Origin: a virus
Virus record (IMG/VR): IMGVR_UViG_3300020020_000041
Span: 1 to 51,770 of that record
Strand: one strand, 5' to 3'
DNA: 51,770 nucleotides
Shown: piece by piece, positions 1 to 51,770 of the stretch
How positions within the stretch are numbered: the first letter of the stretch is position 1
Layout of the letters: every line of letters starts with the position of its first letter
Translations under genes and position numbers: made by a program
Notes under the pieces: generated by a model
Told to the model about the DNA's origin: nothing
Databases searched by the model: none
What the model saw: only the letters and a program-made list of their open reading frames with translations

Positions 1-126
1 CGCGCGGAGTATCGGATCCGGAATTCCGTCCGGAAACGCCTCGCAGGTTAGCGGCGCCGGACCAGACGGCGACCGGACCGGTATGTTGAACCGTTTGCAG
101 AACGAGCAGGACGGCAGGCGGATCGC
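1..126. repeat. Terminal direct repeat, left copy
   Basis: Bases 1-126 are identical to 51605-51730. A repeat of this length at both contig ends is the usual mark of a circular assembly (a k-mer-sized overlap), and the gene reading across the join supports that. A physical terminal repeat of the virion DNA is less likely but cannot be excluded from sequence alone. Confidence 0.95.
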
Positions 127-141
127 GTTCGCGTCAGTCAT
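1..141 (-). CDS. Small Cys-containing protein, 5' part (gene spans the circle junction)
   Basis: The ATG is at 141 and overlaps the end of the MuF-like gene by 8 bases. Reading leftward runs off the window at base 1 and continues exactly at 51604, ending with TGA at 51494-51496, for 83 residues in all. The protein starts MTDANAIRLPSCSFCKRFN, with a CxxC pair near residues 12-15 and a third Cys near residue 33, so a small metal-binding fold is possible. It lies directly behind the MuF-like gene in the same transcript. No family was recognised. The intact reading frame across the join is the best evidence that the genome is circular or circularly permuted. Confidence 0.75.
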   Translation of the reverse strand, partial: MTDANAIRLPSCSFCKRFNIPVRSPSGPAPLTCEAFPDGIPDPILRA

Positions 142-3100
142 CGATAAATTTCCTCACCGGCGGTCCTTTGTACTTTTTGTAACTCGCCAGAACGTCCGGC
201 GGAACGGTTTCGCCCATCATCAGTTTCGTATAGGTTTCGGCGACGAACTCGGCCTGATTCGTTAGCGCGTAGTGCGAGATTGTTTGCGCGCCGCGGTAAT
301 CGGTCGGACGGATCGGACGTCCGGCGAGATCCATCATATCGACGTCGCCGAGCGACCTGCTATGCAGATAGTGACCGTATTCGTGCGTCATCGCGTGGCG
401 TTCGTCTGGCGTCGACAGGAATCCGCGGTCGAATTGTTGCTTTTGGAACAGTCGCGGATTCGACCAATAGTCCGCCGTGTAGTGAATTGAGATCTGGTCG
501 ATTGACGGCGTATAGGATCCGAGCGCGCCGCCAGACGTCGCATCGCTGAATCGGATAACGGACGGAATATCGTATCCGGCGCGGCGGAGATCGTGAAACG
601 TTTTGGCGATATTTTCGAGCGCGACGCCGCCGATATCGGATCCGGACGGCGTCGCGTCGATAATCGTCATGTTCAGATTGTTTTCGATATAGTCCCGCGA
701 CGCCGATCGCGTAAACGTCCGTTCGAACGGTTTTTTGATCGTATCGCGGACCGATTTCGGCACCGCTTTGGTGAACCGTTTCGGAAACGTCATCTCCGGG
801 AATTGGTGCGCCAGACCGCGCATCGCCTGTTCTGGCGTAATCAATCCGTACCCCATCGTTTGTTCGATCGACGTCAGTTGTTGCTGGAGTTTCGGCGATA
901 GCGTCCGGTTCGCGTTGCGGTATTGCGAGATTGAGCGTTTGACGTCCGCCGGACGCGCCGAGCGGAACGTCGACCGATCGGCGACGCGCCGTCCGGTTTT
1001 GAGCGCCGCCCAATCGATATCGGCGGCGCCGAGTTTGCGGAGATATTTCGCCGGAACTAGTCCGCCGTATTGCGATTCGATTAGTTCGATCGCCTCGCCG
1101 AACGAGATTTCGCCGGTTGCGAGTTTCGGTTCGAAAAAATTGATCTGATTCCGGATTTGCGTCATCCGTTCGTCTGGTCCGCCGAAATTCGTTTTGACGA
1201 AATCGCGGAATTCCGATTCGGTCGCGTCTGGCGCGAATACGATTTCGTCGATCTCGGCGCCGCGGAGTTTCGGTCCGATCGCGTCCGGAACGTAATCCGG
1301 ATCCGAGCGGCGTTTGAGTTGCGCGGTGAGATCTGGCATCGGCGGCATTTCGGCGCGGACGTCGATCCAGACGGCGTCGATCTGGTCCTGTAGCGCGGCG
1401 CGTTCGGCGGCGTATTTTTCTTTATCGAGAACGCGTTGTTTGTCGAATAGTTTGTGCGACCGCGGTTTCGCCGTGATCGAGTTTTCCGTATGGAATTGGA
1501 GTTCGAAATACTGTCCGTTTGGCGTTTCGAATATCGAGTTGATTCCGACGTAACCGTCGCCGTCCCAGAAATTTTTCGCGCGGATCTGTTTATTGCCGGC
1601 GCGGATCAGATCGTCCGTTATTGAGAAAACCATTTCCTCATACGTTGCCGGATTGTTCGTTACCGCGGTATAGCGCAGGTTATCGAATAGGTTCTCGGAT
1701 ACTTTGTCGACGGACCAGCCTTTTTCGTTGACGTCGCCGATGATTTTCCGTCTGGTCGAAACGCGCGTTTTGAGTCGGTTTTTGAACTGTTCGAACCGGA
1801 CGTCCGCGCCGGTTAGCGTCGACGCCGATTCGAACGCCGTCGTAAGTTGCGCGGAAACCGTCGCTTCCTCGAGGATCGCTTTCGAGATCAACCGATCGGC
1901 GGCGCCGGTCGCTTCATTGGCGATCGCGCGGCGCCGGCCAGAATCGGCGACGTTTTCGAGTCGATCGTTGATATTCGCGGTGAGTCCGTCGATCGCCGGC
2001 GGATCCGCGCGGACCGCGGCCCAGACGTCATCGATCTGGCGTTCGAGATCGTTCCATTCGGCGGCGTCCGCGACGCGATCGAGTTTCCGTTGCCGTTTGT
2101 AGAGTGGGTGCGACAGGTTGTCCTTTGCGTCGAGCGTCCGCGCGGTATGGAATTGCAATTCGAACGGTTGTCCCGCCGGCGTTTCGAATACCGCGTTTAC
2201 GCCGACATATCCGTCGCCGTCCCAGAAATTTTTGACCCGTAGCGTTCGATATCCCTCGGATTGCAGCGCGTCGATCGCGTGCGTAACGCCGAACGAATAG
2301 GCATCTTCCTTGAGTTCGTACGTATAGCGGAGATTGTCGAACAGACCGTCTGCCGCCTGTTCGATCGTTCGCCCTTTGGCGTTCGCGTCGCCGGCGAGTT
2401 TCGGAACCGTTGAGTCGACGGTTTTCAGCCGGTTTTTGAGTCCGAACAGTTCGCCGTCGATCTCGCCGCCGATCGTCCGGAGTAACGCCGTGACCGCCGG
2501 TTCCGCCGCGGTCGCTTTGGCGATCAGCGATTTCGTCGCCGCCAGAATCCGCGGATCCGATTCGTCGAATTGCGGCGTGAATTTGAAAACGGACGGCGCC
2601 GCGTTGTTGAGTCCGAGTTCGTCGCGGAGTTGCGCGATAACGTTCGGAATTTGCGATCGGTCGACGTACGGCGACAGAAAACACAGACAGTGCGGGTGGT
2701 CCGGATAGCGCGGTAACGAACCCTTTGGATACACGCCGGCGACGCGGATCGCCGGATCTGTTGCGGACGCGTTGAGATTGCAGCGATCGAGTTCCGGGTG
2801 CGATCCGGATAGCGTCCATTTGATTCCGGTAACGAACCGGTTGTGCGCCGCGGCGTTCTCGACGCCCTGACCGTGGGATCTGGTTATTTCGGTCCGCGCC
2901 AGACGCCGCGCCGGATAGGATCCCGGTCCGTACGCGATCGGATATTCGGTCGCGATCGATTTCGGTTGTCCGGGAATAATCTCCCCTTTTTCGTTGCGTT
3001 TCGGTCGCAGATCCGGATAGAGATATTTTTCGACGCGGCGCGCCATATCCATTGCGGACTCGCCGACGGCGATCCCCTCACGGATCGCGCCGTCGATCTG

Positions 3101-3334
3101 GCGCCGCGTTTCGTTTCTGGCGTCCCACAATCGGTCGCTCAACCGGTAACCGTCCGCGCGGACCCAGATCCGCTGCGTATCCAGATTCGCGGCGGCGGTG
3201 AGTCTGGCGGTCGCGGCGGTATCGCCGGTATGAACGCCGTACAGCCATTGATTTTCGTCCGCGACGGTTTCGAACGGCGGAACCAGATCAATCGACGGCG
3301 CCAGAACGTCGCCGGTTTTGGTTTTATCTGCCAT
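134..3334 (-). CDS. MuF-type minor head protein with two RelA/SpoT-like domains and a zincin domain
   Basis: This 1066-residue protein follows terminase and portal. Residues ~85-225 look like Mu F/SPP1 gp7 minor head protein (RRLARTEITRSHGQ, then HPHCLCF near 213-219). Two homologous units follow, ~296-445 and ~516-665. Each has the ppGpp-synthetase pattern RxKxxxSxxxK (R302-K312; R520-K530), an FDNLRYT motif (Asp333; Asp551), KNFWDGDGYVG and FELQFHT (Glu392; Glu611). The C-terminal region has a HEYGH zinc-protease motif at 984-988 and a possible third ligand, Glu, near 1029. Ordinary MuF proteins are much shorter. Known MuF polymorphic toxins carry variable C-terminal enzymes; here I infer virion-delivered nucleotide pyrophosphokinase and protease activities. 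The start follows the preceding gene with an 11-base overlap. Confidence 0.85.
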   Translation of the reverse strand: MADKTKTGDVLAPSIDLVPPFETVADENQWLYGVHTGDTAATARLTAAANLDTQRIWVRADGYRLSDRLWDARNETRRQIDGAIREGIAVGESAMDMARRVEKYLYPDLRPKRNEKGEIIPGQPKSIATEYPIAYGPGSYPARRLARTEITRSHGQGVENAAAHNRFVTGIKWTLSGSHPELDRCNLNASATDPAIRVAGVYPKGSLPRYPDHPHCLCFLSPYVDRSQIPNVIAQLRDELGLNNAAPSVFKFTPQFDESDPRILAATKSLIAKATAAEPAVTALLRTIGGEIDGELFGLKNRLKTVDSTVPKLAGDANAKGRTIEQAADGLFDNLRYTYELKEDAYSFGVTHAIDALQSEGYRTLRVKNFWDGDGYVGVNAVFETPAGQPFELQFHTARTLDAKDNLSHPLYKRQRKLDRVADAAEWNDLERQIDDVWAAVRADPPAIDGLTANINDRLENVADSGRRRAIANEATGAADRLISKAILEEATVSAQLTTAFESASTLTGADVRFEQFKNRLKTRVSTRRKIIGDVNEKGWSVDKVSENLFDNLRYTAVTNNPATYEEMVFSITDDLIRAGNKQIRAKNFWDGDGYVGINSIFETPNGQYFELQFHTENSITAKPRSHKLFDKQRVLDKEKYAAERAALQDQIDAVWIDVRAEMPPMPDLTAQLKRRSDPDYVPDAIGPKLRGAEIDEIVFAPDATESEFRDFVKTNFGGPDERMTQIRNQINFFEPKLATGEISFGEAIELIESQYGGLVPAKYLRKLGAADIDWAALKTGRRVADRSTFRSARPADVKRSISQYRNANRTLSPKLQQQLTSIEQTMGYGLITPEQAMRGLAHQFPEMTFPKRFTKAVPKSVRDTIKKPFERTFTRSASRDYIENNLNMTIIDATPSGSDIGGVALENIAKTFHDLRRAGYDIPSVIRFSDATSGGALGSYTPSIDQISIHYTADYWSNPRLFQKQQFDRGFLSTPDERHAMTHEYGHYLHSRSLGDVDMMDLAGRPIRPTDYRGAQTISHYALTNQAEFVAETYTKLMMGETVPPDVLASYKKYKGPPVRKFIDD

Positions 3335-3719
3335 CGGTCATTGCGCCGGCGAGTTCCGGATCCGTATCGACGATCGCGGCGTATTGATCGGCGCCGGTCC
3401 GGACCGCGCGCGTAAACGCGGATTTCTTGGATTGTTCGATTGAGTCCTGCAATTGGGACGGCGCGCCGCGATAGCGCGGGTACAGATAATCGAGCGCGGC
3501 GTCGACGTCCGCCATAATCGCTTTGTATGACTCAGGTTGAACGGTTGCGCGGTTCGGATCGTCTGGCGCCGCGGGATCTGGCGTTCCGTTCGCGCGGATT
3601 GCGCCGCCGACGCGGATCGCGAAATCGCGGTACGGATCGGTTACGGCGATATCCCCGCGGATCCGTTCCGCGGTCAGGTCCGCGCGGTTCTGGCGATCGG
3701 CGGCGGATAGGTTCGCCAT
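3324..3719 (-). CDS. Hypothetical head-region protein
   Basis: A 131-residue, Ala/Asp-rich, soluble protein with no recognised family. It lies between the portal-proximal gene and the MuF-like gene. Its ATG follows TAA of the upstream gene directly, with a GAAAGGTG ribosome site, and its end overlaps the MuF-like start by 11 bases, so the three genes are translated together. A head assembly or connector role is inferred from position only. Confidence 0.7.
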   Translation of the reverse strand: MANLSAADRQNRADLTAERIRGDIAVTDPYRDFAIRVGGAIRANGTPDPAAPDDPNRATVQPESYKAIMADVDAALDYLYPRYRGAPSQLQDSIEQSKKSAFTRAVRTGADQYAAIVDTDPELAGAMTDGR

Positions 3720-4007
3720 TTAGACACCTTTCGGGAGTTCGATCGGATTTCCGTCCGAGTCGATAACGATCCGCGGATCGTTCGTTCGGTAGAAATTCCC
3801 CGCCGGCGGTCGCTCAACCGATCCGAGCGGAACCGGCGCGTCTGGCGGTTTCGTTGCCGATCGGGACTCGATCGCCGCGGACAACGCCGCGAACGGATCG
3901 CGCGCGGCGGCGGTTTCTATCGCCGTCGCGATTCTGGCGAGTTCTGTCGCGATCTGGTCGAGTACCCGGATCAATTCCGGCGAGTTAGATTGCGTCACCG
4001 CTAGCAC
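3720..4007 (-). CDS. Hypothetical protein downstream of portal
   Basis: 95 residues starting at GTG (4007), overlapping the portal stop by about 20 bases. The first half is helical (IATELARIATAIETAAARD), the second Pro-rich. The sequence around its start resembles the repeated motif seen at 10780 (CTAGCACC[CT]GTTTCCGG), so start-site regulation or shared ancestry is possible. No function is recognised. Confidence 0.65.
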   Translation of the reverse strand: MLAVTQSNSPELIRVLDQIATELARIATAIETAAARDPFAALSAAIESRSATKPPDAPVPLGSVERPPAGNFYRTNDPRIVIDSDGNPIELPKGV

Positions 4008-5463
4008 CCGTTTCCGGCCTGTCCGGACCCGATCCGACCATCAGCGCCGTCATTTCCTGCGCGCGTTTCTTTCGTTCGAGCATCATCGTCGCGATTTCTT
4101 TATCGTTGAGTAGTCCGGATTTTTTCAACAGAACCGCATCGTCGAGTTGTTGCAATTGAACGAGCGCGCCGACTTTCGCTTTGTCTGATTCCGCCTGCGC
4201 CGTCGGATCCAGACGTTCCGGCGCCGCGAATAGCGGTTTGATCATTTTGTTTTCGTCGAGCGTATCGATTCCGAACGCGTTCTGTATTTCGGTCGATCGG
4301 TGCGCCAGAGTTGCCCACGACGGACCGGTTGTTTTCGTTAGTTGAATCGTTTTGTCGACTAGCGGCTGTTCAGCGCGCATTAGCGCCAGACCAGACGGCC
4401 AGTCGCCGCCGGTAATTACGAATTCCGGCGTTCTGGTCGAACTCGCCGCCGCCTGTTTTTTGGCGATTAGAACGTCGATCAGTTTCGACATATCGCCGGC
4501 GTTGAGCGCGCCGACACGCGCGTCCGAGTTCGCGGACGTGATGATATAGCCCGGTCCGATATAGAGTGTTTCTTCATCGCCGTTCGCATCGATTTCCGGT
4601 TGATAACCGGTCACGAAATAGACTTGAAATCCGGTCGTTCTGGCGGCGGAAATAATGTCCCAGTGGATATCGTTGATCTGGTCCTGAATACCGATAATTC
4701 CGCCGTCGAGATCGGACATTCCGTAGGATCTGGCGCCAGACGCTTTTTGATTCGAGAAATGGATCATCGGAACGCCGAGCGGAGATCCGTTCCGTTTCAA
4801 CCACGGTTCGACCGGTAGTTTGTCGATTCCCTCGGCGGATCCGTCATACGGTTCCCAGACCGGACCGCGGAGAACGTATCGCTCAATCCGATCGTGGAAA
4901 TAGATGTTCCGGAGTCGCAGCGTTCGTTTGGATCTGGCGCCGACGTTCGGATCGCGGATCTCCCATTCTTTGACGCCGAACTCGGGTTCCTCATCTTCAT
5001 CGGTATAACAGACCCACGAACCGGTAACGCCGTCCCACCACGGTTCTAGGTGCGCGGTAACGCGACCGGCGGACGGTTCGCCGGCGGAATCGTGTTCGGT
5101 TACTTTCCAGCCGAGAATTGTCGCAACGTTGCCGTCCCGCGGCGCCGCGTAATGGATATCGTACTGTTTCCGATCCATCCGGTTTTTGATCCAGAGATCC
5201 TCATCGAGAAACGTTTGTACGTCCGGATCGTCGACGGCGAAACCGGTTAGTTCCGCGCGCGACGCGACGGTCGAAACGATTTTGTCGCAGATATTGTCAG
5301 CGAATCGTTCCGGGATAATCGGATAAATAATCCGCCGTTGTTCGGTTGTCAGAGTGCAGAATTGATCGCCGCGCGCGTATCGGCGGAACGTGTCCGTCTG
5401 GTTCGGATCGCGTGACGTCGCCGTTCGGAGTCGCGCGATCCGATCGTGAACAGATTCGGCCAT
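3985..5463 (-). CDS. Portal protein
   Basis: This 492-residue protein lies 2 bases after the large terminase gene, the standard place for a portal. It resembles SPP1 gp6/actinophage portals: an N-terminal charged segment, NICDKIVSTVASRAELTGF near residue 60, and GGIIGIQDQINDIHWDII in the middle, typical of the long helical clip/stem region. The portal forms the dodecameric ring at the capsid vertex through which DNA enters and leaves. The ATG at 5463 is preceded by a GGGGGTAGTA ribosome site that overlaps the terminase stop. Length matches the family. Confidence 0.92.
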   Translation of the reverse strand: MAESVHDRIARLRTATSRDPNQTDTFRRYARGDQFCTLTTEQRRIIYPIIPERFADNICDKIVSTVASRAELTGFAVDDPDVQTFLDEDLWIKNRMDRKQYDIHYAAPRDGNVATILGWKVTEHDSAGEPSAGRVTAHLEPWWDGVTGSWVCYTDEDEEPEFGVKEWEIRDPNVGARSKRTLRLRNIYFHDRIERYVLRGPVWEPYDGSAEGIDKLPVEPWLKRNGSPLGVPMIHFSNQKASGARSYGMSDLDGGIIGIQDQINDIHWDIISAARTTGFQVYFVTGYQPEIDANGDEETLYIGPGYIITSANSDARVGALNAGDMSKLIDVLIAKKQAAASSTRTPEFVITGGDWPSGLALMRAEQPLVDKTIQLTKTTGPSWATLAHRSTEIQNAFGIDTLDENKMIKPLFAAPERLDPTAQAESDKAKVGALVQLQQLDDAVLLKKSGLLNDKEIATMMLERKKRAQEMTALMVGSGPDRPETGASGDAI

Positions 5464-5465
5464 TA

Positions 5466-7091
5466 CTACCCCCGACGGCGGCGTTCTCGCCGTTGTGCAG
5501 TTCGATCGTTTGGATCATCCCACGGTCCGCGCGGTCCCGGATCGTTTTTCCGCGATACGGTCCGACCGGTTCCGGTGCCGATATCATACCCGTGTATTAG
5601 CGCCTGCGACGTCGCGTCGACTTGATCGTCATTCGCGCCGGCGGGGAAAACGCAGAGTTCGTCGACGTATTTCTCAATCCACGGCGCGATCGATGGGTGG
5701 GGGAGATAAACGTTGCCGGCGTCGAAATAAATCGTTACCGCGTCCGCGCGGGTGTATTTGTCGCCGTTTGGCTCAACCTCGATCATGCCCGGTACGCGCG
5801 ATTTGAGCGTGTTTACGATCGCCGGTCCGTTCGCTTTGTTCTCGATCAATAGCGGACGCGCGTCACGGTATTTGCCGGCGAACGATTCGACCGCGGTAAC
5901 CTGCGTCAGGAATGACGCGCGATCGCGGTATTGATCGAGTAAATAGGTTTCGGATCCGACGCGTCCCCAGACTTGCCCGACACAATACGAACCGGTTTCG
6001 GTTTCCTTTACGGACGCGTCCCACGATTGCCATTTCCGTTCGAGTCGCGGATGCATTGGTTTCTGGTCGCAAACGAATTCGCGCCCCGGTCCGAGTCGAA
6101 CGCGGACCGGCATCGGCGCCGGACGGTCCGCCGGATACCAGTAACGCATCGACGTCCGCTTGAATAGGTTTCCCTCGGACGCGACCGGTCGCGATTGAAA
6201 TTGCGCGTTCCACATGCGACTCGACATCGTTGCTTTGCGGCGTTCGAGTTCGGCGATCGTCCAGCGTTCCGGCCAGAGTGGTTCCCCCCATTCGCGTCCG
6301 AGCGGATCTGGTTTCCCCGGTTCTGGTTCCGCGATCGCTTGAAACTCGACGACGGTCCATTGATCGGAATTCGGATCGTCCGCCGCGGCGCGGAGTAATC
6401 GACCGATTAGATCGTCCTCATTCCAGCGCGTCGCGATAACGATCACGGCGCCGCCCGGTTGCAGACGCGGATACGCGGTGTCGGTATACCAGTCCCAGAC
6501 AGATTCCCGAACCGTTTCCGAATCCGCCTCGGCGATATTTTTTACGTAATCGTCGATTAGCAGGATATTGGCGCCCATTCCGGTAACGGCGCCGGTTACG
6601 CCGGCGGCGTTGTATTCGCCGCCGAAATTGGTTTCCCATTGCTCAACCGCGGCGCGTTGTCCGGAGATCGTTACGTTCGGAAACGGAAACCGCGGATCCG
6701 CAACATGGTTTCTGGCGCGGCGCGAGATCCGGTTCGCGAGTTTGGCGACGTACGAACAGCAGATAATCGCGTGCTGCGGGTGCCGTCCGAGATACCACGA
6801 TGGGAATTTGATCGACGCGAGTTCGGTTTTGCCGTGGCGCGGCGGAAACGTAACGATCAGCCGCTTGATCGCGCCAGACTCGACGGATTCGAGCGCGGCG
6901 GCGAGTGCGTAATGAACGCGCGACGGTTCGTACGTCGGCGTCATTCGTTTGGCGTAATCGATCAACGATATTTCGCCAGACTCGGCGAACGGCGCGTCGA
7001 TAAACGCGTCAATCCGATCGGCGAACCGATCCAGTAGAAATTTCTCTAACCCCTGTGGCGATTCGGGCAAGCGCGCCGCGATCGTTGACAT
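5466..7091 (-). CDS. terL: Terminase large subunit (packaging ATPase/nuclease)
   Basis: 541 residues from ATG 7091. Walker A is FPPRHGKTE (Lys near 88), Walker B is ILLIDDY (Asp near 180) and the coupling motif is VIVIATRWNEDD near 216. The C-terminal RNase H-like nuclease part shows SWDAS, LLIENKANG and NDDQVDA acidic positions. It pumps and cuts the phage DNA at the portal. A TTG 6 bases upstream is an alternative start. The start overlaps the preceding small-subunit gene by about 80 bases, which is long; an internal start would remove part of the N-terminus but not the ATPase. Confidence 0.95.
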   Translation of the reverse strand: MSTIAARLPESPQGLEKFLLDRFADRIDAFIDAPFAESGEISLIDYAKRMTPTYEPSRVHYALAAALESVESGAIKRLIVTFPPRHGKTELASIKFPSWYLGRHPQHAIICCSYVAKLANRISRRARNHVADPRFPFPNVTISGQRAAVEQWETNFGGEYNAAGVTGAVTGMGANILLIDDYVKNIAEADSETVRESVWDWYTDTAYPRLQPGGAVIVIATRWNEDDLIGRLLRAAADDPNSDQWTVVEFQAIAEPEPGKPDPLGREWGEPLWPERWTIAELERRKATMSSRMWNAQFQSRPVASEGNLFKRTSMRYWYPADRPAPMPVRVRLGPGREFVCDQKPMHPRLERKWQSWDASVKETETGSYCVGQVWGRVGSETYLLDQYRDRASFLTQVTAVESFAGKYRDARPLLIENKANGPAIVNTLKSRVPGMIEVEPNGDKYTRADAVTIYFDAGNVYLPHPSIAPWIEKYVDELCVFPAGANDDQVDATSQALIHGYDIGTGTGRTVSRKNDPGPRGPWDDPNDRTAQRRERRRRG

Positions 7092-7686
7092 TCTCAATTA
7101 CCAACTGCCATAACCGGTCGATTATGAGCATCCCTTGTTCGCTAGTGATCATCATTTGAGCGTCGACCAGCCGGCGCCGTTCCGTATCGACGATCCGGCG
7201 CCGGCGTTCGATTAGCGAAACGGCGCGATCCTGCGCCGATAGCGCGGAGTTCTCCGCGGCGACGATCGCGCGCATCGCGTCCGTTGCGTCGAGTAGTCCG
7301 GCGGCGTCCTTTTGCTGGGCGGCGAGATCTCGATCGGCGAATAGTTTTTTGAGCGTCCGCCAGTTCTCCGCGGATCCGCCAGACGCCGCCGCGGACAACG
7401 CGTCCGCGACCATCGAATCGATCAATCCGATTTCGTCTGACAGATCCAGAATCGACGCCGAGATCCGCGACCGATCGTAAACGTCGACCAGATTCGCCGG
7501 AATTACGGACGAATAGCGACCGTGTTTGTACGTCGGATGACTCGGACCGGCGGGATAGGATTTGCCGCCGTGGAGTCGACAGCGTCCGTTTGGCATTGCC
7601 CACGCTAGGCATTTGGCGCCGGTCCGTCTGGTTTTCGCGCCGCAACGTTTCGGCGACGGTCGATCGGTTGTTATCCGGTTTGTCAT
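7009..7686 (-). CDS. terS: Probable terminase small subunit (HGGK-type)
   Basis: A 225-residue protein just upstream of terL. The N-terminal part holds a Cys/His cluster, CGAKTRRTGAKCLAW then GRCRLHGGKS, the signature of the HGGK family often found at the small-terminase position in actinophages and other phages. The rest is helical and charged (RAVSLIERRRRIVDTERRR), fitting an oligomerising DNA-recognition subunit. The ATG at 7686 is preferred; an upstream start at 7773 would overlap the CmoA-like gene by about 50 bases. No strong ribosome site is visible, so coupling to the upstream gene is likely. Confidence 0.75.
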   Translation of the reverse strand: MTNRITTDRPSPKRCGAKTRRTGAKCLAWAMPNGRCRLHGGKSYPAGPSHPTYKHGRYSSVIPANLVDVYDRSRISASILDLSDEIGLIDSMVADALSAAASGGSAENWRTLKKLFADRDLAAQQKDAAGLLDATDAMRAIVAAENSALSAQDRAVSLIERRRRIVDTERRRLVDAQMMITSEQGMLIIDRLWQLVIENVNDRGALARIATGVREISTGSVRRSD

Positions 7687-7724
7687 ATAGGGCGTCCGAT
7701 CGCATACGCGGTGGTTCCGATCGG

Positions 7725-8579
7725 TTACTTGATCGCGATCCAGCCGGCGAAATTGACCCATCGCCAGAAACAATCGACCTCACGGAAACCGGCGTCGCGG
7801 AGTAGTTGTTCGTTCATTCTGGCGGAAATCGGGACTTGAACGCCCTCTAACGCGAACCGTTTCCGTTCGATTTCGTCCGTTGTATATCCGTTGTCGCGTT
7901 TGAGTCGGTGATACCGATCGACGAAAACCGTATCGAGCGCGGCGCCGTCTGGCAGGACTTTTTCGACCAGAACGAACGCGCCGCCCGGATTGAGCGAATC
8001 CCAGACGCGGCGGACGATCGGAATCCGGTAATTGATCGGAACGAACATCAGCGTTAGAACGGACAGAACGATCGACGCGTCGACGAACGGAAACCGATCG
8101 GTCCGGAGATCGGTTTTCTCGATCCGGACCAGATCGCCGGGATAGGTTGCGAACCGGAGTTTCGCGGCGGCGATCATCGGATCCGAGATTTCGAGTCCGA
8201 CGTAACGGTTGCCGGCGCCGAACCGGTTCAGAAACGGAACGAACGCCTCGCCGCGGGACGTTCCGAGATCGGCGATCGTCGAGTCTGGCGTCACGAACGG
8301 CGCCGCCAGATCGAACACGAGCGCGCGCATCTGGCGGTAATCGGGGATCGATCGATCGAGCATATCGTCGAATACGTCCGTAACCGATTGATCGAACTCC
8401 CACCGTTCGGTTGCCGGCGTATGTCCGAGCGAACTCGCCGGCGCGATCGGTTGCGCGTCTGGTTTGACGTCGCCGCGGAGTTGTTCGGCGCCAGACTCGG
8501 CGAGAACGATCCGATCCGAATCGGCGTATTCGTTCGGCGCGGTCGGTTTCCGGAAATAGTGGGAGAAATCTCTAACCAT
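7725..8579 (-). CDS. CmoA-like carboxy-SAM synthase
   Basis: A 284-residue class I SAM-fold protein resembling bacterial CmoA, which converts SAM and prephenate to carboxy-SAM (Cx-SAM). N-terminal FDQSVTDVFDDMLDRSIPDY (63-82) matches the E. coli CmoA segment [20 protein letters not shown]. Motif I is IADLGTSRGE (102-111). LNPGGAFVLVEK (196-207), RLKRDNGY and EIERKRFALEGV also align. Arg241 falls at E. coli Arg199, the residue that grips the Cx-SAM carboxylate. The C-terminal FWRWVNFAGWIAIK matches the CmoA end. The start overlaps the DNA methyltransferase stop by 8 bases. No CmoB partner is present, so a use in DNA rather than tRNA modification is inferred. An ordinary methyltransferase of the same fold is the alternative. 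Confidence 0.85.
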   Translation of the reverse strand: MVRDFSHYFRKPTAPNEYADSDRIVLAESGAEQLRGDVKPDAQPIAPASSLGHTPATERWEFDQSVTDVFDDMLDRSIPDYRQMRALVFDLAAPFVTPDSTIADLGTSRGEAFVPFLNRFGAGNRYVGLEISDPMIAAAKLRFATYPGDLVRIEKTDLRTDRFPFVDASIVLSVLTLMFVPINYRIPIVRRVWDSLNPGGAFVLVEKVLPDGAALDTVFVDRYHRLKRDNGYTTDEIERKRFALEGVQVPISARMNEQLLRDAGFREVDCFWRWVNFAGWIAIK

Positions 8580-10200
8580 CGATCTGGTCCTTTCGGTTGA
8601 GCGAATCGAGAATCGCGGCGATCTCGACGGCGACGGCGCGCATCATCAGCGGCGGAACGGCGCGACCCAGACGTTCCCACTGTTGCGCGTAGGTTCCGGT
8701 CAGTTCGAAATCGTCCGGAAACGAACAGATCCGGCGTAATTCCGGAATCGAGAATTTCCGCCGTTCGAACGGGTGCATGATTGTCGCGATCGACGGATCG
8801 CCGCCGGACGCGGTTAGCGTTCCGGCGGCGTCGTCCGGATCGGTTCGGACCAGAGAAAAAAATTTGCCAGATTGCGCGCCGGGTTTGAGTTTCCCCCATT
8901 CGTCGCCGATCGCGTAACCGGTAACGTCGAGTCCGGATTCGACCGCGGTCCGCCGGCGTTCGGCGATCGTTTTCCGTTTCGGCGGATCTGGCGCCGGCGG
9001 CGTTCCGGTTTCGATCCGCCAGCCCTGTTGTCGACCGCCGCCAGATCCGAGAATCGTCGCCATTGGTTCGTTGAGCGCGTCGACGTCTGGTAACGCGAAA
9101 TCGCCTTTCGTCCGGTTCGTAATCCGGACCGGCGGTTCTGGCGCCGGCGGCGTTCCGGTTTCGACAGAAAACGCGAATCCGGAGTTATCGCCAGACGCGC
9201 CGGCGGTAACGGTCGGTAACGGTTGATCGAGCGGGATTTCCTTTCCTTGCCGATCTGGTCGCGCGCCGGTTCCGTAACGAACGCGGACCGATCGCGACGC
9301 TTGAACGGCGCCCATTGGAATATCAGTTCCGTAATCGGCGTGACGATCGAATCCGGTCGCGCCCTCGATCTGGTCGCCGGATCCTAACCACGGAATCGCG
9401 TCGCGGACCGAATAGCGGTATTTGAGCGGATCCGGAAACCGCGGTTCGGCGTCGAGATCGTTCCGGACGCCGATAAATATGATCCGTTGCCGCTTTTGCG
9501 GAACGCCCAACCATTGCGCGTCGAGTAACCGCGCGCGGACGTTGTATCCGGCGTCGATCATCGCGCGCAGGATAATCTTGAAATACCCTTTCGCGGTCCC
9601 TTTGACCAGACCGGAAACGTTCTCGGCGACGAACGTTTTCGGTTGCAGATCGCGGACCAGACGGACGAATTCGAAAAACAGATCGTCCGAGCGTTGCGCG
9701 GTATCCGAGTATCGCGAAACGGTCCCCCACTTTTTTTCGCGTTTGCCGGCGGTTGAGAATGACGCGCAGGGCGGAGAACCTTCCAGACAGTCGATTTCGC
9801 CGATCGGAATTCCGGTCGCGTTGACGATATCGAGCGCGGAGATCTGGCGGATATCGGCGTCCGAGATCAGCGTTCCCGGTTCGGCGTTTGCCGCGTACGT
9901 ATCGCGCGCCGCCGGAACGAATTCGTTCGCCCACGCGACAGAGAAACCGGCGAGTCGAAATCCGAGACAGGATCCGCCGGCGCCGGAAAACGTCGAAACG
10001 AGTTTGTATCCGTTTTTGGGAATCGCGCGGATCTCGGCCATTGACGGAACGGCGTAGGGCGGTTTTGTCAGATCTGGCGGCGGCGGCGGCGGGATATCGA
10101 GCGGAACGGCGAGTTCGCTATGTGTCCAGAGATTACCGTGAGTCTGTACGGTCGGCGACGGATCGTCGACCTGAACGCGCGGTACGATCTGGCGCGTCAT
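8572..10200 (-). CDS. C5-cytosine DNA methyltransferase with motif X Asn replaced by Arg (predicted carboxymethyltransferase)
   Basis: 542 residues from an ATG at 10200 that overlaps the ParB-like stop (ATGA). All Dcm-family motifs are present: motif I STFSGAGGSCLG (69-80), catalytic SPPCASFS with Cys145, AENV (192-195), QKRQR (235-239), a long target-recognition region and motif X near 512. Motif X normally reads G-N-[SA]-V; here it reads LGRAVPP, with Arg513 (codon CGC at 8664-8662) in place of the Asn that contacts the cofactor. Lys/Arg at this position is reported to make engineered M.MpeI use Cx-SAM. The next gene is CmoA-like. I infer transfer of a carboxymethyl group to cytosine C5. 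The target site is unknown. Repeats ETGTPPAPEPP/ETGTPPAPDPP lie in the recognition region. Confidence 0.92.
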   Translation of the reverse strand: MTRQIVPRVQVDDPSPTVQTHGNLWTHSELAVPLDIPPPPPPDLTKPPYAVPSMAEIRAIPKNGYKLVSTFSGAGGSCLGFRLAGFSVAWANEFVPAARDTYAANAEPGTLISDADIRQISALDIVNATGIPIGEIDCLEGSPPCASFSTAGKREKKWGTVSRYSDTAQRSDDLFFEFVRLVRDLQPKTFVAENVSGLVKGTAKGYFKIILRAMIDAGYNVRARLLDAQWLGVPQKRQRIIFIGVRNDLDAEPRFPDPLKYRYSVRDAIPWLGSGDQIEGATGFDRHADYGTDIPMGAVQASRSVRVRYGTGARPDRQGKEIPLDQPLPTVTAGASGDNSGFAFSVETGTPPAPEPPVRITNRTKGDFALPDVDALNEPMATILGSGGGRQQGWRIETGTPPAPDPPKRKTIAERRRTAVESGLDVTGYAIGDEWGKLKPGAQSGKFFSLVRTDPDDAAGTLTASGGDPSIATIMHPFERRKFSIPELRRICSFPDDFELTGTYAQQWERLGRAVPPLMMRAVAVEIAAILDSLNRKDQIDG

Positions 10201-10751
10201 CCGGACGTTTTTCCGGACCATTCGTACCCGCATTTCGGGCACTCGAAATCGGTCGCGATATTCTCGCCGTATTCCGGAAACTCGGACGGCGGCGTTCCGC
10301 CAGATCCGCCGGCGCCGTTCTCCGCGTCGCGTTCGGCGATCGCGGTGAGTTCCCATTCGGCGAACGCGTCCGCCGGTAGTAATCCGCGGTCGCGATCGGC
10401 GGCGATTTGTTCGGCGTCCCACGCCAGATCGATTTCGGCGGCGCGGTTGTCCGTATAGGCCAGACCGCGACCGATCGGCGTATCGATCTCGACGTCCGTT
10501 CGTTGAACGACAACGAGTTTTGTTCCGTCCGATTGAATCGTTTCGATATCGAGTCCGAGTTCGCGCGCCTGTTCGAGCGTTTTGTTGCCGGCGATAACCG
10601 TTCCGGCGCGATCGACCAGAATCGAGCGACCGGCGCCGTAATCCGAGATCGAGTCATAAATCATCGTTCGACCGCGGTCCGTTCCGACGTTTGCGTTATT
10701 CGCGTCGAGAATCAGGTCCGCGGCTGATCGGATCGTTTTCCGGCGTGCCAA
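10197..10751 (-). CDS. ParB-like (Srx-fold) domain protein with C-terminal zinc ribbon
   Basis: 184 residues from TTG 10751, with a well-placed AAAGGA ribosome site. The N-terminal half has the ParB/sulfiredoxin fold pattern ILVDRAGTVIAGNKTLEQA (44-62), then VVVQRTDVEI. A CPKCG zinc knuckle sits at 171-175. The partition ParB motif GxxRxxA is altered (GNKTLEQA) and no HTH is visible, so this is not a chromosome-type ParB and should not bind parS. Such domains often precede DNA methyltransferases in phages. The stop overlaps the methyltransferase start by 4 bases, so it belongs to the modification operon, perhaps guiding or regulating the modification. Confidence 0.8.
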   Translation of the reverse strand: MARRKTIRSAADLILDANNANVGTDRGRTMIYDSISDYGAGRSILVDRAGTVIAGNKTLEQARELGLDIETIQSDGTKLVVVQRTDVEIDTPIGRGLAYTDNRAAEIDLAWDAEQIAADRDRGLLPADAFAEWELTAIAERDAENGAGGSGGTPPSEFPEYGENIATDFECPKCGYEWSGKTSG

Positions 10752-10772
10752 TACGTATGTCCTTTCGATTGC

Positions 10773-10802
10773 GCCGCTAGCACCTGTTTCCGGCGTGTCT
10801 GG
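10773..10802 (-). repeat. Recurrent CCGGAAAC motif, upstream of the modification operon
   Basis: Plus-strand text reads CCGCTAGCACCTGTTTCCGG. It closely matches 4001-4019 and belongs to a family of similar sites at 14135, 25545, 26028, 48126 and 48845. It lies between the ribosome site of the ParB-like gene and the upstream gene, where an operator would act. Confidence 0.55.
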
Positions 10803-10883
10803 CAGGATACGCGAAACCCGATCGCGCGCCGCTGGTAGCCTAGCACGATCGGGTATCCGGTTGCGTTGATTGTCTGGCGGCGG

Positions 10884-11339
10884 TTAGTCCGGTTCGGCGT
10901 TGAGTTCGGCGCGGAACCGTTCGAACTCGGCGAACGATTGCGTTACGCGACCGCCGAGCGGTTCGAGTCTGGCGCGGATCAATTCCGCGGACGCCGCCTG
11001 ATACGGAACGAGATCGTCATCGTTTTTGATTCCGGACGATTCGGACGTCGCCCACATACGGATAACGGCCAGACAGATATCGGCGGCGACGCCGAGTAGC
11101 GTCGCCTGTTTCTCGCCGAGCGAACCCGATTCCGGCGGTCGTTCGGTTGTCATCTGGCGCAACGTATCCAGAATCCCGGCGACGGCGCCGAGTTCGGTAA
11201 TAAACGGCGCCGCTAACTCCGCGGAGTCGCCGCGCCAGACAATACCGATTCCGCCGTCCTCGAACGGATCCGGCGCCGGCGGATTGTCCCGGTTGATATA
11301 AACGCGACCGTTGCCGTTGAGTTTGCGTGCTTTTGCCAT
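10884..11339 (-). CDS. Hypothetical protein
   Basis: 151 residues with a GGAGATCC ribosome site before ATG 11339. The N-terminus is basic (MAKARKLNGNGRVYINRD), the rest helical and acidic. No Cys cluster, signal or membrane segment is seen. It follows the 38-residue membrane protein gene and precedes the modification operon with a 132-base gap. No function is recognised. Confidence 0.7.
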   Translation of the reverse strand: MAKARKLNGNGRVYINRDNPPAPDPFEDGGIGIVWRGDSAELAAPFITELGAVAGILDTLRQMTTERPPESGSLGEKQATLLGVAADICLAVIRMWATSESSGIKNDDDLVPYQAASAELIRARLEPLGGRVTQSFAEFERFRAELNAEPD

Positions 11340-11357
11340 TTTTGGATCTCCGATCCG

Positions 11358-11474
11358 TTACGAAAATAAATCGACGATCGCCGCGACGATAAATCCGGCG
11401 AGATAGAGAACAACCAGACCGGCGAGAAACCAGATCAGGAACCGTTTGAGCGGTATTCCGCGATAGGCTGACAT
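11358..11474 (-). CDS. 38-residue single-span membrane protein
   Basis: The ATG at 11474 overlaps the upstream TAA (TAATG). The product starts MSAYRGIPLKRFLIWF, followed by a hydrophobic stretch to about residue 34 that forms one membrane span with a basic N-terminus. It is too short for a known family. Tight coupling to the upstream gene makes a chance frame unlikely. Confidence 0.6.
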   Translation of the reverse strand: MSAYRGIPLKRFLIWFLAGLVVLYLAGFIVAAIVDLFS

Positions 11475-12127
11475 TAGTGTTTCGGACCGGAGAACGCGTC
11501 CGGATTGTTGAGTAAATCGGTAGTCCGGCGACGCGATTCGAATTCGGTCCGATCGACAACCTCGGCGCCGCGCGCGACCAGTTCGGCGATAACCAGATCG
11601 GCGAGTTCGAGAACGTACGCGCGGTGCGCGGCGATTTCGTCCGGTTCGGTCGCGTATTCGTCCTGCCAGATTTCGAGCGCCGTATTGAGCGCCTGTTCGC
11701 CGACAGAGAAAACGAGCGACATTGCCGGTTTGCCGATCTGGTCCGCAACCTGCGCCAGCATTTGGAAAATAACGGACGATTCGATTATCGAGTCGAGAAC
11801 GACGTCGATCATTGCCGCCGGCGGATAGGATCCGGCGAGTCCGACGCCGTCGATCTCCGCGTCTGGTTCTGGCGCCGGATCTGGCGCCAGAATGTCATTG
11901 TCCAGATCGCCGAGCGCGGCGTTCGTCGCGAGTGCGAGTTTGTCGATCGACCGTTCGATCCGCGCCAGATCGCGCCGGAGTTCGTCCGCGCGGTCCGGAT
12001 CGAGATTCGCTTTTGCGTCCTCGATCGCGCGTTTGAGCGCAACGCCGGCGAGTTCCGCGGCGTGCGAGAACGCGACGAAATCGGACGGCGACAGAACGAC
12101 CGCGATTTCGGGAATTCGGATTGTCAT
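11474..12127 (-). CDS. Hypothetical helical protein
   Basis: 217 residues from ATG 12127 (MTIRIPEIAVVLSPSDFVAF), with a GGTGG ribosome site 8 bases upstream; ATG 12142 is an alternative. Long helices with heptad-like charge follow (RADELRRDLARIERSIDKL). The middle is Pro/Asp-rich and the C-terminal half helical. The start overlaps the stop of the Tat-signal protein gene, so the two are co-translated. No function is recognised. Confidence 0.7.
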   Translation of the reverse strand: MTIRIPEIAVVLSPSDFVAFSHAAELAGVALKRAIEDAKANLDPDRADELRRDLARIERSIDKLALATNAALGDLDNDILAPDPAPEPDAEIDGVGLAGSYPPAAMIDVVLDSIIESSVIFQMLAQVADQIGKPAMSLVFSVGEQALNTALEIWQDEYATEPDEIAAHRAYVLELADLVIAELVARGAEVVDRTEFESRRRTTDLLNNPDAFSGPKH

Positions 12128-12128
12128 C

Positions 12129-12743
12129 TTAGAACCACCCACCGCTATCGTCGATCCGTTCGATTTCGTCCTCAGTCATCGTATAACCGGCGAGATCTGA
12201 TTCGTCCGGAACGATATCGCCGAGATCCGAGCGGTCGATCGCGTCGAATTTCATGTGCCGATCGACGATCCGGAAAAACGGTCGCTCAACGCCAGACAGT
12301 CCGATTCCGCACCAGACGTGAACGCAGCGCGACTTTTGCGCCAGAACCATATAACCGGTTAGGAGAACGCCGTCCGTATCGATCTCGAACGACCAGCCGA
12401 CGCGATCGGCGCCGTTATCGAGAATCGCGTCGAAATCGCCGCCGGGTTCGAAATCGAGATCGACCAGATTATCGACGTACATATCGTCTGATTCGAGCGA
12501 ATCGATAAACGTATCGATTCCGGTTTTGGCGATTCCGCGATACGCGTCCGCGGCGTCTGACGTCGAGTCGCTAACGGTTGCCATTGTCAGAACGAGAACC
12601 GGACCGCCGGCGAAAATATCGTCCTTTTCGAACTGGCGCGATATTCCGTAATCGGACGCCGCCGCCGGTTTGAGATTGAGTCCGCCGGCGATTCCCGCGG
12701 CGGCGAGTCCGCCGAGTAATTGTCGGCGCGATAGAGATTTCAT
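12129..12743 (-). CDS. Exported protein with a twin-arginine (Tat) signal peptide
   Basis: 204 residues beginning MKSLSRRQLLGGLAAAGIAGG: a twin-arginine motif at residues 6-7, a hydrophobic core, and a likely signal peptidase site after PAAA (about 29). The mature part is acidic and soluble, with two Cys in CVHVWCG. Tat substrates cross the host membrane folded, so this product probably acts outside the host membrane or cell wall during infection. A strong AAAGGATC ribosome site precedes it. No enzymatic family was recognised. Tat signals are rare in lytic phages; superinfection exclusion is one possibility. Confidence 0.75.
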   Translation of the reverse strand: MKSLSRRQLLGGLAAAGIAGGLNLKPAAASDYGISRQFEKDDIFAGGPVLVLTMATVSDSTSDAADAYRGIAKTGIDTFIDSLESDDMYVDNLVDLDFEPGGDFDAILDNGADRVGWSFEIDTDGVLLTGYMVLAQKSRCVHVWCGIGLSGVERPFFRIVDRHMKFDAIDRSDLGDIVPDESDLAGYTMTEDEIERIDDSGGWF

Positions 12744-12769
12744 CGATTTCTGATCCTTTCAGAAAAACC

Positions 12770-12803
12770 TAACAACGGCGCCGGAACGTCCGGCGCCGTA
12801 TTC
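12770..12803 (-). terminator. GC-rich hairpin between genes
   Basis: ACGGCGCCGG/CCGGCGCCGT hairpin just after the stop at 12805 (minus direction). The downstream U-run is broken (GTTAGGTTTTTC), so termination is likely partial. Confidence 0.55.
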
Positions 12804-12804
12804 G

Positions 12805-13095
12805 TTAGCGGGTGTTGAGATAGTCGGCGTACGCCAGATTGAAAATCCGCTCACGCGATCCGCGCGATTCCGGAACGAAAATCGATTCGTCGAAACCGTC
12901 GAATTCGACAGAGAAATAGGTCGAGAATTTGCGGATCCGGCCAGACAGAAAACCGGTTTCAGTTTTCGCCAGAAACGCGGAGATCTGGTCGCCGGAAACC
13001 AGACGCGACCAGCGTCCGGATCGGTTCGTTTGCCAGAGTTCGAAAACAACCGGAATCGTTGTCACCGGTTTCGGCGATCGGTATCGGTATCCCAT
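12805..13095 (-). CDS. Hypothetical protein
   Basis: 96 residues; the ATG overlaps the upstream TGA (TGATG at 13097-13093). Aromatic and basic residues alternate with beta-like segments (FSTYFSVEFDGFDESIFV). The frame is preferred over an overlapping 96-residue frame because of the coupled start and the terminator placed after its stop. Function unknown. Confidence 0.65.
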   Translation of the reverse strand: MGYRYRSPKPVTTIPVVFELWQTNRSGRWSRLVSGDQISAFLAKTETGFLSGRIRKFSTYFSVEFDGFDESIFVPESRGSRERIFNLAYADYLNTR

Positions 13096-13346
13096 CAGAA
13101 CCGCGCCGCGTTGTGAAACTGGATTCCGAGATTCGCGACGCCGCGGAGTTCGTCGATCGACCGTTCGGTATCGATCGCGCGGTTCAGCCAGTAGGCGACC
13201 GTTTCGTCCGCGTTGCCGTAACCGGCGTCGACGGCGATTTTCGCGGCGGCGAGTTGCCGTCCGATCTCGACGGCGTCGACGCCGAGAACGAGCAGCCGAG
13301 CGTGGATCGCGACGTCTGTTTTGTTGAGCGGTTCGATTGAGCGCAT
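13095..13346 (-). CDS. Hypothetical protein
   Basis: 83 residues with a GAAAGGAAACGCAA-ATG start. The central stretch is helical (AVEIGRQLAAAKIAVDAGYG). It is the first gene of a short operon with the next frame and is driven by a clear TTGACG/TAACCT promoter just upstream. No function is recognised. Confidence 0.7.
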   Translation of the reverse strand: MRSIEPLNKTDVAIHARLLVLGVDAVEIGRQLAAAKIAVDAGYGNADETVAYWLNRAIDTERSIDELRGVANLGIQFHNAARF

Positions 13347-13392
13347 TTGCGTTTCCTTTCGCGGCGCCGGCCAGTTCCGGCGTTACGCGACT

Positions 13393-13422
13393 AGGTTACG
13401 CGATCGAGAACCAGACCGTCAA
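13393..13422 (-). promoter_or_regulatory. Promoter TTGACG-N18-TAACCT
   Basis: On the minus strand the -35 TTGACG (13422-13417) overlaps the stop of the upstream gene, the spacer is 18 bases and the -10 is TAACCT (13398-13393). It sits 50 bases before the ATG at 13346. Confidence 0.6.
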
Positions 13423-13778
13423 CCTGACGCCGGCGGGATCCGTCCGTCCGGATCGATATCGAGATCCCATTCGACGATCGCGACGTCGCGAAACGCGGCG
13501 AACGCGGCGCCGAGCGCGGCGGCGAACGCCGGGATCTGTCCGATCCGTAACGCGACGTCGGACAGCACCCATTCTTTGTTCGGATTGCCGCGATCGGCGA
13601 ATCGAACCATCCGTTTGCGGCGGTATATCTGACAGACGATATCAGGCGATCCGCCGGCGCGGTAGAGAAATCCGTGGATCTGAATTTTGTACGCGTCGCG
13701 GTAATACAGACCGTCCGGCGTTTCGTCGACGATCCGTTCGACGTTGATCTCGATCGGATAGGTTCGTTTAGAAACCAT
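13419..13778 (-). CDS. Hypothetical protein
   Basis: 119 residues whose ATG overlaps the end of the preceding gene by 11 bases. It is beta-rich (YKIQIHGFLYRAGG) and has a basic YRRKRMVRF patch. The C-terminal part is acidic. No domain is recognised. It is co-translated with the 115-residue gene upstream. Confidence 0.65.
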   Translation of the reverse strand: MVSKRTYPIEINVERIVDETPDGLYYRDAYKIQIHGFLYRAGGSPDIVCQIYRRKRMVRFADRGNPNKEWVLSDVALRIGQIPAFAAALGAAFAAFRDVAIVEWDLDIDPDGRIPPASG

Positions 13779-14115
13779 CGATTCGTTTCGTTTCGCGTTC
13801 TGGCGGCGGCGGCGCGACGTCGAAATCGATCGCCGGCGCGTTGAGTCGACAGAAATATGACCGCGGTGGCCAGATCACGCCGCGCGGATAATACGGAACG
13901 TGCCGCCGCCACTCCGCGCGGAGATACGCGTCGATCCGCGCCATTACGATCTCCGCGGCGTTGAGTAGTTCCGGATCGATCGCGGACGTATCGGCGGTCC
14001 GAAACGCGTTGAGCGCGACCGTTGCCGATTTCCAGTCCCACGTTCGCCGGAATTGATAGTCGCGGACAACCGCGGCGATCTGGCGCCGGACCGGACCGCG
14101 ATCGAGTATTCCCAC
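13768..14115 (-). CDS. Hypothetical protein
   Basis: About 115 residues from GTG 14115, chosen because AGGGG lies 8 bases upstream; the frame stays open to 14220 but that part overlaps a terminator and the repeated CCGGAAACCGGG motif. The protein has Trp/Arg-rich helices (YQFRRTWDWKSATVALNAF) and a Pro-rich C-terminus. Function unknown. Confidence 0.6.
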   Translation of the reverse strand: MGILDRGPVRRQIAAVVRDYQFRRTWDWKSATVALNAFRTADTSAIDPELLNAAEIVMARIDAYLRAEWRRHVPYYPRGVIWPPRSYFCRLNAPAIDFDVAPPPPERETKRIDGF

Positions 14116-14125
14116 CTGTTTGACC

Positions 14126-14155
14126 CCTAGCGCAGCGGAGAACCCGGTTTCCGGC
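14126..14155 (-). repeat. Recurrent boundary motif (GAACCCGGTTTCCGG on plus strand)
   Basis: GAGAACCCGGTTTCCGGCCTGAATTGGCC, split here as GAGAACCCGGTTTCCGG then CCTGAATTGGCC. It matches sites at 25545, 26028, 48126 and 48845. It lies between the 13768 gene and the first of the cassette genes. Confidence 0.6.
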
Positions 14156-14218
14156 CTGAATTGGCCTATTCTGGCGCGTTCGTCCGGATCGTAACCGATC
14201 GGATCCGGCGCCAGACAC

Positions 14219-14252
14219 AAAAAAACCGCCGGCGCGTCTGGCGCCGGCGGTT
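14219..14252 (-). terminator. Intrinsic terminator
   Basis: Perfect ACCGCCGGCGC/GCGCCGGCGGT hairpin followed on the minus strand by seven T, directly after the 14264 stop. Confidence 0.9.
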
Positions 14253-14263
14253 CTGGTTCGGTT

Positions 14264-14605
14264 CTATTTGGCGACGGTCCGGAGTTTCGAATCGCGGTCG
14301 ATCAATTGATCGGCGACGCCGGCGTTTTCGAGTAGCGTTTCGAGCGACAGTTTGGTCCGATAGAGATCGGTCAGTTTCGCTTTGTTCTCGGCGACCGTTT
14401 TCGCGTGGGCGTTGAGATTCCGCATCAATTCCTCAACGCGTCCGCCGGTTTGCCACGCCGTTTCGCCGAGAACGTCGATTTCGTTGTTCCGCGCGGCGCC
14501 GTCGAGTCTGATCGCGGCGGACTGGATATCGCCCTCAGCCCATTCGATCCGTTCCTCTAGGTCGAGTATCCGAGCGACGATTCCGGCGGCGAGTTTGCTA
14601 TCCAT
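14264..14605 (-). CDS. Coiled-coil small protein (cassette gene)
   Basis: 113 residues from ATG 14605 with a GAAAGGAACTCGACA ribosome region. The open frame runs further upstream, but only through the promoter. The chain is almost wholly helical, with heptad-like segments (ILDLEERIEWAEGDIQSAA and ELMRNLNAHAKTVAENKAK). It is a self-contained cassette: palindromic promoter at 14660, terminator at 14219. No family is recognised. Confidence 0.75.
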   Translation of the reverse strand: MDSKLAAGIVARILDLEERIEWAEGDIQSAAIRLDGAARNNEIDVLGETAWQTGGRVEELMRNLNAHAKTVAENKAKLTDLYRTKLSLETLLENAGVADQLIDRDSKLRTVAK

Positions 14606-14659
14606 TGTCGAGTTCCTTTCGAGCGACGTTGCCGCGACCAGTTCCGCGGTAACGAGTCC

Positions 14660-14688
14660 ATAGTACGCGATCGCGTAACGGTTCGCCA
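14660..14688 (-). promoter_or_regulatory. Palindromic cassette promoter P1
   Basis: -35 TGGCGA (14688-14683), 17-base spacer, -10 TACTAT (14665-14660). The spacer and -10 contain the perfect palindrome TACGCGATCGCGTA at 14664-14677. Repeated before many small genes. Confidence 0.75.
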
Positions 14689-14704
14689 CCTACTTTGGCA
14701 CCTA

Positions 14705-14740
14705 CAAAAAAACCGGCGCCGGATCTCGCCGGCGCCGGTT
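14705..14740 (-). terminator. Intrinsic terminator
   Basis: Perfect AACCGGCGCCGG/CCGGCGCCGGTT hairpin with a seven-T tail on the minus strand, after the 14755 stop. Confidence 0.9.
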
Positions 14741-14754
14741 GATTGATTGAGCGG

Positions 14755-15054
14755 TTACAGACCGTCGTACGGCGTCGCGGTCCGGTTGAGATCTGCCAGA
14801 CATTCGTCGCACCAGTACGGATTCGTCGGCGTCGCGGCGACGTTGCAGACGAAACCGTTTTCCGGACAACCGCCGCACGTCGCGCCGTCGCGGACGGCGA
14901 CCGCGATCAACATCAACAGATCGCGATTGTCCCCCCACGGCATTGCCGCGGACGGATTGTATTTCTGGTCCCATGACTCGCCGAGTATTTCGCGCGCCGC
15001 CGGTTCCGTTATTCCGAGTCGCGATTCGAGTTCCGGGAATCGTTCGTACGTCAT
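14755..15054 (-). CDS. Cys-rich small protein (cassette gene)
   Basis: 99 residues from ATG 15054 (MTYERFPELESRLGITEPAA), ribosome site GAAAGGACCAGACAG. The C-terminal half has CGGC, then single Cys, then WCDEC: a likely four- or five-Cys zinc site. The N-terminal half is helical. It has its own promoter (15104) and terminator (14705). No family is recognised; a small DNA- or protein-binding early product is plausible. Confidence 0.75.
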   Translation of the reverse strand: MTYERFPELESRLGITEPAAREILGESWDQKYNPSAAMPWGDNRDLLMLIAVAVRDGATCGGCPENGFVCNVAATPTNPYWCDECLADLNRTATPYDGL

Positions 15055-15103
15055 CTGTCTGGTCCTTTCGATCTGGCGCCGGACCAATTCCGGCGCCGTC
15101 CGG

Positions 15104-15133
15104 ATCGTACGCGATCGCGCAACCGATCCGCCA
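15104..15133 (-). promoter_or_regulatory. Palindromic cassette promoter P2
   Basis: -35 TGGCGG, spacer 18, -10 TACGAT (15109-15104), with the ACGCGATCGCG core in the spacer. Confidence 0.65.
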
Positions 15134-15149
15134 CCGGACGCCAGATACG

Positions 15150-15179
15150 AAAAACCGCCGGCGAGTTCCGCCGGCGGTT
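15150..15179 (-). terminator. Intrinsic terminator
   Basis: AACCGCCGGC/GCCGGCGGTT hairpin plus a five-T tail on the minus strand, after the 15194 stop. Confidence 0.85.
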
Positions 15180-15193
15180 GTCTGGTCGATCGG

Positions 15194-15454
15194 TTAGAGA
15201 TCGTGATGGTTCGTCGGATCGTTGCGCGACCATTCCGCGATTCCCGGTTCGAGTTCGTCGAGCGAAATATCGCCGTACTCGGAGATCTGAATATGGTCCG
15301 GATAATCTGGCGCCGCGGCGGTTCCGGCGGCGATCGCCAGATCGAGCGTATCGAATTCGCGTTCGTCGACGCGTATCGGTTCGGCGTCCGGATCGGACGT
15401 CCGCCAGAATTCGAGAACGAACGGTTTCGGTTCTTTGTTGAGTATCCGAGTCAT
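15194..15454 (-). CDS. Hypothetical acidic protein (cassette gene)
   Basis: 86 residues with CTGAAAGGAC as ribosome site. The sequence alternates beta-like and acidic stretches (FVLEFWRTSDPDAEPIRVDE). It has no palindromic promoter of its own, so it is probably transcribed with the 15520 gene through a weak hairpin. No function is recognised. Confidence 0.7.
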   Translation of the reverse strand: MTRILNKEPKPFVLEFWRTSDPDAEPIRVDEREFDTLDLAIAAGTAAAPDYPDHIQISEYGDISLDELEPGIAEWSRNDPTNHHDL

Positions 15455-15479
15455 TGCGGTTTTGTCCTTTCAGCGTTGA

Positions 15480-15510
15480 GCGCGGCGCCGGTCTGGTCCG
15501 GCGCCGTTTG
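15480..15510 (-). terminator. Hairpin without U-tract (attenuator-like)
   Basis: CGGCGCCGGACC/GGTCCGGCGCCG-type inverted repeat between two cassette genes. The T-run is missing, so full termination is doubtful. Confidence 0.4.
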
Positions 15511-15519
15511 ATCGATCGG

Positions 15520-15819
15520 TTATTTGTACGTTCCGTTGAGCGTGTGCCAGAACGCCAGACCGTCGCGTTTCCGTTGTTCCCACGCCGCGCCGGTAAACGG
15601 TTTCAGATCCGCCGCGGTCGCGTTGTCCGCGATCGTTTTCGCCGGACCGTTGTCCGCGTGATCGTTGAGTTCGTATTGTTTGGTTTTCCAGAACCGATAA
15701 CGCGCGACCGTATATCCCGGCCAGTTTTGCGTCATATACCGATCGATCCGATCGTCGTATTTCGGTCCGCCCTCACGATCGATTCGATCGAGTAGAGACA
15801 GAGTTTCGCGGAACGGCAT
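15520..15819 (-). CDS. Hypothetical protein (cassette gene)
   Basis: 99 residues from ATG 15819 (MPFRETLSLLDRIDREGGPK), ribosome site GAAAGGAAAAACGGCG. It is rich in Tyr, Trp and charged residues and looks like a compact soluble protein. It is served by promoter P3 (TATACT -10). No family is recognised. Confidence 0.72.
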   Translation of the reverse strand: MPFRETLSLLDRIDREGGPKYDDRIDRYMTQNWPGYTVARYRFWKTKQYELNDHADNGPAKTIADNATAADLKPFTGAAWEQRKRDGLAFWHTLNGTYK

Positions 15820-15870
15820 CGCCGTTTTTCCTTTCGCTATCGCCCGAACCAGTTTCGAGCGTCCGCAACC

Positions 15871-15899
15871 AGTATACTCGATCGCGTAACGGTTTGCCA
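15871..15899 (-). promoter_or_regulatory. Palindromic cassette promoter P3
   Basis: -35 TGGCAA, 17-base spacer, -10 TATACT. The palindrome is slightly altered (ACTCGATCGCG on plus). Confidence 0.7.
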
Positions 15900-15904
15900 C
15901 CGGA

Positions 15905-15940
15905 CACAAAAACGCCGGCGCCAGATCCGGCGCCGGCGTT
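15905..15940 (-). terminator. Intrinsic terminator
   Basis: AACGCCGGCGCC/GGCGCCGGCGTT hairpin and five-T tail on the minus strand, after the 15954 stop. Confidence 0.88.
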
Positions 15941-15953
15941 GAGTTGTTGCGCG

Positions 15954-16178
15954 TTATTTGGCGCGGAGTGCGAGTTCGTCGCGATAGGCTAACGCGGTCC
16001 GTCGCGCCGCGACCGCCGCGAATGGATCGAGCGCGTCAGCGGTTTCGAATCGTTCCGCCCAGTAAACCAGATCGGCGACCGATCGCCGTTTCGCGAGTTT
16101 GGTCAACCGTCCGTATTGCGTCGATTTCCGATCGGCGGCGGCGAGTTTGGCGGCGTCCGCGGCGAGTTTGGTTTCCAT
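15954..16178 (-). CDS. Small helical protein (cassette gene)
   Basis: 74 residues from ATG 16178 (METKLAADAAKLAAADRKST); the ribosome site CGAAAGGATC lies 6 bases upstream. The chain is Ala/Arg/Lys-rich and helical, with a central basic LTKLAKRRSVADL. A much longer open frame reads through from upstream but crosses the promoter and the next gene. Its promoter (16234) and terminator (15905) make it a complete cassette. Function unknown. Confidence 0.72.
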   Translation of the reverse strand: METKLAADAAKLAAADRKSTQYGRLTKLAKRRSVADLVYWAERFETADALDPFAAVAARRTALAYRDELALRAK

Positions 16179-16233
16179 CGATTTGATCCTTTCGAATTCT
16201 GTCCCGGCGCCGGACCAGACCGGCGACCTGTTC

Positions 16234-16262
16234 ATAGTACGCGATCGCGTAACGGTTCGCCA
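16234..16262 (-). promoter_or_regulatory. Palindromic cassette promoter P4
   Basis: -35 TGGCGA, 17-base spacer, -10 TACTAT, with perfect TACGCGATCGCGTA; nearly identical to P1. Confidence 0.75.
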
Positions 16263-16276
16263 CTCGACGCCAGATA

Positions 16277-16312
16277 ACAGAAACGCCGGCGCCAGATCCG
16301 GCGCCGGCGTTT
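16277..16312 (-). terminator. Intrinsic terminator-like hairpin
   Basis: AACGCCGGCGCC/GGCGCCGGCGTT, identical in stem to the 15905 hairpin, but with a short T-run (TTTCTGTT) on the minus strand. Confidence 0.7.
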
Positions 16313-16329
16313 GTTCGGTTGAGCGGTTG

Positions 16330-16572
16330 TTACCGATCGCGGACTCGGAGAACGAACCGGACCATTCCGTCGAAATCGACGGCGACGTATTGTCTGGCGC
16401 CGTCCGCGTCGACGGCGACCTGTTGGTATTTCGCCATATTTGGCGCGGCGAGTTTGAGCGCCGATCGTTCGCTATTACAGAGAAAATTGAATTCGGACAT
16501 TCGTCCGTGTCCCCACGGCGTTGTATTGATTTGCGTAACCGCGAACGTTTTTCGAACCGCTTTGGCGCCCAT
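16330..16572 (-). CDS. Hypothetical protein (cassette gene)
   Basis: 80 residues with ribosome site CGAAAGGATCAAAACA before ATG 16572. A basic N-terminus (MGAKAVRKTFAVTQINTTPW) is followed by beta-like segments ending VRFVLRVRDR. It is served by promoter P5. No family is recognised. Confidence 0.72.
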   Translation of the reverse strand: MGAKAVRKTFAVTQINTTPWGHGRMSEFNFLCNSERSALKLAAPNMAKYQQVAVDADGARQYVAVDFDGMVRFVLRVRDR

Positions 16573-16628
16573 TGTTTTGATCCTTTCGAGATCTGTCCCG
16601 CCGGCGAACCAGATCGCCGACGCCGTTC

Positions 16629-16657
16629 ATAGTACGCGATCGCGAAACCTAACGCAA
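16629..16657 (-). promoter_or_regulatory. Cassette promoter P5
   Basis: -35 TTGCGT (16657-16652, inside the end of the VRR-NUC gene), 17-base spacer, -10 TACTAT. The palindrome is half-kept (TACGCGATCGCGAA). Confidence 0.7.
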
Positions 16658-17068
16658 CGTCGGCGGAATCGCGTCCGGTTCGAACTCGGCGAGAACGTCG
16701 AGTAAATCCGTAAACGCGATTTCGTATTCGTTTTTCGGAATCGGACGGACGATCGTCGCCAGACCGGTAACCCAACCGGTTCCGTCGAGCGCCGCCGAGC
16801 GAACGATCCGGAATACGGATTCCTGTCCCGGCGTAACGCGCCGCTTTTGCGATTTGAGTTCGAGAACGGCGACGATTCCGGGCAGGACGATAACCAGATC
16901 CGGACAGTCCGTCATTTCTGGCGATCTCCGCGAATCGCGAACGTGCCACGCGCGTCCGCCGAGAACCGCGACCAGATCGACAATCGTCGCTAACATCTGG
17001 TCCTCGGACATAGTCGCGGCGTATTCGTCGCGTGAGATCTCGCCGTCTGGCGCCGTCCGTCTGGTCAT
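16649..17068 (-). CDS. VRR-NUC domain nuclease
   Basis: 139 residues from ATG 17068, overlapping the upstream TAA by one base. The core shows CPDLVIV (Asp57), LELKS (Glu70, Lys72) and TPGQ (Gln82): the PD-(D/E)xK pattern of the VRR-NUC family found in phage nucleases and Holliday-junction resolvases. Position in the replication block fits DNA processing, for example resolving recombination or replication intermediates. The upstream 40 residues of the open frame are not needed and overlap the next gene. Confidence 0.85.
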   Translation of the reverse strand: MTRRTAPDGEISRDEYAATMSEDQMLATIVDLVAVLGGRAWHVRDSRRSPEMTDCPDLVIVLPGIVAVLELKSQKRRVTPGQESVFRIVRSAALDGTGWVTGLATIVRPIPKNEYEIAFTDLLDVLAEFEPDAIPPTLR

Positions 17069-17358
17069 TATTCCGCCGCCGGCGCCGGTTTGCCGAGATA
17101 GCGATCGATATCGATTCCGGCGGCGGTTCCGAGCGTCCGGATCGCGTCGACCAGAATCGGCGCCGGTTCGGACCGTTCCGATATCCACAACGCCGCGGTC
17201 GCGGCGCCGATAACCAGACAGAGTGTCGAGCGGTCGACCGTTACGGTTGAGAAATCGTCCGGATCTGGCGTCGGTTCCGGATCCGGATCGGTTGTTTCTG
17301 TCCGCGGTTCCGTTACCGCTTGATCGTCGCCGTACTCGATGATTTGTTCGGTTGTCAT
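17068..17358 (-). CDS. Hypothetical acidic protein
   Basis: 96 residues from ATG 17358 with GAAAGGACAGAA upstream and an ATGA overlap with the zinc-ribbon gene. The N-terminal half is a Glu/Asp/Thr/Pro-rich linker (TEPRTETTDPDPEPTPDPDD). The C-terminal half is hydrophobic and helical (LCLVIGAATAALWISER). No function is recognised. Confidence 0.7.
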   Translation of the reverse strand: MTTEQIIEYGDDQAVTEPRTETTDPDPEPTPDPDDFSTVTVDRSTLCLVIGAATAALWISERSEPAPILVDAIRTLGTAAGIDIDRYLGKPAPAAE

Positions 17359-17675
17359 TTCTGTCCTTTCGCGGCGCCAGACGCCGTCGCTAACGTTAGG
17401 TTTTCGCAGTGGTCCGTAATTTCGCGCCAGATCTCCCACGGATCAACCGGCGCGCCGCATTTCGGACATTCGGTTTTGTCCGATCCGTATTTCGCGTTCT
17501 GGTTGCAATTGCCGCACCGCGCGATAAACCAGCCGATTTCCGCGGCGGTCCAGAACGAACAGTTAGGCATTGCGAACGTCAATTCGACGTGACAGGTTGC
17601 GACCGGTCGCATCGGATCCGGCCATATGCCGAGATCGACCAGACCGACGCGGAGATCGAATTCGTCGATCCGCAT
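17355..17675 (-). CDS. Zinc-ribbon protein
   Basis: 106 residues. CGNC (54-57) and CPKCG (about 70-74) make a classic two-knuckle zinc ribbon, with further Cys/His around it (ATCHVELTFAMPNCSFW). The start overlaps the upstream stop (TAATG) and the end overlaps the next start (ATGA). Likely a DNA- or protein-binding adaptor in the early operon. Confidence 0.75.
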   Translation of the reverse strand: MRIDEFDLRVGLVDLGIWPDPMRPVATCHVELTFAMPNCSFWTAAEIGWFIARCGNCNQNAKYGSDKTECPKCGAPVDPWEIWREITDHCENLTLATASGAAKGQK

Positions 17676-17923
17676 TACTCGGCGCCGCGGTATTTGCGGA
17701 TCGCCGCCAGATCCGCCGGCGTAAAGACCCAGACGCCGCCGATTAGCGTTCCGACGCCGATTTTCTCCGCGGTTAGTTGAAACGTCCGTTTCTTTAGTCC
17801 GAGTTCGTCCGCGGATTGCGCGGCGGTCCGGAGTTCGGCGATCGCCGTTCGATAACCGATTTCGAATGACACCGGATCGTCGGCGACCTTGGTCGCTTTG
17901 GTTCTGGTCGATGTTGCTGACAT
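17675..17923 (-). CDS. Small helix-turn-helix DNA-binding protein (excisionase-like)
   Basis: 82 residues. ADELGLKKRTFQLTAEKIG followed by GGVWVFTPADLAAIRKY resembles the winged helix of excisionase/MerR-like proteins. It is the first gene of an operon with the zinc-ribbon and VRR-NUC genes, driven by a TTGACG/TACGAT promoter. With no integrase visible, a transcription factor role is more likely than excision control. Confidence 0.7.
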   Translation of the reverse strand: MSATSTRTKATKVADDPVSFEIGYRTAIAELRTAAQSADELGLKKRTFQLTAEKIGVGTLIGGVWVFTPADLAAIRKYRGAE

Positions 17924-18045
17924 TGTGGTCCGTTTCGCGGATCCGGTTAGGATTGCCGCGCCCTACTCGATCGCGCCGGCGGCGGAACAGATCCGGCGCC
18001 GGCGATCGATTGTTCGTTTGGTCGCGCCATTACGCGATCGCAACG

Positions 18046-18075
18046 ATCGTACGCGGATTTACTCGATCGCGTCAA
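18046..18075 (-). promoter_or_regulatory. Promoter TTGACG-N18-TACGAT
   Basis: -35 TTGACG (18075-18070) overlaps the end of the helicase-loader gene; spacer 18; -10 TACGAT (18051-18046). It drives the HTH/zinc-ribbon/VRR-NUC operon. GATCG-rich repeats lie downstream. Confidence 0.65.
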
Positions 18076-18734
18076 CCGCGGTAATTGCCGATCGCCTCGA
18101 TAATCTGTCCCGGATCGAGTAACCGCGCGACCGTCCGCGGATTGAGAACGTTGTCGAATTGATCGAACGGAACGTTCGTCGTAATAACCGTCGAGCGGTT
18201 TTCCTCATATCTGGCGTTGAGTAACCGGAACGTTTCGGCGCGCGAGAAATCCGTCGAGTATTCGGTTCCGATATCGTCGACGATCAGGATATCGGTCCAT
18301 TCCGCGTACTCGATCGCCGTCCGATCGTTTTCCCGGAATATCTGCAACAGATCGCCGAACGGGAGAAACGAAAACGATTGCGGATACGGATCGAGTCCCG
18401 CGGACGTCTGGCAGATCTGGCGGACCGCGCCGAGCGCGCCGCCGGTTTTGCAGGATCCGATTTCGCCGGCGAGTATTAGGTTGAGTCCCGGCGTGGTCCG
18501 CCGGCGATCGACCCATTCCGCCAGATCCGCGGCGAGTTGCCGGTTCGGTAACGAGTCGAGCGTTCCGGCGCGGTAACGTAGCGGAACCCGTCCCTCCCAG
18601 AGTGTCAGCCACGCGTCGAGCGCGCGTTCGGTCCGTTCCGCTTTGCCGATCTCGAACCGTTGTCGCGGCGGTTCGTTCTCGATCGGATCGTCGCTATCGT
18701 CCTCGATCGGTTCGTCGCTATTGAAATCGTTCAT
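18072..18734 (-). CDS. DnaC-like AAA+ helicase loader
   Basis: 220 residues from ATG 18734, overlapping the initiator stop by 4 bases. Walker A is AGEIGSCKTGG (Lys near 96), Walker B is ILIVDDIGTE (near 153) and a sensor-type STVITTNVPF follows. This matches DnaC/IstB-type ATPases that load the replicative helicase. No phage helicase or polymerase is visible, so it probably recruits host DnaB to the origin in the initiator gene, as lambda P does functionally. A Cys replaces the usual Gly/Ser within the P-loop (GEIGSCKT). Confidence 0.88.
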   Translation of the reverse strand: MNDFNSDEPIEDDSDDPIENEPPRQRFEIGKAERTERALDAWLTLWEGRVPLRYRAGTLDSLPNRQLAADLAEWVDRRRTTPGLNLILAGEIGSCKTGGALGAVRQICQTSAGLDPYPQSFSFLPFGDLLQIFRENDRTAIEYAEWTDILIVDDIGTEYSTDFSRAETFRLLNARYEENRSTVITTNVPFDQFDNVLNPRTVARLLDPGQIIEAIGNYRG

Positions 18735-19681
18735 TCTGGTTTCCCTTTTTTGTATTTCGCCAGTTCTGGCGAGTCCCATCCGCCGCGATCGTCCGCGGTA
18801 ATCAGTCCGCGCGCCGTCGATCCGCGCGGTTGCCGGCGAGTTGTTTCACGTGAAACATTCGGCGCCGGCGCCGTCCAGTTGAAATCGTCTGGCGCCGTCG
18901 GATCGCGACCGTACGCCGTCCGGAATTGCTGTTTCCAGAATCCGAATTCGGTTTCTCGATCGAGAACTTTCGCGACCGATGGAACGTAATGGATTCCGCC
19001 GGCGCGGAGTTTCGCGATCGTATACCGCGTTAGCGCGGCGATCTGGTCCGGCGCCGGCATCGTTCCGTTCGATTGCGTGTATCCGAGTATTTCGATCGAT
19101 TCGTTTTTTGCGCGCGCCCATTGAGCGGATTTCGGTCCGATCTCCGCGGCGGCGGCGTACGCGTCGAAAACGGCGGTCCGTTCGTCTGCCAGATCCGAAA
19201 CGTCCGATCGTTCGAAAATCGGTCCGCGCGGTAGAGAAAAATTCTTTTCGTTTATTGACTTGTTAAGTATGACTTGTTTGGGCAACATATTGGTCGCGTC
19301 CGGCGGCGTATTTGTTGCCCCTGCCGGACCGATTTGTTGCCCCTCAACCGAAACCGGACCGATTTGTTGCCCCTCGATCTGGTCGATCGGACCGATTTGT
19401 TGCCCCTCGACGCCGAGTAGCGACCGGTTGAGTCGGTAGAGATTCGTTCCGTAGCGACTCGCCTGTTTGATCGTTGAGATCTCGCCGAGTTGTTCGAGCG
19501 ACCGCAACGATCGCTGAACCTGAATTCGCGAAATTTTGACGGTCGCGGCGATCGTTTCAACCGCCGGATAACACTCGCCGGAATCGCGATCCGCTTTTTG
19601 GGCGATCGCGATCAGAACCAGCAGATCCGTCAGTCTGGCGGCGGAATTGGCGAGAACGCCGTCGATCCAGTTGTATCCCAT
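18731..19681 (-). CDS. O-like replication initiator with origin inside the gene
   Basis: 316 residues from ATG 19681. The N-terminal part is a winged helix (LTDLLVLIAIAQKADRDSG then VETIAATVKISRIQVQRSL) as in DnaD/lambda O-type initiators. The middle has three EGQQIGP repeats coded by DNA iterons, then an AT-rich stretch. The C-terminal part probably binds the helicase loader, whose gene overlaps the stop. A perfect parS-type site lies near residues 275-280. The start is chosen because a short upstream frame with a good ribosome site ends in TGATG at this ATG; the frame is open to a GTG at 19777. Confidence 0.85.
   Translation of the reverse strand: MGYNWIDGVLANSAARLTDLLVLIAIAQKADRDSGECYPAVETIAATVKISRIQVQRSLRSLEQLGEISTIKQASRYGTNLYRLNRSLLGVEGQQIGPIDQIEGQQIGPVSVEGQQIGPAGATNTPPDATNMLPKQVILNKSINEKNFSLPRGPIFERSDVSDLADERTAVFDAYAAAAEIGPKSAQWARAKNESIEILGYTQSNGTMPAPDQIAALTRYTIAKLRAGGIHYVPSVAKVLDRETEFGFWKQQFRTAYGRDPTAPDDFNWTAPAPNVSRETTRRQPRGSTARGLITADDRGGWDSPELAKYKKGKPE
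18842..18857. promoter_or_regulatory. parS: Canonical parS site (ParB-binding palindrome)
   Basis: TGTTTCACGTGAAACA is the exact 16-base bacterial parS consensus, bound by chromosomal ParB/Spo0J. It lies in the coding region of the initiator gene (residues NVSRET). Chance occurrence in about 52 kb is of the order of 1 in 10,000 or less. No partition-type ParB is encoded here, so the host ParB is the likely binder. Confidence 0.9.
19228..19290. other. AT-rich stretch of putative origin (unwinding element)
   Basis: About 60 bases with strings such as AAAAATTCTTTTCGTTTATT and TTGTTAAGTATGACTTG, strikingly AT-rich in a G+C-rich genome. It is adjacent to the iterons, the arrangement of lambda-type origins within the initiator gene. 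Confidence 0.75.
19280..19408. repeat. Iterons of the putative replication origin
   Basis: GGACCGATTTGTTGCCCCTC occurs exactly at 19326-19345, 19356-19375 and 19389-19408. A partial copy lies at 19310-19322 (ATTTGTTGCCCCT) and an inverted degenerate copy at 19280-19295 (GGGCAACATATTGGTC, 2 mismatches of 16). Spacings of 22, 30 and 33 bases are near whole helical turns. The direct copies encode the EGQQIGP peptide repeats. Confidence 0.85.
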
Positions 19682-19740
19682 CAGCGGCGATCCGGACGCG
19701 ACGCGGTCCGCGGTTCCGCGGTCGTGGATTTGATTGTCAC
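19681..19740 (-). CDS. Possible 19-residue leader peptide before the initiator
   Basis: GTG 19740, preceded by GAAAGGA with a 10-base gap, opens a frame of 19 residues (VTIKSTTAEPRTASRPDRR). Its TGA overlaps the initiator ATG as TGATG. This could couple translation of the initiator to the leader. It is very short and rests on context only. Confidence 0.35.
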   Translation of the reverse strand: MTIKSTTAEPRTASRPDRR

Positions 19741-19789
19741 GGATTTGGTATCCTTTCGGCGGTATCCTATTTGGCACGAACTGCCGAAT

Positions 19790-19828
19790 CGAAAACGGAT
19801 CGCCTCACCGGGCGGTCCGTTTTTCGTT
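19790..19828. terminator. Bidirectional terminator
   Basis: AAAACGGATCGCC-TCACC-GGGCGGTCCGTTTTT: a hairpin with A-run on one side and T-run on the other, after the 19878 gene in the minus direction. It separates that gene from the initiator. Confidence 0.7.
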
Positions 19829-19877
19829 GTGTCCGTCCGTTATATCCGATTCGTTGACTTTTTGGAATTGCGGTCCG

Positions 19878-20705
19878 TTAGCGGTATCCGAACGTCGCCA
19901 GACTCCGCGGATCGACCGCGATCAACCGGTCCGCCGGAACAGACTCGGCGACCCGGATTCCGGTCGCGAACGATCGGCGATTGATCCGGACAACGCCTGC
20001 GCGTTCGACAACCGGTCCGTCGACCTCATAACCGCCGGGTTCGTATTCGAGCGGGAGAATCATTCCGGGACGTAATTCGACCGCGTCGATCGCCGGAACG
20101 GATCCGACGCCGCGGAGATAAATTTCGGTCCGGATCGAACAGAGTTCCGGAACCGGTCCGAAAATCAGATTTCCGAAACTGGTTCCGGCGCCGAGCGCGC
20201 GACCGTCGAGCGCGTCCGCGGCGGCGATAACGAAACCGATCGCGGTCGCGACGTGGCGATCGTCCGTCCGCGGTCCGTTTCTGGCGCGCCGTCCGAGTTC
20301 GTCGACCAGATTCGCGCGCCACCGTTTGCCGTAATCGACGATCGCCGCGGTTGAGTAACCGGCGAGTTCGCGTTCGCCGCGTTCGATTCCGTCCCAGACG
20401 GCGCACACGTTCGCGGTCCGGATCTCGGCGAACGCCGGTAGAAACGCCGGCGCGACGATATAACCGGCGGTATCGTGACCGCGGTTATCTGGCGCGATCG
20501 ACGCCGGTCCGTCCGCGATCGGACCCCACGGAATACCCGCCGCGATCGCCCACGCCGCGGCGACGGCGGCGTTGTAATTGCCGTCGAGATCCGGCGCGAA
20601 CGATTCCGCCAGAAATCGACCGTCCGGTAAACGAACGATCGCGTGACCGTCCGAACGGCGGTAAATTGAGATATCGTCGATTGTCCGGAACAGAACCGGT
20701 TTCAT
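19878..20705 (-). CDS. Hypothetical early protein
   Basis: 275 residues, first leftward gene from the divergent promoter region and followed by a terminator, so it forms a single-gene early transcript. The sequence is Ala/Gly/Asp-rich, soluble and mixed alpha/beta (AIVRLPDGRFLAESFAPDLD; GMILPLEYEPGGYEVDGP). No motif or family is recognised. Being first in the early region, it may be a host take-over or regulatory protein. Confidence 0.72.
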   Translation of the reverse strand: MKPVLFRTIDDISIYRRSDGHAIVRLPDGRFLAESFAPDLDGNYNAAVAAAWAIAAGIPWGPIADGPASIAPDNRGHDTAGYIVAPAFLPAFAEIRTANVCAVWDGIERGERELAGYSTAAIVDYGKRWRANLVDELGRRARNGPRTDDRHVATAIGFVIAAADALDGRALGAGTSFGNLIFGPVPELCSIRTEIYLRGVGSVPAIDAVELRPGMILPLEYEPGGYEVDGPVVERAGVVRINRRSFATGIRVAESVPADRLIAVDPRSLATFGYR

Positions 20706-20727
20706 TTCGCGCCGTCCTCGATACGAT

Positions 20728-20757
20728 TTGCGCGATCACGCAGTATCATCCTAGCCT
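20728..20757 (+). promoter_or_regulatory. Rightward early promoter TTGCGC-N18-TAGCCT
   Basis: -35 TTGCGC (20728-20733), spacer 18, -10 TAGCCT (20752-20757). It overlaps the leftward promoter, so the two may compete or share a regulator. Confidence 0.45.
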
Positions 20758-20776
20758 AGTTACTCGATCGGATCAA
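20748..20776 (-). promoter_or_regulatory. Leftward early promoter TTGATC-N17-TAGGAT
   Basis: -35 TTGATC (20776-20771), 17-base spacer, -10 TAGGAT (20753-20748), about 43 bases before the ATG at 20705. The best consensus-like promoter of the early region. Confidence 0.7.
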
Positions 20777-20804
20777 TCGTACGGACGTAACCGGAGAACA
20801 GACG

Positions 20805-21578
20805 TTGTTACCACCGCCGCCGCCGCCGCTATCTGTTGAGATCGACGCCGCGACGGACGGCGTTCCGATCGTCTGGTCCGACGAATGGTGGGATTCGTTG
20901 CCGGGATTTCCGGCGGTCGCCGCGAAAACGGCGTACGCGCACAAGCATTTCAATTCGGACGAACGGTTCGAGCGCGATCGGATCGCGTACGAAACAACGG
21001 TTCGCGCGGCATGGAATACCGCCGCCGGCGCGTATACGTCGACGGTTGAGAAAACGATCCTGCTGCAATGGTTTCCGACGTTCGTTGCGAATTACGTCGA
21101 ACTATGGCGCCGGTATTACGTCGCGGTCGATATCTGGCGCAACGATCGGAGAACGAACGCGGCGCCGGCATACCGCCAGAAATCGCGCAAACAGGCGGAA
21201 ACCGCGTCCGCCGCGGTTTTGCGATACGCGACCCGGGCGGTCGACGATTTCGTTTACGATCGCGCGTTTCTCGCCGCGGACGCCGAGCGCCGCGCCGCGG
21301 TCCGGATCCGCGCAACCCAATACGTCGCGGACCAGATCGCCGCGATCCGCAACCGACCGGTCCGCGGATTTGCGGACGCGAACCGACCAGAGATCGCGAT
21401 CCGGATCGCCGCGATCTGTCGCGTTATTGCGACCGCCGAGTTTGAGGATCCGGCGTTCGCGCGCCAGACCGCCGTCTGGGTTCTCCGCGAACAGGAATCG
21501 TTAGGCGTCGACGTTATCAATTCGTGGAATCCGTTGTTTCTCCGCTATTCGCCGTTACTTGAATCGAGCGACCAATGA
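20805..21578 (+). CDS. Hypothetical early protein
   Basis: 257 residues from TTG 20805, with GGAG 8 bases upstream. A Pro-rich start (LPPPPPPLSVEID) precedes a Trp-rich acidic segment (VWSDEWWDSLPGF). The remainder is long Ala/Arg helices. No family is recognised. It is the first gene of the plus-strand block; its stop overlaps the next ATG (ATGA). Confidence 0.7.
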   Translation: MLPPPPPPLSVEIDAATDGVPIVWSDEWWDSLPGFPAVAAKTAYAHKHFNSDERFERDRIAYETTVRAAWNTAAGAYTSTVEKTILLQWFPTFVANYVELWRRYYVAVDIWRNDRRTNAAPAYRQKSRKQAETASAAVLRYATRAVDDFVYDRAFLAADAERRAAVRIRATQYVADQIAAIRNRPVRGFADANRPEIAIRIAAICRVIATAEFEDPAFARQTAVWVLREQESLGVDVINSWNPLFLRYSPLLESSDQ

Positions 21579-21859
21579 CCGACTGCAACCATCCCGAAAT
21601 CGATATCGCGCCGAACGCCGAGTTCGTTATCGATTGGCGCGGCGCCGGAATCGCCGTCCGTCTGGCGCCGATCCGGTGTCCGTATTGCGGAATGATCGCC
21701 GTATTCGATCGCGCGGCGACGATCGACGCGATCCGGAATTCGGATCCGGACGATCCGCCGGTTCTGGTTTACCGATACGCGAAACGTCCGCGATTGAATT
21801 TCGTTACGCGATCGACCGCGGCGCCGAGTGGTCCGCCGATACGCGATCGCGTACAATGA
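21575..21859 (+). CDS. Small CPYC-containing protein
   Basis: 94 residues. CPYCG near residues 35-39, with an N-terminal CNH, could form a zinc site. The 3' end of the gene contains the palindromic promoter for the next gene, so its last codons (PIRDRVQ) are set by that promoter. The stop lies 49 bases before the next ATG. Function unknown. Confidence 0.68.
   Translation: MTDCNHPEIDIAPNAEFVIDWRGAGIAVRLAPIRCPYCGMIAVFDRAATIDAIRNSDPDDPPVLVYRYAKRPRLNFVTRSTAAPSGPPIRDRVQ
21829..21857 (+). promoter_or_regulatory. Palindromic promoter P11 (plus strand)
   Basis: TGGTCC-N17-TACAAT, with the perfect TACGCGATCGCGTA at 21840-21853: the same element as the minus-strand cassette promoters, here reading rightward. 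Confidence 0.65.
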
Positions 21860-21908
21860 CAGAGTCGCCGGCGAACTGGTCGCCGGGATTGAGTAAAGGA
21901 TCAGAACC

Positions 21909-22856
21909 ATGACCGATCGACAACTATTCGACGAACTCGGACCGATACCGACGCGGGAATCGGACAATCTATCGATCGCGCGACTCGAATTTCTACACGG
22001 CGCGTTGCCAGATAGCGACCACCCGATGTGGGACGAATACCGCCAGAACGATGATCGACGGCGCGCCGCGGCGAAACTCGCCGCGGCGGAATCTGTCGCC
22101 GCCGGCGACGTAACGGACGGTTACTGTCTGCAATGCGGTCGCGTTTACCACCAGATCGGACGCGCCGCGGTCGGACTCAATTGCGAGTCGAGTTGGTGCC
22201 GCGGAATCGTCGCCGAACTCAACGGCGGCGGTTGTTCGGTAATCGTTTCGAACGAATACCGCGACGCCGGATTCCCCGGCGACTATTCCGGACCAGACGA
22301 TCCAGACGAATACGATCCGGATCCGTCCGATCCGGCGTATGACGCATACATACAGGGCCAGATCGACCGCGGCGAGAACGTCGGACCAGACGATCCGCCG
22401 GTCGCCGAATTCCGCGATTTCGCGCCGGCGTACGATCTGGCGTTCGTCGCCGAGTGCGATTCCGAAACGTGGGATCGCGTTACGGGGCGGACGCCGGCGC
22501 CAGATCCGGACGCGGTCGGAATCGATCGCGAACCGGTTACGGTCGAAACCGTTCTCGAAATGTTCGACGCGATCTCGGAATCGGTCGGAACCGTTACGTT
22601 CGACGTTGAGTTTCCGACGAATTTCGACGCGTTCGAGGACTCGGATTTCGAGGACTATATCGCGTTCGCCGAACAGAAATCCGCCGAGGCGTTAGCCTAC
22701 GCGGAACGACTCGCCGACGAACTCGAACGGCGGCGATCGGCGGCGGCGGTTGAGCGCCAGACCGCCGAGCGGATCGAGAACGGATCCTATTCGTCGACGG
22801 TTGTCGACGGAACGGTTGTTTTTCAGACGCGGCGCGTCGATCTGGCGGCGGAGTAA
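21909..22856 (+). CDS. Hypothetical acidic zinc-binding protein
   Basis: 315 residues from ATG 21909 with AAAGGATCAGAACC upstream. CLQCGRVYH near 73-81, then C and WC, suggest a zinc knuckle. Next is a very acidic Asp/Pro segment (GPDDPDEYDPDPSDPAYDAY), then acidic helices and a coiled coil (AYAERLADELERRRSAAA). Its acidity suggests a nucleic-acid mimic or inhibitor, but this is only an inference. Function unknown. Confidence 0.7.
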   Translation: MTDRQLFDELGPIPTRESDNLSIARLEFLHGALPDSDHPMWDEYRQNDDRRRAAAKLAAAESVAAGDVTDGYCLQCGRVYHQIGRAAVGLNCESSWCRGIVAELNGGGCSVIVSNEYRDAGFPGDYSGPDDPDEYDPDPSDPAYDAYIQGQIDRGENVGPDDPPVAEFRDFAPAYDLAFVAECDSETWDRVTGRTPAPDPDAVGIDREPVTVETVLEMFDAISESVGTVTFDVEFPTNFDAFEDSDFEDYIAFAEQKSAEALAYAERLADELERRRSAAAVERQTAERIENGSYSSTVVDGTVVFQTRRVDLAAE

Positions 22857-23083
22857 TGGCGAACGAACTCGGCGGCGCGTCCGTTCTCTATACCGCGACG
22901 AACGGCGCCAGATACGAAATCGACGCGATCCCGGATCCGAACGGCGATCGGTTCGGATACGAATACCGCGCGCCAGACGGCGAAACAACGTATCGACGCG
23001 CCGGATATCCGTATCGGACCGCCCTCGAATCGATCGACGCCGCGATCGACGCGGTCGAATTTATGGTTCGCCCGATCGAGTAA
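22856..23083 (+). CDS. Hypothetical small protein
   Basis: 75 residues; the ATG overlaps the upstream TAA (TAATG). Beta-like strands with a Tyr-rich pattern (RFGYEYRAPDGETTYRRAGY). It is the last gene before a 236-base non-coding region holding a structured element and terminator. Function unknown. Confidence 0.68.
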   Translation: MANELGGASVLYTATNGARYEIDAIPDPNGDRFGYEYRAPDGETTYRRAGYPYRTALESIDAAIDAVEFMVRPIE

Positions 23084-23122
23084 ACTAGCCTAGTAACGGA
23101 CGGATCGTCGGCGACGGCGGTC

Positions 23123-23232
23123 CGGTCCGTATAGCGTCTGTCGGATCGACCAGAGTTCCGCGACCGCGGAGTTAGATCCTTTCGCCGCGGTCGTTCTGGT
23201 CGAGACCAGTCCGGCGGACGCTATACGGACCG
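23123..23232 (+). ncRNA. Putative structured RNA with anti-Shine-Dalgarno loop
   Basis: Three stacked stems: 23123-23146 with 23209-23232 (16 perfect pairs, then a run with G-U pairs), 23147-23154 with 23195-23202, and 23161-23169 with 23185-23193. The G-U pairs form only in plus-strand RNA. The 15-base loop contains GATCCTTTCG (23175-23184), the exact complement of CGAAAGGATC, the ribosome site of several phage genes (16178, 16572, 48712, 51404). It is followed by a terminator at 23250. It may be a trans-acting small RNA or a leader of the Rad52-like gene. Confidence 0.6.
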
Positions 23233-23247
23233 AATAGGTCCAGAACG

Positions 23248-23296
23248 AAAAAAACGGTCCGAATCGGCTGGAACCGACCGGACCGTAGGGTTTTTT
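23248..23296. terminator. Bidirectional terminator before the Rad52-like gene
   Basis: ACGGTCCG-AA-TCGG-loop-CCGA-CGGACCGT hairpin flanked by seven A on the left and six T on the right. On the plus strand it would end or attenuate transcripts just before the 23320 gene. Confidence 0.8.
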
Positions 23297-23319
23297 GGAA
23301 ACGGGAACAGGATACCACG

Positions 23320-24066
23320 ATGCCAGAACCAGAACAGATTTCCGCCGCGCTGACCGCGCCGTTCGATCCGAGCGAAATCGAGATCAAGTCCGGAAACGTA
23401 TTTCTCCCTCACGAAATCGTTCGCGCGCGGTTGATCGCCGCAACCGGAAACGTATTCGACTGGTCGATCGATCAGGTTCTATTCCGCGATGACGGCGCGA
23501 CCAGACGCGCGGCGAATCAATCGACCGGCGAGATTCCGCGACCTATCGCGATGGTTGTTCTCGGAACGTTGACGATTCCGGGACTCGGATCGCGCGGCGG
23601 AATCGGAACGCATCCGATCGACGCCGGCGCCGGCGAGGACGCCGCGTATAAATCCGCCGAGTCTGACGCGTTGAAACGCGCCGCGATGGGATTCGGCGTC
23701 GGACTCGATCAGTTGTATATCAACGCCGCCGCAACGAAACGCGAAACGAACGGCGGATCCAGATCGGCGACGCGCCAGATCGCGGACGCGCCGCGGTCCG
23801 GTCATTCTGGCGGATTGAGCGACCAACAGTTCGCCGAACAGATCCGCGTCGCGGTTGTCAACGCGGACGGCGTCGAGTTCCGGCGTCTGGTCGACCAATG
23901 CGGCGACCATATCGGACGGTGGATTATCGTCGCGAAAAACGTATCGCCGGCGGCGGCGCCGTGGGTTCGCAACCGCGCCGAGTCCGCCGGCGTTCTCAAC
24001 GATTTACTGGCGCGCGAACTCGATAAACGGATCGCGCCGGCGCCAGACCAGAACGCCGGACAATAA
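23320..24066 (+). CDS. Rad52/ERF-like single-strand annealing protein
   Basis: 248 residues, ATG preceded by ACAGGA. The hallmark SDALKRAAMGFGVGLDQLY (115-133) with AYKSAE before it is the Rad52/22-family signature, and the N-terminal strand-rich part (residues 20-100) fits the Rad52 ring fold. It should anneal complementary single strands for recombination-dependent replication or repair. The C-terminal third is Ala-rich with a charged segment. Attenuation by the upstream terminator is likely. Confidence 0.88.
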   Translation: MPEPEQISAALTAPFDPSEIEIKSGNVFLPHEIVRARLIAATGNVFDWSIDQVLFRDDGATRRAANQSTGEIPRPIAMVVLGTLTIPGLGSRGGIGTHPIDAGAGEDAAYKSAESDALKRAAMGFGVGLDQLYINAAATKRETNGGSRSATRQIADAPRSGHSGGLSDQQFAEQIRVAVVNADGVEFRRLVDQCGDHIGRWIIVAKNVSPAAAPWVRNRAESAGVLNDLLARELDKRIAPAPDQNAGQ

Positions 24067-24139
24067 CAATTCGGAAACGTCGCGCCGGGAATCGTTCTCG
24101 GCGCGTTTTTTGTTTCGCTAGTTGAGAGGAATTCCGCGA

Positions 24140-24874
24140 ATGGCCAGACCATCGTTGCCAGACGAAATACGATCGAAACTCGAAAAAAACGGATTCGTCC
24201 GTCCGACGCCGTGTCCGTCCGTTGACCAATTCCAGCGAATGATTGCGAAACGCGGCGGCGAGGTAACGGTTACGGCGCGCGCGTCCGGATTGAACCACGC
24301 GTCTGTATCGCTAACCGGAATCGAGTTCGACGCGATCGCGGACGATCCGGGACTGGCGATCGCGTACGCGTTGAGCGCGGCGACGGCGTCGATCGCGCCG
24401 ATGTTGCCGGGATTCGAACCGGTCGAAACAACGTATCCGGATCTCGAACCGATCGCCGCGGAGAACGGATCGCCGGCGATCGAAACGCCGGACGATTTAC
24501 CGCCGGATCTGATCGTAACGATTATGTCCGATGAGGGACTCGATATCGTTCTGGCGCCGGACGGATCGTTCGTCGATTCCGCCGGACAATTGATCGACGA
24601 TGATCGGATGACGTACGTCCGGTTTGAGGCGTTCAAGTGTTTGTCGCGGTTGCGCCGATCCGCCGCCGAGCGCGCCGCCGCCGCGATTCCAGACGAACCG
24701 GTCGACGAACTCGGACGCCAGTTGAAATCGGCGACGGACGCCGTTCTCTACGCGGACGCCGGACCAGACGGCGAACCGGCGCCAGATCCAGAGATTCCGG
24801 ACGCGGATCCGGAAACCGAACCGAAACCCCGCCGGCGCCGAACGGCGAAACCAGAAACGGCGGTCGCGGAATGA
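24140..24874 (+). CDS. Hypothetical protein downstream of Rad52-like gene
   Basis: 244 residues from ATG 24140 (MARPSLPDEIRSKLEKNGF), ribosome site GAGAGGA; a TTG at 24122 is an alternative. The N-terminal half is mixed, with VTVTARASGLNHASVSLTGI. The C-terminus is an acidic Pro-rich tail ending in a basic patch (EPKPRRRRTAKPETAVAE). Position suggests a partner in recombination, but no nuclease motif is visible. Confidence 0.7.
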   Translation: MARPSLPDEIRSKLEKNGFVRPTPCPSVDQFQRMIAKRGGEVTVTARASGLNHASVSLTGIEFDAIADDPGLAIAYALSAATASIAPMLPGFEPVETTYPDLEPIAAENGSPAIETPDDLPPDLIVTIMSDEGLDIVLAPDGSFVDSAGQLIDDDRMTYVRFEAFKCLSRLRRSAAERAAAAIPDEPVDELGRQLKSATDAVLYADAGPDGEPAPDPEIPDADPETEPKPRRRRTAKPETAVAE

Positions 24875-25209
24875 CCAGACCGAACGATACGGTTCTCGAA
24901 ATTCTCCGCGCGGTAACGGACGAATATCAACGGTTGCAGAAATCCGGCGGACCGCCGACGCCGACGTTTACGGTTTTCGCCGCGGTTCTCGCCGAGCGAA
25001 CCAGAAACGCGATCGAACTCGCAAACGATATCTATTACGGTCGCCGGACGGCGGCGGACGAATCGACGGACCTGATCGGCGAACTCCGCGGCGAATTGAT
25101 CTCGATCGCGGCGATCGCCGTCGAGTTCGTCGAATTGATCGATCTGGTTACCGCCGGTTATCTGGCGTCGCGCGCGATCGCGGCGTCGAGAACGGATCCG
25201 CCAGAATGA
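24871..25209 (+). CDS. Hypothetical helical protein
   Basis: 112 residues starting with an ATGA overlap (MTRPNDTVLEILRAVTDEYQ) and ending with an overlap to the next gene. It is helical and Ala/Glu-rich (ELISIAAIAVEFVELIDLV). Translational coupling on both sides supports it as real. Function unknown. Confidence 0.7.
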   Translation: MTRPNDTVLEILRAVTDEYQRLQKSGGPPTPTFTVFAAVLAERTRNAIELANDIYYGRRTAADESTDLIGELRGELISIAAIAVEFVELIDLVTAGYLASRAIAASRTDPPE

Positions 25210-25532
25210 CCGCGCGAATCTTGAAATATCGACTAGCGACAACGATTCCGGAGTTCGCCGTTCCGATGCCGGCGGACGCCGAGATCCTATCGGTTCAGAT
25301 CCAGCGCGGCGACGTCTGTCTGTGGGCGATCGCCGATCCAGACGGACGCGAATCCGAGTCGATCGTTTTCCGCTGGAACGTAACCGGCGAGGACGCGTTA
25401 CCGCCGCCGTGGAAATACGTCGCAACCGTCCAGTTCAACGATCAATACGTTTTCCATTTGTTCCGGTTGCCAGAAACGCGAAATACTGACCGTAGCGACG
25501 CGCCAGACGGCGAAACCGGTATTTCGACGTGA
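25206..25532 (+). CDS. DUF7352-like small phage protein
   Basis: 108 residues. ILKYRLATTIPEFAVPMPAD, then ILSVQIQRGDVCLWAIADPD and a Thr-Gly turn, is the pattern of a widespread small actinophage protein of unknown function. It is the last plus-strand gene. Its 3' end contains one copy of a 16-base repeat (CGCGAAATACTGACCG) found again at 25954. Confidence 0.7.
   Translation: MTARILKYRLATTIPEFAVPMPADAEILSVQIQRGDVCLWAIADPDGRESESIVFRWNVTGEDALPPPWKYVATVQFNDQYVFHLFRLPETRNTDRSDAPDGETGIST
25477..25492. repeat. 16-base direct repeat, left copy
   Basis: CGCGAAATACTGACCG; identical copy at 25954-25969. The pair flanks the 25645-25848 cassette. Confidence 0.8.
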
Positions 25533-25542
25533 ATCAACCGTC

Positions 25543-25572
25543 GCGACGCGGAGAACCCGGTTTCCGTCGCGA
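25543..25572 (-). repeat. Recurrent boundary motif, left of the 25.6 kb cassette
   Basis: GGAGAACCCGGTTTCCGTCG then CGAATTC on the plus strand. Same family as 14126, 26025, 48123 and 48842. Confidence 0.6.
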
Positions 25573-25587
25573 ATTCGATACGTATAG

Positions 25588-25628
25588 CAAAAACCGCCGG
25601 CGGATCTGTCCGCCGGCGGTTTCTTTTG
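25588..25628. terminator. Bidirectional terminator between convergent genes
   Basis: AAACCGCCGGCGGA/TCCGCCGGCGGTTT hairpin with an A-run to the left and TTCTTTTG to the right. It serves both the plus-strand early block and the minus-strand late block. Confidence 0.88.
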
Positions 25629-25644
25629 TTGATTGATTGAGCGA

Positions 25645-25848
25645 CTAACCGGTAAACGTTCCGCCGAATCGTTCCATTCCGCGGTGCATCCGATTCTCCC
25701 GCGCGTTCTCGGCGTCGAGTTCGTCGGTATCTGGCGCCGCGTCGCGATAGGTGAACGGGTGGCCCGGATAACCTTCCATACCGTGTTCAGACAGCAACCA
25801 TCCACAGACCGCGCAAGTTGGTTCCGTCATCGTTCCGTCGTATTCCAT
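25645..25848 (-). CDS. Small Cys/His protein (cassette gene)
   Basis: 67 residues from ATG 25848 with GAAAGGAACTCAACG. CAVCGWLLSEHGMEGYPGH gives C-x2-C...H...H, a probable zinc finger. It has its own palindromic promoter at 25901 and a shared terminator. It is flanked by duplicated sequence on both sides, so it looks like an inserted cassette. Function unknown. Confidence 0.72.
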   Translation of the reverse strand: MEYDGTMTEPTCAVCGWLLSEHGMEGYPGHPFTYRDAAPDTDELDAENARENRMHRGMERFGGTFTG

Positions 25849-25900
25849 CGTTGAGTTCCTTTCGAGCGTCCGCCGCCGGACCAGAACCGGCGACCTGTCC

Positions 25901-25929
25901 ATACTACTCGATCGCGTAACGGATATCCA
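25901..25929 (-). promoter_or_regulatory. Palindromic cassette promoter P6
   Basis: -35 TGGATA, 17-base spacer, -10 TAGTAT; core ACTCGATCGCGTA on plus. Confidence 0.65.
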
Positions 25930-25953
25930 GCAACGGCGCCAGATCCGCCAGAT

Positions 25954-25969
25954 CGCGAAATACTGACCG
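25954..25969. repeat. 16-base direct repeat, right copy
   Basis: CGCGAAATACTGACCG, identical to 25477-25492. Confidence 0.8.
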
Positions 25970-26024
25970 CTACGGACGCCGATCGGTTGCGCGACTCAAT
26001 ACTCGATCGAACGCGCCAGAACGC

Positions 26025-26055
26025 CGGAAAACCCGGTTTCCGCCACGAATTAGGC
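26025..26055 (-). repeat. Recurrent boundary motif, right of the 25.6 kb cassette
   Basis: GGAAAACCCGGTTTCCGCCA then CGAATTAGGCC on plus. Near-identical to the site at 48123. Confidence 0.6.
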
Positions 26056-26063
26056 CAATTACG

Positions 26064-26106
26064 CGAAAACGCCGGCGGACGATCTCCGCGCGGCGTTTCG
26101 TTTTCT
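26064..26106. terminator. Imperfect bidirectional terminator
   Basis: CGAAAACGCCG...CGGCGTTTCGTTTT inverted repeat with A- and T-rich flanks, after the holin-like gene in the minus direction. Confidence 0.65.
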
Positions 26107-26127
26107 GGCGGTCGGACCGATTGACCG

Positions 26128-26484
26128 CTATTCCGTCGGTTTGTCTGGCGCCGGCGCCGGATTGCCGTCCGTATCCGCCGGCGGCGCCGGAATCGGAACG
26201 TGTCCGGTCCGCGGATCGGCGGCGATCACGCCGCGTTGCGCGTCCGCGGCGACCGTATCGGCGATCCGTTGCGCCGAGTCTGGCGAGTACACGTTATGGC
26301 GCGTGATCTCCGCTTGAATCAGCGGAATAATCGCGCCGAGCGCGACCGCAACGCCGAGAATCGCGTCGCGTTGATCGTCCGTTACCTCGATTCCGAACGC
26401 GACTAGCGCGATACAGACCGCGGTAATTAGTCCGACGATCGCGCCGATCCAGCGCGCCGGTTCGTTATGCAATTCTGGCGTCAT
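26128..26484 (-). CDS. Holin-like protein
   Basis: 118 residues with two membrane spans (about 11-33 and 40-58) joined by a short charged turn (EVTDDQRD) and a soluble Pro-rich C-terminus. It follows the endolysin and a tiny membrane peptide, the usual place for an actinophage holin. Strong GGGGGTAACCGT ribosome site. It probably permeabilises the membrane at lysis time. Confidence 0.78.
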   Translation of the reverse strand: MTPELHNEPARWIGAIVGLITAVCIALVAFGIEVTDDQRDAILGVAVALGAIIPLIQAEITRHNVYSPDSAQRIADTVAADAQRGVIAADPRTGHVPIPAPPADTDGNPAPAPDKPTE

Positions 26485-26495
26485 ACGGTTACCCC

Positions 26496-26579
26496 CTAGA
26501 ACAGACGAACGGCGACAAAAACGAGAACCAGAACCAGAATCGCGATCACAAGCGCCTCAGATAGCGAAATGTTGTTCAT
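26496..26579 (-). CDS. 27-residue membrane peptide of the lysis cassette
   Basis: ATG 26579 with GAGGACTAACGCA upstream, overlapping the endolysin stop region. The product is MNNISLSEALVIAILVLVLV plus FVAVRLF: one full membrane span and nothing else. It sits between endolysin and holin-like genes. A pinholin, anti-holin or holin helper is plausible by position. Confidence 0.65.
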   Translation of the reverse strand: MNNISLSEALVIAILVLVLVFVAVRLF

Positions 26580-26583
26580 TGCG

Positions 26584-27717
26584 TTAGTCCTCAACCGTTC
26601 GCGGAACGATCGTCGCGCGCGGCGTAAATTTCGACGCCAGTAACCAATGACCGGCGTCCTCGATTATCCATTGCCGCTTTGTTTTCGGATCGATCCAGAT
26701 CCGCTCAGCGCCGATTTTGTGTCCGGTCGCGACGTTCGGTCCGGACGCTTTGGCGTCCGTTGACGGCGCCGAGCGGCGAACCGTTCCGTCGAGCGCGCGG
26801 AAATTGCGGCGGATAACGTACGCGGTCGATCCGAGATGTTTCCCATCGGACGGTCGCGCGGACGCCAGAGAATCCGGCCACCAGTCTGGGAGAACCGACG
26901 CCGTGTATTTGATCGGCGGCGGAATCGCCGGCGGTTTCGCCGGATCGATCGGTTTCGTTGTCAGTTGGTACGCCTTGAGAATCGCGCGGACGCGTTCGAT
27001 AAACGCGGACGTCCGGTTCATCACAACCGGACCCGGGCAGATTTTGCCGGTTCCGATCGTTAGTTCCTGATGCCACATAACGAACGATCGTCCGAGTTCG
27101 CGTTTGATCGTCGGGAAATCGAGATACGTAATTCCGTAATTGTGGGCGTAGTGCGCGCACGCCTGCGCCGCGATCTCAACCGCGGCGTCATACCACGGAT
27201 CGTTATAGAAACCGTCGATCTCCCACGATACGCAGCCGTTGACCGCGTTCGCGCCGTAGAGTTTGACGAATAGCGCGCCGTCGCCGTACGGCGAGTCGAC
27301 CGGACCAGACGCCCAACCCCACCGGTTGTCGTGAACGTGGTGGATCTGTCCGCCAGACGCGGGATATTGCCAGTTGCCGTTTGCGTCGCGGACCATCCGG
27401 ACGTCGTGCGGCGTTCCGGTCGGATCGTTCCAGTAGAGAACCGATCCCGGCGCGTCCGATTTCGAATTCTGTCCGTACGTTGTCAGACCGCCGGCCTTGC
27501 GTCCGGTCGACGGATCGTCGCGGAACCATTTATCCGTTCCCCAGTTCGATCCGAGTTGACGGTGGAGAACGAATCCGCGGACCGGTTGCGGAATCTGTCC
27601 GAGATCGTTCCACGCGGAGTTCTGGTCATCCGGAATCAGACGCGCGGTTATCGTCGCCGGATTTTTCGCTAACGGAATCAGGTTTTTCGACATATTGAGC
27701 GGCGGCGCGGAGGACAT
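26584..27717 (-). CDS. Endolysin, N-acetylmuramoyl-L-alanine amidase (Amidase_2-like)
   Basis: 377 residues, ATG with AGGAACCGT upstream. The N-terminal domain (about 40-250) has VRGFVLHRQLGS (His52), QIHHVHDNRW (His126-127), MWHQELTIG (His216) and KICPGP (Cys226), consistent with a zinc amidase of the PGRP/T7 lysozyme fold cutting the peptidoglycan stem. The C-terminal ~110 residues after a Pro-rich linker (PAKPPAIPPPIKY) look like an SH3-type or other wall-binding domain. No signal peptide, so release depends on the neighbouring holins. Confidence 0.85.
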   Translation of the reverse strand: MSSAPPLNMSKNLIPLAKNPATITARLIPDDQNSAWNDLGQIPQPVRGFVLHRQLGSNWGTDKWFRDDPSTGRKAGGLTTYGQNSKSDAPGSVLYWNDPTGTPHDVRMVRDANGNWQYPASGGQIHHVHDNRWGWASGPVDSPYGDGALFVKLYGANAVNGCVSWEIDGFYNDPWYDAAVEIAAQACAHYAHNYGITYLDFPTIKRELGRSFVMWHQELTIGTGKICPGPVVMNRTSAFIERVRAILKAYQLTTKPIDPAKPPAIPPPIKYTASVLPDWWPDSLASARPSDGKHLGSTAYVIRRNFRALDGTVRRSAPSTDAKASGPNVATGHKIGAERIWIDPKTKRQWIIEDAGHWLLASKFTPRATIVPRTVED

Positions 27718-27729
27718 ACGGTTCCTGTT

Positions 27730-27846
27730 CTAACCGGACGGTTTCGATCCGTTCCGGTGGCTAGTAATCGTTCGCAACGCGTCGCGGATCTCGGCGGACT
27801 CGGCGAGTTCGACGGCGCGCCGGTTGAGTTGTCGCGCCAGATGCAA
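27730..27846 (-). CDS. Possible 38-residue protein
   Basis: A TTG at 27846 preceded by GTGGAC opens a 38-residue helical frame (LHLARQLNRRAVELAESAEI) that fills the gap between the membrane gene and the endolysin. A longer frame upstream overlaps the 27873 gene and lacks sense there. Support is context only. Confidence 0.4.
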   Translation of the reverse strand: MHLARQLNRRAVELAESAEIRDALRTITSHRNGSKPSG

Positions 27847-27872
27847 GTCAGTCCACGCGTCCGATTCGAGTT

Positions 27873-28253
27873 CTATCCCGCGCCGGCGTCCGGCGCCGGG
27901 TTCGCGTCCGTTTGCGAATCGATAAATCGGGACGTAAATCCGCCGATAGAACCAGTTTCCGAACCCGCGATCCGGTCGATCAGGTCCGCCTGTTCCCGGA
28001 TCGTCTGTAGGTGCGTCGCGATTGTCCGATCCTTCGAAACGATCGATCGCCGCATTGCCTCGAATTCCTGTTGTTCGTCGTAACTCCGTTTCGTCCGCGT
28101 AACCGTCCGCGTTATTGCTTGGAGAACATTCCAGACGAACAGCGTTGAGTTTGGCTGAATTTTGGTCCGGACCAGATCGCCGGCGAGTAGAACGGCGGTC
28201 GCCGATAACCAGTGTGTCGAGTTCGAAACTAACCAGTCCCATAGTTCTCCCAC
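27873..28253 (-). CDS. Membrane-anchored lysis-region protein
   Basis: 126 residues from GTG 28253 with GAAAGGAACCGATCG upstream. One N-terminal membrane segment (NSTHWLSATAVLLAGDLV), a second weakly hydrophobic segment, then a charged helix (RSYDEQQEFEAMRRSI) with coiled-coil character. It may be a second holin or a phage membrane protein of the lysis cassette; this is inferred from position. Confidence 0.65.
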   Translation of the reverse strand: MGELWDWLVSNSTHWLSATAVLLAGDLVRTKIQPNSTLFVWNVLQAITRTVTRTKRSYDEQQEFEAMRRSIVSKDRTIATHLQTIREQADLIDRIAGSETGSIGGFTSRFIDSQTDANPAPDAGAG

Positions 28254-28310
28254 CGATCGGTTCCTTTCGCCAGACGGAACCGATCGTTCGGATCCGCGCG
28301 GTTCCGGGAG

Positions 28311-28574
28311 TTAGTTTGCGGCGGCGTTTTCGTCTGGTTCCGCGGTTTCCGCGAAATCGATCGGTTCCGGCGGCGTTTCGAGCGGCGTAACGAATCCGGC
28401 GATCTCGCCGAGTTCGGAATGGCGTCCCTCGATTTTCGCCGCCTCGATATCGAGCGCGTCCGCCTCGGCGATCAACCGGACCGCCTGATCGCGATTCGCC
28501 TGCGCCTGCGCTTTGGTTCTGGCGTGCGTATTGGCGAGATCGACCATTCGGTTCGATAGTTGTTCAAGGTTCAA
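28311..28574 (-). CDS. Coiled-coil small protein
   Basis: 87 residues from TTG 28574, with GAAAGGG 9 bases upstream. A long helix (MVDLANTHARTKAQAQANRD then AVRLIAEADALDIEAAKIEG) is followed by an acidic Pro-rich tail. It lies between the fibre and lysis genes, and a GGTACCAT promoter-like element is just upstream. Function unknown. Confidence 0.65.
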   Translation of the reverse strand: MNLEQLSNRMVDLANTHARTKAQAQANRDQAVRLIAEADALDIEAAKIEGRHSELGEIAGFVTPLETPPEPIDFAETAEPDENAAAN

Positions 28575-28605
28575 GTCTGGCGCCCTTTCGCGATCGATCG
28601 TTACC

Positions 28606-28618
28606 GCGATGGTACCAC
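28606..28618 (-). promoter_or_regulatory. GGTACCAT element (possible -10)
   Basis: GGTACCAT on the minus strand, also found near 40945 and 48065. At 48065 it is the -10 of a good promoter. Here the -35 is poor. Confidence 0.35.
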
Positions 28619-28635
28619 GGCGCCAGATCCGCGGA

Positions 28636-31600
28636 TCAGGACCACATCGCCGCGAAATGCGGATCGTTGTTCGCCGAACCGGTAACGCTGAACGACGTAT
28701 TCGCGGCGAACGTCGACGGTCGCGTCGCCGCGGACGAAACCAACCGGCCTGAGTTGATCTGGTCACCGGCGCCGGCGCGCAACGCCTGAACCGTTGTCGC
28801 CGACGAACCGTATATGATCCAGAGATGGTCGCCCGGAACGACGCCAGAAACCGGAACCGTAAACGCCGTGATACCGGTACTGCCGAATCCGGTCGCCGCG
28901 TTGACGAATCCCATCCGCGTCAACAGAACCGCCGTCGCCAGCGCCGGCGTCCCTTTGGCGATTCCGACTTCGGCCCACGTAATACCAGCCGCCGCCGTCG
29001 CGACGTAGCAGCGGAACGTTACTGACGTCGCCGCGATCGGGCAGACGCCCAGATAAACCGCGTACGTCGCCGCGCTGGATTGCGACGTAACGTTTCCGGA
29101 AACCAGCGTAAAACCGGGCGGATAAATCAGAATCGGCGACTGGTAAATATCCGGTCCCCACGTTCCGTCGCCGCGGAGAACGGTCGCCGCGGACGGCGTT
29201 CCGGATCCCATCCGGGCCGGCGCGATCGTTCCGCTTTGGATCGCGGATCCGTCGAGCGCGGATCCGGTCGCCGCGTTCGTATGGTTGTGACCGGCGTTCG
29301 AGAAATTCGCGATCGACGGCGTTGTCAGAACCGGCGAATTGTTGAAAACCGCCAGACCGGAACCGGTTTCGTCCGAAACGATTGCGGCGAGTTGAGCGGA
29401 CGTCATCGCGGCGATCGCCGCGGCGCCGATCTGTCCGCCGCCGGCGGCGTTCTGGTGCGTATGTCCCGCGTTCGAGAAATCGGCGATCGTCGGCGTTGTC
29501 AGCGTTTTGTTGGTTAGCGTTTGCGTCGCCGTTGTTAGCGCGACCGGTATTCCGGAAACCTGAACGGTTCCCGTTCCTTTCGGAATCAGTTGAATCGCGA
29601 TATTCGCGTCCGCGCCGAGCGCCGAAATAATCGGTTGAGAACCAGACGGAACCGCGGAGAAATCGAGCAGGTTCGCGGCGCCAGCGAAACCGGTAAACGT
29701 AACGACGCGGAGTCCGTTCGCCGTATCGAGAATTTCGTTTATCCGCGGACTGGTTAGCGTTTTGCCGGTTAGCGTTTGCGTATTCGTTGTCCCGACAACG
29801 GCGCCGGTCGCGCCATGCGCCGCCGTTGCCGCGATATGCGCCGTCGACGCCGATAGCGCGGTATCGATCGTCGCGTGGGAGTTTGTTCCGGCGTTGAGTA
29901 GCGCGGCGTGGTCGATCTGTCCGCCGCCGGCGGCGTTCGCGTGATTGTGCGCGGCGTTCGTAAACGAACCGATCGTCGGCGCGACTAGCGTTTTTCCGGT
30001 TAGCGTCTGGTTGCCAGATAGGGTGACAACCTCGACGCCGCCGGCGCGGACGCGTCCGGTTCCTTTGGCGATCAGGTCGAGATGGATATTCGCGTCCGCG
30101 CCGAGCGCCGCCAGAAACGGCGCGGCGCCGGCGTCCGCGTTGCTGATTTGCAGGTAATTGACACCCGCGAACGCCGGTTCGATATCGAGAACCATCGCGC
30201 CGTACGGATCGCGGATTTCGCTAGTCCGGAAACTCGAAATCGTTTTGTTCGATAGCGTTTCGGTTCCCGCCGGCGTAACGTAATCGGTTCCCGCGGTCGC
30301 GATTCCGAGAACGCCGGCGGTTAGTTTGGCGAGTCCAGATCCGGTCGCGCGTTTGATAATTTTGCCGGTTGTTCCGCCGAATAGCGCGATTTCGGAATCG
30401 ATCGCCGCCGCCGGTCCGGTTACGTCGCCAGATCCGCCGCCACCCGTTCCCGCCGGAACCGCCCACGTTCCGTCGCCGCGCCAGAATGTCGTCGGTCCGG
30501 CGCCGCCGCCGCCGCCGAGATTCGCGACCGGCAGGTTGCCAGATACCGCGGTCGCCAGCGGAATATTCGAGAACGTATTCGACGCGCCGGATAGCGTTTT
30601 GTTCGTAACCGTATCGGTTGAGTTCGTTGTCAGGATCGGCGCGCCGTTCGCCTGTACGCGACCGGTCCCCTTGCCGGCGAGTAACAGGTCGATATTGGTA
30701 TCGGATCCGAGCGCCGCCAGAAACGGCGCGCCCAACGTCGGCGCGTTCCGGATCTCGACGTAATTTACCGCCGACGCCGCGGTCGGCAGGTTGAGCGACA
30801 GGTTTCCGTTTGCGTCCCGGATCGATCCGATCCGCGGATTCGTCAGCGTTTTGTTGGTTAGCGTTTGCGTCGCGGACGTTGTAACGATCGGAACGCCGTT
30901 GATCTCGACGGTTCCGGTTCCTTTCGGGTAAATCTGTAGACCGATATTCGCGTCCGAACCAGACAGATAAATCGACAACGGCACGCCGGTCGCCGAGTTG
31001 CCGATTTCGAGATAGTTCACCGCGGACGGCGAATACGCGAACGCCAGATTCCGGGCGCCGGCGGGATCGTCGATCCGCGCGATCCGCGGTCCGGTTAGCG
31101 TCGGCGCCGTTGCGAAAACGGCGAGTCCGGTTCCGGTTTCGTCCGAGATTATTCCGGCGAGTTGCGCGGACGTCATCGCCGCCAGACCAGACGCGCCGAT
31201 CTGTCCGCCGGACGCCGCGGACGTATGGGCGTGTTGCGCGTTCGAGAAATCGGCGATCGTCGGCGACGTCAGCGTTTTGCCGCTCAACGTTTGCGCGTCA
31301 GTTGTTCCGACCACAACGCCAGACGGCGCGGTTTTCGTCGCCCACGTCGATAGCGTCGCCGAATACGGCTGAACGTCCGTTCCGATAACGAGTCCGAGTC
31401 CGGTTTGCGCCGTCGCCTGCGACGTTCCGCCGGTTCCGCCGCGCGCGACCGGTAGCGTTCCGGATCCGATCGCCGCCACGTCGAGCGTTCCGCCGCCGCC
31501 GACGCTTTGGTGATTGTGGTTCGCGTTCGTAAACGTTCCGATCGTCGGCGATCCCAGAATCGGCGTCGTCAGCGTCGGCGAGTTCGCGAATACCGCGGCG

Positions 31601-33051
31601 CCGGATCCGGTTTCGTCTGACAGAACGCCGGCGAGTTGCGCGGACGTTGTCGGCGCGAAAACCGACAGGTTGTCCGCTTTGAGCGGAACGAGTGCGGTAT
31701 CGATCGAGATCGTATTGCCGGACCGCGTTAGTCCGGTTCCGGCGGTTATCGCGCCGGCGCCAGAAAACTGCGTGAATAGCAGGTTCGTCGATCCGAGAAC
31801 GATCGGATCGTTCGTCGCCAGAACCCAACCGGTATCCGCCTGCGTCACGCCGTCCGTAACGAATACGAACATTCCGGCGGTTACCTCGAACGAGTTGTTC
31901 GCATCTGGCGATCTGGTCATCGCGACCGCGGCGCCGTTCCATATCCAGATTCCGTTGTCATACGCGGCGGTTTGGTTTTTGAGGAGAACGCGATCGCCGA
32001 CGGCCATTGACGCGCCGTCGATCGGCGTTCCCGGCGCCGCGGTATTGAGATTCGCGGTCGACGCGACGCGGACGGACGCTTTGGGATCGAGTCCGGCGGC
32101 GACGGAATCGACATACGCTTTGGTCGCCGCATCCTGCGCCGCGGACGGATCGTACAGATTCGAGATTTTCTGGTTATTCCACGAAACGGTTCCCGCCGGA
32201 ACCGCCAGACTCGACAACGGAACCGCCGCCGGATCGAACGTTACGGTCGGATTTCCGGCGACGCCGGCGGGATTCGTAACGACGATCGCGCCAGATCCGG
32301 AAACGAGCGTTCGCAGATCGTACGTATTCGCCGCGATCCGCGTCAGGAATCCGGTTCCTGATTGCGCCGCGATCGACGTCAGGTCCGCGTCCGCCGGTTG
32401 ACCGCCGCCAGATCCGGCGATGACTTGATCGTCGACGTACTTTTTCGTCGCCGCGTCCTGTTGGTTCGACGGATCGGCGAGTCCGGTAATCCGCTTTGCG
32501 TTCCACGGAACCGCCGCCGTCGGCGCCGCTAACAGCGAAATCGAGATCTGATCCGGATCGACGTCGATCGTCGGATTCGCCGCAACGCCGCCGCCGTTCG
32601 TGACCACGATTTTGGTCGACGCCGCGGTTATCGTCCGCGTTGCCGCGGTTCCGGCGCCGGTTCTGGCGATTAGTCCGGTTGTTGAGAGTCCGGCGATCGC
32701 CGTCAGGTCCGCGTCGAGCGGTTGAGAACCGCCGCCGCCGGCGACGTCTGGCGCGTTCGTTATTTTGTCGAGAACGATCCGCGTCGATCCGTTCGTTCCG
32801 CCGCGTCCGAGAATCGTTCCGACCAGAACGAAATCGTCCGGCGCCAGACCAGACGCCGCGGCGAGTCTGGCGTACGGTTCGTCGTGGATCTCGCCGGTTC
32901 CGATTTCGCGGAGAATCGGATTTCCGGTCGGTGCGTCGATCGAGTCGACTTGCATCCGTTCGAGCGACGCGCCGGCGACGTTGCCGAGTCCGGCGAGTTC
33001 GATACTCCGCGCGATATCGGTTGCGAGTTTGATCGGATTCGGATCCGTCAT
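28636..33051 (-). CDS. Tail fibre / receptor-binding protein with tandem repeats
   Basis: 1471 residues from ATG 33051, overlapping the upstream stop (ATGA). The middle consists of many units like TQTLTNKTLTNPRIGSI and MTSAQLAAIVSDETGSGLAV with interspersed NAGHNH motifs, typical of trimeric phage fibre shafts. Repeats with GKTLTSP and DFSNAGH alternate irregularly. The last ~150 residues (after GDGTWGPDIYQSP) form a distinct beta-rich head, probably the receptor-binding tip. The N-terminus (MTDPNPIKLATDIARSIELA) should attach to the tail tip. Confidence 0.88.
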   Translation of the reverse strand: MTDPNPIKLATDIARSIELAGLGNVAGASLERMQVDSIDAPTGNPILREIGTGEIHDEPYARLAAASGLAPDDFVLVGTILGRGGTNGSTRIVLDKITNAPDVAGGGGSQPLDADLTAIAGLSTTGLIARTGAGTAATRTITAASTKIVVTNGGGVAANPTIDVDPDQISISLLAAPTAAVPWNAKRITGLADPSNQQDAATKKYVDDQVIAGSGGGQPADADLTSIAAQSGTGFLTRIAANTYDLRTLVSGSGAIVVTNPAGVAGNPTVTFDPAAVPLSSLAVPAGTVSWNNQKISNLYDPSAAQDAATKAYVDSVAAGLDPKASVRVASTANLNTAAPGTPIDGASMAVGDRVLLKNQTAAYDNGIWIWNGAAVAMTRSPDANNSFEVTAGMFVFVTDGVTQADTGWVLATNDPIVLGSTNLLFTQFSGAGAITAGTGLTRSGNTISIDTALVPLKADNLSVFAPTTSAQLAGVLSDETGSGAAVFANSPTLTTPILGSPTIGTFTNANHNHQSVGGGGTLDVAAIGSGTLPVARGGTGGTSQATAQTGLGLVIGTDVQPYSATLSTWATKTAPSGVVVGTTDAQTLSGKTLTSPTIADFSNAQHAHTSAASGGQIGASGLAAMTSAQLAGIISDETGTGLAVFATAPTLTGPRIARIDDPAGARNLAFAYSPSAVNYLEIGNSATGVPLSIYLSGSDANIGLQIYPKGTGTVEINGVPIVTTSATQTLTNKTLTNPRIGSIRDANGNLSLNLPTAASAVNYVEIRNAPTLGAPFLAALGSDTNIDLLLAGKGTGRVQANGAPILTTNSTDTVTNKTLSGASNTFSNIPLATAVSGNLPVANLGGGGGAGPTTFWRGDGTWAVPAGTGGGGSGDVTGPAAAIDSEIALFGGTTGKIIKRATGSGLAKLTAGVLGIATAGTDYVTPAGTETLSNKTISSFRTSEIRDPYGAMVLDIEPAFAGVNYLQISNADAGAAPFLAALGADANIHLDLIAKGTGRVRAGGVEVVTLSGNQTLTGKTLVAPTIGSFTNAAHNHANAAGGGQIDHAALLNAGTNSHATIDTALSASTAHIAATAAHGATGAVVGTTNTQTLTGKTLTSPRINEILDTANGLRVVTFTGFAGAANLLDFSAVPSGSQPIISALGADANIAIQLIPKGTGTVQVSGIPVALTTATQTLTNKTLTTPTIADFSNAGHTHQNAAGGGQIGAAAIAAMTSAQLAAIVSDETGSGLAVFNNSPVLTTPSIANFSNAGHNHTNAATGSALDGSAIQSGTIAPARMGSGTPSAATVLRGDGTWGPDIYQSPILIYPPGFTLVSGNVTSQSSAATYAVYLGVCPIAATSVTFRCYVATAAAGITWAEVGIAKGTPALATAVLLTRMGFVNAATGFGSTGITAFTVPVSGVVPGDHLWIIYGSSATTVQALRAGAGDQINSGRLVSSAATRPSTFAANTSFSVTGSANNDPHFAAMWS

Positions 33052-34190
33052 ATCGCCTGCCCCCACCGGAGAATTTTCGACAATTTCCACGTCATTAGCG
33101 CGTTTTTGCCGAGTCCGAACGATAGCGACTGAATACGCCAGATCCCTTTCGCCGCTTCATCGCCGTCGCGCGTTTCTAGGTTGAGTTTGAGCGTTTGATC
33201 GAGCGACCATTCCAGAAACGGAATCGAGACAACCGTTACCGAAACGAGCGCGGACGCGGCGTCATCCATGATTCGATCGGCGAGATCGTCGCACGCCGAT
33301 TGCGAATGGAGATTCGGATCCGAAACCGTCGGGTGCGTCAGGATTTCCGGTTTCGCCGCGGTTCCGAGTCGGAAAATCGACGTTTCCGAATCCGTATCGT
33401 TATTGATCCGGTACGCGTAAATCGGCGCGTCTGTTTTTTTCGGATCGTTGCCGATAACCGTGACCTCATTGAACAGTTTTGAGAGATCGGTTTGTCGGAC
33501 AACGTTTCCGGTAACGTTCGCGTTCGCGTTTGAGAGTTCGAGCGCCGGTTGAACGTCGCCGAGTTTGCGGAATTTGTGCGACCGGATCCGTCCGAACCGG
33601 TCCTCGAACGCCGGGATATAACCGATCGAGCGCGCCAGATCGTTGAAAACCTGTTCCCGCGTTGCGTCACTAGGCCACGAACGCCGTTTCGGTAACGTAT
33701 CGGACGCCGCCGGAATCAGAGATCGAACGCCGGCGATCGAGCATTGCGTCCGCATCGCGGTCGCGACGTTCTGTCCGGTTGCGAGTGAATACGGTTTGCC
33801 GATCCGCCGCGCACGCATTTTGTTGAGCGGTCCGCGCGCGTCGAGAATTTGCGTTCCGGATTGTTCGGTATAGGTTGTTTCTGGCGTCGGCATCACCTGA
33901 AATAGCCCCTGTTGCGCGCGTTCGATAATCTGTCCGGTTCCGTCTGGCGATTGATACCGGACGGTGAGAAACGGCGCGATCCAGTCCCGGTAATGTTGGA
34001 ATTGATCGATATCGGTAACGGTTCCGCGGAATAGCATCCCGCCGCCGGTCGACGGTTCCGCGGTTATTTGCGCCGAGTCCGTTCCGATCGATCCGGACAC
34101 GTTTTCGAGCATGTTGTTATCCGGATCCGCGCGATAGAACTCGGTGCCGATTAGCAGGTCGCCTTGATAGTACGCGTACGGAATAACCAT
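33048..34190 (-). CDS. Minor tail protein / tail hub
   Basis: 380 residues; the start overlaps the upstream stop (TGATG) and the end overlaps the fibre start. Beta-rich (FLTVRYQSPDGTGQIIERAQ) with a middle region YIPAFEDRFGRIRSHKFRKL, reminiscent of siphophage hub proteins. Position between the large tail-tip protein and fibre supports a baseplate or hub role. Confidence 0.75.
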   Translation of the reverse strand: MVIPYAYYQGDLLIGTEFYRADPDNNMLENVSGSIGTDSAQITAEPSTGGGMLFRGTVTDIDQFQHYRDWIAPFLTVRYQSPDGTGQIIERAQQGLFQVMPTPETTYTEQSGTQILDARGPLNKMRARRIGKPYSLATGQNVATAMRTQCSIAGVRSLIPAASDTLPKRRSWPSDATREQVFNDLARSIGYIPAFEDRFGRIRSHKFRKLGDVQPALELSNANANVTGNVVRQTDLSKLFNEVTVIGNDPKKTDAPIYAYRINNDTDSETSIFRLGTAAKPEILTHPTVSDPNLHSQSACDDLADRIMDDAASALVSVTVVSIPFLEWSLDQTLKLNLETRDGDEAAKGIWRIQSLSFGLGKNALMTWKLSKILRWGQAI

Positions 34191-36874
34191 CAGGCGATCG
34201 CCTTTTCCCGCGCGTCCGTTTGCGTAAATTCGAACGATAGAGTCCAGAGTCCGCCGGCGGGAGCGTCCGTATAGCGGACGTTCGCGATGTTGCCGTACCA
34301 GCGGTGGCGCCGTCCGTCGCGGTAGACCATCGTTCCGCCGTATTCGAGTAGTTTTTCAAGGTTGTGGATCAACGCCAGACGTTCGAGTTCCGTTCCGGCG
34401 ATTTTGTACTCGCAGTTGACCGTCCGATAGAACGTTCCGTCATCGACCGCGCGCGGACGCCGCGATCCCCAGATTGGCAGATATGACGGTCCGCCGGGAT
34501 ATCCGATCTGGCGGTCCTCACGATACGGGAGAACGATCCGCCGCGCGCCGGGATTGCGCGCCGAACAGATAACCGTGCCGTCGAAATTGAGCGTTATTTC
34601 CTGCCGTTGCGTCGCCGAAACCTGCTGAACCAGATCGCCGCCGCCGAGATCGATCGTCGCAACCTGCTTGATTGAGTAAACGTATGTCGTATCCGCCGCC
34701 GCGGTGTAATCGATAAACGATCGATCGGACGGCGACGTCAGGACCGCGATCCGTTTGTTCTCGCCGGATTCCGGTTCGTCTGGTTCGAACAGACCGTCAT
34801 CGACCGCGCGCCGCATTACGATCCATTCGTCGAATTGACCGGACGTATAGGTCGTTGGATCCCACGTCAGGACCACCGCGGTTTCGATTCGTTCGCCGGC
34901 GACGATATGCGGCGAAACCTGAAATCCGGTAATCTCGGCGAGTTCCGAGATATCGACCGTGAATATCGTTTCGACCGAATCGCCGCGGATTCCGCCGAGA
35001 TCCCAGACGGTCACGGTAACGCGGTATTCGTCGCCGTTTTCGAGATATCCCGCCGGTATCCGGTGCGCCGTTGTTCCGGAAACCGTTTCCGCCGACTGAT
35101 AAACGAGTCCGTACGTATTCGTCCCGGGTAGCAGGCCCATCACGGTTACTTGAAACCGTTGCTGCGACGATACGGACCAGTCGATTAGCGGCGTGTTCGT
35201 ATTGACGGTTGAGAGATTCGCCGGCGCCGAGATCGTTACGACCGGACCGCTTGAATACGTCAGCGACCGCAACGGCGACAGAGATCCGGCGCCGAGCGAA
35301 TCGTTACCAGATCCGTAAACCGTTCCGTCGAATGACCACGCGTCCCAGAAATAAACCGTTCCGGTTGTCGCCAGATCCGCGGCGACGGTTTGATACCGCC
35401 ATACCGCGTTCGTTGCGTCATACGTCATTGGTCGCGTTGCGATAACCGTCGCGCCGTCCGCCGCCAGAATCCGCGCGTTGACCACGAGTCCGGATCCGAT
35501 CGTATCGTCCGGATCGGTTACCGCGACAACGAGTTCCGGACGCGCGGACGTAACGATTCCGTCCGCCGGCGCGATCGGCGCCGGTATCGACGGCGGCGTA
35601 TTGATCGCGAACGTTCGACCGTTCGACCAGCCGGTCGCGACCGTCGCGACGTCCTCGGCGCGGATCCGGTAATTGAGTTCGTCATTCTCGCCGGTCGATC
35701 CGTTCGGCAGTTGAATAAATCCGGTCGATGCCCACGGAATCGAGATCGTTCCGCCGACGGCGACCGGCGTTCCGAGCGTTATTCGCGGCGAGTCGCGGAT
35801 CATCTCGCCGTTTTTCTTGCGGATCTGTAACCAGACGTATTTCGCCGCGGATCCGGACGGATTCGCCCAGACGCCGGTAAACGGTCCGGGCGTTCTGGTT
35901 TGCTGTTTGCCGGACGGCGTTCCGGCGGACGTATTGATCGATCCGACACCGACCGTAAACGAGATCGGAACCGTCCATTTCGAGCGTAATCCGGCCTGAT
36001 CGGAAACGGACGCTTGCCACCAATACTGCGCGCCCGGCGTCAGCGCGGAACCGATATACGTCTGCCCGAATTCGTTCGCCGTTTGTTCGCCGGCGGCGGC
36101 GTTATACGCGTAATTCCAGACAACGTTTGTCACGGTCGCGGATCCGGAATCGACGGACGTTCCGACGCGGATATAGACCCGGTTGAGTTTTTCCGGCGAC
36201 GGCGCGCCGTTTGGCATTTCGAGATCGGCGTCCGCGAAATCGCCGCGGAACGTCGGCGTCAGGTCAGACAGAACAGCGCCGTTGACCGGAACCAGAGATC
36301 CCGCCGGAATCGTCGGCGCGGTTGCGATCTGGCACTCTAACCAGATCGACAACAGTCCCATTTCGTCGCCGTTTGGCAACGTGCCTTCGGTGCCGGTCGC
36401 CGCGAACGGATCCTGCGGCGTTGTCGTTGTTCCGATCGTTTTCCGATAGACCTGATTATCGATTCCGATCGCGGGATGGATCTCGCCGGACACGCCGTAC
36501 GCCAGAACCGCGTTTTTCGCCGTGAACCCCTTGAATACGGTTTGTCCCGGCATCAACAGAACCGCGGATTCGAGCGCGCGCGAATACGTCGTTCCGTCTG
36601 ATTCGTCGAGCATCGCGGTTCCCGCGGAGAACTCCGCGGTCCGTCCGAGTAATTCGCCCGGTCCGCCGAGATCGGTTTCGTCCCAGATCGCGAACCGGAT
36701 CAGCGGCGACGTATCGAATCGACCGACGCGACCGTGCGCCGCGAACGCGTACATTGCGGTCGATACGCGCGGTCCTTTGGTCGCTTTTTGATTGCCGACG
36801 TCGACGGTTTGCTGCTTGATCCAGTACGCGACTTTTGCCGTCGCCGGTTTGTATCCGTTGTATGCGATCGCCAT
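34190..36874 (-). CDS. Minor tail protein with fibronectin-like repeats
   Basis: 894 residues, ribosome site AAAGGGACCGGA. Several Ig/Fn3-like segments occur: VNTNTPLIDWSVSSQQRFQV, PPSIPAPIAPADGIVTSARP, and VYSIKQVATIDLGGGDLVQQ. The C-terminal part (ERLALIHNLEKLLEYGGTMV) resembles distal-tail type domains. It follows the tape measure, so it forms the tail tip, with Ig folds that may bind carbohydrate. Confidence 0.78.
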   Translation of the reverse strand: MAIAYNGYKPATAKVAYWIKQQTVDVGNQKATKGPRVSTAMYAFAAHGRVGRFDTSPLIRFAIWDETDLGGPGELLGRTAEFSAGTAMLDESDGTTYSRALESAVLLMPGQTVFKGFTAKNAVLAYGVSGEIHPAIGIDNQVYRKTIGTTTTPQDPFAATGTEGTLPNGDEMGLLSIWLECQIATAPTIPAGSLVPVNGAVLSDLTPTFRGDFADADLEMPNGAPSPEKLNRVYIRVGTSVDSGSATVTNVVWNYAYNAAAGEQTANEFGQTYIGSALTPGAQYWWQASVSDQAGLRSKWTVPISFTVGVGSINTSAGTPSGKQQTRTPGPFTGVWANPSGSAAKYVWLQIRKKNGEMIRDSPRITLGTPVAVGGTISIPWASTGFIQLPNGSTGENDELNYRIRAEDVATVATGWSNGRTFAINTPPSIPAPIAPADGIVTSARPELVVAVTDPDDTIGSGLVVNARILAADGATVIATRPMTYDATNAVWRYQTVAADLATTGTVYFWDAWSFDGTVYGSGNDSLGAGSLSPLRSLTYSSGPVVTISAPANLSTVNTNTPLIDWSVSSQQRFQVTVMGLLPGTNTYGLVYQSAETVSGTTAHRIPAGYLENGDEYRVTVTVWDLGGIRGDSVETIFTVDISELAEITGFQVSPHIVAGERIETAVVLTWDPTTYTSGQFDEWIVMRRAVDDGLFEPDEPESGENKRIAVLTSPSDRSFIDYTAAADTTYVYSIKQVATIDLGGGDLVQQVSATQRQEITLNFDGTVICSARNPGARRIVLPYREDRQIGYPGGPSYLPIWGSRRPRAVDDGTFYRTVNCEYKIAGTELERLALIHNLEKLLEYGGTMVYRDGRRHRWYGNIANVRYTDAPAGGLWTLSFEFTQTDAREKAIA

Positions 36875-36887
36875 TCCGGTCCCTTTG

Positions 36888-39800
36888 TTAGCGCAGCGCG
36901 CCGGGTAGGTTCGCCAGAACGTCCGCGGAGTAGCGACCGGCGTCCGCGCCGGCGAGAATTCGTCCGAGCGAACCGGCGTCGAGTGCGTAAACGTTGATGA
37001 TCGTCGATCCGCCGCCAGATCCGCCAGATCCGGACGGAATCGATCCGATCGCGGCGCCAGATAGCGAAACGCCGCCGGCGGCGCCGAGTCCCGCGTTTAT
37101 CAGCGATTGAGCGGCGGACCCAACCGGTTTCATCCAGTCCAGAACGCCGAGCGCGACGCCCTCGCCGAACGGCGATCCGACCTGATTCCGCGCCGCTTTT
37201 GACGGTGAGTGCATTTGCCCCTCACGGCGCGCGGCGTCGATCGCGGTCCGGACCAGACGCGCGGACGTTGCCGCGACCAGACCGATCGTCGCGTTTATTC
37301 CGGCGGCGATTCCCTGTCCGAGCGAAACGCCGATCGCGAATCCGGTCGAGAACTGGTTCCCGGTCGACGCCATTAGCGCGCGGATCATTGCGATCGCCTG
37401 TTGAACCGCGGCGACGGTCCGCTGCATGCCGGCGGTCATTCCGAGCGCGAACGTATTTCCGCCCTGTACGCCAGCCTGCGCGAACGCCGGTAGCGCGGTT
37501 GTCGCGACCGTTTGCAGACCGGCGACGTATTTCGTTGTTCCGTCTTTGTTCGTCGCGACCTGCCGCGCCAGACCATTTAGAGCAGGCGTAAGCGACGATT
37601 TGATCGTTCCGGCGGTTTTACCCGCGGCGAGTCCGGCGTTCGCTAACGCACCGTCTTTCGCGCCGAATTTGGCGAACGGATCCGCTATGTCCTCAATCTG
37701 CGGGTACGGTTTGCCGATCTCGACGGACGGATCGTTCGGATCGACTTTCGTTTCGCCCTCGCCGCCGCCGGATTCGCCGCCGAACAGATCGCGCGCGGCG
37801 CCGAGAACGTCGCCGGACGCTAGTTTTTGCATCCAGTTCGGAATCGCGTTTTTGACGCCGATTTTTAGTTCCTCAACCTGACCGGCGAACCATGACGTTA
37901 TTCCGCCGGCGAAACCGGTCAGCGTATCGGCGTCGAACTCGAAAACGCCGCCGAGCGCGGCGACCAGAGAATCGCGGAGTCCAGAGAACGCGCCGCCAGA
38001 CGCGATGCCGTGACCGGTTGCGATCGCGACGTCCGAACCTTCGAGCGTTGCGCCGCCGAGTAGCGCGTCCGATAACGCGTTCCAGAGATTGCCGGCGACG
38101 CCGGCGAGATCGGACGCCGACAACGCCAGACCTTGCCCGATCGTCAATGCTTGAACGACGGCGCCGGCGAGTAGCGAAACCAGAGATTCCGCCGCTTTGG
38201 AGAAATCGATATCGCCCTCGCCGAATATCAGCCCTTTCCAGAATCCCGCGATTCCGGTAATAAACAACGCGTCGAGTCCGGCGATCGCCGTAAATCCGGC
38301 GGCGATCGCGGTAACGATTCCGTTTACTAGCGAACTGACGTCCTCCGCGGAGAACCGGATCGACGTCGCCGCGGTCAGTAGCGAAACGATCCCATCGTGG
38401 ATCGCGGCGCCGACCGATTCGTTCGTATGGAACCAGTCGCCGAATATCGATCCGAGATCGATATCGTCGAGCATATCCAGAAACGCGGACGATAGCGACG
38501 AAACGCCAGATCCGACGCCGCCGAGAACGTCGCCGATCGACGCGCCGGCGGTCGACGCGAATTTGAACGCCGCCGTTACGATGATCGTTCCGACGTCGAG
38601 CGCGGATCCGTTCGCGGACGTTGTCAGTTTGTATCCGCCGAGCGTTCGTTGACCGCCGGTAATATGTTCGCCGGTGATTTTCCGTTTGATCCAGTCCCAG
38701 ACGCCGCCGGCCAGCGCCGCGATCTGTCCGCCGAGTTTGAGCGCGCCAGAAATAACGATCGTTCCGAGTTCGATCGCGTTGAAATCGTTCGAAACCGCGA
38801 TTCCGTGACCGGTCGCGACCGCGGCGTCTGATCCGGCGAGATGGGTTCCGAATAGTTTTCCTTTGACCCACTCCCAGAGATTGCCGCCGATATTGAGTAA
38901 ACCGCCGCCGAGTTTGAGCGCGCCGGTAATCAGAATGTCGCCGAGATTGATCGCCAGAGATCCGAGATCGCCGAAAACGCCGCCCATATCGGATAACGCT
39001 TTGCCCCAATTGCCCTTGAAAACCTCGGAGATCGCGTTACCGAATCCGCGCAACGCCATACCAGAATCGTGGAATATCCGATCGAGCGGTTCGAATCCGG
39101 TTTTGATCGACGTCAGCGCGGTTCCGATCGTCCGCGGTAGCGAACTCAGCGTTGTTCCGAACGCGCGGAGTATCCGTTCGCCCTGCGTGCCGAACAGAGC
39201 ATCGATTCCGGCGCCGATTCCGCCAGACTTGATGATCGACGAAATCGTTTTCAGTTCGTTGCCGATAACCTTGAAACCGCGACCGAACCGGGACGCTTCC
39301 TTGCCGATCGCTTTGAACGCTTTTACGAACCGGTCGAACCGTTTGCCGAGTTTCGGATCGAACGCCTTTCCGAGCGAAACGCCGAGCGCGCCGAATATCG
39401 ATTCGATGATTCCGTGGGACGTCCGCAACGTCCGGTAGAACAGCATGAAATTCTCGACGAACTCGCCGATCGACGCCGCGATTCCGTCAATGAAATCCGC
39501 GAATCCGCCGAAATTGGTTTTGTACGCGATTGCCAGAATCGCCAGCGCCGCGACGATCGCCAGAATGATCGGGTGCGCCGTTAGCATCCCCATCATCGCG
39601 GTCCGTAATTGCCGGAACGATCCGGCGAGTTGAACGATATGCGGGTACGCGAACGCCGCGCCGCCGGCGAGTCCGGCGACCGCGCCGGTTATTCCGACCG
39701 TTGCCGCGATCGCCGTTTGAATACCGCTATCGAGTTCGAGAAATACGTTCAGCATCCCGGTAACCGCATCGACAACCGCGCGCGCCGCCGGTATTAGCGC

Positions 39801-40901
39801 GGTGCCGATAACGATCGCAACGGTTTCGATCGTCCCTTTGAGTTGTTCCATCGATCCGTTGAAATTATCGAGTCTGGCGGCGGCGGCGCGACCGGCGGCG
39901 CCGGTATCGTCGACGGACGCGTAATAATCCGTCCACGCTTTGCCGGCGGTATCCGCGGCGTCCGTTTGCGATTTGAGTAATGGGAGAATCGCGCGGATTC
40001 CCTGTTCGTCGAAAATTTTCGACAGAACCGCGAATTTGTCCTCATCGTTCAGATGTTCGGTTTTCGTATTGAGTTCGTCGATTAGTTCCGGAAACGGTTT
40101 CATCGCGCCGGTCGCGTCGTAAACGTCGATCGCCAGACGCTTTAGTTCTTTGGCGCCCTCAGTTGTCGGCGTCGCCATATTGCCGAGCGCGGAGTTGAGC
40201 GACGTTCCGGCGCGGGATCCCTCGATTCCGGCGTCCGCCATAATCGCTAACGCGGTGGTAACGTCCTCGATCGAGATTCCGAGCGAATCCGCCGTCGTTC
40301 CGACGTAGGACATTGCGTCGCCCAGACCTTGCGCGTCCGCGGCGGACGCGTTCGCGGCGCCGGCGAACAGATCGGCGACATGCGTCGCTTGATCGCCGGC
40401 GAGTCCGAATTGATTGAGCGCGGTCGAGATCAGCGTCGCCGCGGCAGGCAACGAAACGCCGGCGGCGGCGGCGAGTTCCGTCGCGCCGTCCGCCCCGCCT
40501 GCTAGCGCGTCCTCGATCGACACGCCAGCCTTGACCAATTCCTCAATCGCTAACGCGCCCTCGGTCGCCGAGAACGCGGTGTCCTTGCCGATCTGTAACG
40601 CTTTGGCGCGGATCTGGTCCATCTCGGCGTCCGTCGCGTTTGCAACGGCGGCGACGTTCGAGATCGCCTGTTCGAAATTGGCGGCGGTTTTGAACGCCAG
40701 AAATCCGGCGCCGACGGTTGCCGCGCCGATACCCAATAGCGCCTTCGACGCCATTCCGGATTGTGCGAACGATTGGGAGAGATTTTTCGACGATTGATTC
40801 GCGGCGGTTTGCAGACGCCCTAGGTTGTTGACCGCCGAATCGACGTCGATAACAACCTCGCCGTGAGCCGATCCGAGATTTGTTCCGAACGCGTCCGTCA
40901 T
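36888..40901 (-). CDS. Tape measure protein
   Basis: 1337 residues, the longest tail gene before the tip genes. The N-terminal third has the phage TMP core (IGKDTAFSATEGALAIEELV and GLGDAMSYVGTTADSLGISI), followed by hydrophobic helices (IILAIVAALAILAIAYKTNF) that can form membrane spans, and long amphipathic repeats. It sets tail length and helps DNA entry. Start ATG 40901 with GGGGGC upstream. Length predicts a tail of roughly 200 nm by the usual 0.15 nm per residue rule. Confidence 0.92.
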   Translation of the reverse strand: MTDAFGTNLGSAHGEVVIDVDSAVNNLGRLQTAANQSSKNLSQSFAQSGMASKALLGIGAATVGAGFLAFKTAANFEQAISNVAAVANATDAEMDQIRAKALQIGKDTAFSATEGALAIEELVKAGVSIEDALAGGADGATELAAAAGVSLPAAATLISTALNQFGLAGDQATHVADLFAGAANASAADAQGLGDAMSYVGTTADSLGISIEDVTTALAIMADAGIEGSRAGTSLNSALGNMATPTTEGAKELKRLAIDVYDATGAMKPFPELIDELNTKTEHLNDEDKFAVLSKIFDEQGIRAILPLLKSQTDAADTAGKAWTDYYASVDDTGAAGRAAAARLDNFNGSMEQLKGTIETVAIVIGTALIPAARAVVDAVTGMLNVFLELDSGIQTAIAATVGITGAVAGLAGGAAFAYPHIVQLAGSFRQLRTAMMGMLTAHPIILAIVAALAILAIAYKTNFGGFADFIDGIAASIGEFVENFMLFYRTLRTSHGIIESIFGALGVSLGKAFDPKLGKRFDRFVKAFKAIGKEASRFGRGFKVIGNELKTISSIIKSGGIGAGIDALFGTQGERILRAFGTTLSSLPRTIGTALTSIKTGFEPLDRIFHDSGMALRGFGNAISEVFKGNWGKALSDMGGVFGDLGSLAINLGDILITGALKLGGGLLNIGGNLWEWVKGKLFGTHLAGSDAAVATGHGIAVSNDFNAIELGTIVISGALKLGGQIAALAGGVWDWIKRKITGEHITGGQRTLGGYKLTTSANGSALDVGTIIVTAAFKFASTAGASIGDVLGGVGSGVSSLSSAFLDMLDDIDLGSIFGDWFHTNESVGAAIHDGIVSLLTAATSIRFSAEDVSSLVNGIVTAIAAGFTAIAGLDALFITGIAGFWKGLIFGEGDIDFSKAAESLVSLLAGAVVQALTIGQGLALSASDLAGVAGNLWNALSDALLGGATLEGSDVAIATGHGIASGGAFSGLRDSLVAALGGVFEFDADTLTGFAGGITSWFAGQVEELKIGVKNAIPNWMQKLASGDVLGAARDLFGGESGGGEGETKVDPNDPSVEIGKPYPQIEDIADPFAKFGAKDGALANAGLAAGKTAGTIKSSLTPALNGLARQVATNKDGTTKYVAGLQTVATTALPAFAQAGVQGGNTFALGMTAGMQRTVAAVQQAIAMIRALMASTGNQFSTGFAIGVSLGQGIAAGINATIGLVAATSARLVRTAIDAARREGQMHSPSKAARNQVGSPFGEGVALGVLDWMKPVGSAAQSLINAGLGAAGGVSLSGAAIGSIPSGSGGSGGGSTIINVYALDAGSLGRILAGADAGRYSADVLANLPGALR

Positions 40902-40939
40902 CGAATTGCCCCCGCGAGATCGCGCCGGCCAGACGCGTG

Positions 40940-40955
40940 CCTGTATGGTACCCGA
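40940..40955 (-). promoter_or_regulatory. GGTACCAT element (possible -10) before the tape measure gene
   Basis: Same octamer as at 48065 and 28609, in the 59-base gap between chaperone and tape measure genes. The -35 is weak. Confidence 0.35.
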
Positions 40956-40960
40956 CGGTT

Positions 40961-41344
40961 TTAGTATTCGATCCGGGACCAGTCGATCTCGCCGCCGGCG
41001 CGAACCAGATCCGCGGCGTTCTCCGCCTGCCGTTTCAACCGGTCGAACCGGTCCTCAACGCGCGGCGTCGATCCGTCCGGATTGAGCGCCAGAATTTCGA
41101 TCAGGCCGCGGTATCGCGGAACCGGAACCATCGGTTTCGAGTTGTTCCGCGTATCCGGAACGAATCGCTGCTGCGCCTCGCGATCGTCCGCCCACCGTTT
41201 GATCGCGCGGACCGATACGTCGAAATCCGCACAGACGTCTGGCGGTAGCGACCATTTGCCGCGGAGATCCAGAAATTCGGACGGTCGAACCGTATACGCC
41301 TGACAGACGTCCGCGATTATCCAGAGATCGAGTCGGTGTTGGAA
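40961..41344 (-). CDS. Tail assembly chaperone, frameshifted C-terminal part (gpGT)
   Basis: The frame has no start of its own and continues the upstream chaperone by a -1 shift at A-AAT-TTT (41350-41344). After the shift it reads FQHRLDLWIIADVCQAYTVR and ends WSRIEY before TAA at 40961-40963, adding about 127 residues. This is the standard siphophage arrangement, in which the long form binds the tape measure while the short form binds the major tail protein. Confidence 0.85.
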   Translation of the reverse strand, partial: FQHRLDLWIIADVCQAYTVRPSEFLDLRGKWSLPPDVCADFDVSVRAIKRWADDREAQQRFVPDTRNNSKPMVPVPRYRGLIEILALNPDGSTPRVEDRFDRLKRQAENAADLVRAGGEIDWSRIEY

Positions 41345-41940
41345 AAATTTTTCGCCGTCGCGTTAGCCTCGGAGAACGTCGAGATACAGAGTTCGTAGAA
41401 ACGGCGTCGATCCGCCGGCGCGATCACGTCGACCAGAACGTCCGCCGGATCGGTCCGATCGGACTCGGATCCGATCAACCGCGGTTCGATAAATCCGCGG
41501 ATCGCGATCGCGTCGATCATTTTGATTTCCATCTGCATCAGTTCGAGTCCGGTCGACGTAACCGATCCGGATTCGTCGACGATCGGCGGCATATCGTCGC
41601 GAAACTCCGCGGCGCCGGTTGTCTGGTCGATCCGAATCGATTTCAACGCATATTCGAGAATTTCTTTCGGGAATCCGGCGATATCGTCGCGCGCGTTCGG
41701 ATTGATCAGGCGAACTTTGGCAACGGCGCCGGCGAGTGTATTCGGAATCGCGAACTCGATCGTTTCGGAGTTCTGGTACGCCATTGCCGCGGAAACGAAA
41801 TCGGCGCCGAATACAAACGGCTGAACGATCTCCGCGATCGGCGCGGAACCGCCGCCGGTCGACGCATCGCCGGCGGCGGTTTTTCGTCGCGACCGCGTCG
41901 GTTGAGCGGTCGCGGTTTTGGTCGATTGATTGGTCGCCAT
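41317..41940 (-). CDS. Tail assembly chaperone (gpG-like)
   Basis: 207 residues between the major tail and tape measure genes. The N-terminus is a basic, flexible TAQPTRSRRKTAAGDAST segment. The core is helical. The 3' end carries the slippery A-AAT-TTT heptamer 27 bases before the stop, from which a fraction of ribosomes make the longer product. Position and frameshift define the role. Confidence 0.85.
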   Translation of the reverse strand: MATNQSTKTATAQPTRSRRKTAAGDASTGGGSAPIAEIVQPFVFGADFVSAAMAYQNSETIEFAIPNTLAGAVAKVRLINPNARDDIAGFPKEILEYALKSIRIDQTTGAAEFRDDMPPIVDESGSVTSTGLELMQMEIKMIDAIAIRGFIEPRLIGSESDRTDPADVLVDVIAPADRRRFYELCISTFSEANATAKNFSNTDSISG

Positions 41941-42003
41941 TCTGCACTTCCCGGACGTACGTCCCTAGCGTGCGAACAGATCCGGTTCGTCCGGATCCGG
42001 ATA

Positions 42004-42546
42004 TTACGCGGGGATCGCGGTTTTTTGCTTTTGGAGTTGCCGCGTCAGGATAACGCCAGAAACGCCGGTTCCCTCGATATCGATCGTCGGCGAATTGAAT
42101 TCGTCAACCGCCAGCGATTCGTCCGGACCAGACGTGACGGTCAGTTTCTTGAACGTTACGAAATACGCGGTTCCGGACGCATCGTACGAATTCGCCAGCG
42201 CGTACCCGGCGAAAAACAGACTCGGCGCCGCATCCGTTTCGTTGAGCGTTTGCGTTTCCGTCGGCGTTCCCGGCGTTCCGGTTGTCACGGTTCCGCCACA
42301 GATAATCGCCAGCGCGTTGAGATTGATCCGCGCGATGCCGATCTGACCTTCGAGTTTTTTCGCCGAGCGGACGGTCGCCAGAATGACGTCGTCGCCCTTT
42401 ACTTCGTCCGAGTCGCTTGTGATATTGAACGAAACCGTTTGGATACCCGGCATATCCGTTTTGACGCCAGACGGAACGTCCGCCGCCGTCAACGCGTCGA
42501 CTTTGAAATCTTCGATTCCGCGCGGAATTTCACCATAACTCGCCAC
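42004..42546 (-). CDS. Major tail protein
   Basis: 180 residues from GTG 42546 with GGAGGAATCTA, the strongest ribosome site seen in the late region, as expected for a highly made protein. Beta-rich (GIQTVSFNITSDSDEVKGDD; YFVTFKKLTVTSGPDESLAV) like tail tube proteins. It lies directly upstream of the chaperones. It polymerises in hexameric rings around the tape measure. Confidence 0.82.
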   Translation of the reverse strand: MASYGEIPRGIEDFKVDALTAADVPSGVKTDMPGIQTVSFNITSDSDEVKGDDVILATVRSAKKLEGQIGIARINLNALAIICGGTVTTGTPGTPTETQTLNETDAAPSLFFAGYALANSYDASGTAYFVTFKKLTVTSGPDESLAVDEFNSPTIDIEGTGVSGVILTRQLQKQKTAIPA

Positions 42547-42817
42547 TAGATTCCTCCGATTCGGATTGTTCTAGGTCGAACCGGCGCCTGCCGGTCACGA
42601 TATCCCAGAAATGCGCCGTATGCGTCCGGCCAGATCGACAACGGGAATCCTTGCAGGGGACGCGTAGAATCCGTCCGTTGATGATTTCGGCATGATACCG
42701 CCCTTCGCAACGAAACTGCACGATCTGGCGGAACCGGCGCGGCGGCAGGTTTGCGTAATCGTTAGGATCCGGCGGTTTCGTATAACCAGAGTCGGGGGTT
42801 TTTGCGGAGTTGCCCAA
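42530..42817 (-). CDS. Small Cys-containing protein between connector and tail tube genes
   Basis: 95 residues if it starts at TTG 42817; TTG 42850 is an alternative. It overlaps the end of the upstream gene by about 55 bases and the tail tube start by 17. The sequence QFRCEGRYHAEI, then RVPCKDSRCR has three Cys and a His, perhaps a zinc site. It ends in a Ser/Glu-rich tail. Function unknown. Confidence 0.6.
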   Translation of the reverse strand: MGNSAKTPDSGYTKPPDPNDYANLPPRRFRQIVQFRCEGRYHAEIINGRILRVPCKDSRCRSGRTHTAHFWDIVTGRRRFDLEQSESEESSGELW

Positions 42818-43418
42818 CCAATTTTTCCGTTTCCCCGGACTCGATCTCAATCGCGCGGACGCGACCGCGGAGATCTGGCGGAATCAATTTCTCGATCGGA
42901 TCGAACCGCGGCGTTTCGATAACGTCGCGACCGACCGGTTCCCATTCCGCGGCGGACGGACTCGAAAAAATCCGATCGGCGTCGCGGTAGAGAACCGGGA
43001 CGATATAGGTTCCCGGTTGAGCGCCCCATACGTACGTTGTCGAATAGCCCTCCGCCGGCGTAATAATCCGCCGCGAAACGCCGTCGACGCGCGGAATCTG
43101 TCCGTTTTTCATTGCGTCGAGAATCAGAACAACCGCCTGCGGTAGCATCCCGGATCGTTTCGCCCACTCGATCCGTTGATCCAGATACGGCGACGATTGT
43201 CCGAGCCATTCGAGTAGTACGTGGCCCGGTTCGACATAGCGGTCCGCCGGCGGCGTGAAATCTGGTTCCGGCGACGTTCCGATTAGTTCCTTTGCGTGCT
43301 TTTGCGCCGTCGCCGAGTTGCCAGAAAACGTTTCCCGGTTGAACGATCCGGCGCGTTTGCCGGCGTCGATCGCGACGTCGAAAACGCGGTTCGGATCGTA
43401 CGGACGGCGCGCCGGCAT
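42762..43418 (-). CDS. Hypothetical head-tail region protein
   Basis: 218 residues between connector genes and the tail tube gene. The start overlaps the upstream stop by one base. Mixed alpha/beta, with YVEPGHVLLEWLGQSSPYLD and VWGAQPGTYIVPVLYRDADR. No family is recognised; a virion or assembly role is inferred from position. Confidence 0.72.
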   Translation of the reverse strand: MPARRPYDPNRVFDVAIDAGKRAGSFNRETFSGNSATAQKHAKELIGTSPEPDFTPPADRYVEPGHVLLEWLGQSSPYLDQRIEWAKRSGMLPQAVVLILDAMKNGQIPRVDGVSRRIITPAEGYSTTYVWGAQPGTYIVPVLYRDADRIFSSPSAAEWEPVGRDVIETPRFDPIEKLIPPDLRGRVRAIEIESGETEKLVGQLRKNPRLWLYETAGS

Positions 43419-43669
43419 TATTTCGCGTCTTTGGCGTCTGGCGCCGGCGCCGCGGTTGCGGTTGCGGACGGAACCCGGGCGGACGCGACAACGGATCCGT
43501 CTGGTTCGAACCGGATTCCTTCCTCGGCGGCGCGGAGATCTTGATCGGTCGATTTCCGGATTTGCGGATCGCCGTGAGGATCGAACGTCCAGCCGGCGGG
43601 AATCGGTTCGCCGTTGAATAACGCGTCGCGAACGTCCTGTTCGGATCCGGTCGATTCTTTCGTTGCCAT
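43418..43669 (-). CDS. Hypothetical small structural-region protein
   Basis: 83 residues from ATG 43669 with GGAGAAAACCGCA upstream. The first part is acidic (QDVRDALFNGEPIPAGWTFD); the C-terminus is Ala/Pro/Thr-rich. The stop overlaps the next start. Function unknown. Confidence 0.68.
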   Translation of the reverse strand: MATKESTGSEQDVRDALFNGEPIPAGWTFDPHGDPQIRKSTDQDLRAAEEGIRFEPDGSVVASARVPSATATAAPAPDAKDAK

Positions 43670-43686
43670 TGCGGTTTTCTCCGATC

Positions 43687-44133
43687 TCACGCCGGGACGG
43701 ACCAGACGGACGTCGCCTGATAGCGGATCGTTCGAATTCGAGCGAACGCGAATCCCGGATCGTCGATTATTCCGGTATCGCCGACGCGTTGATCGATCGT
43801 CCCGCGCGTTCCGGCGTCAGCAGTATATTCCGCGCCAGATAGCAGCGTTCGGATCCGGGATTCGATCGCGTCCGAGTCGATATCGCCGAGATCCGTATCG
43901 CGCGTCCGGATCCAGATTTCGAGCGTTGACGAATCGGCGAATCTGGCGCGGACAACCGGACCGATTTCGCGCGTTTTGAGAACGAGATGGTTCGCCGGTT
44001 TGCCGTCCGCGGCGATCGCGTCCGGCGTTGAGATCGCGGAGATCTGGCGCGTATAGATACCGCCCGGAACGAGCGCCGCCAGCGTGCTATCACCTGTCAA
44101 TACTGCGTACGCGGCGTCCCGTAGCGTTGTCAT
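43687..44133 (-). CDS. Tail completion/terminator-type protein
   Basis: 148 residues from ATG 44133, overlapping the upstream stop by 4 bases. MTTLRDAAYAVLTGDSTLAA, then HLVLKTREIGPVVRARFADS and a strand-rich end are typical of DUF3168-like tail completion proteins that cap the tail tube for joining to the head. Position supports this. Confidence 0.72.
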   Translation of the reverse strand: MTTLRDAAYAVLTGDSTLAALVPGGIYTRQISAISTPDAIAADGKPANHLVLKTREIGPVVRARFADSSTLEIWIRTRDTDLGDIDSDAIESRIRTLLSGAEYTADAGTRGTIDQRVGDTGIIDDPGFAFARIRTIRYQATSVWSVPA

Positions 44134-44507
44134 CGGACTAACTCCTGCGCCGCGGAGATCAATTCCGCGCCGTACGATTCGATCGTTTCCATAATGATCG
44201 CGTATCGGCCTTCGTTTGCGAGTTCTAACCAGATTCCGTACGTCATTTTGTGGAACAGAACCAGCGTGATTTTGTAGCCCTCGACAACCGTATCGGACGT
44301 TAGTCCTTGCCGCGCGTTCGACGTCTGGTCCGTCCATCTGGCGTTCGCCTGCGCCGCCGCCTGCATGATAGCGCCGTACGTCTGACAGAGTTCGACGATC
44401 GCGCCGACCAGTTTCGTTTTGTATTCCTCGGTTCCGTCCGCGATAACCGAAACCGGAACGTCCCAACGAATACCGACGTTCGACGGACCGCCGGCGGCGC
44501 GCGCCAT
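44130..44507 (-). CDS. HK97 gp10-like head-tail component
   Basis: 125 residues from ATG 44507 (TAATG overlap). Helical N-terminal half (VGAIVELCQTYGAIMQAAAQ) and the segment YGIWLELANEGRYAIIMETI are characteristic of HK97 gp10-type connector proteins. It lies in the connector gene block. Confidence 0.75.
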   Translation of the reverse strand: MARAAGGPSNVGIRWDVPVSVIADGTEEYKTKLVGAIVELCQTYGAIMQAAAQANARWTDQTSNARQGLTSDTVVEGYKITLVLFHKMTYGIWLELANEGRYAIIMETIESYGAELISAAQELVR

Positions 44508-44896
44508 TAGCCTATTCCGCCGGCGTCGACGCGGATATCGGCGATTATCACGCCGGCGCGACTCGGACGGACCGCGGTTACGTACGCCCACCAGCGGTTA
44601 TCGATCCGGAACCGATCGCCCGGTTTGATATCGAGCAGTTCGTTTTGAACCGTTCCGGTTAGCGTTCTGGCGGTTACGGAATCACTCGACGAATCGGCGT
44701 TCGATAGCGCGTCCGTATTGAGTTTTAGCGCGACGATTTGCGGCGCCAGAATCGAGTCGACGCCGGCGACGTTGCGGTAAATCTCGATTTCGACGTTCGG
44801 TTCCTGTAGGGCGATTTTGGTCGCCGTGATATTCCGCCGCGCCTGATTGACGGTTTTTGCGATCGGTGGCGTTAGATACGATTTTCCGAGAACCAT
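44507..44896 (-). CDS. Head closure / connector protein
   Basis: 129 residues with CGGAGATCTCGCCG before the ATG. Strand-rich (LLDIKPGDRFRIDNRWWAYV), like neck proteins that close the head after packaging. The assignment rests on position in the block scaffold-capsid-adaptor-closure and on size. Confidence 0.65.
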   Translation of the reverse strand: MVLGKSYLTPPIAKTVNQARRNITATKIALQEPNVEIEIYRNVAGVDSILAPQIVALKLNTDALSNADSSSDSVTARTLTGTVQNELLDIKPGDRFRIDNRWWAYVTAVRPSRAGVIIADIRVDAGGIG

Positions 44897-44967
44897 CGGC
44901 GAGATCTCCGATACAGAAACGCCGCGCCGGAAACCGGTCGCGGCGGATCTGTCGAGTTGAGCGGCGG

Positions 44968-45258
44968 TTAGTTGCCGGACGTCGATTTGCCGGACGGATC
45001 GGTTTCCTCGGATTTGTTCGCTTTGGCGTTCGGATCGATAACCTCGCCGGCGGCGTTTGCCGAGATCACCGCGGACGGCGCCGGTTGTCCGGAATCGGTC
45101 GCGCCAGACTCGCCGCCGGTTCGATCGAGTAACGCGTTGTGTTCGGATTCGAGTTCGTCATAATCGGCCTGCAATTCGTCGAGTTGCTTTTTGAGCGACT
45201 CGACGGTTTCGCCGCCGCCAGACTGACCCTGCGTTTGTTTCTGATTGCCGCCTGTCAT
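44968..45258 (-). CDS. Coiled-coil/disordered structural-region protein
   Basis: 96 residues from ATG 45258 with AAGGAG 8 bases upstream. One strong coiled coil (SLKKQLDELQADYDELESEH) sits between a Gly/Gln-rich start and a long Ser/Asp/Pro-rich tail. Such proteins may decorate the capsid or act in assembly. Function unknown. Confidence 0.68.
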   Translation of the reverse strand: MTGGNQKQTQGQSGGGETVESLKKQLDELQADYDELESEHNALLDRTGGESGATDSGQPAPSAVISANAAGEVIDPNAKANKSEETDPSGKSTSGN

Positions 45259-45304
45259 AGTCGAAAACTCCTTGCCGGATCGACCGGCGTATACGCGGGA
45301 CTGG

Positions 45305-45730
45305 TCAGAGTCGCGGACGTCCCGTAGCGAACGGATCGAACAGATATTCCGCGCGATCGAGTTCGAGATCGTACCGGACCATCCGGCGTGTTCCTGTTGT
45401 ACCAGAAACCGTTTCCAGAACAGACGCCGAGCGCGACCGCGCCGCTTTTGCGATCGCCAGCCACGTCGCCACGCGATCGCGCCACGATAGCGACGTCCCA
45501 TCGTCCGAGATCGAGTCCGGAACGACGCCGTATTCCGCCGCCAGCGATTCCGCCATTACCGCGGTCGCCAGATCCTCAGTCGCGGTTTGCGAAATAACGG
45601 CGTCGTATTGTTCGTCTGGTCGCAACGCAACGCCGAGCGGATCCGTCGAGATATCGATGATGATATCGCCGACGTTGAACCGGACGCGATCGCGCGCGGT
45701 TGCCAGATTGCCGTCGAACGTTGCGACCAT
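45305..45730 (-). CDS. Head-tail adaptor (gp6/gp15-like)
   Basis: 141 residues; the ATG overlaps the capsid stop (TAATG). RVRFNVGDIIIDISTDPLGV, then helices with SWRDRVATWLAIAKAARSRS, fits the helical adaptor that docks to the portal. It directly follows the major capsid gene, the usual position. Confidence 0.75.
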   Translation of the reverse strand: MVATFDGNLATARDRVRFNVGDIIIDISTDPLGVALRPDEQYDAVISQTATEDLATAVMAESLAAEYGVVPDSISDDGTSLSWRDRVATWLAIAKAARSRSASVLETVSGTTGTRRMVRYDLELDRAEYLFDPFATGRPRL

Positions 45731-46809
45731 TACGCGATAACCGGCGGCAGGTATCCGCCAGACGCGGCGATCCGGATAGCGACGGCGCCGACGCGGTTAT
45801 TGATGTTCATTCCGTATTTGGCGATCGATTCCGCGTTCGACAACGGGAAAAAATCGCGATAGCGGATATAAATATCCTGCCCCTTGAGCGGATCGTATCG
45901 CATGATCAGCGGATTCGTTGACGCGAACTCGCCGCCTGTCTTGAACAGAACGCCGTGATCGGACGTCCAGTCGACGATAGGCTGACGAACGCGAATCATG
46001 CCGGCGTAAACGCCGACGTAATCGGTTGCGTTGACTAGCGCCTCGGCGGTTCCGGATCCTACGCGGACCAGACTCGAACCAGCCGGAACGAAATCCGGCG
46101 CGCCGAGCGCGACAACCGCGGCGATAAACGTTTCCGATCCGACCAGATCGTACGGTCCCGGTCCCCATTTGCGGAGTAGCGCCATCGCCGATTTGATAAC
46201 CGCGGCGCGGTTCGCGGCGGTGTCTTGGAGATAGTGCGTATACGTCGCCGGATTGATCGGCGTTCCGTCCGGAAACGTTCCGGCGAATTGATCGTTGCCG
46301 GTTCCGGATCCGGCGAGTCCCGGCGAAACCGCGGTCGTATCATCGTCGACCGGAACCGGCGTCGCGTCCATCAGACGGACCAGAGCCTCCCGGCGGATCG
46401 ACGATTCCCACGCTTCGCGCATCGCGCGAATGTTGTCATTGAACGCCTCGATCGAGATCTCTTGGAGTCCGTCCTCGGTAAATCCGATCGCGACCTCATA
46501 TTCGTCGATTGCCAGCATGTGACCGCGCTGGCGGACGAATTGCGGTCGCGCCATTGTGTATTCGGACTTTTTCTCGACGATCATCCGATCGCCGCGACTC
46601 GCCCGGGAGAACGTTTCCGACGTCGGCGGCGCGACCAGATCGGCGACTAACGGATCGACGCCGGTATTGAGCGTCGTCATTTCCGCGTCGAGCGCGTTCA
46701 GCAGATCGGTAACGCGGAGTCCGGCGCGGGTTGTCAGACCGCGGACGTACGAAACGTCGATATTCGGCGGATAGTCAATAAACGCCGTGTCAATTTGACC
46801 TCTAGTCAT
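45730..46809 (-). CDS. Major capsid protein
   Basis: 359 residues after scaffold and decoration genes, with GGAGAACACCACC before the ATG. Features fit the HK97 fold: a helical N-arm (VTDLLNALDAEMTTLN), an E-loop-like GDRMIVEKKSEYTMARPQFV, a long spine helix (EAFNDNIRAMREAWESSIRR) and a C-terminal P-/A-domain sheet. No protease is seen, so maturation probably proceeds without cleavage. Confidence 0.85.
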   Translation of the reverse strand: MTRGQIDTAFIDYPPNIDVSYVRGLTTRAGLRVTDLLNALDAEMTTLNTGVDPLVADLVAPPTSETFSRASRGDRMIVEKKSEYTMARPQFVRQRGHMLAIDEYEVAIGFTEDGLQEISIEAFNDNIRAMREAWESSIRREALVRLMDATPVPVDDDTTAVSPGLAGSGTGNDQFAGTFPDGTPINPATYTHYLQDTAANRAAVIKSAMALLRKWGPGPYDLVGSETFIAAVVALGAPDFVPAGSSLVRVGSGTAEALVNATDYVGVYAGMIRVRQPIVDWTSDHGVLFKTGGEFASTNPLIMRYDPLKGQDIYIRYRDFFPLSNAESIAKYGMNINNRVGAVAIRIAASGGYLPPVIA

Positions 46810-46851
46810 GGTGGTGTTCTCCGATTTTTCGTATCCGGCGCGGTCGCCAGA

Positions 46852-47244
46852 TTAGACGAACGAGTACCGAATACCGGTCGGCGAAATTGCGCGGATATTG
46901 GTCACCGCGGACGCGCCGGGCGTTGTATCGAGTCCGCCGGCGACGGACGCGGACGGAAACAGACCGTCGCCGGCGACCAGACCGGAGAACCCTTCCATTT
47001 CGCCTTGAATTCCGACGGACGCGGTTCGTCCCGCTTTGACGTTCATCAGAACGATTCCCTGCGCGTTGACGGTTCCCGCCGGACACTTTTTCCAGACGCG
47101 CGCGTGACCGGATCCCGGCGTCGCGGCGCCGTCCATCACGACCAGATTGCCGACGGCGAGATCGGTCGCCGCCTGCCCTTTATCGTTGACCTCATAACCG
47201 GGCACGATCGACGGATGGAGTTCGACAATAGTCGGTGCTGCCAT
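46852..47244 (-). CDS. Capsid decoration protein
   Basis: 130 residues between scaffold and capsid, CGGAGAATCAAGA before ATG. Small beta-rich protein (PGYEVNDKGQAATDLAVGNL; IVLMNVKAGRTASVGIQGEM) like head-stabilising proteins of the gpD/DUF2190 type. It should sit on the outer capsid surface. Confidence 0.75.
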   Translation of the reverse strand: MAAPTIVELHPSIVPGYEVNDKGQAATDLAVGNLVVMDGAATPGSGHARVWKKCPAGTVNAQGIVLMNVKAGRTASVGIQGEMEGFSGLVAGDGLFPSASVAGGLDTTPGASAVTNIRAISPTGIRYSFV

Positions 47245-47271
47245 TTCTTGATTCTCCGAAACCGTCCGGAG

Positions 47272-47988
47272 TTATCCGGCGCGGCGGTTAGGCCAGACCT
47301 TTTTCGGTCGACCATCGCGGGTAAATCCGGGTTCGACCGGTTCCGATCGTTTGGTTTTGGTTCCGACGTTTGCGTTGCCGCCGCCGTCGTTCTCCGCGCC
47401 GTCTGATCCGTTGCCGCCGTCTGTCCGGGGTGCGACCTTGACGCTTGGAATCAGTTTTTTCAGACGCTTTGCGTCCTCGATCATCGATTCTTCATCGTCG
47501 CCGTTGATTCGATCGGCGAGTTCGATCGGAATACCAACCTTTTCAGCCGCGGTCCGGCGCGCCTCGGATCGATCGTATTCGCGGAGTTTTTCGTTCGCCG
47601 CTAACAGATCCTTTTCGAGTTGAGCGTTCAATTTGGCGAGATCGCCGTCCGAGCGGAGTTTTTCACGTTCCGACTCGGCGACCAGTTCGGCGCGAATACT
47701 TTCGCGTTCGGATCGCCGGACCTGACCTTTCGCCTTTTGAATTAGCGCGTCGACCTCGGCCTGCGTTGTCGGAATTTTCCATTCCGGATCTGGTTCGGCG
47801 CCGTCGTTCTCGCCGGAATCCGGTTCGCCGTCGGCGCCGTTGCCGGCGTCGCCAGAATTGCCAGATTTACCGCCAGAGTTCGCCGATCCGGTATTACTCG
47901 ATCCGCCGCCGGCGCCAGAACCCGAATCCTGTTGCTGGTATTGCGTAGCGAAATAGTTCCGGAGAGCATCGTTCCAGATCGCAGACAT
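47272..47988 (-). CDS. Scaffolding protein
   Basis: 238 residues, first gene of the structural operon. A low-complexity Ser/Gly/Asn/Glu N-terminus leads to a long coiled coil (LAKLNAQLEKDLLAANEKLR). The C-terminus is basic (DGRPKKVWPNRRAG), probably the capsid-binding hook. Arrangement, composition and position match phage scaffolds, which guide capsid assembly and then leave. Confidence 0.85.
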   Translation of the reverse strand: MSAIWNDALRNYFATQYQQQDSGSGAGGGSSNTGSANSGGKSGNSGDAGNGADGEPDSGENDGAEPDPEWKIPTTQAEVDALIQKAKGQVRRSERESIRAELVAESEREKLRSDGDLAKLNAQLEKDLLAANEKLREYDRSEARRTAAEKVGIPIELADRINGDDEESMIEDAKRLKKLIPSVKVAPRTDGGNGSDGAENDGGGNANVGTKTKRSEPVEPGFTRDGRPKKVWPNRRAG

Positions 47989-48064
47989 TTATTCGCCTAT
48001 CAATTGCCGCGGATAACGGTCCGCGTCGCCGATCCGAGAATTGCCGGTCCCGTACCGTAAACGG

Positions 48065-48094
48065 ATGGTACCGCGCGGTTACCGATTCGCGCAA
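48065..48094 (-). promoter_or_regulatory. Late structural promoter TTGCGC-N18-TACCAT
   Basis: -35 TTGCGC (48094-48089), spacer 18, -10 TACCAT (48070-48065), about 77 bases before the scaffold ATG. The boundary-type repeat lies just upstream. Confidence 0.6.
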
Positions 48095-48122
48095 CGGATT
48101 AGTCGCGAAACGCGATCGCGCG

Positions 48123-48153
48123 CCGTAGAACCCGGTTTCCGCCACGAATTCGC
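48123..48153 (-). repeat. Recurrent boundary motif
   Basis: CGTAGAACCCGGTTTCCGCC then ACGAATTCGCC on plus. It lies between the structural promoter and the 48242 cassette's terminator. Confidence 0.6.
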
Positions 48154-48194
48154 CCGTTCTCGCAGGTTGCCGCTCAACCGGTCCGGCGCCAGAC

Positions 48195-48227
48195 ACAAAA
48201 AACCGCCGGCGAGATCCGCCGGCGGTT
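48195..48227 (-). terminator. Intrinsic terminator
   Basis: AACCGCCGGC/GCCGGCGGTT hairpin with a six-T tail on the minus strand, directly after the 48242 stop. It insulates the scaffold operon from the cassettes upstream. Confidence 0.9.
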
Positions 48228-48241
48228 CTGTCTGGTCGCGT

Positions 48242-48712
48242 TTAGCGCGGTTGATACGTTTTGAGTTTGGCGGCGTTTTTCGGCGATTGATCGAGAATAA
48301 CCGCGGCGTGATATTCGCAGAACCGGCGACCGTCGAATTCGTTCATCGCGCCGCGCCAGTCATTCGAACAACCGTCGCCGTTTTTGCAACACGGCGGACG
48401 CGCCGCCAGAAATTCTAGTTTTCCCTCGGCGTGCATCCGGTTCAAGTGGTCGAACGTAACGTCGAACGGTCGATCGGTTGCCGATCGCCGTAACCGCAAC
48501 GTCGCGCCGCCGAGATCGACAACGGCGTGAACCATTCCCGGATCGCGAAACGATCGGACGTATTCGAGAACGTAACCGGTCCGGATCGCGTTCTCGATCG
48601 TTCCGGGATACGAACGGATTTGCGCGGCGCCGGCGACGATCTCCGCGCGGTTCCGGCGTTCGCCGTCCTGTTGTTCGTCTGGCGCGGTCGATCTGGCGTT
48701 GAGCGTTGTCAT
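48242..48712 (-). CDS. Cys-rich protein (cassette gene)
   Basis: 156 residues from ATG 48712, ribosome site CGAAAGGATC. The N-terminal part is helical and polar; the C-terminal half holds PPCCKNGDGCSNDWRG and RRFCEYHA, which gives four Cys and a His likely to bind zinc. It has promoter P7 and a terminator. No family was recognised; the C-terminal zinc module may bind nucleic acid. Confidence 0.72.
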   Translation of the reverse strand: MTTLNARSTAPDEQQDGERRNRAEIVAGAAQIRSYPGTIENAIRTGYVLEYVRSFRDPGMVHAVVDLGGATLRLRRSATDRPFDVTFDHLNRMHAEGKLEFLAARPPCCKNGDGCSNDWRGAMNEFDGRRFCEYHAAVILDQSPKNAAKLKTYQPR

Positions 48713-48771
48713 CGGTTTTTGATCCTTTCGAGATCTGTCCCGCCGGCGGACCAATACCGCCGGCGCCGTTC

Positions 48772-48801
48772 ATAGTACGCGACCGCGTAACGGATCGGCC
48801 A
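48772..48801 (-). promoter_or_regulatory. Palindromic cassette promoter P7
   Basis: -35 TGGCCG, spacer 18, -10 TACTAT; core TACGCGACCGCGTA has one palindrome change. Confidence 0.68.
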
Positions 48802-48841
48802 CTACTCCGCGGCGGATTAGTCGATCGCGGCGATCGTTGCG

Positions 48842-48873
48842 CGTACGCACCTGTTTCCGGGCTGAATTAGCGG
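48842..48873 (-). repeat. Recurrent boundary motif, divergent copy
   Basis: CGCACCTGTTTCCGGGCTGA then ATTAGCGG on plus. Together with 48123 it brackets the 48242 gene. Confidence 0.5.
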
Positions 48874-48907
48874 GTTCTGGCGCGATCGCCGGATCGGTAA
48901 CGCCGCC

Positions 48908-48940
48908 GAAACGTTACATCGCAGTTCCGTGTAACGTTTC
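48908..48940. promoter_or_regulatory. Operator-like inverted repeat
   Basis: GAAACGTTACA, 11-base spacer, TGTAACGTTTC: perfect 11-base arms, three turns long overall. It lies in a 291-base non-coding stretch between two cassette genes. A dimeric repressor or activator could bind here. Confidence 0.55.
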
Positions 48941-48955
48941 TGGCGCCGCGGATAT

Positions 48956-48992
48956 ACAAAAACCGCCGCCGGATCCGTTCCGGCGGCGGTTG
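48956..48992 (-). terminator. Intrinsic terminator
   Basis: AACCGCCGCCGGA/TCCGGCGGCGGTT hairpin and five-T tail on the minus strand, after the 49004 stop. Confidence 0.88.
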
Positions 48993-49003
48993 AGCGGTTG
49001 CGA

Positions 49004-49477
49004 TCAGAAACAGAGATCGCCGTGGGGCGCGACGTACATCTGGCGGTGGGTTTTGCCGGCGGCGTCGACGAACGATCCCTCGATCGAGTTATCCATCCAG
49101 AACGTAACGCCGGTCCAGACGCCGGAAACCAGAACGGGAACGCCGTGGCATCGACCGCACGCGCAACCGTAATACGATCCCCAATTCGGCGCCTTGGGGC
49201 ACCGCGAGTTCATCCGATAGCCGACGTACTTGATCGTCCAGACTTTCGCGCCGTCCTCGAGGTTCCGCGCCGCGTCGAGTTTTTGCGGAACCGGAACGTG
49301 GTCCGCGGACAACCGGTCGAGTCGCCGAGCGCATAACGCTTTGTCGAGTAACCGGACGATCTCGCCGTTCGCTTTGGCGCGCGCGTCCGTTGTTGACGTC
49401 GCCGGAACCGCGTTCCGAGCGGCGCGCGCGTTGACTAGGGCGAGTTGAAATTTCCGCGTATTGACCAGAGTCGACAT
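49004..49477 (-). CDS. Cys-rich protein (cassette gene)
   Basis: 157 residues from ATG 49477 with GAAAGGATTCGGAAA. The first half is helical and basic; the second has SRCPKAPNWGSYYGCACGRC with further aromatic residues (FWMDNSIEGSF), a likely zinc-binding module. Promoter P8 and terminators on both sides make it a complete cassette. Function unknown. Confidence 0.72.
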   Translation of the reverse strand: MSTLVNTRKFQLALVNARAARNAVPATSTTDARAKANGEIVRLLDKALCARRLDRLSADHVPVPQKLDAARNLEDGAKVWTIKYVGYRMNSRCPKAPNWGSYYGCACGRCHGVPVLVSGVWTGVTFWMDNSIEGSFVDAAGKTHRQMYVAPHGDLCF

Positions 49478-49529
49478 TTTCCGAATCCTTTCGATATCCC
49501 GCCGCCGAACCAGATCGGCGACGTTGTCC

Positions 49530-49558
49530 ATATTACGCGATCGCGTAGGATCCTGCAA
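49530..49558 (-). promoter_or_regulatory. Palindromic cassette promoter P8
   Basis: -35 TTGCAG, 17-base spacer, -10 TAATAT; core TTACGCGATCGCGTA. The best -35/-10 pair of the family. Confidence 0.75.
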
Positions 49559-49571
49559 CCCGGCGCCAGAC

Positions 49572-49614
49572 ACAGAAACGCCGCCGGTGGCTATCGACGG
49601 CGGCGGTTCTGTTT
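49572..49614. terminator. Bidirectional hairpin
   Basis: ACAGAAACGCCGCCG...CGGCGGCGGTTCTGT inverted repeat after the 49738 gene, with T-rich flank on plus. Confidence 0.6.
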
Positions 49615-49642
49615 TGCCGCGGAGATTCTAACGCCAGACGCG

Positions 49643-49689
49643 ACAGAACGCCGGCGGATTCCTTGGGGGGATTCGTTCCGGCGTTCTGT
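49643..49689. repeat. Inverted repeat in the 49738-49477 gap
   Basis: ACAGAACGCCGG...CCGGCGTTCTGT, 12-base perfect arms around a 23-base loop with six G in a row. No T-run follows, so a role other than termination is possible. The rest of this 260-base gap holds only the promoter and terminator. Confidence 0.6.
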
Positions 49690-49737
49690 CTGGTCGGTTT
49701 GCGCGGACTCGAATCGCGCGCGCCGGTTGCGTTGAGT

Positions 49738-50004
49738 CTATCCGGTTCCGTCGATCGCGGAGAACGATCGGATCCGATCGGATTCCGATTCGGTTATTTC
49801 GTCCATTGTCGGATCGCCCTCGATCGAATGTTTGTAGTACAGATAATCCGGATCGTCGAGCGGTATCCAGTCGCGCGTTTTATCGTCCCACCGGAACGGC
49901 GCCCATCCCGGAATTCTGGCGCGGAACAGAACGCCAGATCCGCCGCGGATTTCTGAAATCAGAAAATAGCGGAACGTCGGCGCGGTTGTTTTTCTATCGG
50001 TCAT
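49738..50004 (-). CDS. Hypothetical protein (cassette gene)
   Basis: 88 residues with CGAAAGGGGATCGCA before ATG. Aromatic, strand-like N-terminal half (FRYFLISEIRGGSGVLFRAR; WAPFRWDDKTRDWIPL) and an acidic C-terminus. No family is recognised. A hairpin with T-rich tail lies just upstream of it. Confidence 0.7.
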   Translation of the reverse strand: MTDRKTTAPTFRYFLISEIRGGSGVLFRARIPGWAPFRWDDKTRDWIPLDDPDYLYYKHSIEGDPTMDEITESESDRIRSFSAIDGTG

Positions 50005-50029
50005 TGCGATCCCCTTTCGGATCCTAGAA

Positions 50030-50060
50030 TAAACGCCGCCGGAATTGCCGGCGGCGTTGA
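50030..50060 (-). terminator. Intrinsic terminator
   Basis: AACGCCGCCGG/CCGGCGGCGTT hairpin with TTTATTC tail on the minus strand, after the 50087 stop. Confidence 0.75.
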
Positions 50061-50086
50061 CGGTTGAGCGGTTCGAGATCTGGCGG

Positions 50087-50371
50087 TTAGTCGACGAACG
50101 ATTCCAGACGGCGCGCGGCGATCTCGGCGACCGTCGCGATCGTTTCGAGTCGATCGATAAATACCGCGGTTGTTAGCGGTCGCGACAGAACGTCGAACGT
50201 CGGTTTTCCGGGTTTGCGTTCGTCGAGCGGTTTCATCGCGACTAGCGTCCATTTCGTTCGTTTGCCGGCGATCTGGTCGACGGCGTGGAATCGGCGATCG
50301 GTTGCGTTCGAGATCCGGAAAACGAGATCGTCGATCGTTTCGAATTGTTTTTGTCTGGCGGCGGTTGTCAT
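50087..50371 (-). CDS. Hypothetical protein coupled to the LPD29 gene
   Basis: 94 residues whose ATG overlaps the stop of the LPD29 gene (ATGA). Alpha/beta mix with many Thr and Arg (FETIDDLVFRISNATDRRFH; AVFIDRLETIATVAEIAARR). It is likely a partner of the LPD29 protein or a simple operon member. Function unknown. Confidence 0.7.
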   Translation of the reverse strand: MTTAARQKQFETIDDLVFRISNATDRRFHAVDQIAGKRTKWTLVAMKPLDERKPGKPTFDVLSRPLTTAVFIDRLETIATVAEIAARRLESFVD

Positions 50372-50850
50372 CTGGCGTCGCCGATCCGGACGGTTTCGAG
50401 AACGCGTTCGCGGTTCTCGGCGTTGAGCGCGTCGAAATCCAGATCGCGCGTTTCCCAGACCACTTCATTTTCGGCCCAATTGCCGTTGATCTGAAAATGG
50501 CCGTCGAGTATTTGTCCGGTAACCGAAAACCGGAGATTCGTTCCGTGGCGCCGGTTGAACCGCTCAACCGCGGCGGCGACGCCGGCGGCGGACAGATCGC
50601 GGACAACGCCGACGTATTTCGCCTGCGGACCGCCGTCGAGCGCGTATTGATCTGGCGCGCGGTGCCGGTTGTATTCGTATTTGGCGAGTAGCGCGACAAC
50701 CGCGGACGGCGACGGACCGTCGAAATACGTAACCTCAACGGACGAACCCATCGAGAACGTTTTCGCGCGAACCGTGAATTTCGTATTCGGATACGCGGTT
50801 TTGAGATCTCGCCGAACGAGTTTGGCGGCGGCGGTCGGATCGATGTTCAT
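50368..50850 (-). CDS. LPD29-domain protein
   Basis: 160 residues from ATG 50850 with GAAAGGAACTCCG. AKLVRRDLKTAYPNTKFTVR, SSVEVTYFDGPSPSAVVALL and a Tyr/Asp segment match the LPD29 domain, found in large polyvalent phage and mobile-element proteins and as small free proteins. The role of LPD29 is not established; it may bind nucleic acid or protect incoming DNA. The rest is a short charged domain. Own promoter P9. Confidence 0.75.
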   Translation of the reverse strand: MNIDPTAAAKLVRRDLKTAYPNTKFTVRAKTFSMGSSVEVTYFDGPSPSAVVALLAKYEYNRHRAPDQYALDGGPQAKYVGVVRDLSAAGVAAAVERFNRRHGTNLRFSVTGQILDGHFQINGNWAENEVVWETRDLDFDALNAENRERVLETVRIGDAR

Positions 50851-50910
50851 CGGAGTTCCTTTCGAGTTCTGGCGGCGCGCCGGACCAGTTACCGAACGCG
50901 TTACGATTCC

Positions 50911-50939
50911 ATAGTACGCGATCGCGCAACCGATCGCCA
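50911..50939 (-). promoter_or_regulatory. Palindromic cassette promoter P9
   Basis: -35 TGGCGA, 17-base spacer, -10 TACTAT; core TACGCGATCGCGCA. Confidence 0.72.
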
Positions 50940-50967
50940 CCGGACCGCGGCGCCGTCTGGCGGACGC

Positions 50968-51003
50968 ACAAAAACGCGCCGGCGATCTGGTCGCCGGCGC
51001 GTT
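50968..51003 (-). terminator. Intrinsic terminator
   Basis: AACGCGCCGGCGA/TCGCCGGCGCGTT hairpin with five-T tail on the minus strand, after the 51030 stop. Confidence 0.88.
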
Positions 51004-51029
51004 CGAGTTATTGATCCGTTTTTGAGCGG

Positions 51030-51404
51030 TTAGCAAACCTGCGCCAGATCGAACCGCGCCGCCAGAACAACATTGGCGAGTTTGGTCCGAGCGGCGGCGG
51101 TTGCGGCGAGTTCGTCCGGATTGTCGGCGAGAACCGCGGCGTTGAGTAACGCGTCAGACGCGGCGAACAGATCGTCGGCGAGTTTTTCGAGAACGTCGAG
51201 ATATTTCCGGAGTCCGACGGACGATCGATCGAACGATTCGAGCATTTCGGACTCGACTAGCGCGCCGGTCGCGACGTTGACGCCGGTCCCGTCATCATAG
51301 AGTTCGACGGCGCCGGAATCGTCCGGCGCGCACTCGACGTATTTGCCGAGTTTGGAATCGAACCGAACGAACAGATCGTCCGGGTAGCCATCGTTGAGCG
51401 TCAT
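51030..51404 (-). CDS. Hypothetical protein (first cassette after the circle junction)
   Basis: 124 residues with CGAAAGGATCAAAACA before ATG 51404. Acidic N-terminal half (YPDDLFVRFDSKLGKYVECA), helical Ala-rich C-terminal half (AASDALLNAAVLADNPDELA). Promoter P10 and a terminator make it a complete cassette. No family is recognised. Confidence 0.72.
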   Translation of the reverse strand: MTLNDGYPDDLFVRFDSKLGKYVECAPDDSGAVELYDDGTGVNVATGALVESEMLESFDRSSVGLRKYLDVLEKLADDLFAASDALLNAAVLADNPDELAATAAARTKLANVVLAARFDLAQVC

Positions 51405-51459
51405 TGTTTTGATCCTTTCGAGCGAATCCGATCGGCCAGTTCCGATCGGTTACCGAACC

Positions 51460-51488
51460 ATAGTACGCGATCGCGTAACGATCCGCCA
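51460..51488 (-). promoter_or_regulatory. Palindromic cassette promoter P10
   Basis: -35 TGGCGG, 17-base spacer, -10 TACTAT with perfect TACGCGATCGCGTA. It separates the early-type cassettes from the terminase-MuF transcript. Confidence 0.75.
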
Positions 51489-51493
51489 CCGGT

Positions 51494-51730
51494 TCAGATC
51501 GCGCCAGACGGATAACCGTTCGGATCGATCGGTTTCGCGCCGGGATAGAGCGGAACGAACGTTTTTCCGCCGTCGCCCGGGTACGGTTCGGCGTGGGAGA
51601 TCTCCGCGCGGAGTATCGGATCCGGAATTCCGTCCGGAAACGCCTCGCAGGTTAGCGGCGCCGGACCAGACGGCGACCGGACCGGTATGTTGAACCGTTT
51701 GCAGAACGAGCAGGACGGCAGGCGGATCGC
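51494..51730 (-). CDS. Small Cys-containing protein, 3' part plus repeated 5' part
   Basis: This is the same 83-residue gene as at 1-141, seen from the right end. The TGA is at 51494-51496 and the open frame extends through the 126-base terminal repeat to 51730, where the inverted snap-back sequence breaks it before the ATG. The C-terminal half is rich in Pro and Gly and ends PNGYPSGAI. Nothing here suggests an enzyme. It is followed at once by the promoter serving the 51030-51404 gene. Confidence 0.7.
   Translation of the reverse strand, partial: AIRLPSCSFCKRFNIPVRSPSGPAPLTCEAFPDGIPDPILRAEISHAEPYPGDGGKTFVPLYPGAKPIDPNGYPSGAI
51605..51730. repeat. Terminal direct repeat, right copy
   Basis: Identical to bases 1-126. 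Removing one copy gives a circle of about 51,604 bp in which the 83-residue gene is intact. Confidence 0.95.
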
Positions 51731-51770
51731 ATACCGGTCCGGTCGCCGTCTGGTCCGGCGCCGCTAACCT
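51731..51770. repeat. Inverted snap-back of 51649-51688
   Basis: The last 40 bases are the exact reverse complement of 51649-51688 (and of 45-84), with a 42-base spacer. The copy interrupts the otherwise intact 83-residue reading frame. It is best explained as a fold-back chimera at the contig end; a real hairpin end is an alternative. Confidence 0.85.

What the first reader, a model, noticed from the sequence alone, without database searches (positions are those of the whole stretch)
134..3334. MuF virion protein carrying tandem RelA/SpoT-type domains and a zincin domain
Two homologous units each keep RxKxxxSxxxK, the Asp of FDNLRYT and the Glu of FELQFHT, the key pattern of (p)ppGpp/(p)ppApp synthetases, and the C-terminus has HEYGH. 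MuF-fused toxins are known in prophages, but a MuF protein with two RSH-type domains plus a protease is unusual. Such a protein, if ejected with DNA, could alter host nucleotide pools or release its own domains by cleavage at the start of infection.
Basis: partly seen in the sequence, partly recalled or inferred. Interest (0 to 1): 0.85.

Follow-up and report, generated by a model that had tools for sequence, protein, structure and literature searches.

The report
Phage head protein with twin toxins
A phage head protein carries two copies of an enzyme that makes growth-stopping signal nucleotides, plus a probable protein-cutting domain, and the phage also seems to carry an antidote gene; it is an unusual combination of parts already known separately.

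Summary
The minus-strand ORF 134-3334 (1066 aa) follows terminase and portal and encodes a MuF head-morphogenesis domain, two SYNTH/RelA-SpoT domains (D1 ~256-456, D2 ~469-686, about 50% identical) and a C-terminal HEYGH...E domain. D1 and D2 keep every catalytic residue described for the alarmone synthetase SaEAS; the D1 model matches the SaEAS crystal structure (TM 0.80 over the target) and then Tas1. Single-domain MuF-synthetase fusions are known toxins (Apk2, which makes (p)ppApp). Here the domain is doubled and internal, before a putative metallopeptidase. None of the other ~160 loci sampled has two domains in one ORF. D1 and D2 are sisters in a tree, so they probably arose by duplication in this lineage. 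Two synthetase copies are also reported for XopAD-type effectors, and MuF-zincin proteins without synthetase occur in other phages. New here: an 88-aa gene about 1.7 kb downstream on the circular map (49738-50004) matches the IapK immunity family (E 7e-4 over 13,809 ORFs). No Aph1 hydrolase was found. The zincin fold is unconfirmed (poor model), though HExGHxxH and a distal Glu are conserved across distant virion proteins. New variant of a known kind; activity, packaging and self-cleavage are inferred.

The parts
134..3334 (-). Whole gene: MuF - synthetase D1 - synthetase D2 - linker - putative metallopeptidase, 1066 aa
2657..3175 (-). MuF/SPP1-gp7-type head morphogenesis domain (residues 54-226)
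   Evidence: phrog_1657 E 4e-36, phrog_7625 E 2e-42; low-confidence model
1967..2569 (-). Alarmone synthetase (SYNTH) domain D1 (residues 256-456); R302 K304 S308 K312, D333, R336, K368, Y376, N380, E392, Q394
   Evidence: 8vx3 E 1.4e-17; AF2 pLDDT about 90 and Foldseek to 8vx3 E 1e-11; residues
1277..1930 (-). Alarmone synthetase domain D2 (residues 469-686), sister of D1, with a 7-residue insertion; R520 K522 S526 K530, D551, R554, K587, Y595, N599, E611, Q613
   Evidence: no structure model made for D2
650..1267 (-). Mostly helical linker of unknown function (residues 690-895)
   Evidence: no family match; low-confidence model
137..649 (-). Putative gluzincin-type metallopeptidase domain (residues 896-1066): H984 E985 H988 H991 ... 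E1029, E1033
   Evidence: phrog_28013 E 2e-6; conserved in Jenst virion protein, Halorubrum virus portal fusion and MuF fusions L172-L175
49738..50004 (-). Candidate IapK-type immunity gene, 88 aa, 1.7 kb downstream of the MuF gene on the circular map
   Evidence: best window match to an IapK profile; 19.2 bits, E 7e-4 in 13,809 ORFs; 0 of 5000 shuffles reach it
50910..50930 (-). Promoter-like repeat 60 bp before the small operon (50850 down to 49738) that holds the candidate immunity gene
   Evidence: 10 copies in the window, 9 of them 49-60 bp before a called start
3985..5463 (-). Portal protein
   Evidence: phrog_104 E 8e-26
5466..7097 (-). Terminase large subunit
   Evidence: Terminase_6N/6C, phrog_38 E 6e-109

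Best explanation
A MuF-type effector protein of a tailed phage. Shown: it encodes MuF, two synthetase domains with intact active sites made most likely by duplication in this lineage, and a C-terminal HExxH domain. Inferred: a few copies enter the head with the portal; at ejection the protein or its fragments enter the bacterium, where the two synthetases move pyrophosphate from ATP to ATP/ADP (perhaps also GTP/GDP), draining nucleotides and stopping growth or metabolism. The C-terminal metallopeptidase most likely cuts the polypeptide to free the enzyme domains during assembly or after entry. An IapK-like protein (49738-50004), probably expressed from an early-type promoter, protects the producing cell until the enzyme is packaged.
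For: Profile, sequence and structure matches to SaEAS and Tas1. Full active sites in both copies despite about 50% divergence, which suggests both are kept active. RYT, GxN and [YF]H signatures as in Apk2 and SaEAS (PMC12226406, PMC12691689). Apk2 domains from Streptococcus pneumoniae and Mannheimia haemolytica prophages kill E. coli and make pppApp from ATP (PMC12226406). MuF domain and head-gene location. Candidate immunity gene. HExGHxxH...E conserved in MuF, portal and virion proteins. A C-terminal metallopeptidase is proposed to process P1 DdrB before packaging (PMC5512222).
Against: No experiment. Nucleotide choice cannot be read from sequence: SaEAS has the same motifs and makes both (p)ppApp and (p)ppGpp. 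No Aph1 hydrolase. The immunity match is weak in absolute terms and the gene is not adjacent. The zincin model is poor and has no fold match. No integrase or repressor was recognised, so the temperate lifestyle in which such toxins make most sense is not shown.
Confidence: 0.6

Rival explanations
1. The synthetase pair acts in the infected cell for the phage's own benefit (reprogramming host metabolism or excluding rival phages at the start of infection) rather than as a toxin against competitors.
For: No integrase, repressor or Aph1 was recognised; the phage has its own replication, recombination and methylation genes. Iyer et al. propose early-infection roles for such injected domains (PMC5512222).
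Against: Draining ATP would harm the phage too; Apk2 relatives are bactericidal (PMC12226406); an IapK-like gene is present.
Confidence: 0.25
2. The C-terminal HExxH domain is itself an effector that cleaves host proteins, not a self-processing protease.
For: Metallopeptidases are about 20% of MuF toxins (PMC5576092); the domain occurs without synthetases in L172-L175 and on a portal in a Halorubrum virus.
Against: It is shared by portal, MuF and other virion proteins of unrelated phages, which fits a structural or processing role as well.
Confidence: 0.3
3. The synthetase copies have diverged in substrate: one makes (p)ppApp, the other (p)ppGpp or modifies tRNA.
For: About 50% identity, a 7-residue insertion and a Tyr-to-Phe change at an invariant position in D2.
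Against: Nucleotide-site motifs are the same in both (DNLRYT, KNFWDGDGYVG[VI]N, FELQFHT).
Confidence: 0.2
4. The domains are inactive remnants kept only as filler in a virion protein.
For: No activity data for this protein.
Against: All known catalytic residues are intact in both copies and conservation is concentrated at them; open frame.
Confidence: 0.05

Closest known systems
Apk2 (MuF - adenosine 3'-pyrophosphokinase; Streptococcus pneumoniae, Mannheimia haemolytica, Pasteurella multocida, Bacteroides caccae prophages)
   Same: MuF N-terminus at the portal/terminase locus; SYNTH domain with RYT, GxN and QxHT motifs; an IapK-type gene in the genome
   Different: One C-terminal synthetase there; here two, internal, followed by a HExxH domain; iapK and aph1 adjacent there, here a distant IapK-like gene and no Aph1
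SaEAS (PDB 8vx3), exported alarmone synthetase of Streptomyces albidoflavus
   Same: Nearest solved structure; all named active-site residues align
   Different: Sec-exported single domain without immunity gene; [quoted passage not shown]
XopAD-type type III effectors
   Same: Reported to carry two RelA/SpoT copies (PMC3482391); the NCBIfam PRK09169 profile matches residues 263-646 in one co-linear stretch
   Different: Different delivery system, over 2000 aa, no MuF; sequences not fetched here
Polyvalent proteins of phages and conjugative elements (e.g. P1 DdrB)
   Same: Several effector domains in one injected protein; MPTase is the commonest domain; MuF-RelA/SpoT fusions listed
   Different: Tandem RelA/SpoT with a MuF and MPTase was not found in the parts of that paper read here
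MuF - C-terminal zincin proteins (L172-L175; part of phrog_324)
   Same: MuF plus a homologous HExGHxxH...E domain, next to a portal about 30% identical to the window's
   Different: No synthetase domains between

Membership tests
RSH/SAS SYNTH domain | SYNTH fold | tested here: met
   D1 model to 8vx3 TM 0.80 (target-normalised), also 6ox6 and 6ewz. D2 by about 50% identity to D1 and profile score; not modelled
RSH/SAS SYNTH domain | Catalytic residues D121, R124, K154, N169, E182, Q184 of SaEAS | tested here: met
   D333/D551, R336/R554, K368/K587, N380/N599, E392/E611, Q394/Q613
Apk2 | MuF N-terminal domain | tested here: met
Apk2 | Synthetase is the C-terminal domain | tested here: not met
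   Two internal copies, then 380 residues ending in HExxH
Apk2 | iapK and aph1 directly downstream | tested here: not met
   IapK-like gene 1.7 kb downstream; no HD hydrolase
Apk2 | Makes (p)ppApp only | not testable with these tools
   needs an enzyme assay
IapK immunity | Sequence profile of the family | tested here: met
   49738-50004: 19.2 bits, E 7e-4 among 13,809 ORFs; comparable to adjacent members left out of the profile
IapK immunity | Binds and blocks the synthetase | not testable with these tools
   needs a neutralisation or binding assay
Zincin-like metallopeptidase | HExxH plus downstream Glu | tested here: met
   H984, E985, H988, E1029/E1033, invariant in the six aligned sequences
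Zincin-like metallopeptidase | Three-stranded sheet with flanking helices | tested here: inconclusive
   Model pLDDT 44, no fold match
MuF virion protein | Present in the virion head | not testable with these tools
   needs virion proteomics

The most novel reading that the evidence does not exclude
A self-processing, head-packaged double alarmone synthetase: after ejection the C-terminal protease releases two synthetases with different substrates, so that one injected polypeptide hits two nucleotide pools at once, with one early-expressed immunity protein guarding the producer.
Probability: 0.12. Interest if true: 0.75.

Novelty: new variant of a known kind. Interest (0 to 1): 0.5.

Why it matters
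It shows that phage head proteins can carry more than one copy of an alarmone-synthetase effector together with a probable protease, so virion-borne effectors may be processed multi-enzyme packages. It gives a natural pair of about 50% identical synthetases in one chain for specificity studies, and a candidate immunity gene placed away from its toxin, which adjacency-based annotation would miss.

Tried and rejected
Whole-protein and C-terminal single-sequence scans of IMG/VR gave no close relative or one weak one; a portal scan gave none. Chance explanation for the tandem: rejected. Assembly-made duplication: rejected, because the copies are only about 50% identical in protein and 61% in DNA. 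An Aph1-like hydrolase: none. The gene next to the MuF gene (51030-51404) as immunity: only -1.2 bits against the first IapK profile. First immunity screens (phmmer, and an E<0.01 cut) missed 49738-50004; a profile widened with actinobacterial and viral members, without window sequence, recovered it. Alignment A5 was discarded because zincin rows were misaligned onto D2. Two phylum surveys (794 genomes, 15 with matches) showed no genome with two matches. XopAD sequences were not fetched. D2 was not modelled separately, for lack of jobs.

Full report
What is there. The minus-strand ORF 134-3334 is open over 1066 codons. Upstream on the same strand lie terminase (5466-7097), portal (3985-5463) and two small genes, the last overlapping the ORF start. 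The contig ends share 126 identical bases (1-126 = 51605-51730) followed by a 41-base inverted copy at the very end, best read as a circular assembly of about 51,604 bp with a small end artefact. The genes after the MuF gene therefore continue at 51604 downward and lead to scaffold (47272-47988, DUF4355) and the likely capsid gene.

Domains. MuF-type profiles match residues ~54-226 (phrog_1657 E 4e-36). Two SYNTH domains follow. A whole-protein phmmer search of the PDB hits 8vx3, the exported synthetase SaEAS, at E 1.4e-17, best over D1; a profile of the two domains with four Apk2-type domains hits 8vx3 at 4e-33 and Tas1 at 0.015. AlphaFold modelled D1 with pLDDT about 90, and Foldseek returns all four 8vx3 chains (E 1e-11 to 8e-10), then Tas1 and SAS2/RelP. 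The residues named for SaEAS in PMC12691689 (D121, R124, K154, N169, E182, Q184) correspond to D333, R336, K368, N380, E392, Q394 in D1 and D551, R554, K587, N599, E611, Q613 in D2. The deposited 8vx3 chain carries D121A, which explains why its sequence lacks the Asp.

Is the pair meaningful? Against 84 other domains, D1 has 22/22 and D2 20/22 of the columns conserved in at least 90% of the others, but they agree at only 41/118 poorly conserved columns. This pattern suggests selection for activity in both, not decay of one copy. In the tree D1 and D2 are sisters (99/74), and the viral single-domain protein L010 joins them next (100/94), so the simplest history is duplication in this lineage. 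Of the other loci holding the domain (four phage records, 80 viral, 77 genomic), none has two domains in one ORF. The search sampled loci by peptide pattern, so rarity outside it is not proved. Two copies are reported for XopAD-type effectors (PMC3482391), and the NCBIfam PRK09169 profile runs co-linearly over both domains here; whether that tandem is homologous as a unit was not tested.

C-terminal domain. HEYGH at 984 and EFVAE at 1029-1033 align with HEIGH...ELMPE in the Brevibacillus phage Jenst virion protein, HEVGH...EMVAE in a Halorubrum virus protein whose N-terminus is a Mu-type portal, and HEIGH...EFFAE in MuF proteins L172-L175. L172, L174 and L175 also encode a portal about 30% identical to the window's. 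So MuF-zincin looks like a recurring frame into which the synthetase pair is set. The fold itself is unconfirmed.

Immunity. Apk2 loci have iapK and aph1 directly downstream (PMC12226406). No Aph1 homologue was found here. A profile built from 47 IapK-like ORFs next to synthetase genes, no window sequence used, ranks ORF 49738-50004 first in the window (13.8 bits, next 3.7). After widening with 15 more members, nearly all next to synthetase genes, it scores 19.2 bits (E 7e-4 among 13,809 ORFs), next window ORF 5.5, best of 5000 shuffles 9.0; two immediate neighbours of synthetase genes left out of the profile in turn score 18 and 20.5. L014 and L011 also have their IapK-like gene away from the synthetase gene, by 1.3 and 4.5 kb. 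I call it a candidate; the extra members were picked by hand from the ranked list, so this is not a fully blind test.

Regulation. GTTACGCGATCGCGTACTATG occurs 10 times with up to 3 mismatches (0 expected). Nine copies lie 49-60 bp before a called start; the tenth (14659) lies about 54 bp before the ATG at 14605, inside a gene whose start was called too far upstream (sequence reading). About 1.6% of random positions fall in the 40-65 bp range. The element looks like a promoter with a palindromic operator. One copy precedes the operon holding the immunity candidate, while the MuF gene itself lies in the head operon without one. This fits early immunity and late toxin, but is inference.

Mechanism and comparison. 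The best reading is a MuF effector in the style of Apk2: packaged, ejected, making alarmones from ATP in the target cell, with a C-terminal protease that may free the domains, as proposed for P1 DdrB (PMC5512222). It is not filed as Apk2, because that family is defined by a C-terminal synthetase and adjacent immunity genes, and both tests fail. It works like an Apk2. Related variety exists: L007 combines a 2'-5' RNA ligase/2H-type domain, MuF, synthetase and DUF3626.

Verdict. Observation confirmed, interpretation partly supported, new variant of a known kind.

Noticed in passing
14659, 15103, 16233, 16628, 21838, 25900, 48771, 49529, 50910, 51459 (start coordinates): Repeated promoter-like element GTTACGCGATCGCGTACTATG with a central palindrome, followed by a leader with GC-rich inverted repeats and the motif TCGAAAGGA, about 50-60 bp before start codons; looks like a regulon with a shared operator.
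   Followed up: partly
window ends 1-126 and 51605-51770: 126-base direct terminal overlap plus a 41-base inverted end: the contig is circular and the last 41 bases are probably an assembly artefact.
   Followed up: yes
L007:3709-7620: Viral 1304-aa protein joining a 2H/LigT phosphoesterase domain, MuF, an alarmone synthetase and DUF3626: another multi-enzyme head protein.
   Followed up: partly
L017:5470-7464: Viral MuF protein with an internal synthetase followed by a C-terminal region whose sequence looks like an ADP-ribosyltransferase (YRGI...GNGTYVA) by eye; PHROGs gave no match for it.
   Followed up: partly
L165:1564-3576: Halorubrum tailed virus portal protein with a C-terminal HEVGH domain homologous to the window's: a portal-protease fusion in an archaeal virus.
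   Followed up: partly
12129-12743 (-): Phage-encoded protein starting with a twin-arginine-type signal (SRRQLLGG); a weak Pfam TAT_signal match occurs among the scanned window genes. Possible exported phage protein.
   Followed up: no
28636-33090 (-): Large gene rich in internal repeats (families D1, D4, D5, D7, D10, D13), probably a repeat-built tail or fibre protein.
   Followed up: no
window: GCGATCGC occurs 39 times against 17 expected, partly through the repeated promoter element; meaning unknown. The phage carries a C-5 cytosine methylase (8572-10200).
   Followed up: no
50368-50850 (-): Stand-alone LPD29 (large polyvalent protein associated domain 29) gene in the same small operon as the immunity candidate (sequence reading).
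   Followed up: no
L004:1168-3570: Aaphi23 Apk2-type protein has an extra ~300-residue insert between MuF and synthetase that looks intein/Hint-like by eye.
   Followed up: no

Follow-up and report, generated by a model that had tools for sequence, protein, structure and literature searches.

The window, which is a whole viral record (51,770 bases), very probably encodes a CmoA–CmoX enzyme pair that places 5-carboxymethylcytosine (5cxmC) in phage DNA, with Arg513 of its cytosine methyltransferase homologue binding the cofactor carboxylate and the free acid probably being the final base. This reading draws on homology, key residues, gene coupling and co-occurrence across relatives, together with a homologue in which both reactions and the arginine contact have been shown. 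The first demonstration of DNA cytosine carboxymethylation, published in December 2025, concerned another phage (PMC12783734). As described there, CmoA of Synechococcus phage S-B43 makes carboxy-SAM (Cx-SAM), CmoX makes 5cxmC and CmoY ligates glycine to it, and CmoX-modified DNA resists HhaI. A survey in the same work reports 5,615 candidate CmoX, 4,257 CmoA, 2,251 ligases and 1,660 ParBc proteins, with IMG/VR among the sources, and the contig studied here may already be among the 5,615 candidates (PMC12783734). A first-pass annotation had described the locus as a natural carboxymethylation system; the predicted chemistry is supported, but the system itself was already published for S-B43 (PMC12783734), so that the locus is of low novelty and constitutes a well-supported further example of known chemistry.

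Locus organization

The predicted DNA cytosine C5-carboxymethyltransferase gene (cmoX-like, 542 aa) occupies positions 8572–10200 on the minus strand. Its open frame spans 10422–8572(-), and the ATG at 10200 is the likely start because it overlaps the stop of the upstream gene as ATGA. The predicted Cx-SAM synthase gene (cmoA-like, 284 aa) follows at 7725–8579 on the same strand, overlapping cmoX by 8 bases (common sequence ATGGTTAG) and carrying AAAGGA just 5' of its ATG. This coupling agrees with the two-gene unit proposed earlier, which had, however, missed the first gene: the operon likely begins one gene further upstream with a ParB-like gene (10751–10197, minus strand; PHROG 620, E 1.5e-11) that encodes a CPKC motif close to the C-terminus, giving the order ParB-like, cmoX, cmoA. 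Downstream of cmoA lie a gene without a family match and genes for a large terminase, a portal protein and a head-morphogenesis-like protein. That the pair is decayed or unexpressed is most improbable, given that both frames are intact, start-stop overlaps flank cmoX on either side, AAAGGA precedes cmoA and the catalytic residues are retained.

The genome appears closed at about 51.6 kb, since a direct terminal repeat at 1–126 recurs identically at 51605–51730 and the head genes flanking the junction share one strand (a scaffold-like gene at 47272–47988, portal and terminase genes at 3985–7097). The last 41 bases of the record, directly after the 51605–51730 repeat, are an inverted copy of 45–85 and look like an assembly tail. 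A search with the terminase found no close relatives of the phage.

Related arrangements occur in other phages. Baikalvirus PaBG and Streptomyces phage TurkishDelight also carry ParB-like, cmoX and cmoA genes together, but each of their loci includes an asparagine-synthase-type ligase, none of which was found in the window. The locus of Moraxella phage Mcat8 has ParB-like, cmoX and cmoA genes followed by one small gene and the terminase, and no Asn_synthase ligase was found in the whole 40.7 kb record of this phage, although its CmoX is shorter and its CmoA has Glu at the Arg199 position discussed below. Compared with S-B43, the window has the order ParB-X-A, and CmoY was not detected in it.

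Identity of the methyltransferase

The cmoX product matches Pfam DNA_methylase with E 9e-54 and contains the C5-methyltransferase fold with the SPPC catalytic motif. Its best match in the PDB by phmmer is SpCmoX (8YF3, E 5e-62; next match 5e-22), far beyond chance. On the 542-residue numbering the enzyme is complete, as had been claimed, with catalytic Cys145 (Cys145-Ala146 codons of SPPCA, motif IV, at 9763–9768, minus strand) and Arg513 within RLGRAVPP (codon at 8662–8664, minus strand). Both phmmer and MAFFT place Arg513 at motif X opposite Arg350 of SpCmoX, i.e., the position of M.HhaI Asn304, which bears out the earlier assignment; the position was fixed by these two programs and a structure aligner rather than by hand alignment with M.HhaI and M.MpeI. 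In 8YF3, Arg350 touches the Cx-SAM carboxylate (PMC12783734). Like the window, S-B43 combines a C5-methyltransferase homologue, an SPPC motif, Arg at the M.HhaI Asn304 position and an adjacent CmoA.

An AlphaFold2 model of the enzyme (mean pLDDT 75.8, pTM 0.70; residues 1–33, 276–304, 332–339 and 349–420 under 50) likewise retrieved 8YF3 as its top match in Foldseek. With VIA-align, 8YF3 again ranked first (Z 38.1, rmsd 2.4, 311 residues), ahead of HaeIII (Z 32.7), M.HhaI (31.7) and M.MpeI (8c58, 25.0). The target-recognition region differs from that of SpCmoX by a long, poorly modelled insert. SpCmoX recognizes GC; a prediction of the recognition site from GC depletion failed for the window, which holds GC at 0.98 of expectation.

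The predicted cofactor synthase

The neighboring protein belongs to PHROG 4752 (E 8e-70), confirming a CmoA homologue next to the methyltransferase, and shows full-domain homology to 1IM8 (E 2e-36) and 4GEK (E 5e-29). Its NCBIfam TIGR00740 match (E 4e-48, 164.2 bits) lies below the cut-off of 193.3; the proven S-B43 CmoA also scores below it (115.6 bits), so the cut-off is not decisive for phage enzymes, and the window protein is the closer of the two to this bacterial model. Arg241 aligns with the E. coli CmoA residue that we take to be Arg199 in native numbering, assuming an offset of 14. The first-pass annotation had pointed to this residue as the one that binds the Cx-SAM carboxylate; the alignment holds, but the residue is consistent rather than diagnostic because the proven S-B43 CmoA aligns with Glu there. 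Among 118 aligned relatives, duplicates kept, this position holds Glu in 60 (S-B43 included), Arg in 49, Ala in 3, Lys in 3, Ser in 1 and a gap in 2. As had been noted before, the window contains no match to CmoB (PF08003, E up to 0.01).

Proposed mechanism and the two-site rule

By analogy with S-B43, the window pair would act as a cofactor and enzyme system on phage cytosines. CmoA would convert SAM with prephenate into Cx-SAM, and CmoX, acting on a cytosine within a short DNA motif, would join Cys145 to C6 in the adduct typical of such enzymes and move the carboxymethyl group to C5 while Arg513 holds the carboxylate, yielding 5cxmC in phage DNA. Ala146, in place of Gln, likely gives the carboxylate room and disfavors ordinary methylation. 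The resulting base may protect the phage from host restriction or CRISPR nucleases.

Ala146 corresponds to Gln82 of M.HhaI, in which Cys81 is the nucleophile (PMC12783734), and the relatives with Asn at motif X (Asn-type) carry Gln. Across 99 rows with Arg at motif X (Arg-type; window included, near-copies kept, a second copy of the window and the fragment L114 dropped), the residue after the catalytic Cys is Ala in 90, Ser in 8 and Lys in 1, versus Gln in all 9 Asn-type rows; S-B43 CmoX has the small residue Ser99 here. Positions 165, 166 and 171 separate the two types as well, with Ser-Asp in Arg-type enzymes versus Glu followed by His or Asn in Asn-type enzymes at 165–166. According to a review, Q82 in motif IV and N304 in motif X of M.HhaI, both conserved, were shortened so that cofactors with extended side chains fit; methylation fell considerably with Q82A, and transalkylation improved substantially with the double change Q82A/N304A (PMC10666283). 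Judging by sequence, natural Arg-type enzymes are altered at the same two sites that chemists changed in M.HhaI, although there the motif X position received Ala, whereas the window has Arg. Engineered M.MpeI N374K, also a laboratory-made variant, has its change at this motif X position too and gained Cx-SAM use from it alone (PMC12783734), so losing the Gln may not be necessary. SpCmoX R350N accepted neither SAM nor Cx-SAM (PMC12783734), as would be expected if more than one site has to change. The main text of that paper contains no mention of 'Gln', 'Q82' or 'Ser-99'.

The same residues bear on whether the methyltransferase instead makes ordinary 5-methylcytosine from SAM, with CmoA working for tRNA modification or for a different enzyme. 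The protein does have the fold and catalytic motifs of a C5-methyltransferase, and some phages without a C5-methyltransferase carry cmoA. Yet the enzyme has the motif X Arg and has lost the motif IV Gln, the wild-type form of SpCmoX, which shares this Arg, used Cx-SAM only (PMC12783734), the window has no detected CmoB, and the Asn-type relatives lack cmoA. We therefore regard ordinary methylation as very unlikely.

Co-occurrence of cmoA with the motif X arginine

To follow the cmoA link among relatives, we used a scan seeded by the methyltransferase only, in which the best 80 of 150 viral-contig relatives comprised 71 Arg-type and 9 Asn-type enzymes by alignment. Among these best 80 of 150, cmoA was found in the fetched DNA of 69 of the 71 Arg-type but 0 of the 9 Asn-type loci (Fisher p 2e-10, a value that ignores relatedness), in line with the predicted co-occurrence of a basic motif X residue with CmoA homologues. 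Both exceptions sit on contigs that end on the side where near-twins carry cmoA: L011 starts 44 bases before its methyltransferase match, and its near-twin L010 has cmoA upstream of cmoX, while L029 ends 184 bases past its match, and its near-twin L028 has cmoA downstream. The PHROG 4752 profile found no match in the whole records of the 9 Asn-type loci and the two exceptions (3/3 Arg-type controls positive), nor did the window cmoA as query in the 9 Asn-type records, the longest of which is 69 kb. Among metagenome-assembled genomes, four more Asn-type enzymes without cmoA are encoded on Acidobacteria contigs, three of which bear the title Acidobacteriia and one Sulfopaludibacter; another four enzymes, Arg-type and with cmoA, are encoded on Verrucomicrobia and Gemmataceae contigs. 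A larger set gave cmoA with 111/113 Arg-type and 0/15 Asn-type enzymes (plus one Met-type without cmoA and one truncated); since it includes 23 loci found via cmoA itself and some contigs twice, we place weight on the 80-locus scan. Scans seeded with the L073, PaBG and Mcat8 methyltransferases returned 2, 8 and 3 loci only.

The weight of this co-occurrence is limited by relatedness, because the relatives are not independent. On a quick tree (79 rows under 85% identity from 130, trait columns left out, L133 and L044 dropped), the best topology has 4 switches between Arg and Asn, with only 1 forced by supported branches; independent pairs number 1 when supported and 4 with or without support, all in the same direction and too few for significance. 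In addition, 4 of 28 new loci seeded by cmoA have it without any C5-methyltransferase, and Staphylococcus phage vB-SscS-F1 combines a CmoA homologue and a ligase with a C5-methyltransferase without the Arg; as cmoA also occurs without a C5-methyltransferase, cmoA alone is no proof of CmoX activity. The ParB-like gene lies near 67/71 Arg-type and 9/9 Asn-type enzymes, i.e., it belongs with the methyltransferase rather than with carboxymethylation. Arginine at motif X tracks cmoA, and, with the chemistry shown in a relative (PMC12783734), these data support a cofactor and enzyme pair that would carboxymethylate phage cytosines.

Ligase and final base

No CmoY-type amide ligase was detected in the window: tblastn with the S-B43, PaBG and TurkishDelight ligases, a profile of 45 ligases run against six-frame pieces of at least 40 aa and a PF00733 (Asn_synthase) search (control genomes positive 14/14) found none, and a Pfam scan of 60 window frames found no ligase family. 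Free 5cxmC may consequently be the final base. The carboxymethyl group could also be a mere handle that a phage ligase of unrecognized fold or a host enzyme converts into an amide, as S-B43 virion DNA held the glycine amide only and free 5cxmC was not found (PMC12783734). Ligases occur in 28/69 cmoA-bearing Arg-type loci (best 80 of 150) and in L007, the nearest tree neighbor of the window methyltransferase; on the tree, ligase presence changes 22 times, which is no improvement on shuffled labels. The unannotated genes could include a ligase with a different fold.

Gene spacing argues against such an amide. In 35/51 ligase-bearing relatives, cmoX and cmoA are separated by 0.7–1.5 kb, whereas they abut or overlap in 46/59 ligase-less loci, leaving no gene in the usual ligase slot (L133, L044 and L114 left out of these counts). 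Another tailoring gene between cmoX and cmoA was considered for the ligase-less loci and rejected, 46/59 having no such gap; 8 of the 13 remaining gapped loci, read by eye with a Pfam scan on the UDG-like gene of L091 only, revealed no shared enzyme. PF00733 was also absent from the entire records of Mcat8 and of 16 viral contigs lacking the ligase (ligase-bearing controls 4/4 positive); many of these contigs may be fragments, and two of them (L134 and L135) have methyltransferases 100% identical to that of Mcat8. These records were drawn from 21 long coupled loci, leaving out L090 (on the contig of L021), the genome contigs L115 and L121 and the window. On balance, amide formation by an unrecognized or host enzyme seems rather unlikely, and we favor the free acid.

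A second cmoA-linked module

Outside the window, four cmoA-seeded loci (L094, L106, L110 and L113) lack PF00145 in their whole records, those of L106 and L113 being short. In L094 and L110, two genes precede cmoA: one for a 527–530 aa ParB-domain fusion assigned to PHROG 5475 (E 5e-102 and 8e-93), then a small one assigned to PHROG 32036, both families being of unknown function. Two scans seeded with the fusion gave 34 loci and the best 80 of 165, two of these being the seed contigs again. Near the fusion, cmoA was found in 27/34 and 79/80 loci and a C5-methyltransferase homologue in 0/34 and 2/80 (second scan, best 80 of 165). In 7 of the 8 loci lacking cmoA, no more than 718 bases follow the fusion gene; in L186, 3 kb follow it. 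The genes run fusion, small gene, cmoA in 106/116 and fusion, cmoA, small gene in 2/116. PF00145 was absent from 18/18 whole module records, including phages SM1, HJ05 and Evaa (S-B43 control positive), and TIGR00740 matched all 18 below its cut-off, as for S-B43 and the window. In SM1, HJ05 and Evaa the fusion is followed by a cmoA homologue, directly so in SM1. Thus, cmoA, a ParB-methyltransferase fusion and the PHROG 32036 gene form a widespread module in phages without a detected C5-methyltransferase, including cultured ones such as Pseudomonas phage SM1 and Gordonia phage Evaa.

In a structural model of the fusion (mean pLDDT 80), residues 10–103 match ParB (Z 11.7, rmsd 1.4–1.6, about 90 residues), and residues 237–486, approximately, match class I methyltransferases, METTL6 best (Z 13.6, rmsd 3.0, 191 residues, 16% identity) and the next families at Z of about 12. 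The modelled fold is methyltransferase-like, which says nothing about the substrate. Our literature search found no paper on PHROG 5475 and the combination of CmoA, ParB and phage only in PMC12783734, the Discussion of which reports no CmoA-linked adenine N6 or cytosine N4 candidates. Given its linkage to cmoA, the fusion is a candidate second Cx-SAM user with putative activity; alternatively, the fusion could be a SAM-dependent methyltransferase, with cmoA serving a different purpose. We tentatively suggest, at somewhat less than even confidence, that phages have at least two unrelated Cx-SAM users: CmoX, which in the ligase-less window would leave free, negatively charged 5cxmC, and the PHROG 5475 fusion module, a candidate carboxymethyltransferase acting at another DNA or RNA atom.

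Implications

The locus brings the chemistry described in December 2025 into a compact phage genome in which no amide ligase was detected. Within this methyltransferase family, a two-residue sequence rule separates predicted carboxymethyltransferases from methyltransferases, and the survey of cmoA neighbors suggests that phages have another type of cmoA-linked enzyme, testable in cultured phages.

Exceptions and architectural variants among CmoX-like methyltransferases

The dinucleotide bias of the window (1-51,770) is strong, with CG at 1.93 and AG/CT at 0.45 of expectation.

Among relatives of CmoX, the predicted cytosine carboxymethyltransferase of the window, Arg in motif X goes with a nearby cmoA and with loss of the Gln after the catalytic Cys. 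An exception seems to occur in Staphylococcus phage vB-SscS-F1, in which genes for a CmoA homologue, an asparagine-synthase-like ligase and a C5-methyltransferase are consecutive (L139:4980-7498): this methyltransferase retains PCQ and, by eye, seemingly has Gly at the motif X position. A relative on a Halobacteriovorax MAG contig (L123:9920-11005), in which motif X has Met and the catalytic Cys is followed by Ser, fits neither the Arg nor the Asn type, and no cmoA was found in its neighbourhood.

Erwinia phage vB_EamM_Y3 encodes a CmoX-like methyltransferase with LGRICVP (L137:2986-5115) that is interrupted at the catalytic Cys by an insert resembling an intein (PF14890, E 3e-7, under the family cut-off); its gene is separated by about 17 kb from cmoA and an asparagine synthase gene. 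The CmoX-like protein of relative L091 (7542-9182) shows, by eye, an extra copy of the motif IX-X region (LGRSVPP) preceding motif I; a PxPT-like stretch stands directly ahead of motif I in 32 of 130 aligned relatives. Beside the L091 cmoX lies a gene of the uracil-DNA-glycosylase superfamily (9202-9669; PF03167, E 5e-10), to which genes of two further relatives, L016:11352-11927 and L012:12860-13402, appear similar by eye, the latter belonging to a blastp cluster found in 9 loci.

cmoA modules without a C5-methyltransferase

Alcaligenes phage Afa-NA1 (L006), a complete 78 kb record, encodes a CmoA homologue (7950-8702) and two D12-class adenine methyltransferases (598-1392 and 11175-12494); neither a C5-methyltransferase (PF00145) nor CmoB (PF08003) was found in this record. 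What looks like another modification cluster occupies L106:6387-9439, where cmoA is flanked on one side by a gene with weak resemblance to radical-SAM enzymes and on the other by a methyltransferase-like gene, followed by a threonine-dehydratase-like PHROG; no C5-methyltransferase was found in this 9.4 kb record.

A second kind of phage cmoA module without a C5-methyltransferase consists of a ParB-methyltransferase fusion (PHROG 5475), a small gene (PHROG 32036) and cmoA. It occurs at L094:545-3299 and L110:7870-10726, in the relatives L148-L261, and in Pseudomonas phage SM1 (L262), Aeromonas phage HJ05 (L263) and Gordonia phage Evaa (L264). Across the 114 loci fetched with the fusion protein as query, which include the best 80 of 165 from one scan, cmoA was present in 106 and a C5-methyltransferase homologue in just 2. 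A profile search with PF00145 gave no match in any of the 18 whole records carrying the module. This second module offers a candidate new Cx-SAM-dependent enzyme.

Follow-up and report, generated by a model that had tools for sequence, protein, structure and literature searches.

An exact chromosomal parS site inside the lambda O-like replication initiator gene of a phage, and the recurrence of parS in phages of many hosts

The DNA analysed here, called the window throughout, is a stretch of 51,770 bases from the IMG/VR virus record IMGVR_UViG_3300020020_000041. Besides a probable lysis gene, the record has genes for terminase and portal as well as for head, scaffold and tail proteins. On the minus strand, at 18731..19777, lies a gene with a GTG start that encodes a lambda O-like replication initiator of 348 aa. 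This gene matches phrog_391 ('replication initiation O-like', 2.7e-13) and phrog_270 (3.1e-13), and its product has the N-terminal helix-turn-helix domain of O-like initiators (Pfam HTH_36, 1.3e-9). A second minus-strand gene, at 18072..18779, overlaps the initiator gene at its 3' end and encodes a DnaC/IstB-like helicase loader of 235 aa (phrog_50, 1.1e-19; IstB_IS21, 1.7e-7); a loader next door is typical of the lambda O type.

The lambda origin consists of iterons and an AT-rich stretch located inside the initiator gene, and the same layout is encountered here, where its role as an origin is predicted. Four GGGCAACAAAT iterons lie within the gene at 19310..19405 on the minus strand, forming three successive pairs, an arrangement that occurred in 0 of 100 shuffles. 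They are likely to be the initiator-binding part of the phage origin. Between the iterons and the parS site described below is an AT-rich stretch (19230..19291); the most AT-rich 50-nt windows of the region, at 70-72% AT, start at 19230-19242. By analogy with the layout of the lambda origin, this stretch is possibly the unwinding element.

Elsewhere in the record, the plus strand, and thus not the strand of the initiator block, encodes a Rad52/22-like annealing protein (23320-24066), and there are two methyltransferase-like genes (7725-8579 and 8572-10422). Several short words, counted on both strands of the window, are strongly avoided (AGCT 0, TTAA 2, CTTA 4 and TAAG 4 occurrences), and GGCC occurs 86 times against about 648 expected, which suggests restriction pressure.

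A scan of the whole window found the palindrome TGTTTCACGTGAAACA at 18842-18857, which is identical to the chromosomal parS consensus (0 mismatches), just as a preliminary description of this DNA had claimed. It is the only site in the window at up to three mismatches, while dinucleotide shuffles of the window contain on average 0.14 such sites. The expected number of exact sites is between 3e-7 and 4e-6, depending on the order of the Markov model (0-4). Since the window contains five perfect 16-bp palindromes, parS among them, it is the identity with parS and not the palindromy that is remarkable. The distance of 420 bases to the origin given in that description also holds, as the iterons and the AT-rich stretch are about 370-450 bp from parS.

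The site occupies nucleotides 921-936 of the initiator gene, that is, codons 307-312, which specify NVSRET in the C-terminal tail of the protein. The preliminary description had called TCA and CGT uncommon in this genome, which proved correct: over 13 genes of the window, TCA accounts for 7% of Ser codons and CGT for 7% of Arg codons, and ACA likewise makes up 7% of Thr codons. Three of the six codons at the site are thus rare ones. Calculated from rounded codon frequencies, NVSRET spelt at random would yield the parS 16-mer in about 3 of 100,000 cases.

No ParB_N or HTH_ParB domain was found in the record, which may be an incomplete fragment, and this agrees with the earlier statement that the phage has no partition-type ParB. 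The ParA-type CbiA domain, as well as the Phage_integrase and Resolvase domains, also gave no match in this possibly incomplete record. Thus, of the components that define a cis-encoded ParABS system, neither an own ParB nor an own ParA is seen in what may be a fragment of the genome.

Searches for relatives of the phage gave little. Scans of viral_contigs with the initiator, the terminase and the loader found no relative, and scans of genome_contigs with the initiator and the terminase found neither a relative nor a related prophage. These protein scans start from exact 8-residue peptides and may leave out records very near the window; because of the peptide requirement, only close relatives are detectable. 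A DNA search of phage records yielded no near-identical stretch, and the iteron pair was present in six stretches of viral_contigs, none of which had an initiator homologue or a parS site at up to three mismatches. Partial homologues of the initiator, 25-38% identical, are present in 21 phage records. Two of these records were examined, those of the distant homologues in KellEzio (18% of the query at 38% identity) and Pam5 (57% at 25%), and neither contains TGTTNCACGTGNAACA. The nearest terminases (the best 30 of 2,341 records) show 34-42% identity and belong to phages whose hosts come from several phyla.

The parS palindrome is strongly over-represented in phage collections. At least 120 IMG/VR stretches carry the 16-mer, compared with 11 and 5 stretches in complete scans for two control palindromes of equal dinucleotide content, the second of which shares the inner ten bases of parS. 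A parS match, defined as an unbroken run of 16 or more letters from the 18-mer A-parS-T, was present in 315 of 50,697 phage records, and neither of the dinucleotide-matched palindromes has any match there. The full 16-mer was spanned by 54 of 60 evenly spaced phage rows taken from the 315, and 17 letters were reached by 38 of the 60. Many of the 315 are near-duplicates (Listeria 87, Microbacterium 62) and therefore do not represent independent events; given that they inflate the total, the weight rests on the contrast with the matched controls. The hosts concerned include Listeria, Microbacterium, Arthrobacter, Gordonia, Lactobacillus, Enterococcus, Bacillus, Ruegeria, Rhodococcus, Clavibacter and Spiroplasma, among others, and matches occur in microviruses as well. 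In plasmid records the count was 18 of 72,556, from which no conclusion is drawn because a match there needed at least 17 letters and the host make-up differs.

Among the IMG/VR matches listed, 103 of the 120 stretches have a single parS site, and two (L016 and L043) have five; these two might be pieces of host chromosome. The largest family among the 120 comprises 15 stretches and looks viral, since a terminase adjoins the site in the three members read.

The location of parS varies widely among these phages. A preference for initiator genes was considered and is unsupported, as no initiator was found among ten scanned IMG/VR frames containing parS. These ten, drawn from 82 open frames that span parS and are 120-700 aa long (a few listed twice), encode a tail fibre protein, an endolysin, a head-tail adaptor, a head assembly protein, a protease and one protein of unknown function, and the remaining four have no hits. 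In the Bacillus phage B103, an endolysin-type (lysis) gene holds an exact parS, and a further site differs at one position. Other phages have the site upstream of the terminase, inside an HTH gene, between genes for DNA polymerase I and a PurA-like protein, or with an amidase gene on one side and a tail gene on the other. Initiator genes do occur as addresses: the 5.4 kb microvirus L140 (PP511345.1) has two sites inside its replication initiator gene (3243-3258 and 3960-3975), one of them exact and the other with a single mismatch, and the parS match falls under the annotation 'replication initiator protein' in OP209175.1 and OQ686938.1. A genome of 5.4 kb leaves L140 little room for a ParB gene of its own. 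Another microvirus, bajarodino virus 3, has 12 match places, equal to six sites if palindromes are counted twice. The Gordonia phage Woes has parS copies at 781 and 1202, about 420 bp apart, and these are embedded in the longer palindromes GGGCAGTGTTTCACGTGAAACACTGCCC and CTCGATGTTTCACGTGAAACATCGAG.

Conservation of the site could be followed in a marine clade comprising 80 viral loci, which were fetched by their terminase and ranked by similarity to a parS-bearing one. The nearest isolates, Pelagibacter phage HTVC027P and phage 023Pt_psg01, are 62-63% identical. The clade, but not its individual members, was chosen for parS, and six of its 80 contigs are also among the 120 IMG/VR matches. The region upstream of the terminase was evaluated in 77 loci; L178 is too short upstream, and L250 and L251 were left out because the match starts at or near the contig end. 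Within 400 bp upstream of the terminase, the best parS match is exact in 53 of the 77 and has a single mismatch in two; in the remaining 22 it has at least five mismatches, and no locus falls between one and five. Most of the sites are 98-102 bp before the terminase match. Nine of the 22 have a site farther away, at about 1 kb upstream (exact in eight of them, with a single mismatch in the ninth), and 13 of the 77 have no site within two mismatches in the sequence available, six of these having less than 400 bp of upstream sequence. Across entire loci, 61 of the 80 have one exact parS, 19 have none and none has two; intermediate best matches are confined to one locus at three mismatches and four at four. 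The score of 4 obtained with the first control palindrome in the regions upstream of the terminase is parS itself, because that control differs from parS by 4.

In 26 dereplicated sequences from this clade, identity is 99.5% in the parS columns compared with 81.5% in the left flank and 81.3% in the right. These 26 derive from 47 aligned sequences, out of 55 with the site, and were chosen for having it at no more than one mismatch; hence, the weight is placed on the all-or-none pattern and not on the 99.5%. One of them, L200, has the variant TGTTCC.... In the HTVC027P-related loci (L172-L251), parS is followed by a variable inverted repeat, in many cases TTGCCTAAT...ATTAGGCAA, about 100 bp upstream of the terminase. 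ParB_N was found in none of the 29 marine records of at least 10 kb that have the upstream site.

A family of HTH genes in Microbacterium phages shows how the site fares within coding sequence. The gene contains the site in seven of 15 loci (five exact, one with one mismatch and one with two) and is without it in eight; seven of the latter records have no site anywhere, and the eighth, Kozie, has one elsewhere. The linker around the site varies among the seven, while GAT GTT (T/C)CA CGT G(A/G)A ACA is kept, and, in a small gene set from these phages, no codon of the common form accounts for more than 21% of the codons for its amino acid. In RobsFeet, the S at the site is replaced by P. Tyrumbra combines this change with a replacement of E by G and still retains a symmetric site, TGTTCCACGTGGAACA. 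In this family the palindrome therefore outlives the peptide, which is the opposite of a peptide that is kept without its palindrome; the loci without the site in the gene weigh on the other side. The preliminary description had taken the rare codons in the initiator gene as a hint of selection on the DNA. This idea gains support by analogy, from the excess in phages, the all-or-none pattern of the marine clade and the Microbacterium genes; in this phage itself, the site would be under the same selection if it behaves as those of other phages do.

Whether phages bearing parS encode a ParB of their own varies. ParB_N was detected (E <=0.001) in four of the 55 parS-bearing IMG/VR records that reach 15 kb, drawn from the 120 loci listed, and three of the four exceed the curated cut-off. 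Among 28 named phage records, ten have ParB_N. Of these 28, 20 contain TGTTNCACGTGNAACA; seven of the 20 have ParB_N and 13 have none, so the rule that a phage parS always comes without ParB_N is rejected. All seven are Microbacterium phages with the site in the HTH gene. Merry and Jayden have ParB_N but no TGTTNCACGTGNAACA, and Warren has ParB_N with a 15-of-16 match only. The KaiHaiDragon protein matches ParB_N alone, with no match to HTH_ParB. Most of the parS phages examined thus show no ParB of their own, although many of the records may be incomplete.

Most simply, the 16-mer in the initiator gene is probably a functional parS, on which host ParB would load and thereby mark the phage DNA for ParA or SMC. 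In favour of this are the exact match with its rare codons, the lack of recognised ParB and ParA domains in the record, and the excess and retention of parS in other phages; on the other side stand KellEzio and Pam5, the eight Microbacterium loci and 13 marine loci without the site, and the seven parS-bearing Microbacterium records with ParB_N. PMC12704722 describes ParB as a clamp that depends on CTP and that, once loaded at parS, slides and engages ParA; PMC10197239 describes the recruitment of SMC at parS. On this model, the chromosomal ParB of whichever bacterium the phage infects would bind the phage parS during infection, load as a CTP-dependent clamp and slide across the adjacent initiator and origin region. 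Because parS is near the putative origin, ParB would be present on newly copied DNA early, as it is on the chromosome. DNA coated in this way would be treated by host ParA and/or SMC like the origin region of a chromosome, with the result that it would be positioned, compacted or partitioned. The payoff would be largest when infection is slow, or when the cell divides or goes dormant. Which downstream machine matters, ParA and/or SMC, is a matter of speculation, and whether the phage would benefit through partition, compaction or dormancy is a guess.

The location of the site, within the initiator gene and near the iterons, makes it tempting to think of a local switch, by which host ParB would repress the initiator or regulate the origin 370-450 bp away and so couple phage replication to the state of the host chromosome. 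The two sites in the initiator gene of L140 and the annotations of OP209175.1 and OQ686938.1 fit such a switch. However, the positions of parS in other phages reveal no common local target. Since parS is found in or beside quite different genes across phages, a tag on the genome is favoured over a local switch, which we consider unlikely, and the earlier proposal that parS controls the phage origin is not favoured for the same reason. It is also rather improbable that the palindrome is an operator or recombination site for a phage protein, or for another host DNA-binding protein, and resembles parS by coincidence. Phage operators are often palindromic, and the marine site adjoins an inverted repeat upstream of the terminase, but the conserved block coincides exactly with the 16-bp parS, whose letters are found again in phages of unrelated groups, including microviruses of 4-6 kb with few genes. 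Moreover, the TGTTCC... substitution, which is presumably also found in natural B. subtilis parS, occurs in three phage groups.

That the 16-mer is merely an accident of coding NVSRET seems very improbable, given an expected count of at most 4e-6, three rare codons among six and an excess across phages over the matched control palindromes; what speaks for chance is that this is one phage with one site, that no relative was found for a comparison of conservation, and that KellEzio and Pam5 do not have it. Just as little probability is assigned to a decoy, in which parS would titrate or misplace host ParB or SMC and disturb host segregation to the favour of the phage. A decoy would likewise require an intact site and no phage ParB, but host chromosomes usually carry several parS sites, to which a single one adds little unless it is multiplied by phage replication.

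The use of host chromosomal ParB by a phage, as proposed here, resembles the case of phi29 and its relatives. Meijer et al. 2005, in EMBO J, reportedly described the Spo0J (host ParB)-dependent entry of phi29 DNA into spores. We know of no other documented use of host ParB by a phage than that of phi29 in spore entry. Phi29 infects a spore-former and its linear genome is replicated by protein priming, whereas the phage described here has a lambda-type initiator with parS inside its gene. B103, a phi29 relative, has its exact parS and one-mismatch site with no ParB_N found in its record, and the same combination of parS and no detected ParB is seen here, in a record that may be incomplete. PMC9437464, with a citation of Meijer et al. 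2005, states that Spo0J traps the phage chromosome in the spore.

Other systems share some features with this one. The chromosomal parS of bacteria, a 16-bp ParB site near oriC whose consensus is used in PMC10197239, is identical to the 16-mer in the window, where a probable origin is likewise nearby; the difference is that here the site is on a phage and no ParB domain was found in the record. The extrachromosomal prophage RedRock also has a partition site on a phage replicon but, according to PMC7157519, encodes both ParA and ParB and has arrays of an 8-bp direct repeat, whereas the present record yielded neither domain and carries a host-type site. The Staphylococcus phage Lacachita, as portrayed in PMC10286716, has a ParB-like protein without ParA, and so resembles the present phage in having an incomplete partition set and in that it may lean on the host; in contrast to Lacachita and its ParB-like gene, there is here a site with no ParB domain found. 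The island SGI1 uses the parABS of an IncC plasmid (PMC10954446) and is thus another mobile element that exploits a partition system encoded elsewhere, although its helper is a plasmid and here it would presumably be the host chromosome. In the open-access literature searched (titles, the beginnings of abstracts and passages), parS was not described as widespread in phages, and a word search of a 2020 review of chromosomal ParB (PMC7022226) did not find the word 'phage'.

Taken alone, the site adds a new case in which a phage probably uses host ParB, and its location within a lambda-type initiator gene is unusual. More interesting is the broader pattern, the retention of a host-type parS by phages of many hosts. 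It would mean that many unrelated lineages, from microviruses of 4-6 kb to tailed phages of more than 140 kb, keep such a site, usually one and mostly without a ParB, under purifying selection as a 'borrowed centromere' for host ParB, ParA and SMC; many of the hosts are not known to sporulate. We see the chances of this general statement as evenly balanced. Cultured phages that bear the site, on Microbacterium foliorum, Gordonia terrae and Bacillus subtilis, make the idea directly testable. If parS is indeed common and conserved in phages, the chromosome segregation machinery would be a widespread interface between phage and host, with consequences for slow infection, for pseudolysogeny and for the place where phage DNA is replicated.

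What the first reader, a model, noticed from the sequence alone, without database searches (positions are those of the whole stretch)
23084..23319. Structured RNA with an apical loop complementary to the phage ribosome sites
A three-stem hairpin of 110 bases has G-U pairs that form only in plus-strand RNA, and its loop shows GATCCTTTCG. The complement, CGAAAGGATC, is the ribosome site of at least four minus-strand cassette genes, with close matches at others. A terminator follows. The RNA could repress translation of the cassettes in trans, or the element could act as leader/attenuator of the Rad52-like gene.
Basis: partly seen in the sequence, partly recalled or inferred. Interest (0 to 1): 0.72.

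Follow-up and report, generated by a model that had tools for sequence, protein, structure and literature searches.

The report
Phage hairpin RNA antisense to ribosome sites
A very stable hairpin in this phage shows, in its loop, the mirror image of the ribosome-binding sequence shared by some twenty of the phage's own genes, and some unrelated mycobacterial phages carry a similarly built hairpin against their own shared start sequence, so it may be an RNA with which such phages turn down their own small genes.

Summary
Plus-strand 23123-23232 folds at -79.7 kcal/mol, the most stable 110-nt stretch in the window apart from an inverted repeat at the contig end. Its 15-nt loop carries GATCCTTTCG. 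The complement is exact at four minus-strand gene starts and at least 7 nt long at 20 of 64. About 0.03-0.05% of other genomic 16-mers do as well.

The targets form a regulon: shared palindromic operator, a 5'-UTR hairpin whose stems vary while its loop keeps [C/T]TGG, and an extended Shine-Dalgarno, TCGAAAGGATC. This resembles the SAS/ESAS elements of Cluster K mycobacteriophages.

In Cluster K phage Adephagia, the one reverse-oriented SAS copy, described in 2011 as unexplained in four K1 phages, is the apical loop of a long intergenic hairpin of the same build, with compensatory changes across relatives. In 12 of 16 Cluster K genomes the loop can pair with SAS; in four it is replaced, and the K2/K3 genomes examined gave no match.

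Best reading: a phage RNA that represses translation of the phage's own SAS-type genes by loop pairing. No transcript is shown, no relative of the window was found, and a Cluster K covariance model does not match the window, so the likeness is architectural.

The parts
21824..21860 (+). Cassette-type promoter with palindromic operator, upstream of the plus-strand genes that run into the hairpin
   Evidence: PSSM score 35.7, among the 12 training sites with the same operator
21909..22856 (+). Gene of unknown function whose start carries AAAGGATC, an 8-nt match to the loop; first gene of the operon upstream of the hairpin
22856..23083 (+). 75-aa gene of unknown function ending next to the element
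23072..23089 (+). Possible own promoter (CGATCGAG-TAAACT), weak: rank 272 in the cassette-promoter scan
23102..23123 (+). Small 5' hairpin of the candidate RNA
23123..23232 (+). Main long hairpin: outer 23-bp stem, middle stem, 5'-side bulge, inner GC stem, 15-nt apical loop
23155..23159 (+). 5'-side bulge GTTCC, at the place where Cluster K hairpins also bulge on the 5' side
23170..23184 (+). Apical loop; GATCCTTTCG (23175-23184) is complementary to the phage's extended ribosome sites
23204..23209 (+). 3'-side bulge GACCAG, complementary to the CTGGTC loop of some cassette leaders; the word is common in this genome, so weak
23254..23297 (+). Terminator-like hairpin and T6; in canonical form on the minus strand
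23320..24066 (+). Rad52-like single-strand annealing protein gene downstream
   Evidence: Pfam PF04098, 28.9 bits, cut-off 20.3
16185..16194 (-). Target site with 10-nt match, gene 15954-16178
16579..16588 (-). Target site with 10-nt match, gene 16330-16572
48721..48730 (-). Target site with 10-nt match, gene 48242-48712
51411..51420 (-). Target site with 10-nt match, gene 51030-51404

Best explanation
The element encodes a noncoding plus-strand RNA, either a short RNA of its own (about 23095-23297) or the 3' end of the 21909-23083 operon transcript. Its apical loop shows a 10-nt antisense of the phage's start-associated sequence (extended Shine-Dalgarno TCGAAAGGATC). The loop would pair in trans with these sites on cassette mRNAs and block ribosome loading, lowering translation of up to about 20 phage genes together, including the operon from which it may be made (negative feedback). 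Shown: the hairpin, the complementarity above chance, the shared build of the targets, and a hairpin of like build with an anti-SAS loop in Cluster K phages. Inferred: transcription, pairing in the cell, repression and its timing.
For: Exceptional fold, stronger on +. Loop complementary (>=8 nt) to 17 of 64 gene starts, reached by 25 of 97,668 other 16-mers; >=7 nt to 20, reached by 53. GAAAGGA is nearly confined to start sites: 18 starts, 3 within genes, 1 loop. The match includes the flanking C and TC, which do not pair with the 16S tail. Targets share operator and leader hairpin, and their ribosome sites are about half or more unpaired (0.49-0.80). [quoted passage not shown] In Adephagia it is the apical loop of a long intergenic hairpin with a 5'-side bulge and inner GC stem; the homologous hairpin is present in 16 sampled genomes, with compensatory changes, 32 G-U against 7 A-C cells favouring the + strand, and a loop that can pair with SAS in 12 of 16. 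Mycobacterial B11/6C RNA represses genes by pairing C-rich loops with ribosome sites (PMC10470900).
Against: No transcript evidence. The Cluster K model gives no match to the window hairpin, so common descent is not shown. Four of 16 Cluster K hairpins have lost the anti-SAS loop although SirPhilip, the one of these checked, keeps normal SAS sites; TM4, Pixie and MacnCheese have SAS but no convincing model match. Cluster EF phage AnnaSerena has SAS but no antisense copy within 3 mismatches that looks like such an element. The own promoter is weak and the + terminator not canonical. Duplex energies alone do not single out the loop.
Confidence: 0.55

Rival explanations
1. The hairpin is a structural 3'-UTR or terminator element of the plus-strand operon 21909-23083 that protects or ends the transcript; the loop match is a relic of an inverted cassette leader and has no function in trans.
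For: No terminator lies between gene 22856-23083 and the hairpin; a terminator-like hairpin follows. Read on the minus strand, the region looks leader-like (CGCCGGACTGGTC ... CGAAAGGATC), as an inverted leader copy would.
Against: An inverted relic would not be expected to sit exactly in the loop of the strongest internal hairpin; in Cluster K the single antisense copy is placed likewise.
Confidence: 0.2
2. Cis-acting leader: the hairpin and the following terminator control readthrough into the Rad52-like gene (attenuator, or an antitermination element working like the put RNAs of phage HK022).
For: The terminator ends 23 nt before the Rad52-like start and no separate promoter for that gene was found.
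Against: The terminator is canonical only for the minus strand; this does not explain the loop's match to distant genes; the Rad52-like start matches the loop by 5 nt or less.
Confidence: 0.12
3. A DNA-level palindrome (cruciform, replication start, recombination site or small mobile element), not an RNA.
For: Arms of 23 nt at 91% complementarity, next to a single-strand annealing protein gene.
Against: All three wobble pairs form on one strand only; no flanking duplication was seen on inspection; no second copy in the window; does not explain the loop.
Confidence: 0.06

Closest known systems
SAS/ESAS start-associated sequences of Cluster K mycobacteriophages (PMC3203893) and Cluster EF Microbacterium phages (PMC7302621)
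   Same: Extended, unusually conserved Shine-Dalgarno in front of many small genes of unknown function, often with an inverted repeat just upstream; in four K1 phages a single copy in reverse orientation.
   Different: Sequence here is TCGAAAGGATC, not GGGATAGGAGCCC or GGGAAAGGACCCC; the upstream hairpin here keeps a [C/T]TGG loop and varies in its stems. The papers read here do not describe the reverse copy as a hairpin loop.
6C / B11 small RNA of mycobacteria
   Same: C-rich hairpin loops pair with ribosome sites of several mRNAs and repress them (PMC10470900).
   Different: Host-encoded, two C-rich loops; no Rfam match here; here one long hairpin with a phage-specific 10-nt antisense.
Staphylococcus aureus RNAIII
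   Same: RNA pairing that masks the Shine-Dalgarno of several targets (PMC2837412).
   Different: Large multi-hairpin host RNA; regulates host genes; no relationship in sequence was looked for beyond Rfam.
alphaR8/Sis small RNAs of Caulobacter
   Same: A 10-nt anti-Shine-Dalgarno motif represses many mRNAs (PMC12559287).
   Different: Motif in a single-stranded stretch, Hfq-bound, host-encoded.
Noncoding RNAs of Cluster A mycobacteriophages (L5, D29)
   Same: Abundant phage noncoding RNAs exist in actinophages (PMC5712189).
   Different: Other phages; function and pairing unknown, no anti-Shine-Dalgarno loop described.

Membership tests
Cluster K anti-SAS hairpin (defined in this work) | Sequence and structure match to covariance model R1 | tested here: not met
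   No match at 23123-23232 with filters off and E up to 10
Cluster K anti-SAS hairpin (defined in this work) | Apical loop antisense to the genome's own start-associated sequence | tested here: met
   10-nt GATCCTTTCG against CGAAAGGATC; Adephagia loop likewise against its SAS
Cluster K anti-SAS hairpin (defined in this work) | Noncoding gap, inner GC stem, 5'-side bulge, outer stem | tested here: met
   judged by eye from the folds
SAS/ESAS | Conserved extended Shine-Dalgarno a few nt before many start codons | tested here: met
   18 of 22 GAAAGGA copies lie 5-10 nt before a start codon
SAS/ESAS | Published 13-bp consensus of Cluster K or EF | tested here: not met
   Consensus here is TCGAAAGGATC
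SAS/ESAS | Inverted repeat upstream of the start-associated sequence | tested here: met
   12 leaders with stems of 6-9 bp and loops holding [C/T]TGG
6C / B11 RNA | Rfam family match | tested here: not met
   No Rfam match at gathering score
Base-pairing small RNA acting on ribosome sites | A transcript exists and represses its targets | not testable with these tools
   Needs RNA sequencing and reporters
HK022 put antitermination RNA | Makes RNA polymerase pass terminators in cis | not testable with these tools
   Only position before a terminator speaks for it

The most novel reading that the evidence does not exclude
Some actinobacteriophage-like lineages that mark a set of accessory genes with a start-associated sequence also encode an antisense hairpin RNA, with or without common descent, that tunes translation of the whole set; the unexplained reverse SAS copy of K1 phages is this RNA.
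Probability: 0.42. Interest if true: 0.8.

Novelty: new variant of a known kind. Interest (0 to 1): 0.62.

Why it matters
The role of SAS/ESAS has been open since 2011, and its describers asked whether a phage RNA or protein binds them. This gives a concrete candidate RNA in culturable phages such as Adephagia and Anaya, testable with existing M. smegmatis tools. If right, a phage would govern a dispersed set of small genes by one self-encoded antisense to their shared ribosome site.

Tried and rejected
Relatives of the window: terminase, capsid, annealing protein and the 315-aa neighbour by protein, terminase profile in viral contigs and genomes, annealing protein in 50 related records, promoter/operator and stem patterns: no close relative, so no covariation for the window's own hairpin. 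The start sequence as a 20-mer hit two unrelated GC-poor contigs. Duplex energies of the loop against all starts were not discriminating in this GC-rich genome; exact-match counts were used instead. A cassette-type promoter for the RNA was rejected. Translation on the minus strand from the SD-like loop was rejected: no start codon within 30 nt. Rfam and tRNA searches were empty. In AnnaSerena the only intergenic near-copy on the minus strand looks like local pairing with the next gene's site.

Full report
Observation. The plus-strand stretch 23123-23232 folds into one long hairpin (-79.7 kcal/mol; -67.4 for the complement). For 23084-23319 no shuffle of 200 is as stable on either strand, with z -8.4 on + and -5.4 on -. 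Among 110-nt windows only the inverted repeat at the right contig end is more stable. From outside in: an outer 23-bp stem, a middle stem (TCGACCAGA with TCTGGTCGA), a 5'-side bulge GTTCC, an inner stem GCGACCGCGG/CCGCGGTCGT and a 15-nt loop AGTTAGATCCTTTCG. The three G-U pairs all form on + only, which alone is weak. The region has no ATG or GTG on +.

Is the loop match chance? CGAAAGGATC occurs five times, four at gene starts and once as the loop. GAAAGGA occurs 22 times, all on the minus strand: 18 copies 5-10 nt before a start codon, three inside genes, one in the loop. The loop with its neighbour base matches 20 of 64 start regions by 7 nt or more and 17 by 8 or more; 53 and 25 of 97,668 other 16-mers do as well. 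These positions are few clustered sites, and the loop was chosen after the fact, so I read this as roughly one in several hundred to a few thousand. A pure energy test did not separate it. The match includes C before and TC after GAAAGGA, which do not pair with the usual 16S tail (established knowledge; the host is unknown).

The targets. Eleven cassette genes share a promoter with the palindrome TACGCGATCGCGTA or a close form of it. Their leaders carry a hairpin whose stems vary widely while the loop keeps [C/T]TGG, then the extended Shine-Dalgarno 14-22 nt on (a twelfth, g13346, is less regular, 10 nt). The plus-strand operon 21909-23083, which runs into the hairpin, has the same promoter and start sequence.

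Comparison. This resembles SAS/ESAS of Cluster K mycobacteriophages and Cluster EF phages. [quoted passage not shown] In Adephagia I find it at 58682, in the gap between genes 92 and 93, as the loop of CAGGCGTCGACCAG-CGTT-GCGCGG-CCTCCTATCC-CCGCGC-CCTGGTCGACGTCT: outer stem, 5'-side bulge, inner GC stem, antisense loop, as in the window. BLAST finds the region in 177 mycobacteriophage records. Model R1, built from nine hairpins, finds it in 16 of the 18 loci searched. Compensatory changes are present: 5 pairs on the nine-sequence alignment (4 of 500 shuffles reach this), and 4 on the 16-sequence alignment, where that count is not unusual (42 of 500) but the covariation score is (2 of 500). That second alignment was fitted to the model. 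G-U cells outnumber A-C cells 32 to 7, by distinct pairs 7 to 2, pointing to the strand that shows the antisense.

Limits of the comparison. Five of the 16 hairpins have a 10-nt contiguous antisense of SAS in the loop CCTCCTATCC (one with an added C); seven more have pyrimidine-rich loops that pair with mismatches or a gap; SirPhilip, Chris, Yuna and KiSi have other loops. SAS stayed GGGATAGGAGCCC in the genomes where I checked it, including SirPhilip, so loop and target do not covary between lineages. TM4, Pixie and MacnCheese gave no convincing match. R1 does not match the window. The window's element is therefore not shown to be a homologue; the likeness is of build and of loop-to-target relation.

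Mechanism. Pairing of a loop with ribosome sites to block initiation is established for RNAIII, for B11/6C in mycobacteria and probably for Sis RNAs. I infer the same here. Whether the RNA has its own promoter (a weak TAAACT near 23083-23089) or is cut from the operon's 3' end is open. If the latter, it is made with the regulon and would act as feedback.

Verdict. Its main value is the link to the open SAS question.

Noticed in passing
window 13344-16660, 21824-21911, 25846-25934, 48710-51493: A regulon of about 11 cassettes with a palindromic operator TACGCGATCGCGTA between -35 and -10, a 5'-UTR hairpin with variable stems and constant [C/T]TGG loop, and the extended Shine-Dalgarno. The leader hairpin itself looks like a conserved RNA element; its binder is unknown.
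   Followed up: partly
window 51649-51770: Perfect 41-nt inverted repeat with 40 nt between, ending exactly at the contig end: assembly artefact or a hairpin-like terminus.
   Followed up: no
L169 38659-38717 (Adephagia 58658-58716): Conserved structured hairpin in Cluster K mycobacteriophages with an anti-SAS loop; offers an explanation of the reverse-oriented SAS noted in 2011.
   Followed up: yes
L186 34888-34947, L182 600-650, L179 487-532, L191 603-652: Four Cluster K phages keep this hairpin's stems but have other loops; at least SirPhilip keeps its SAS sites.
   Followed up: partly
L170 near 4310-4350 (AnnaSerena 11310-11350): Upstream of gene 20, GTCCTTGTCTTGAAAGGAC could fold the ribosome site into a local hairpin.
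   Followed up: no
window 7725-8579: Phage-encoded tRNA methyltransferase (phrog_4752, 8e-70) beside a DNA methyltransferase.
   Followed up: no
window 50368-50850: Cassette gene with an LPD29 domain (PF18847), the only cassette product tested with a clear domain.
   Followed up: no
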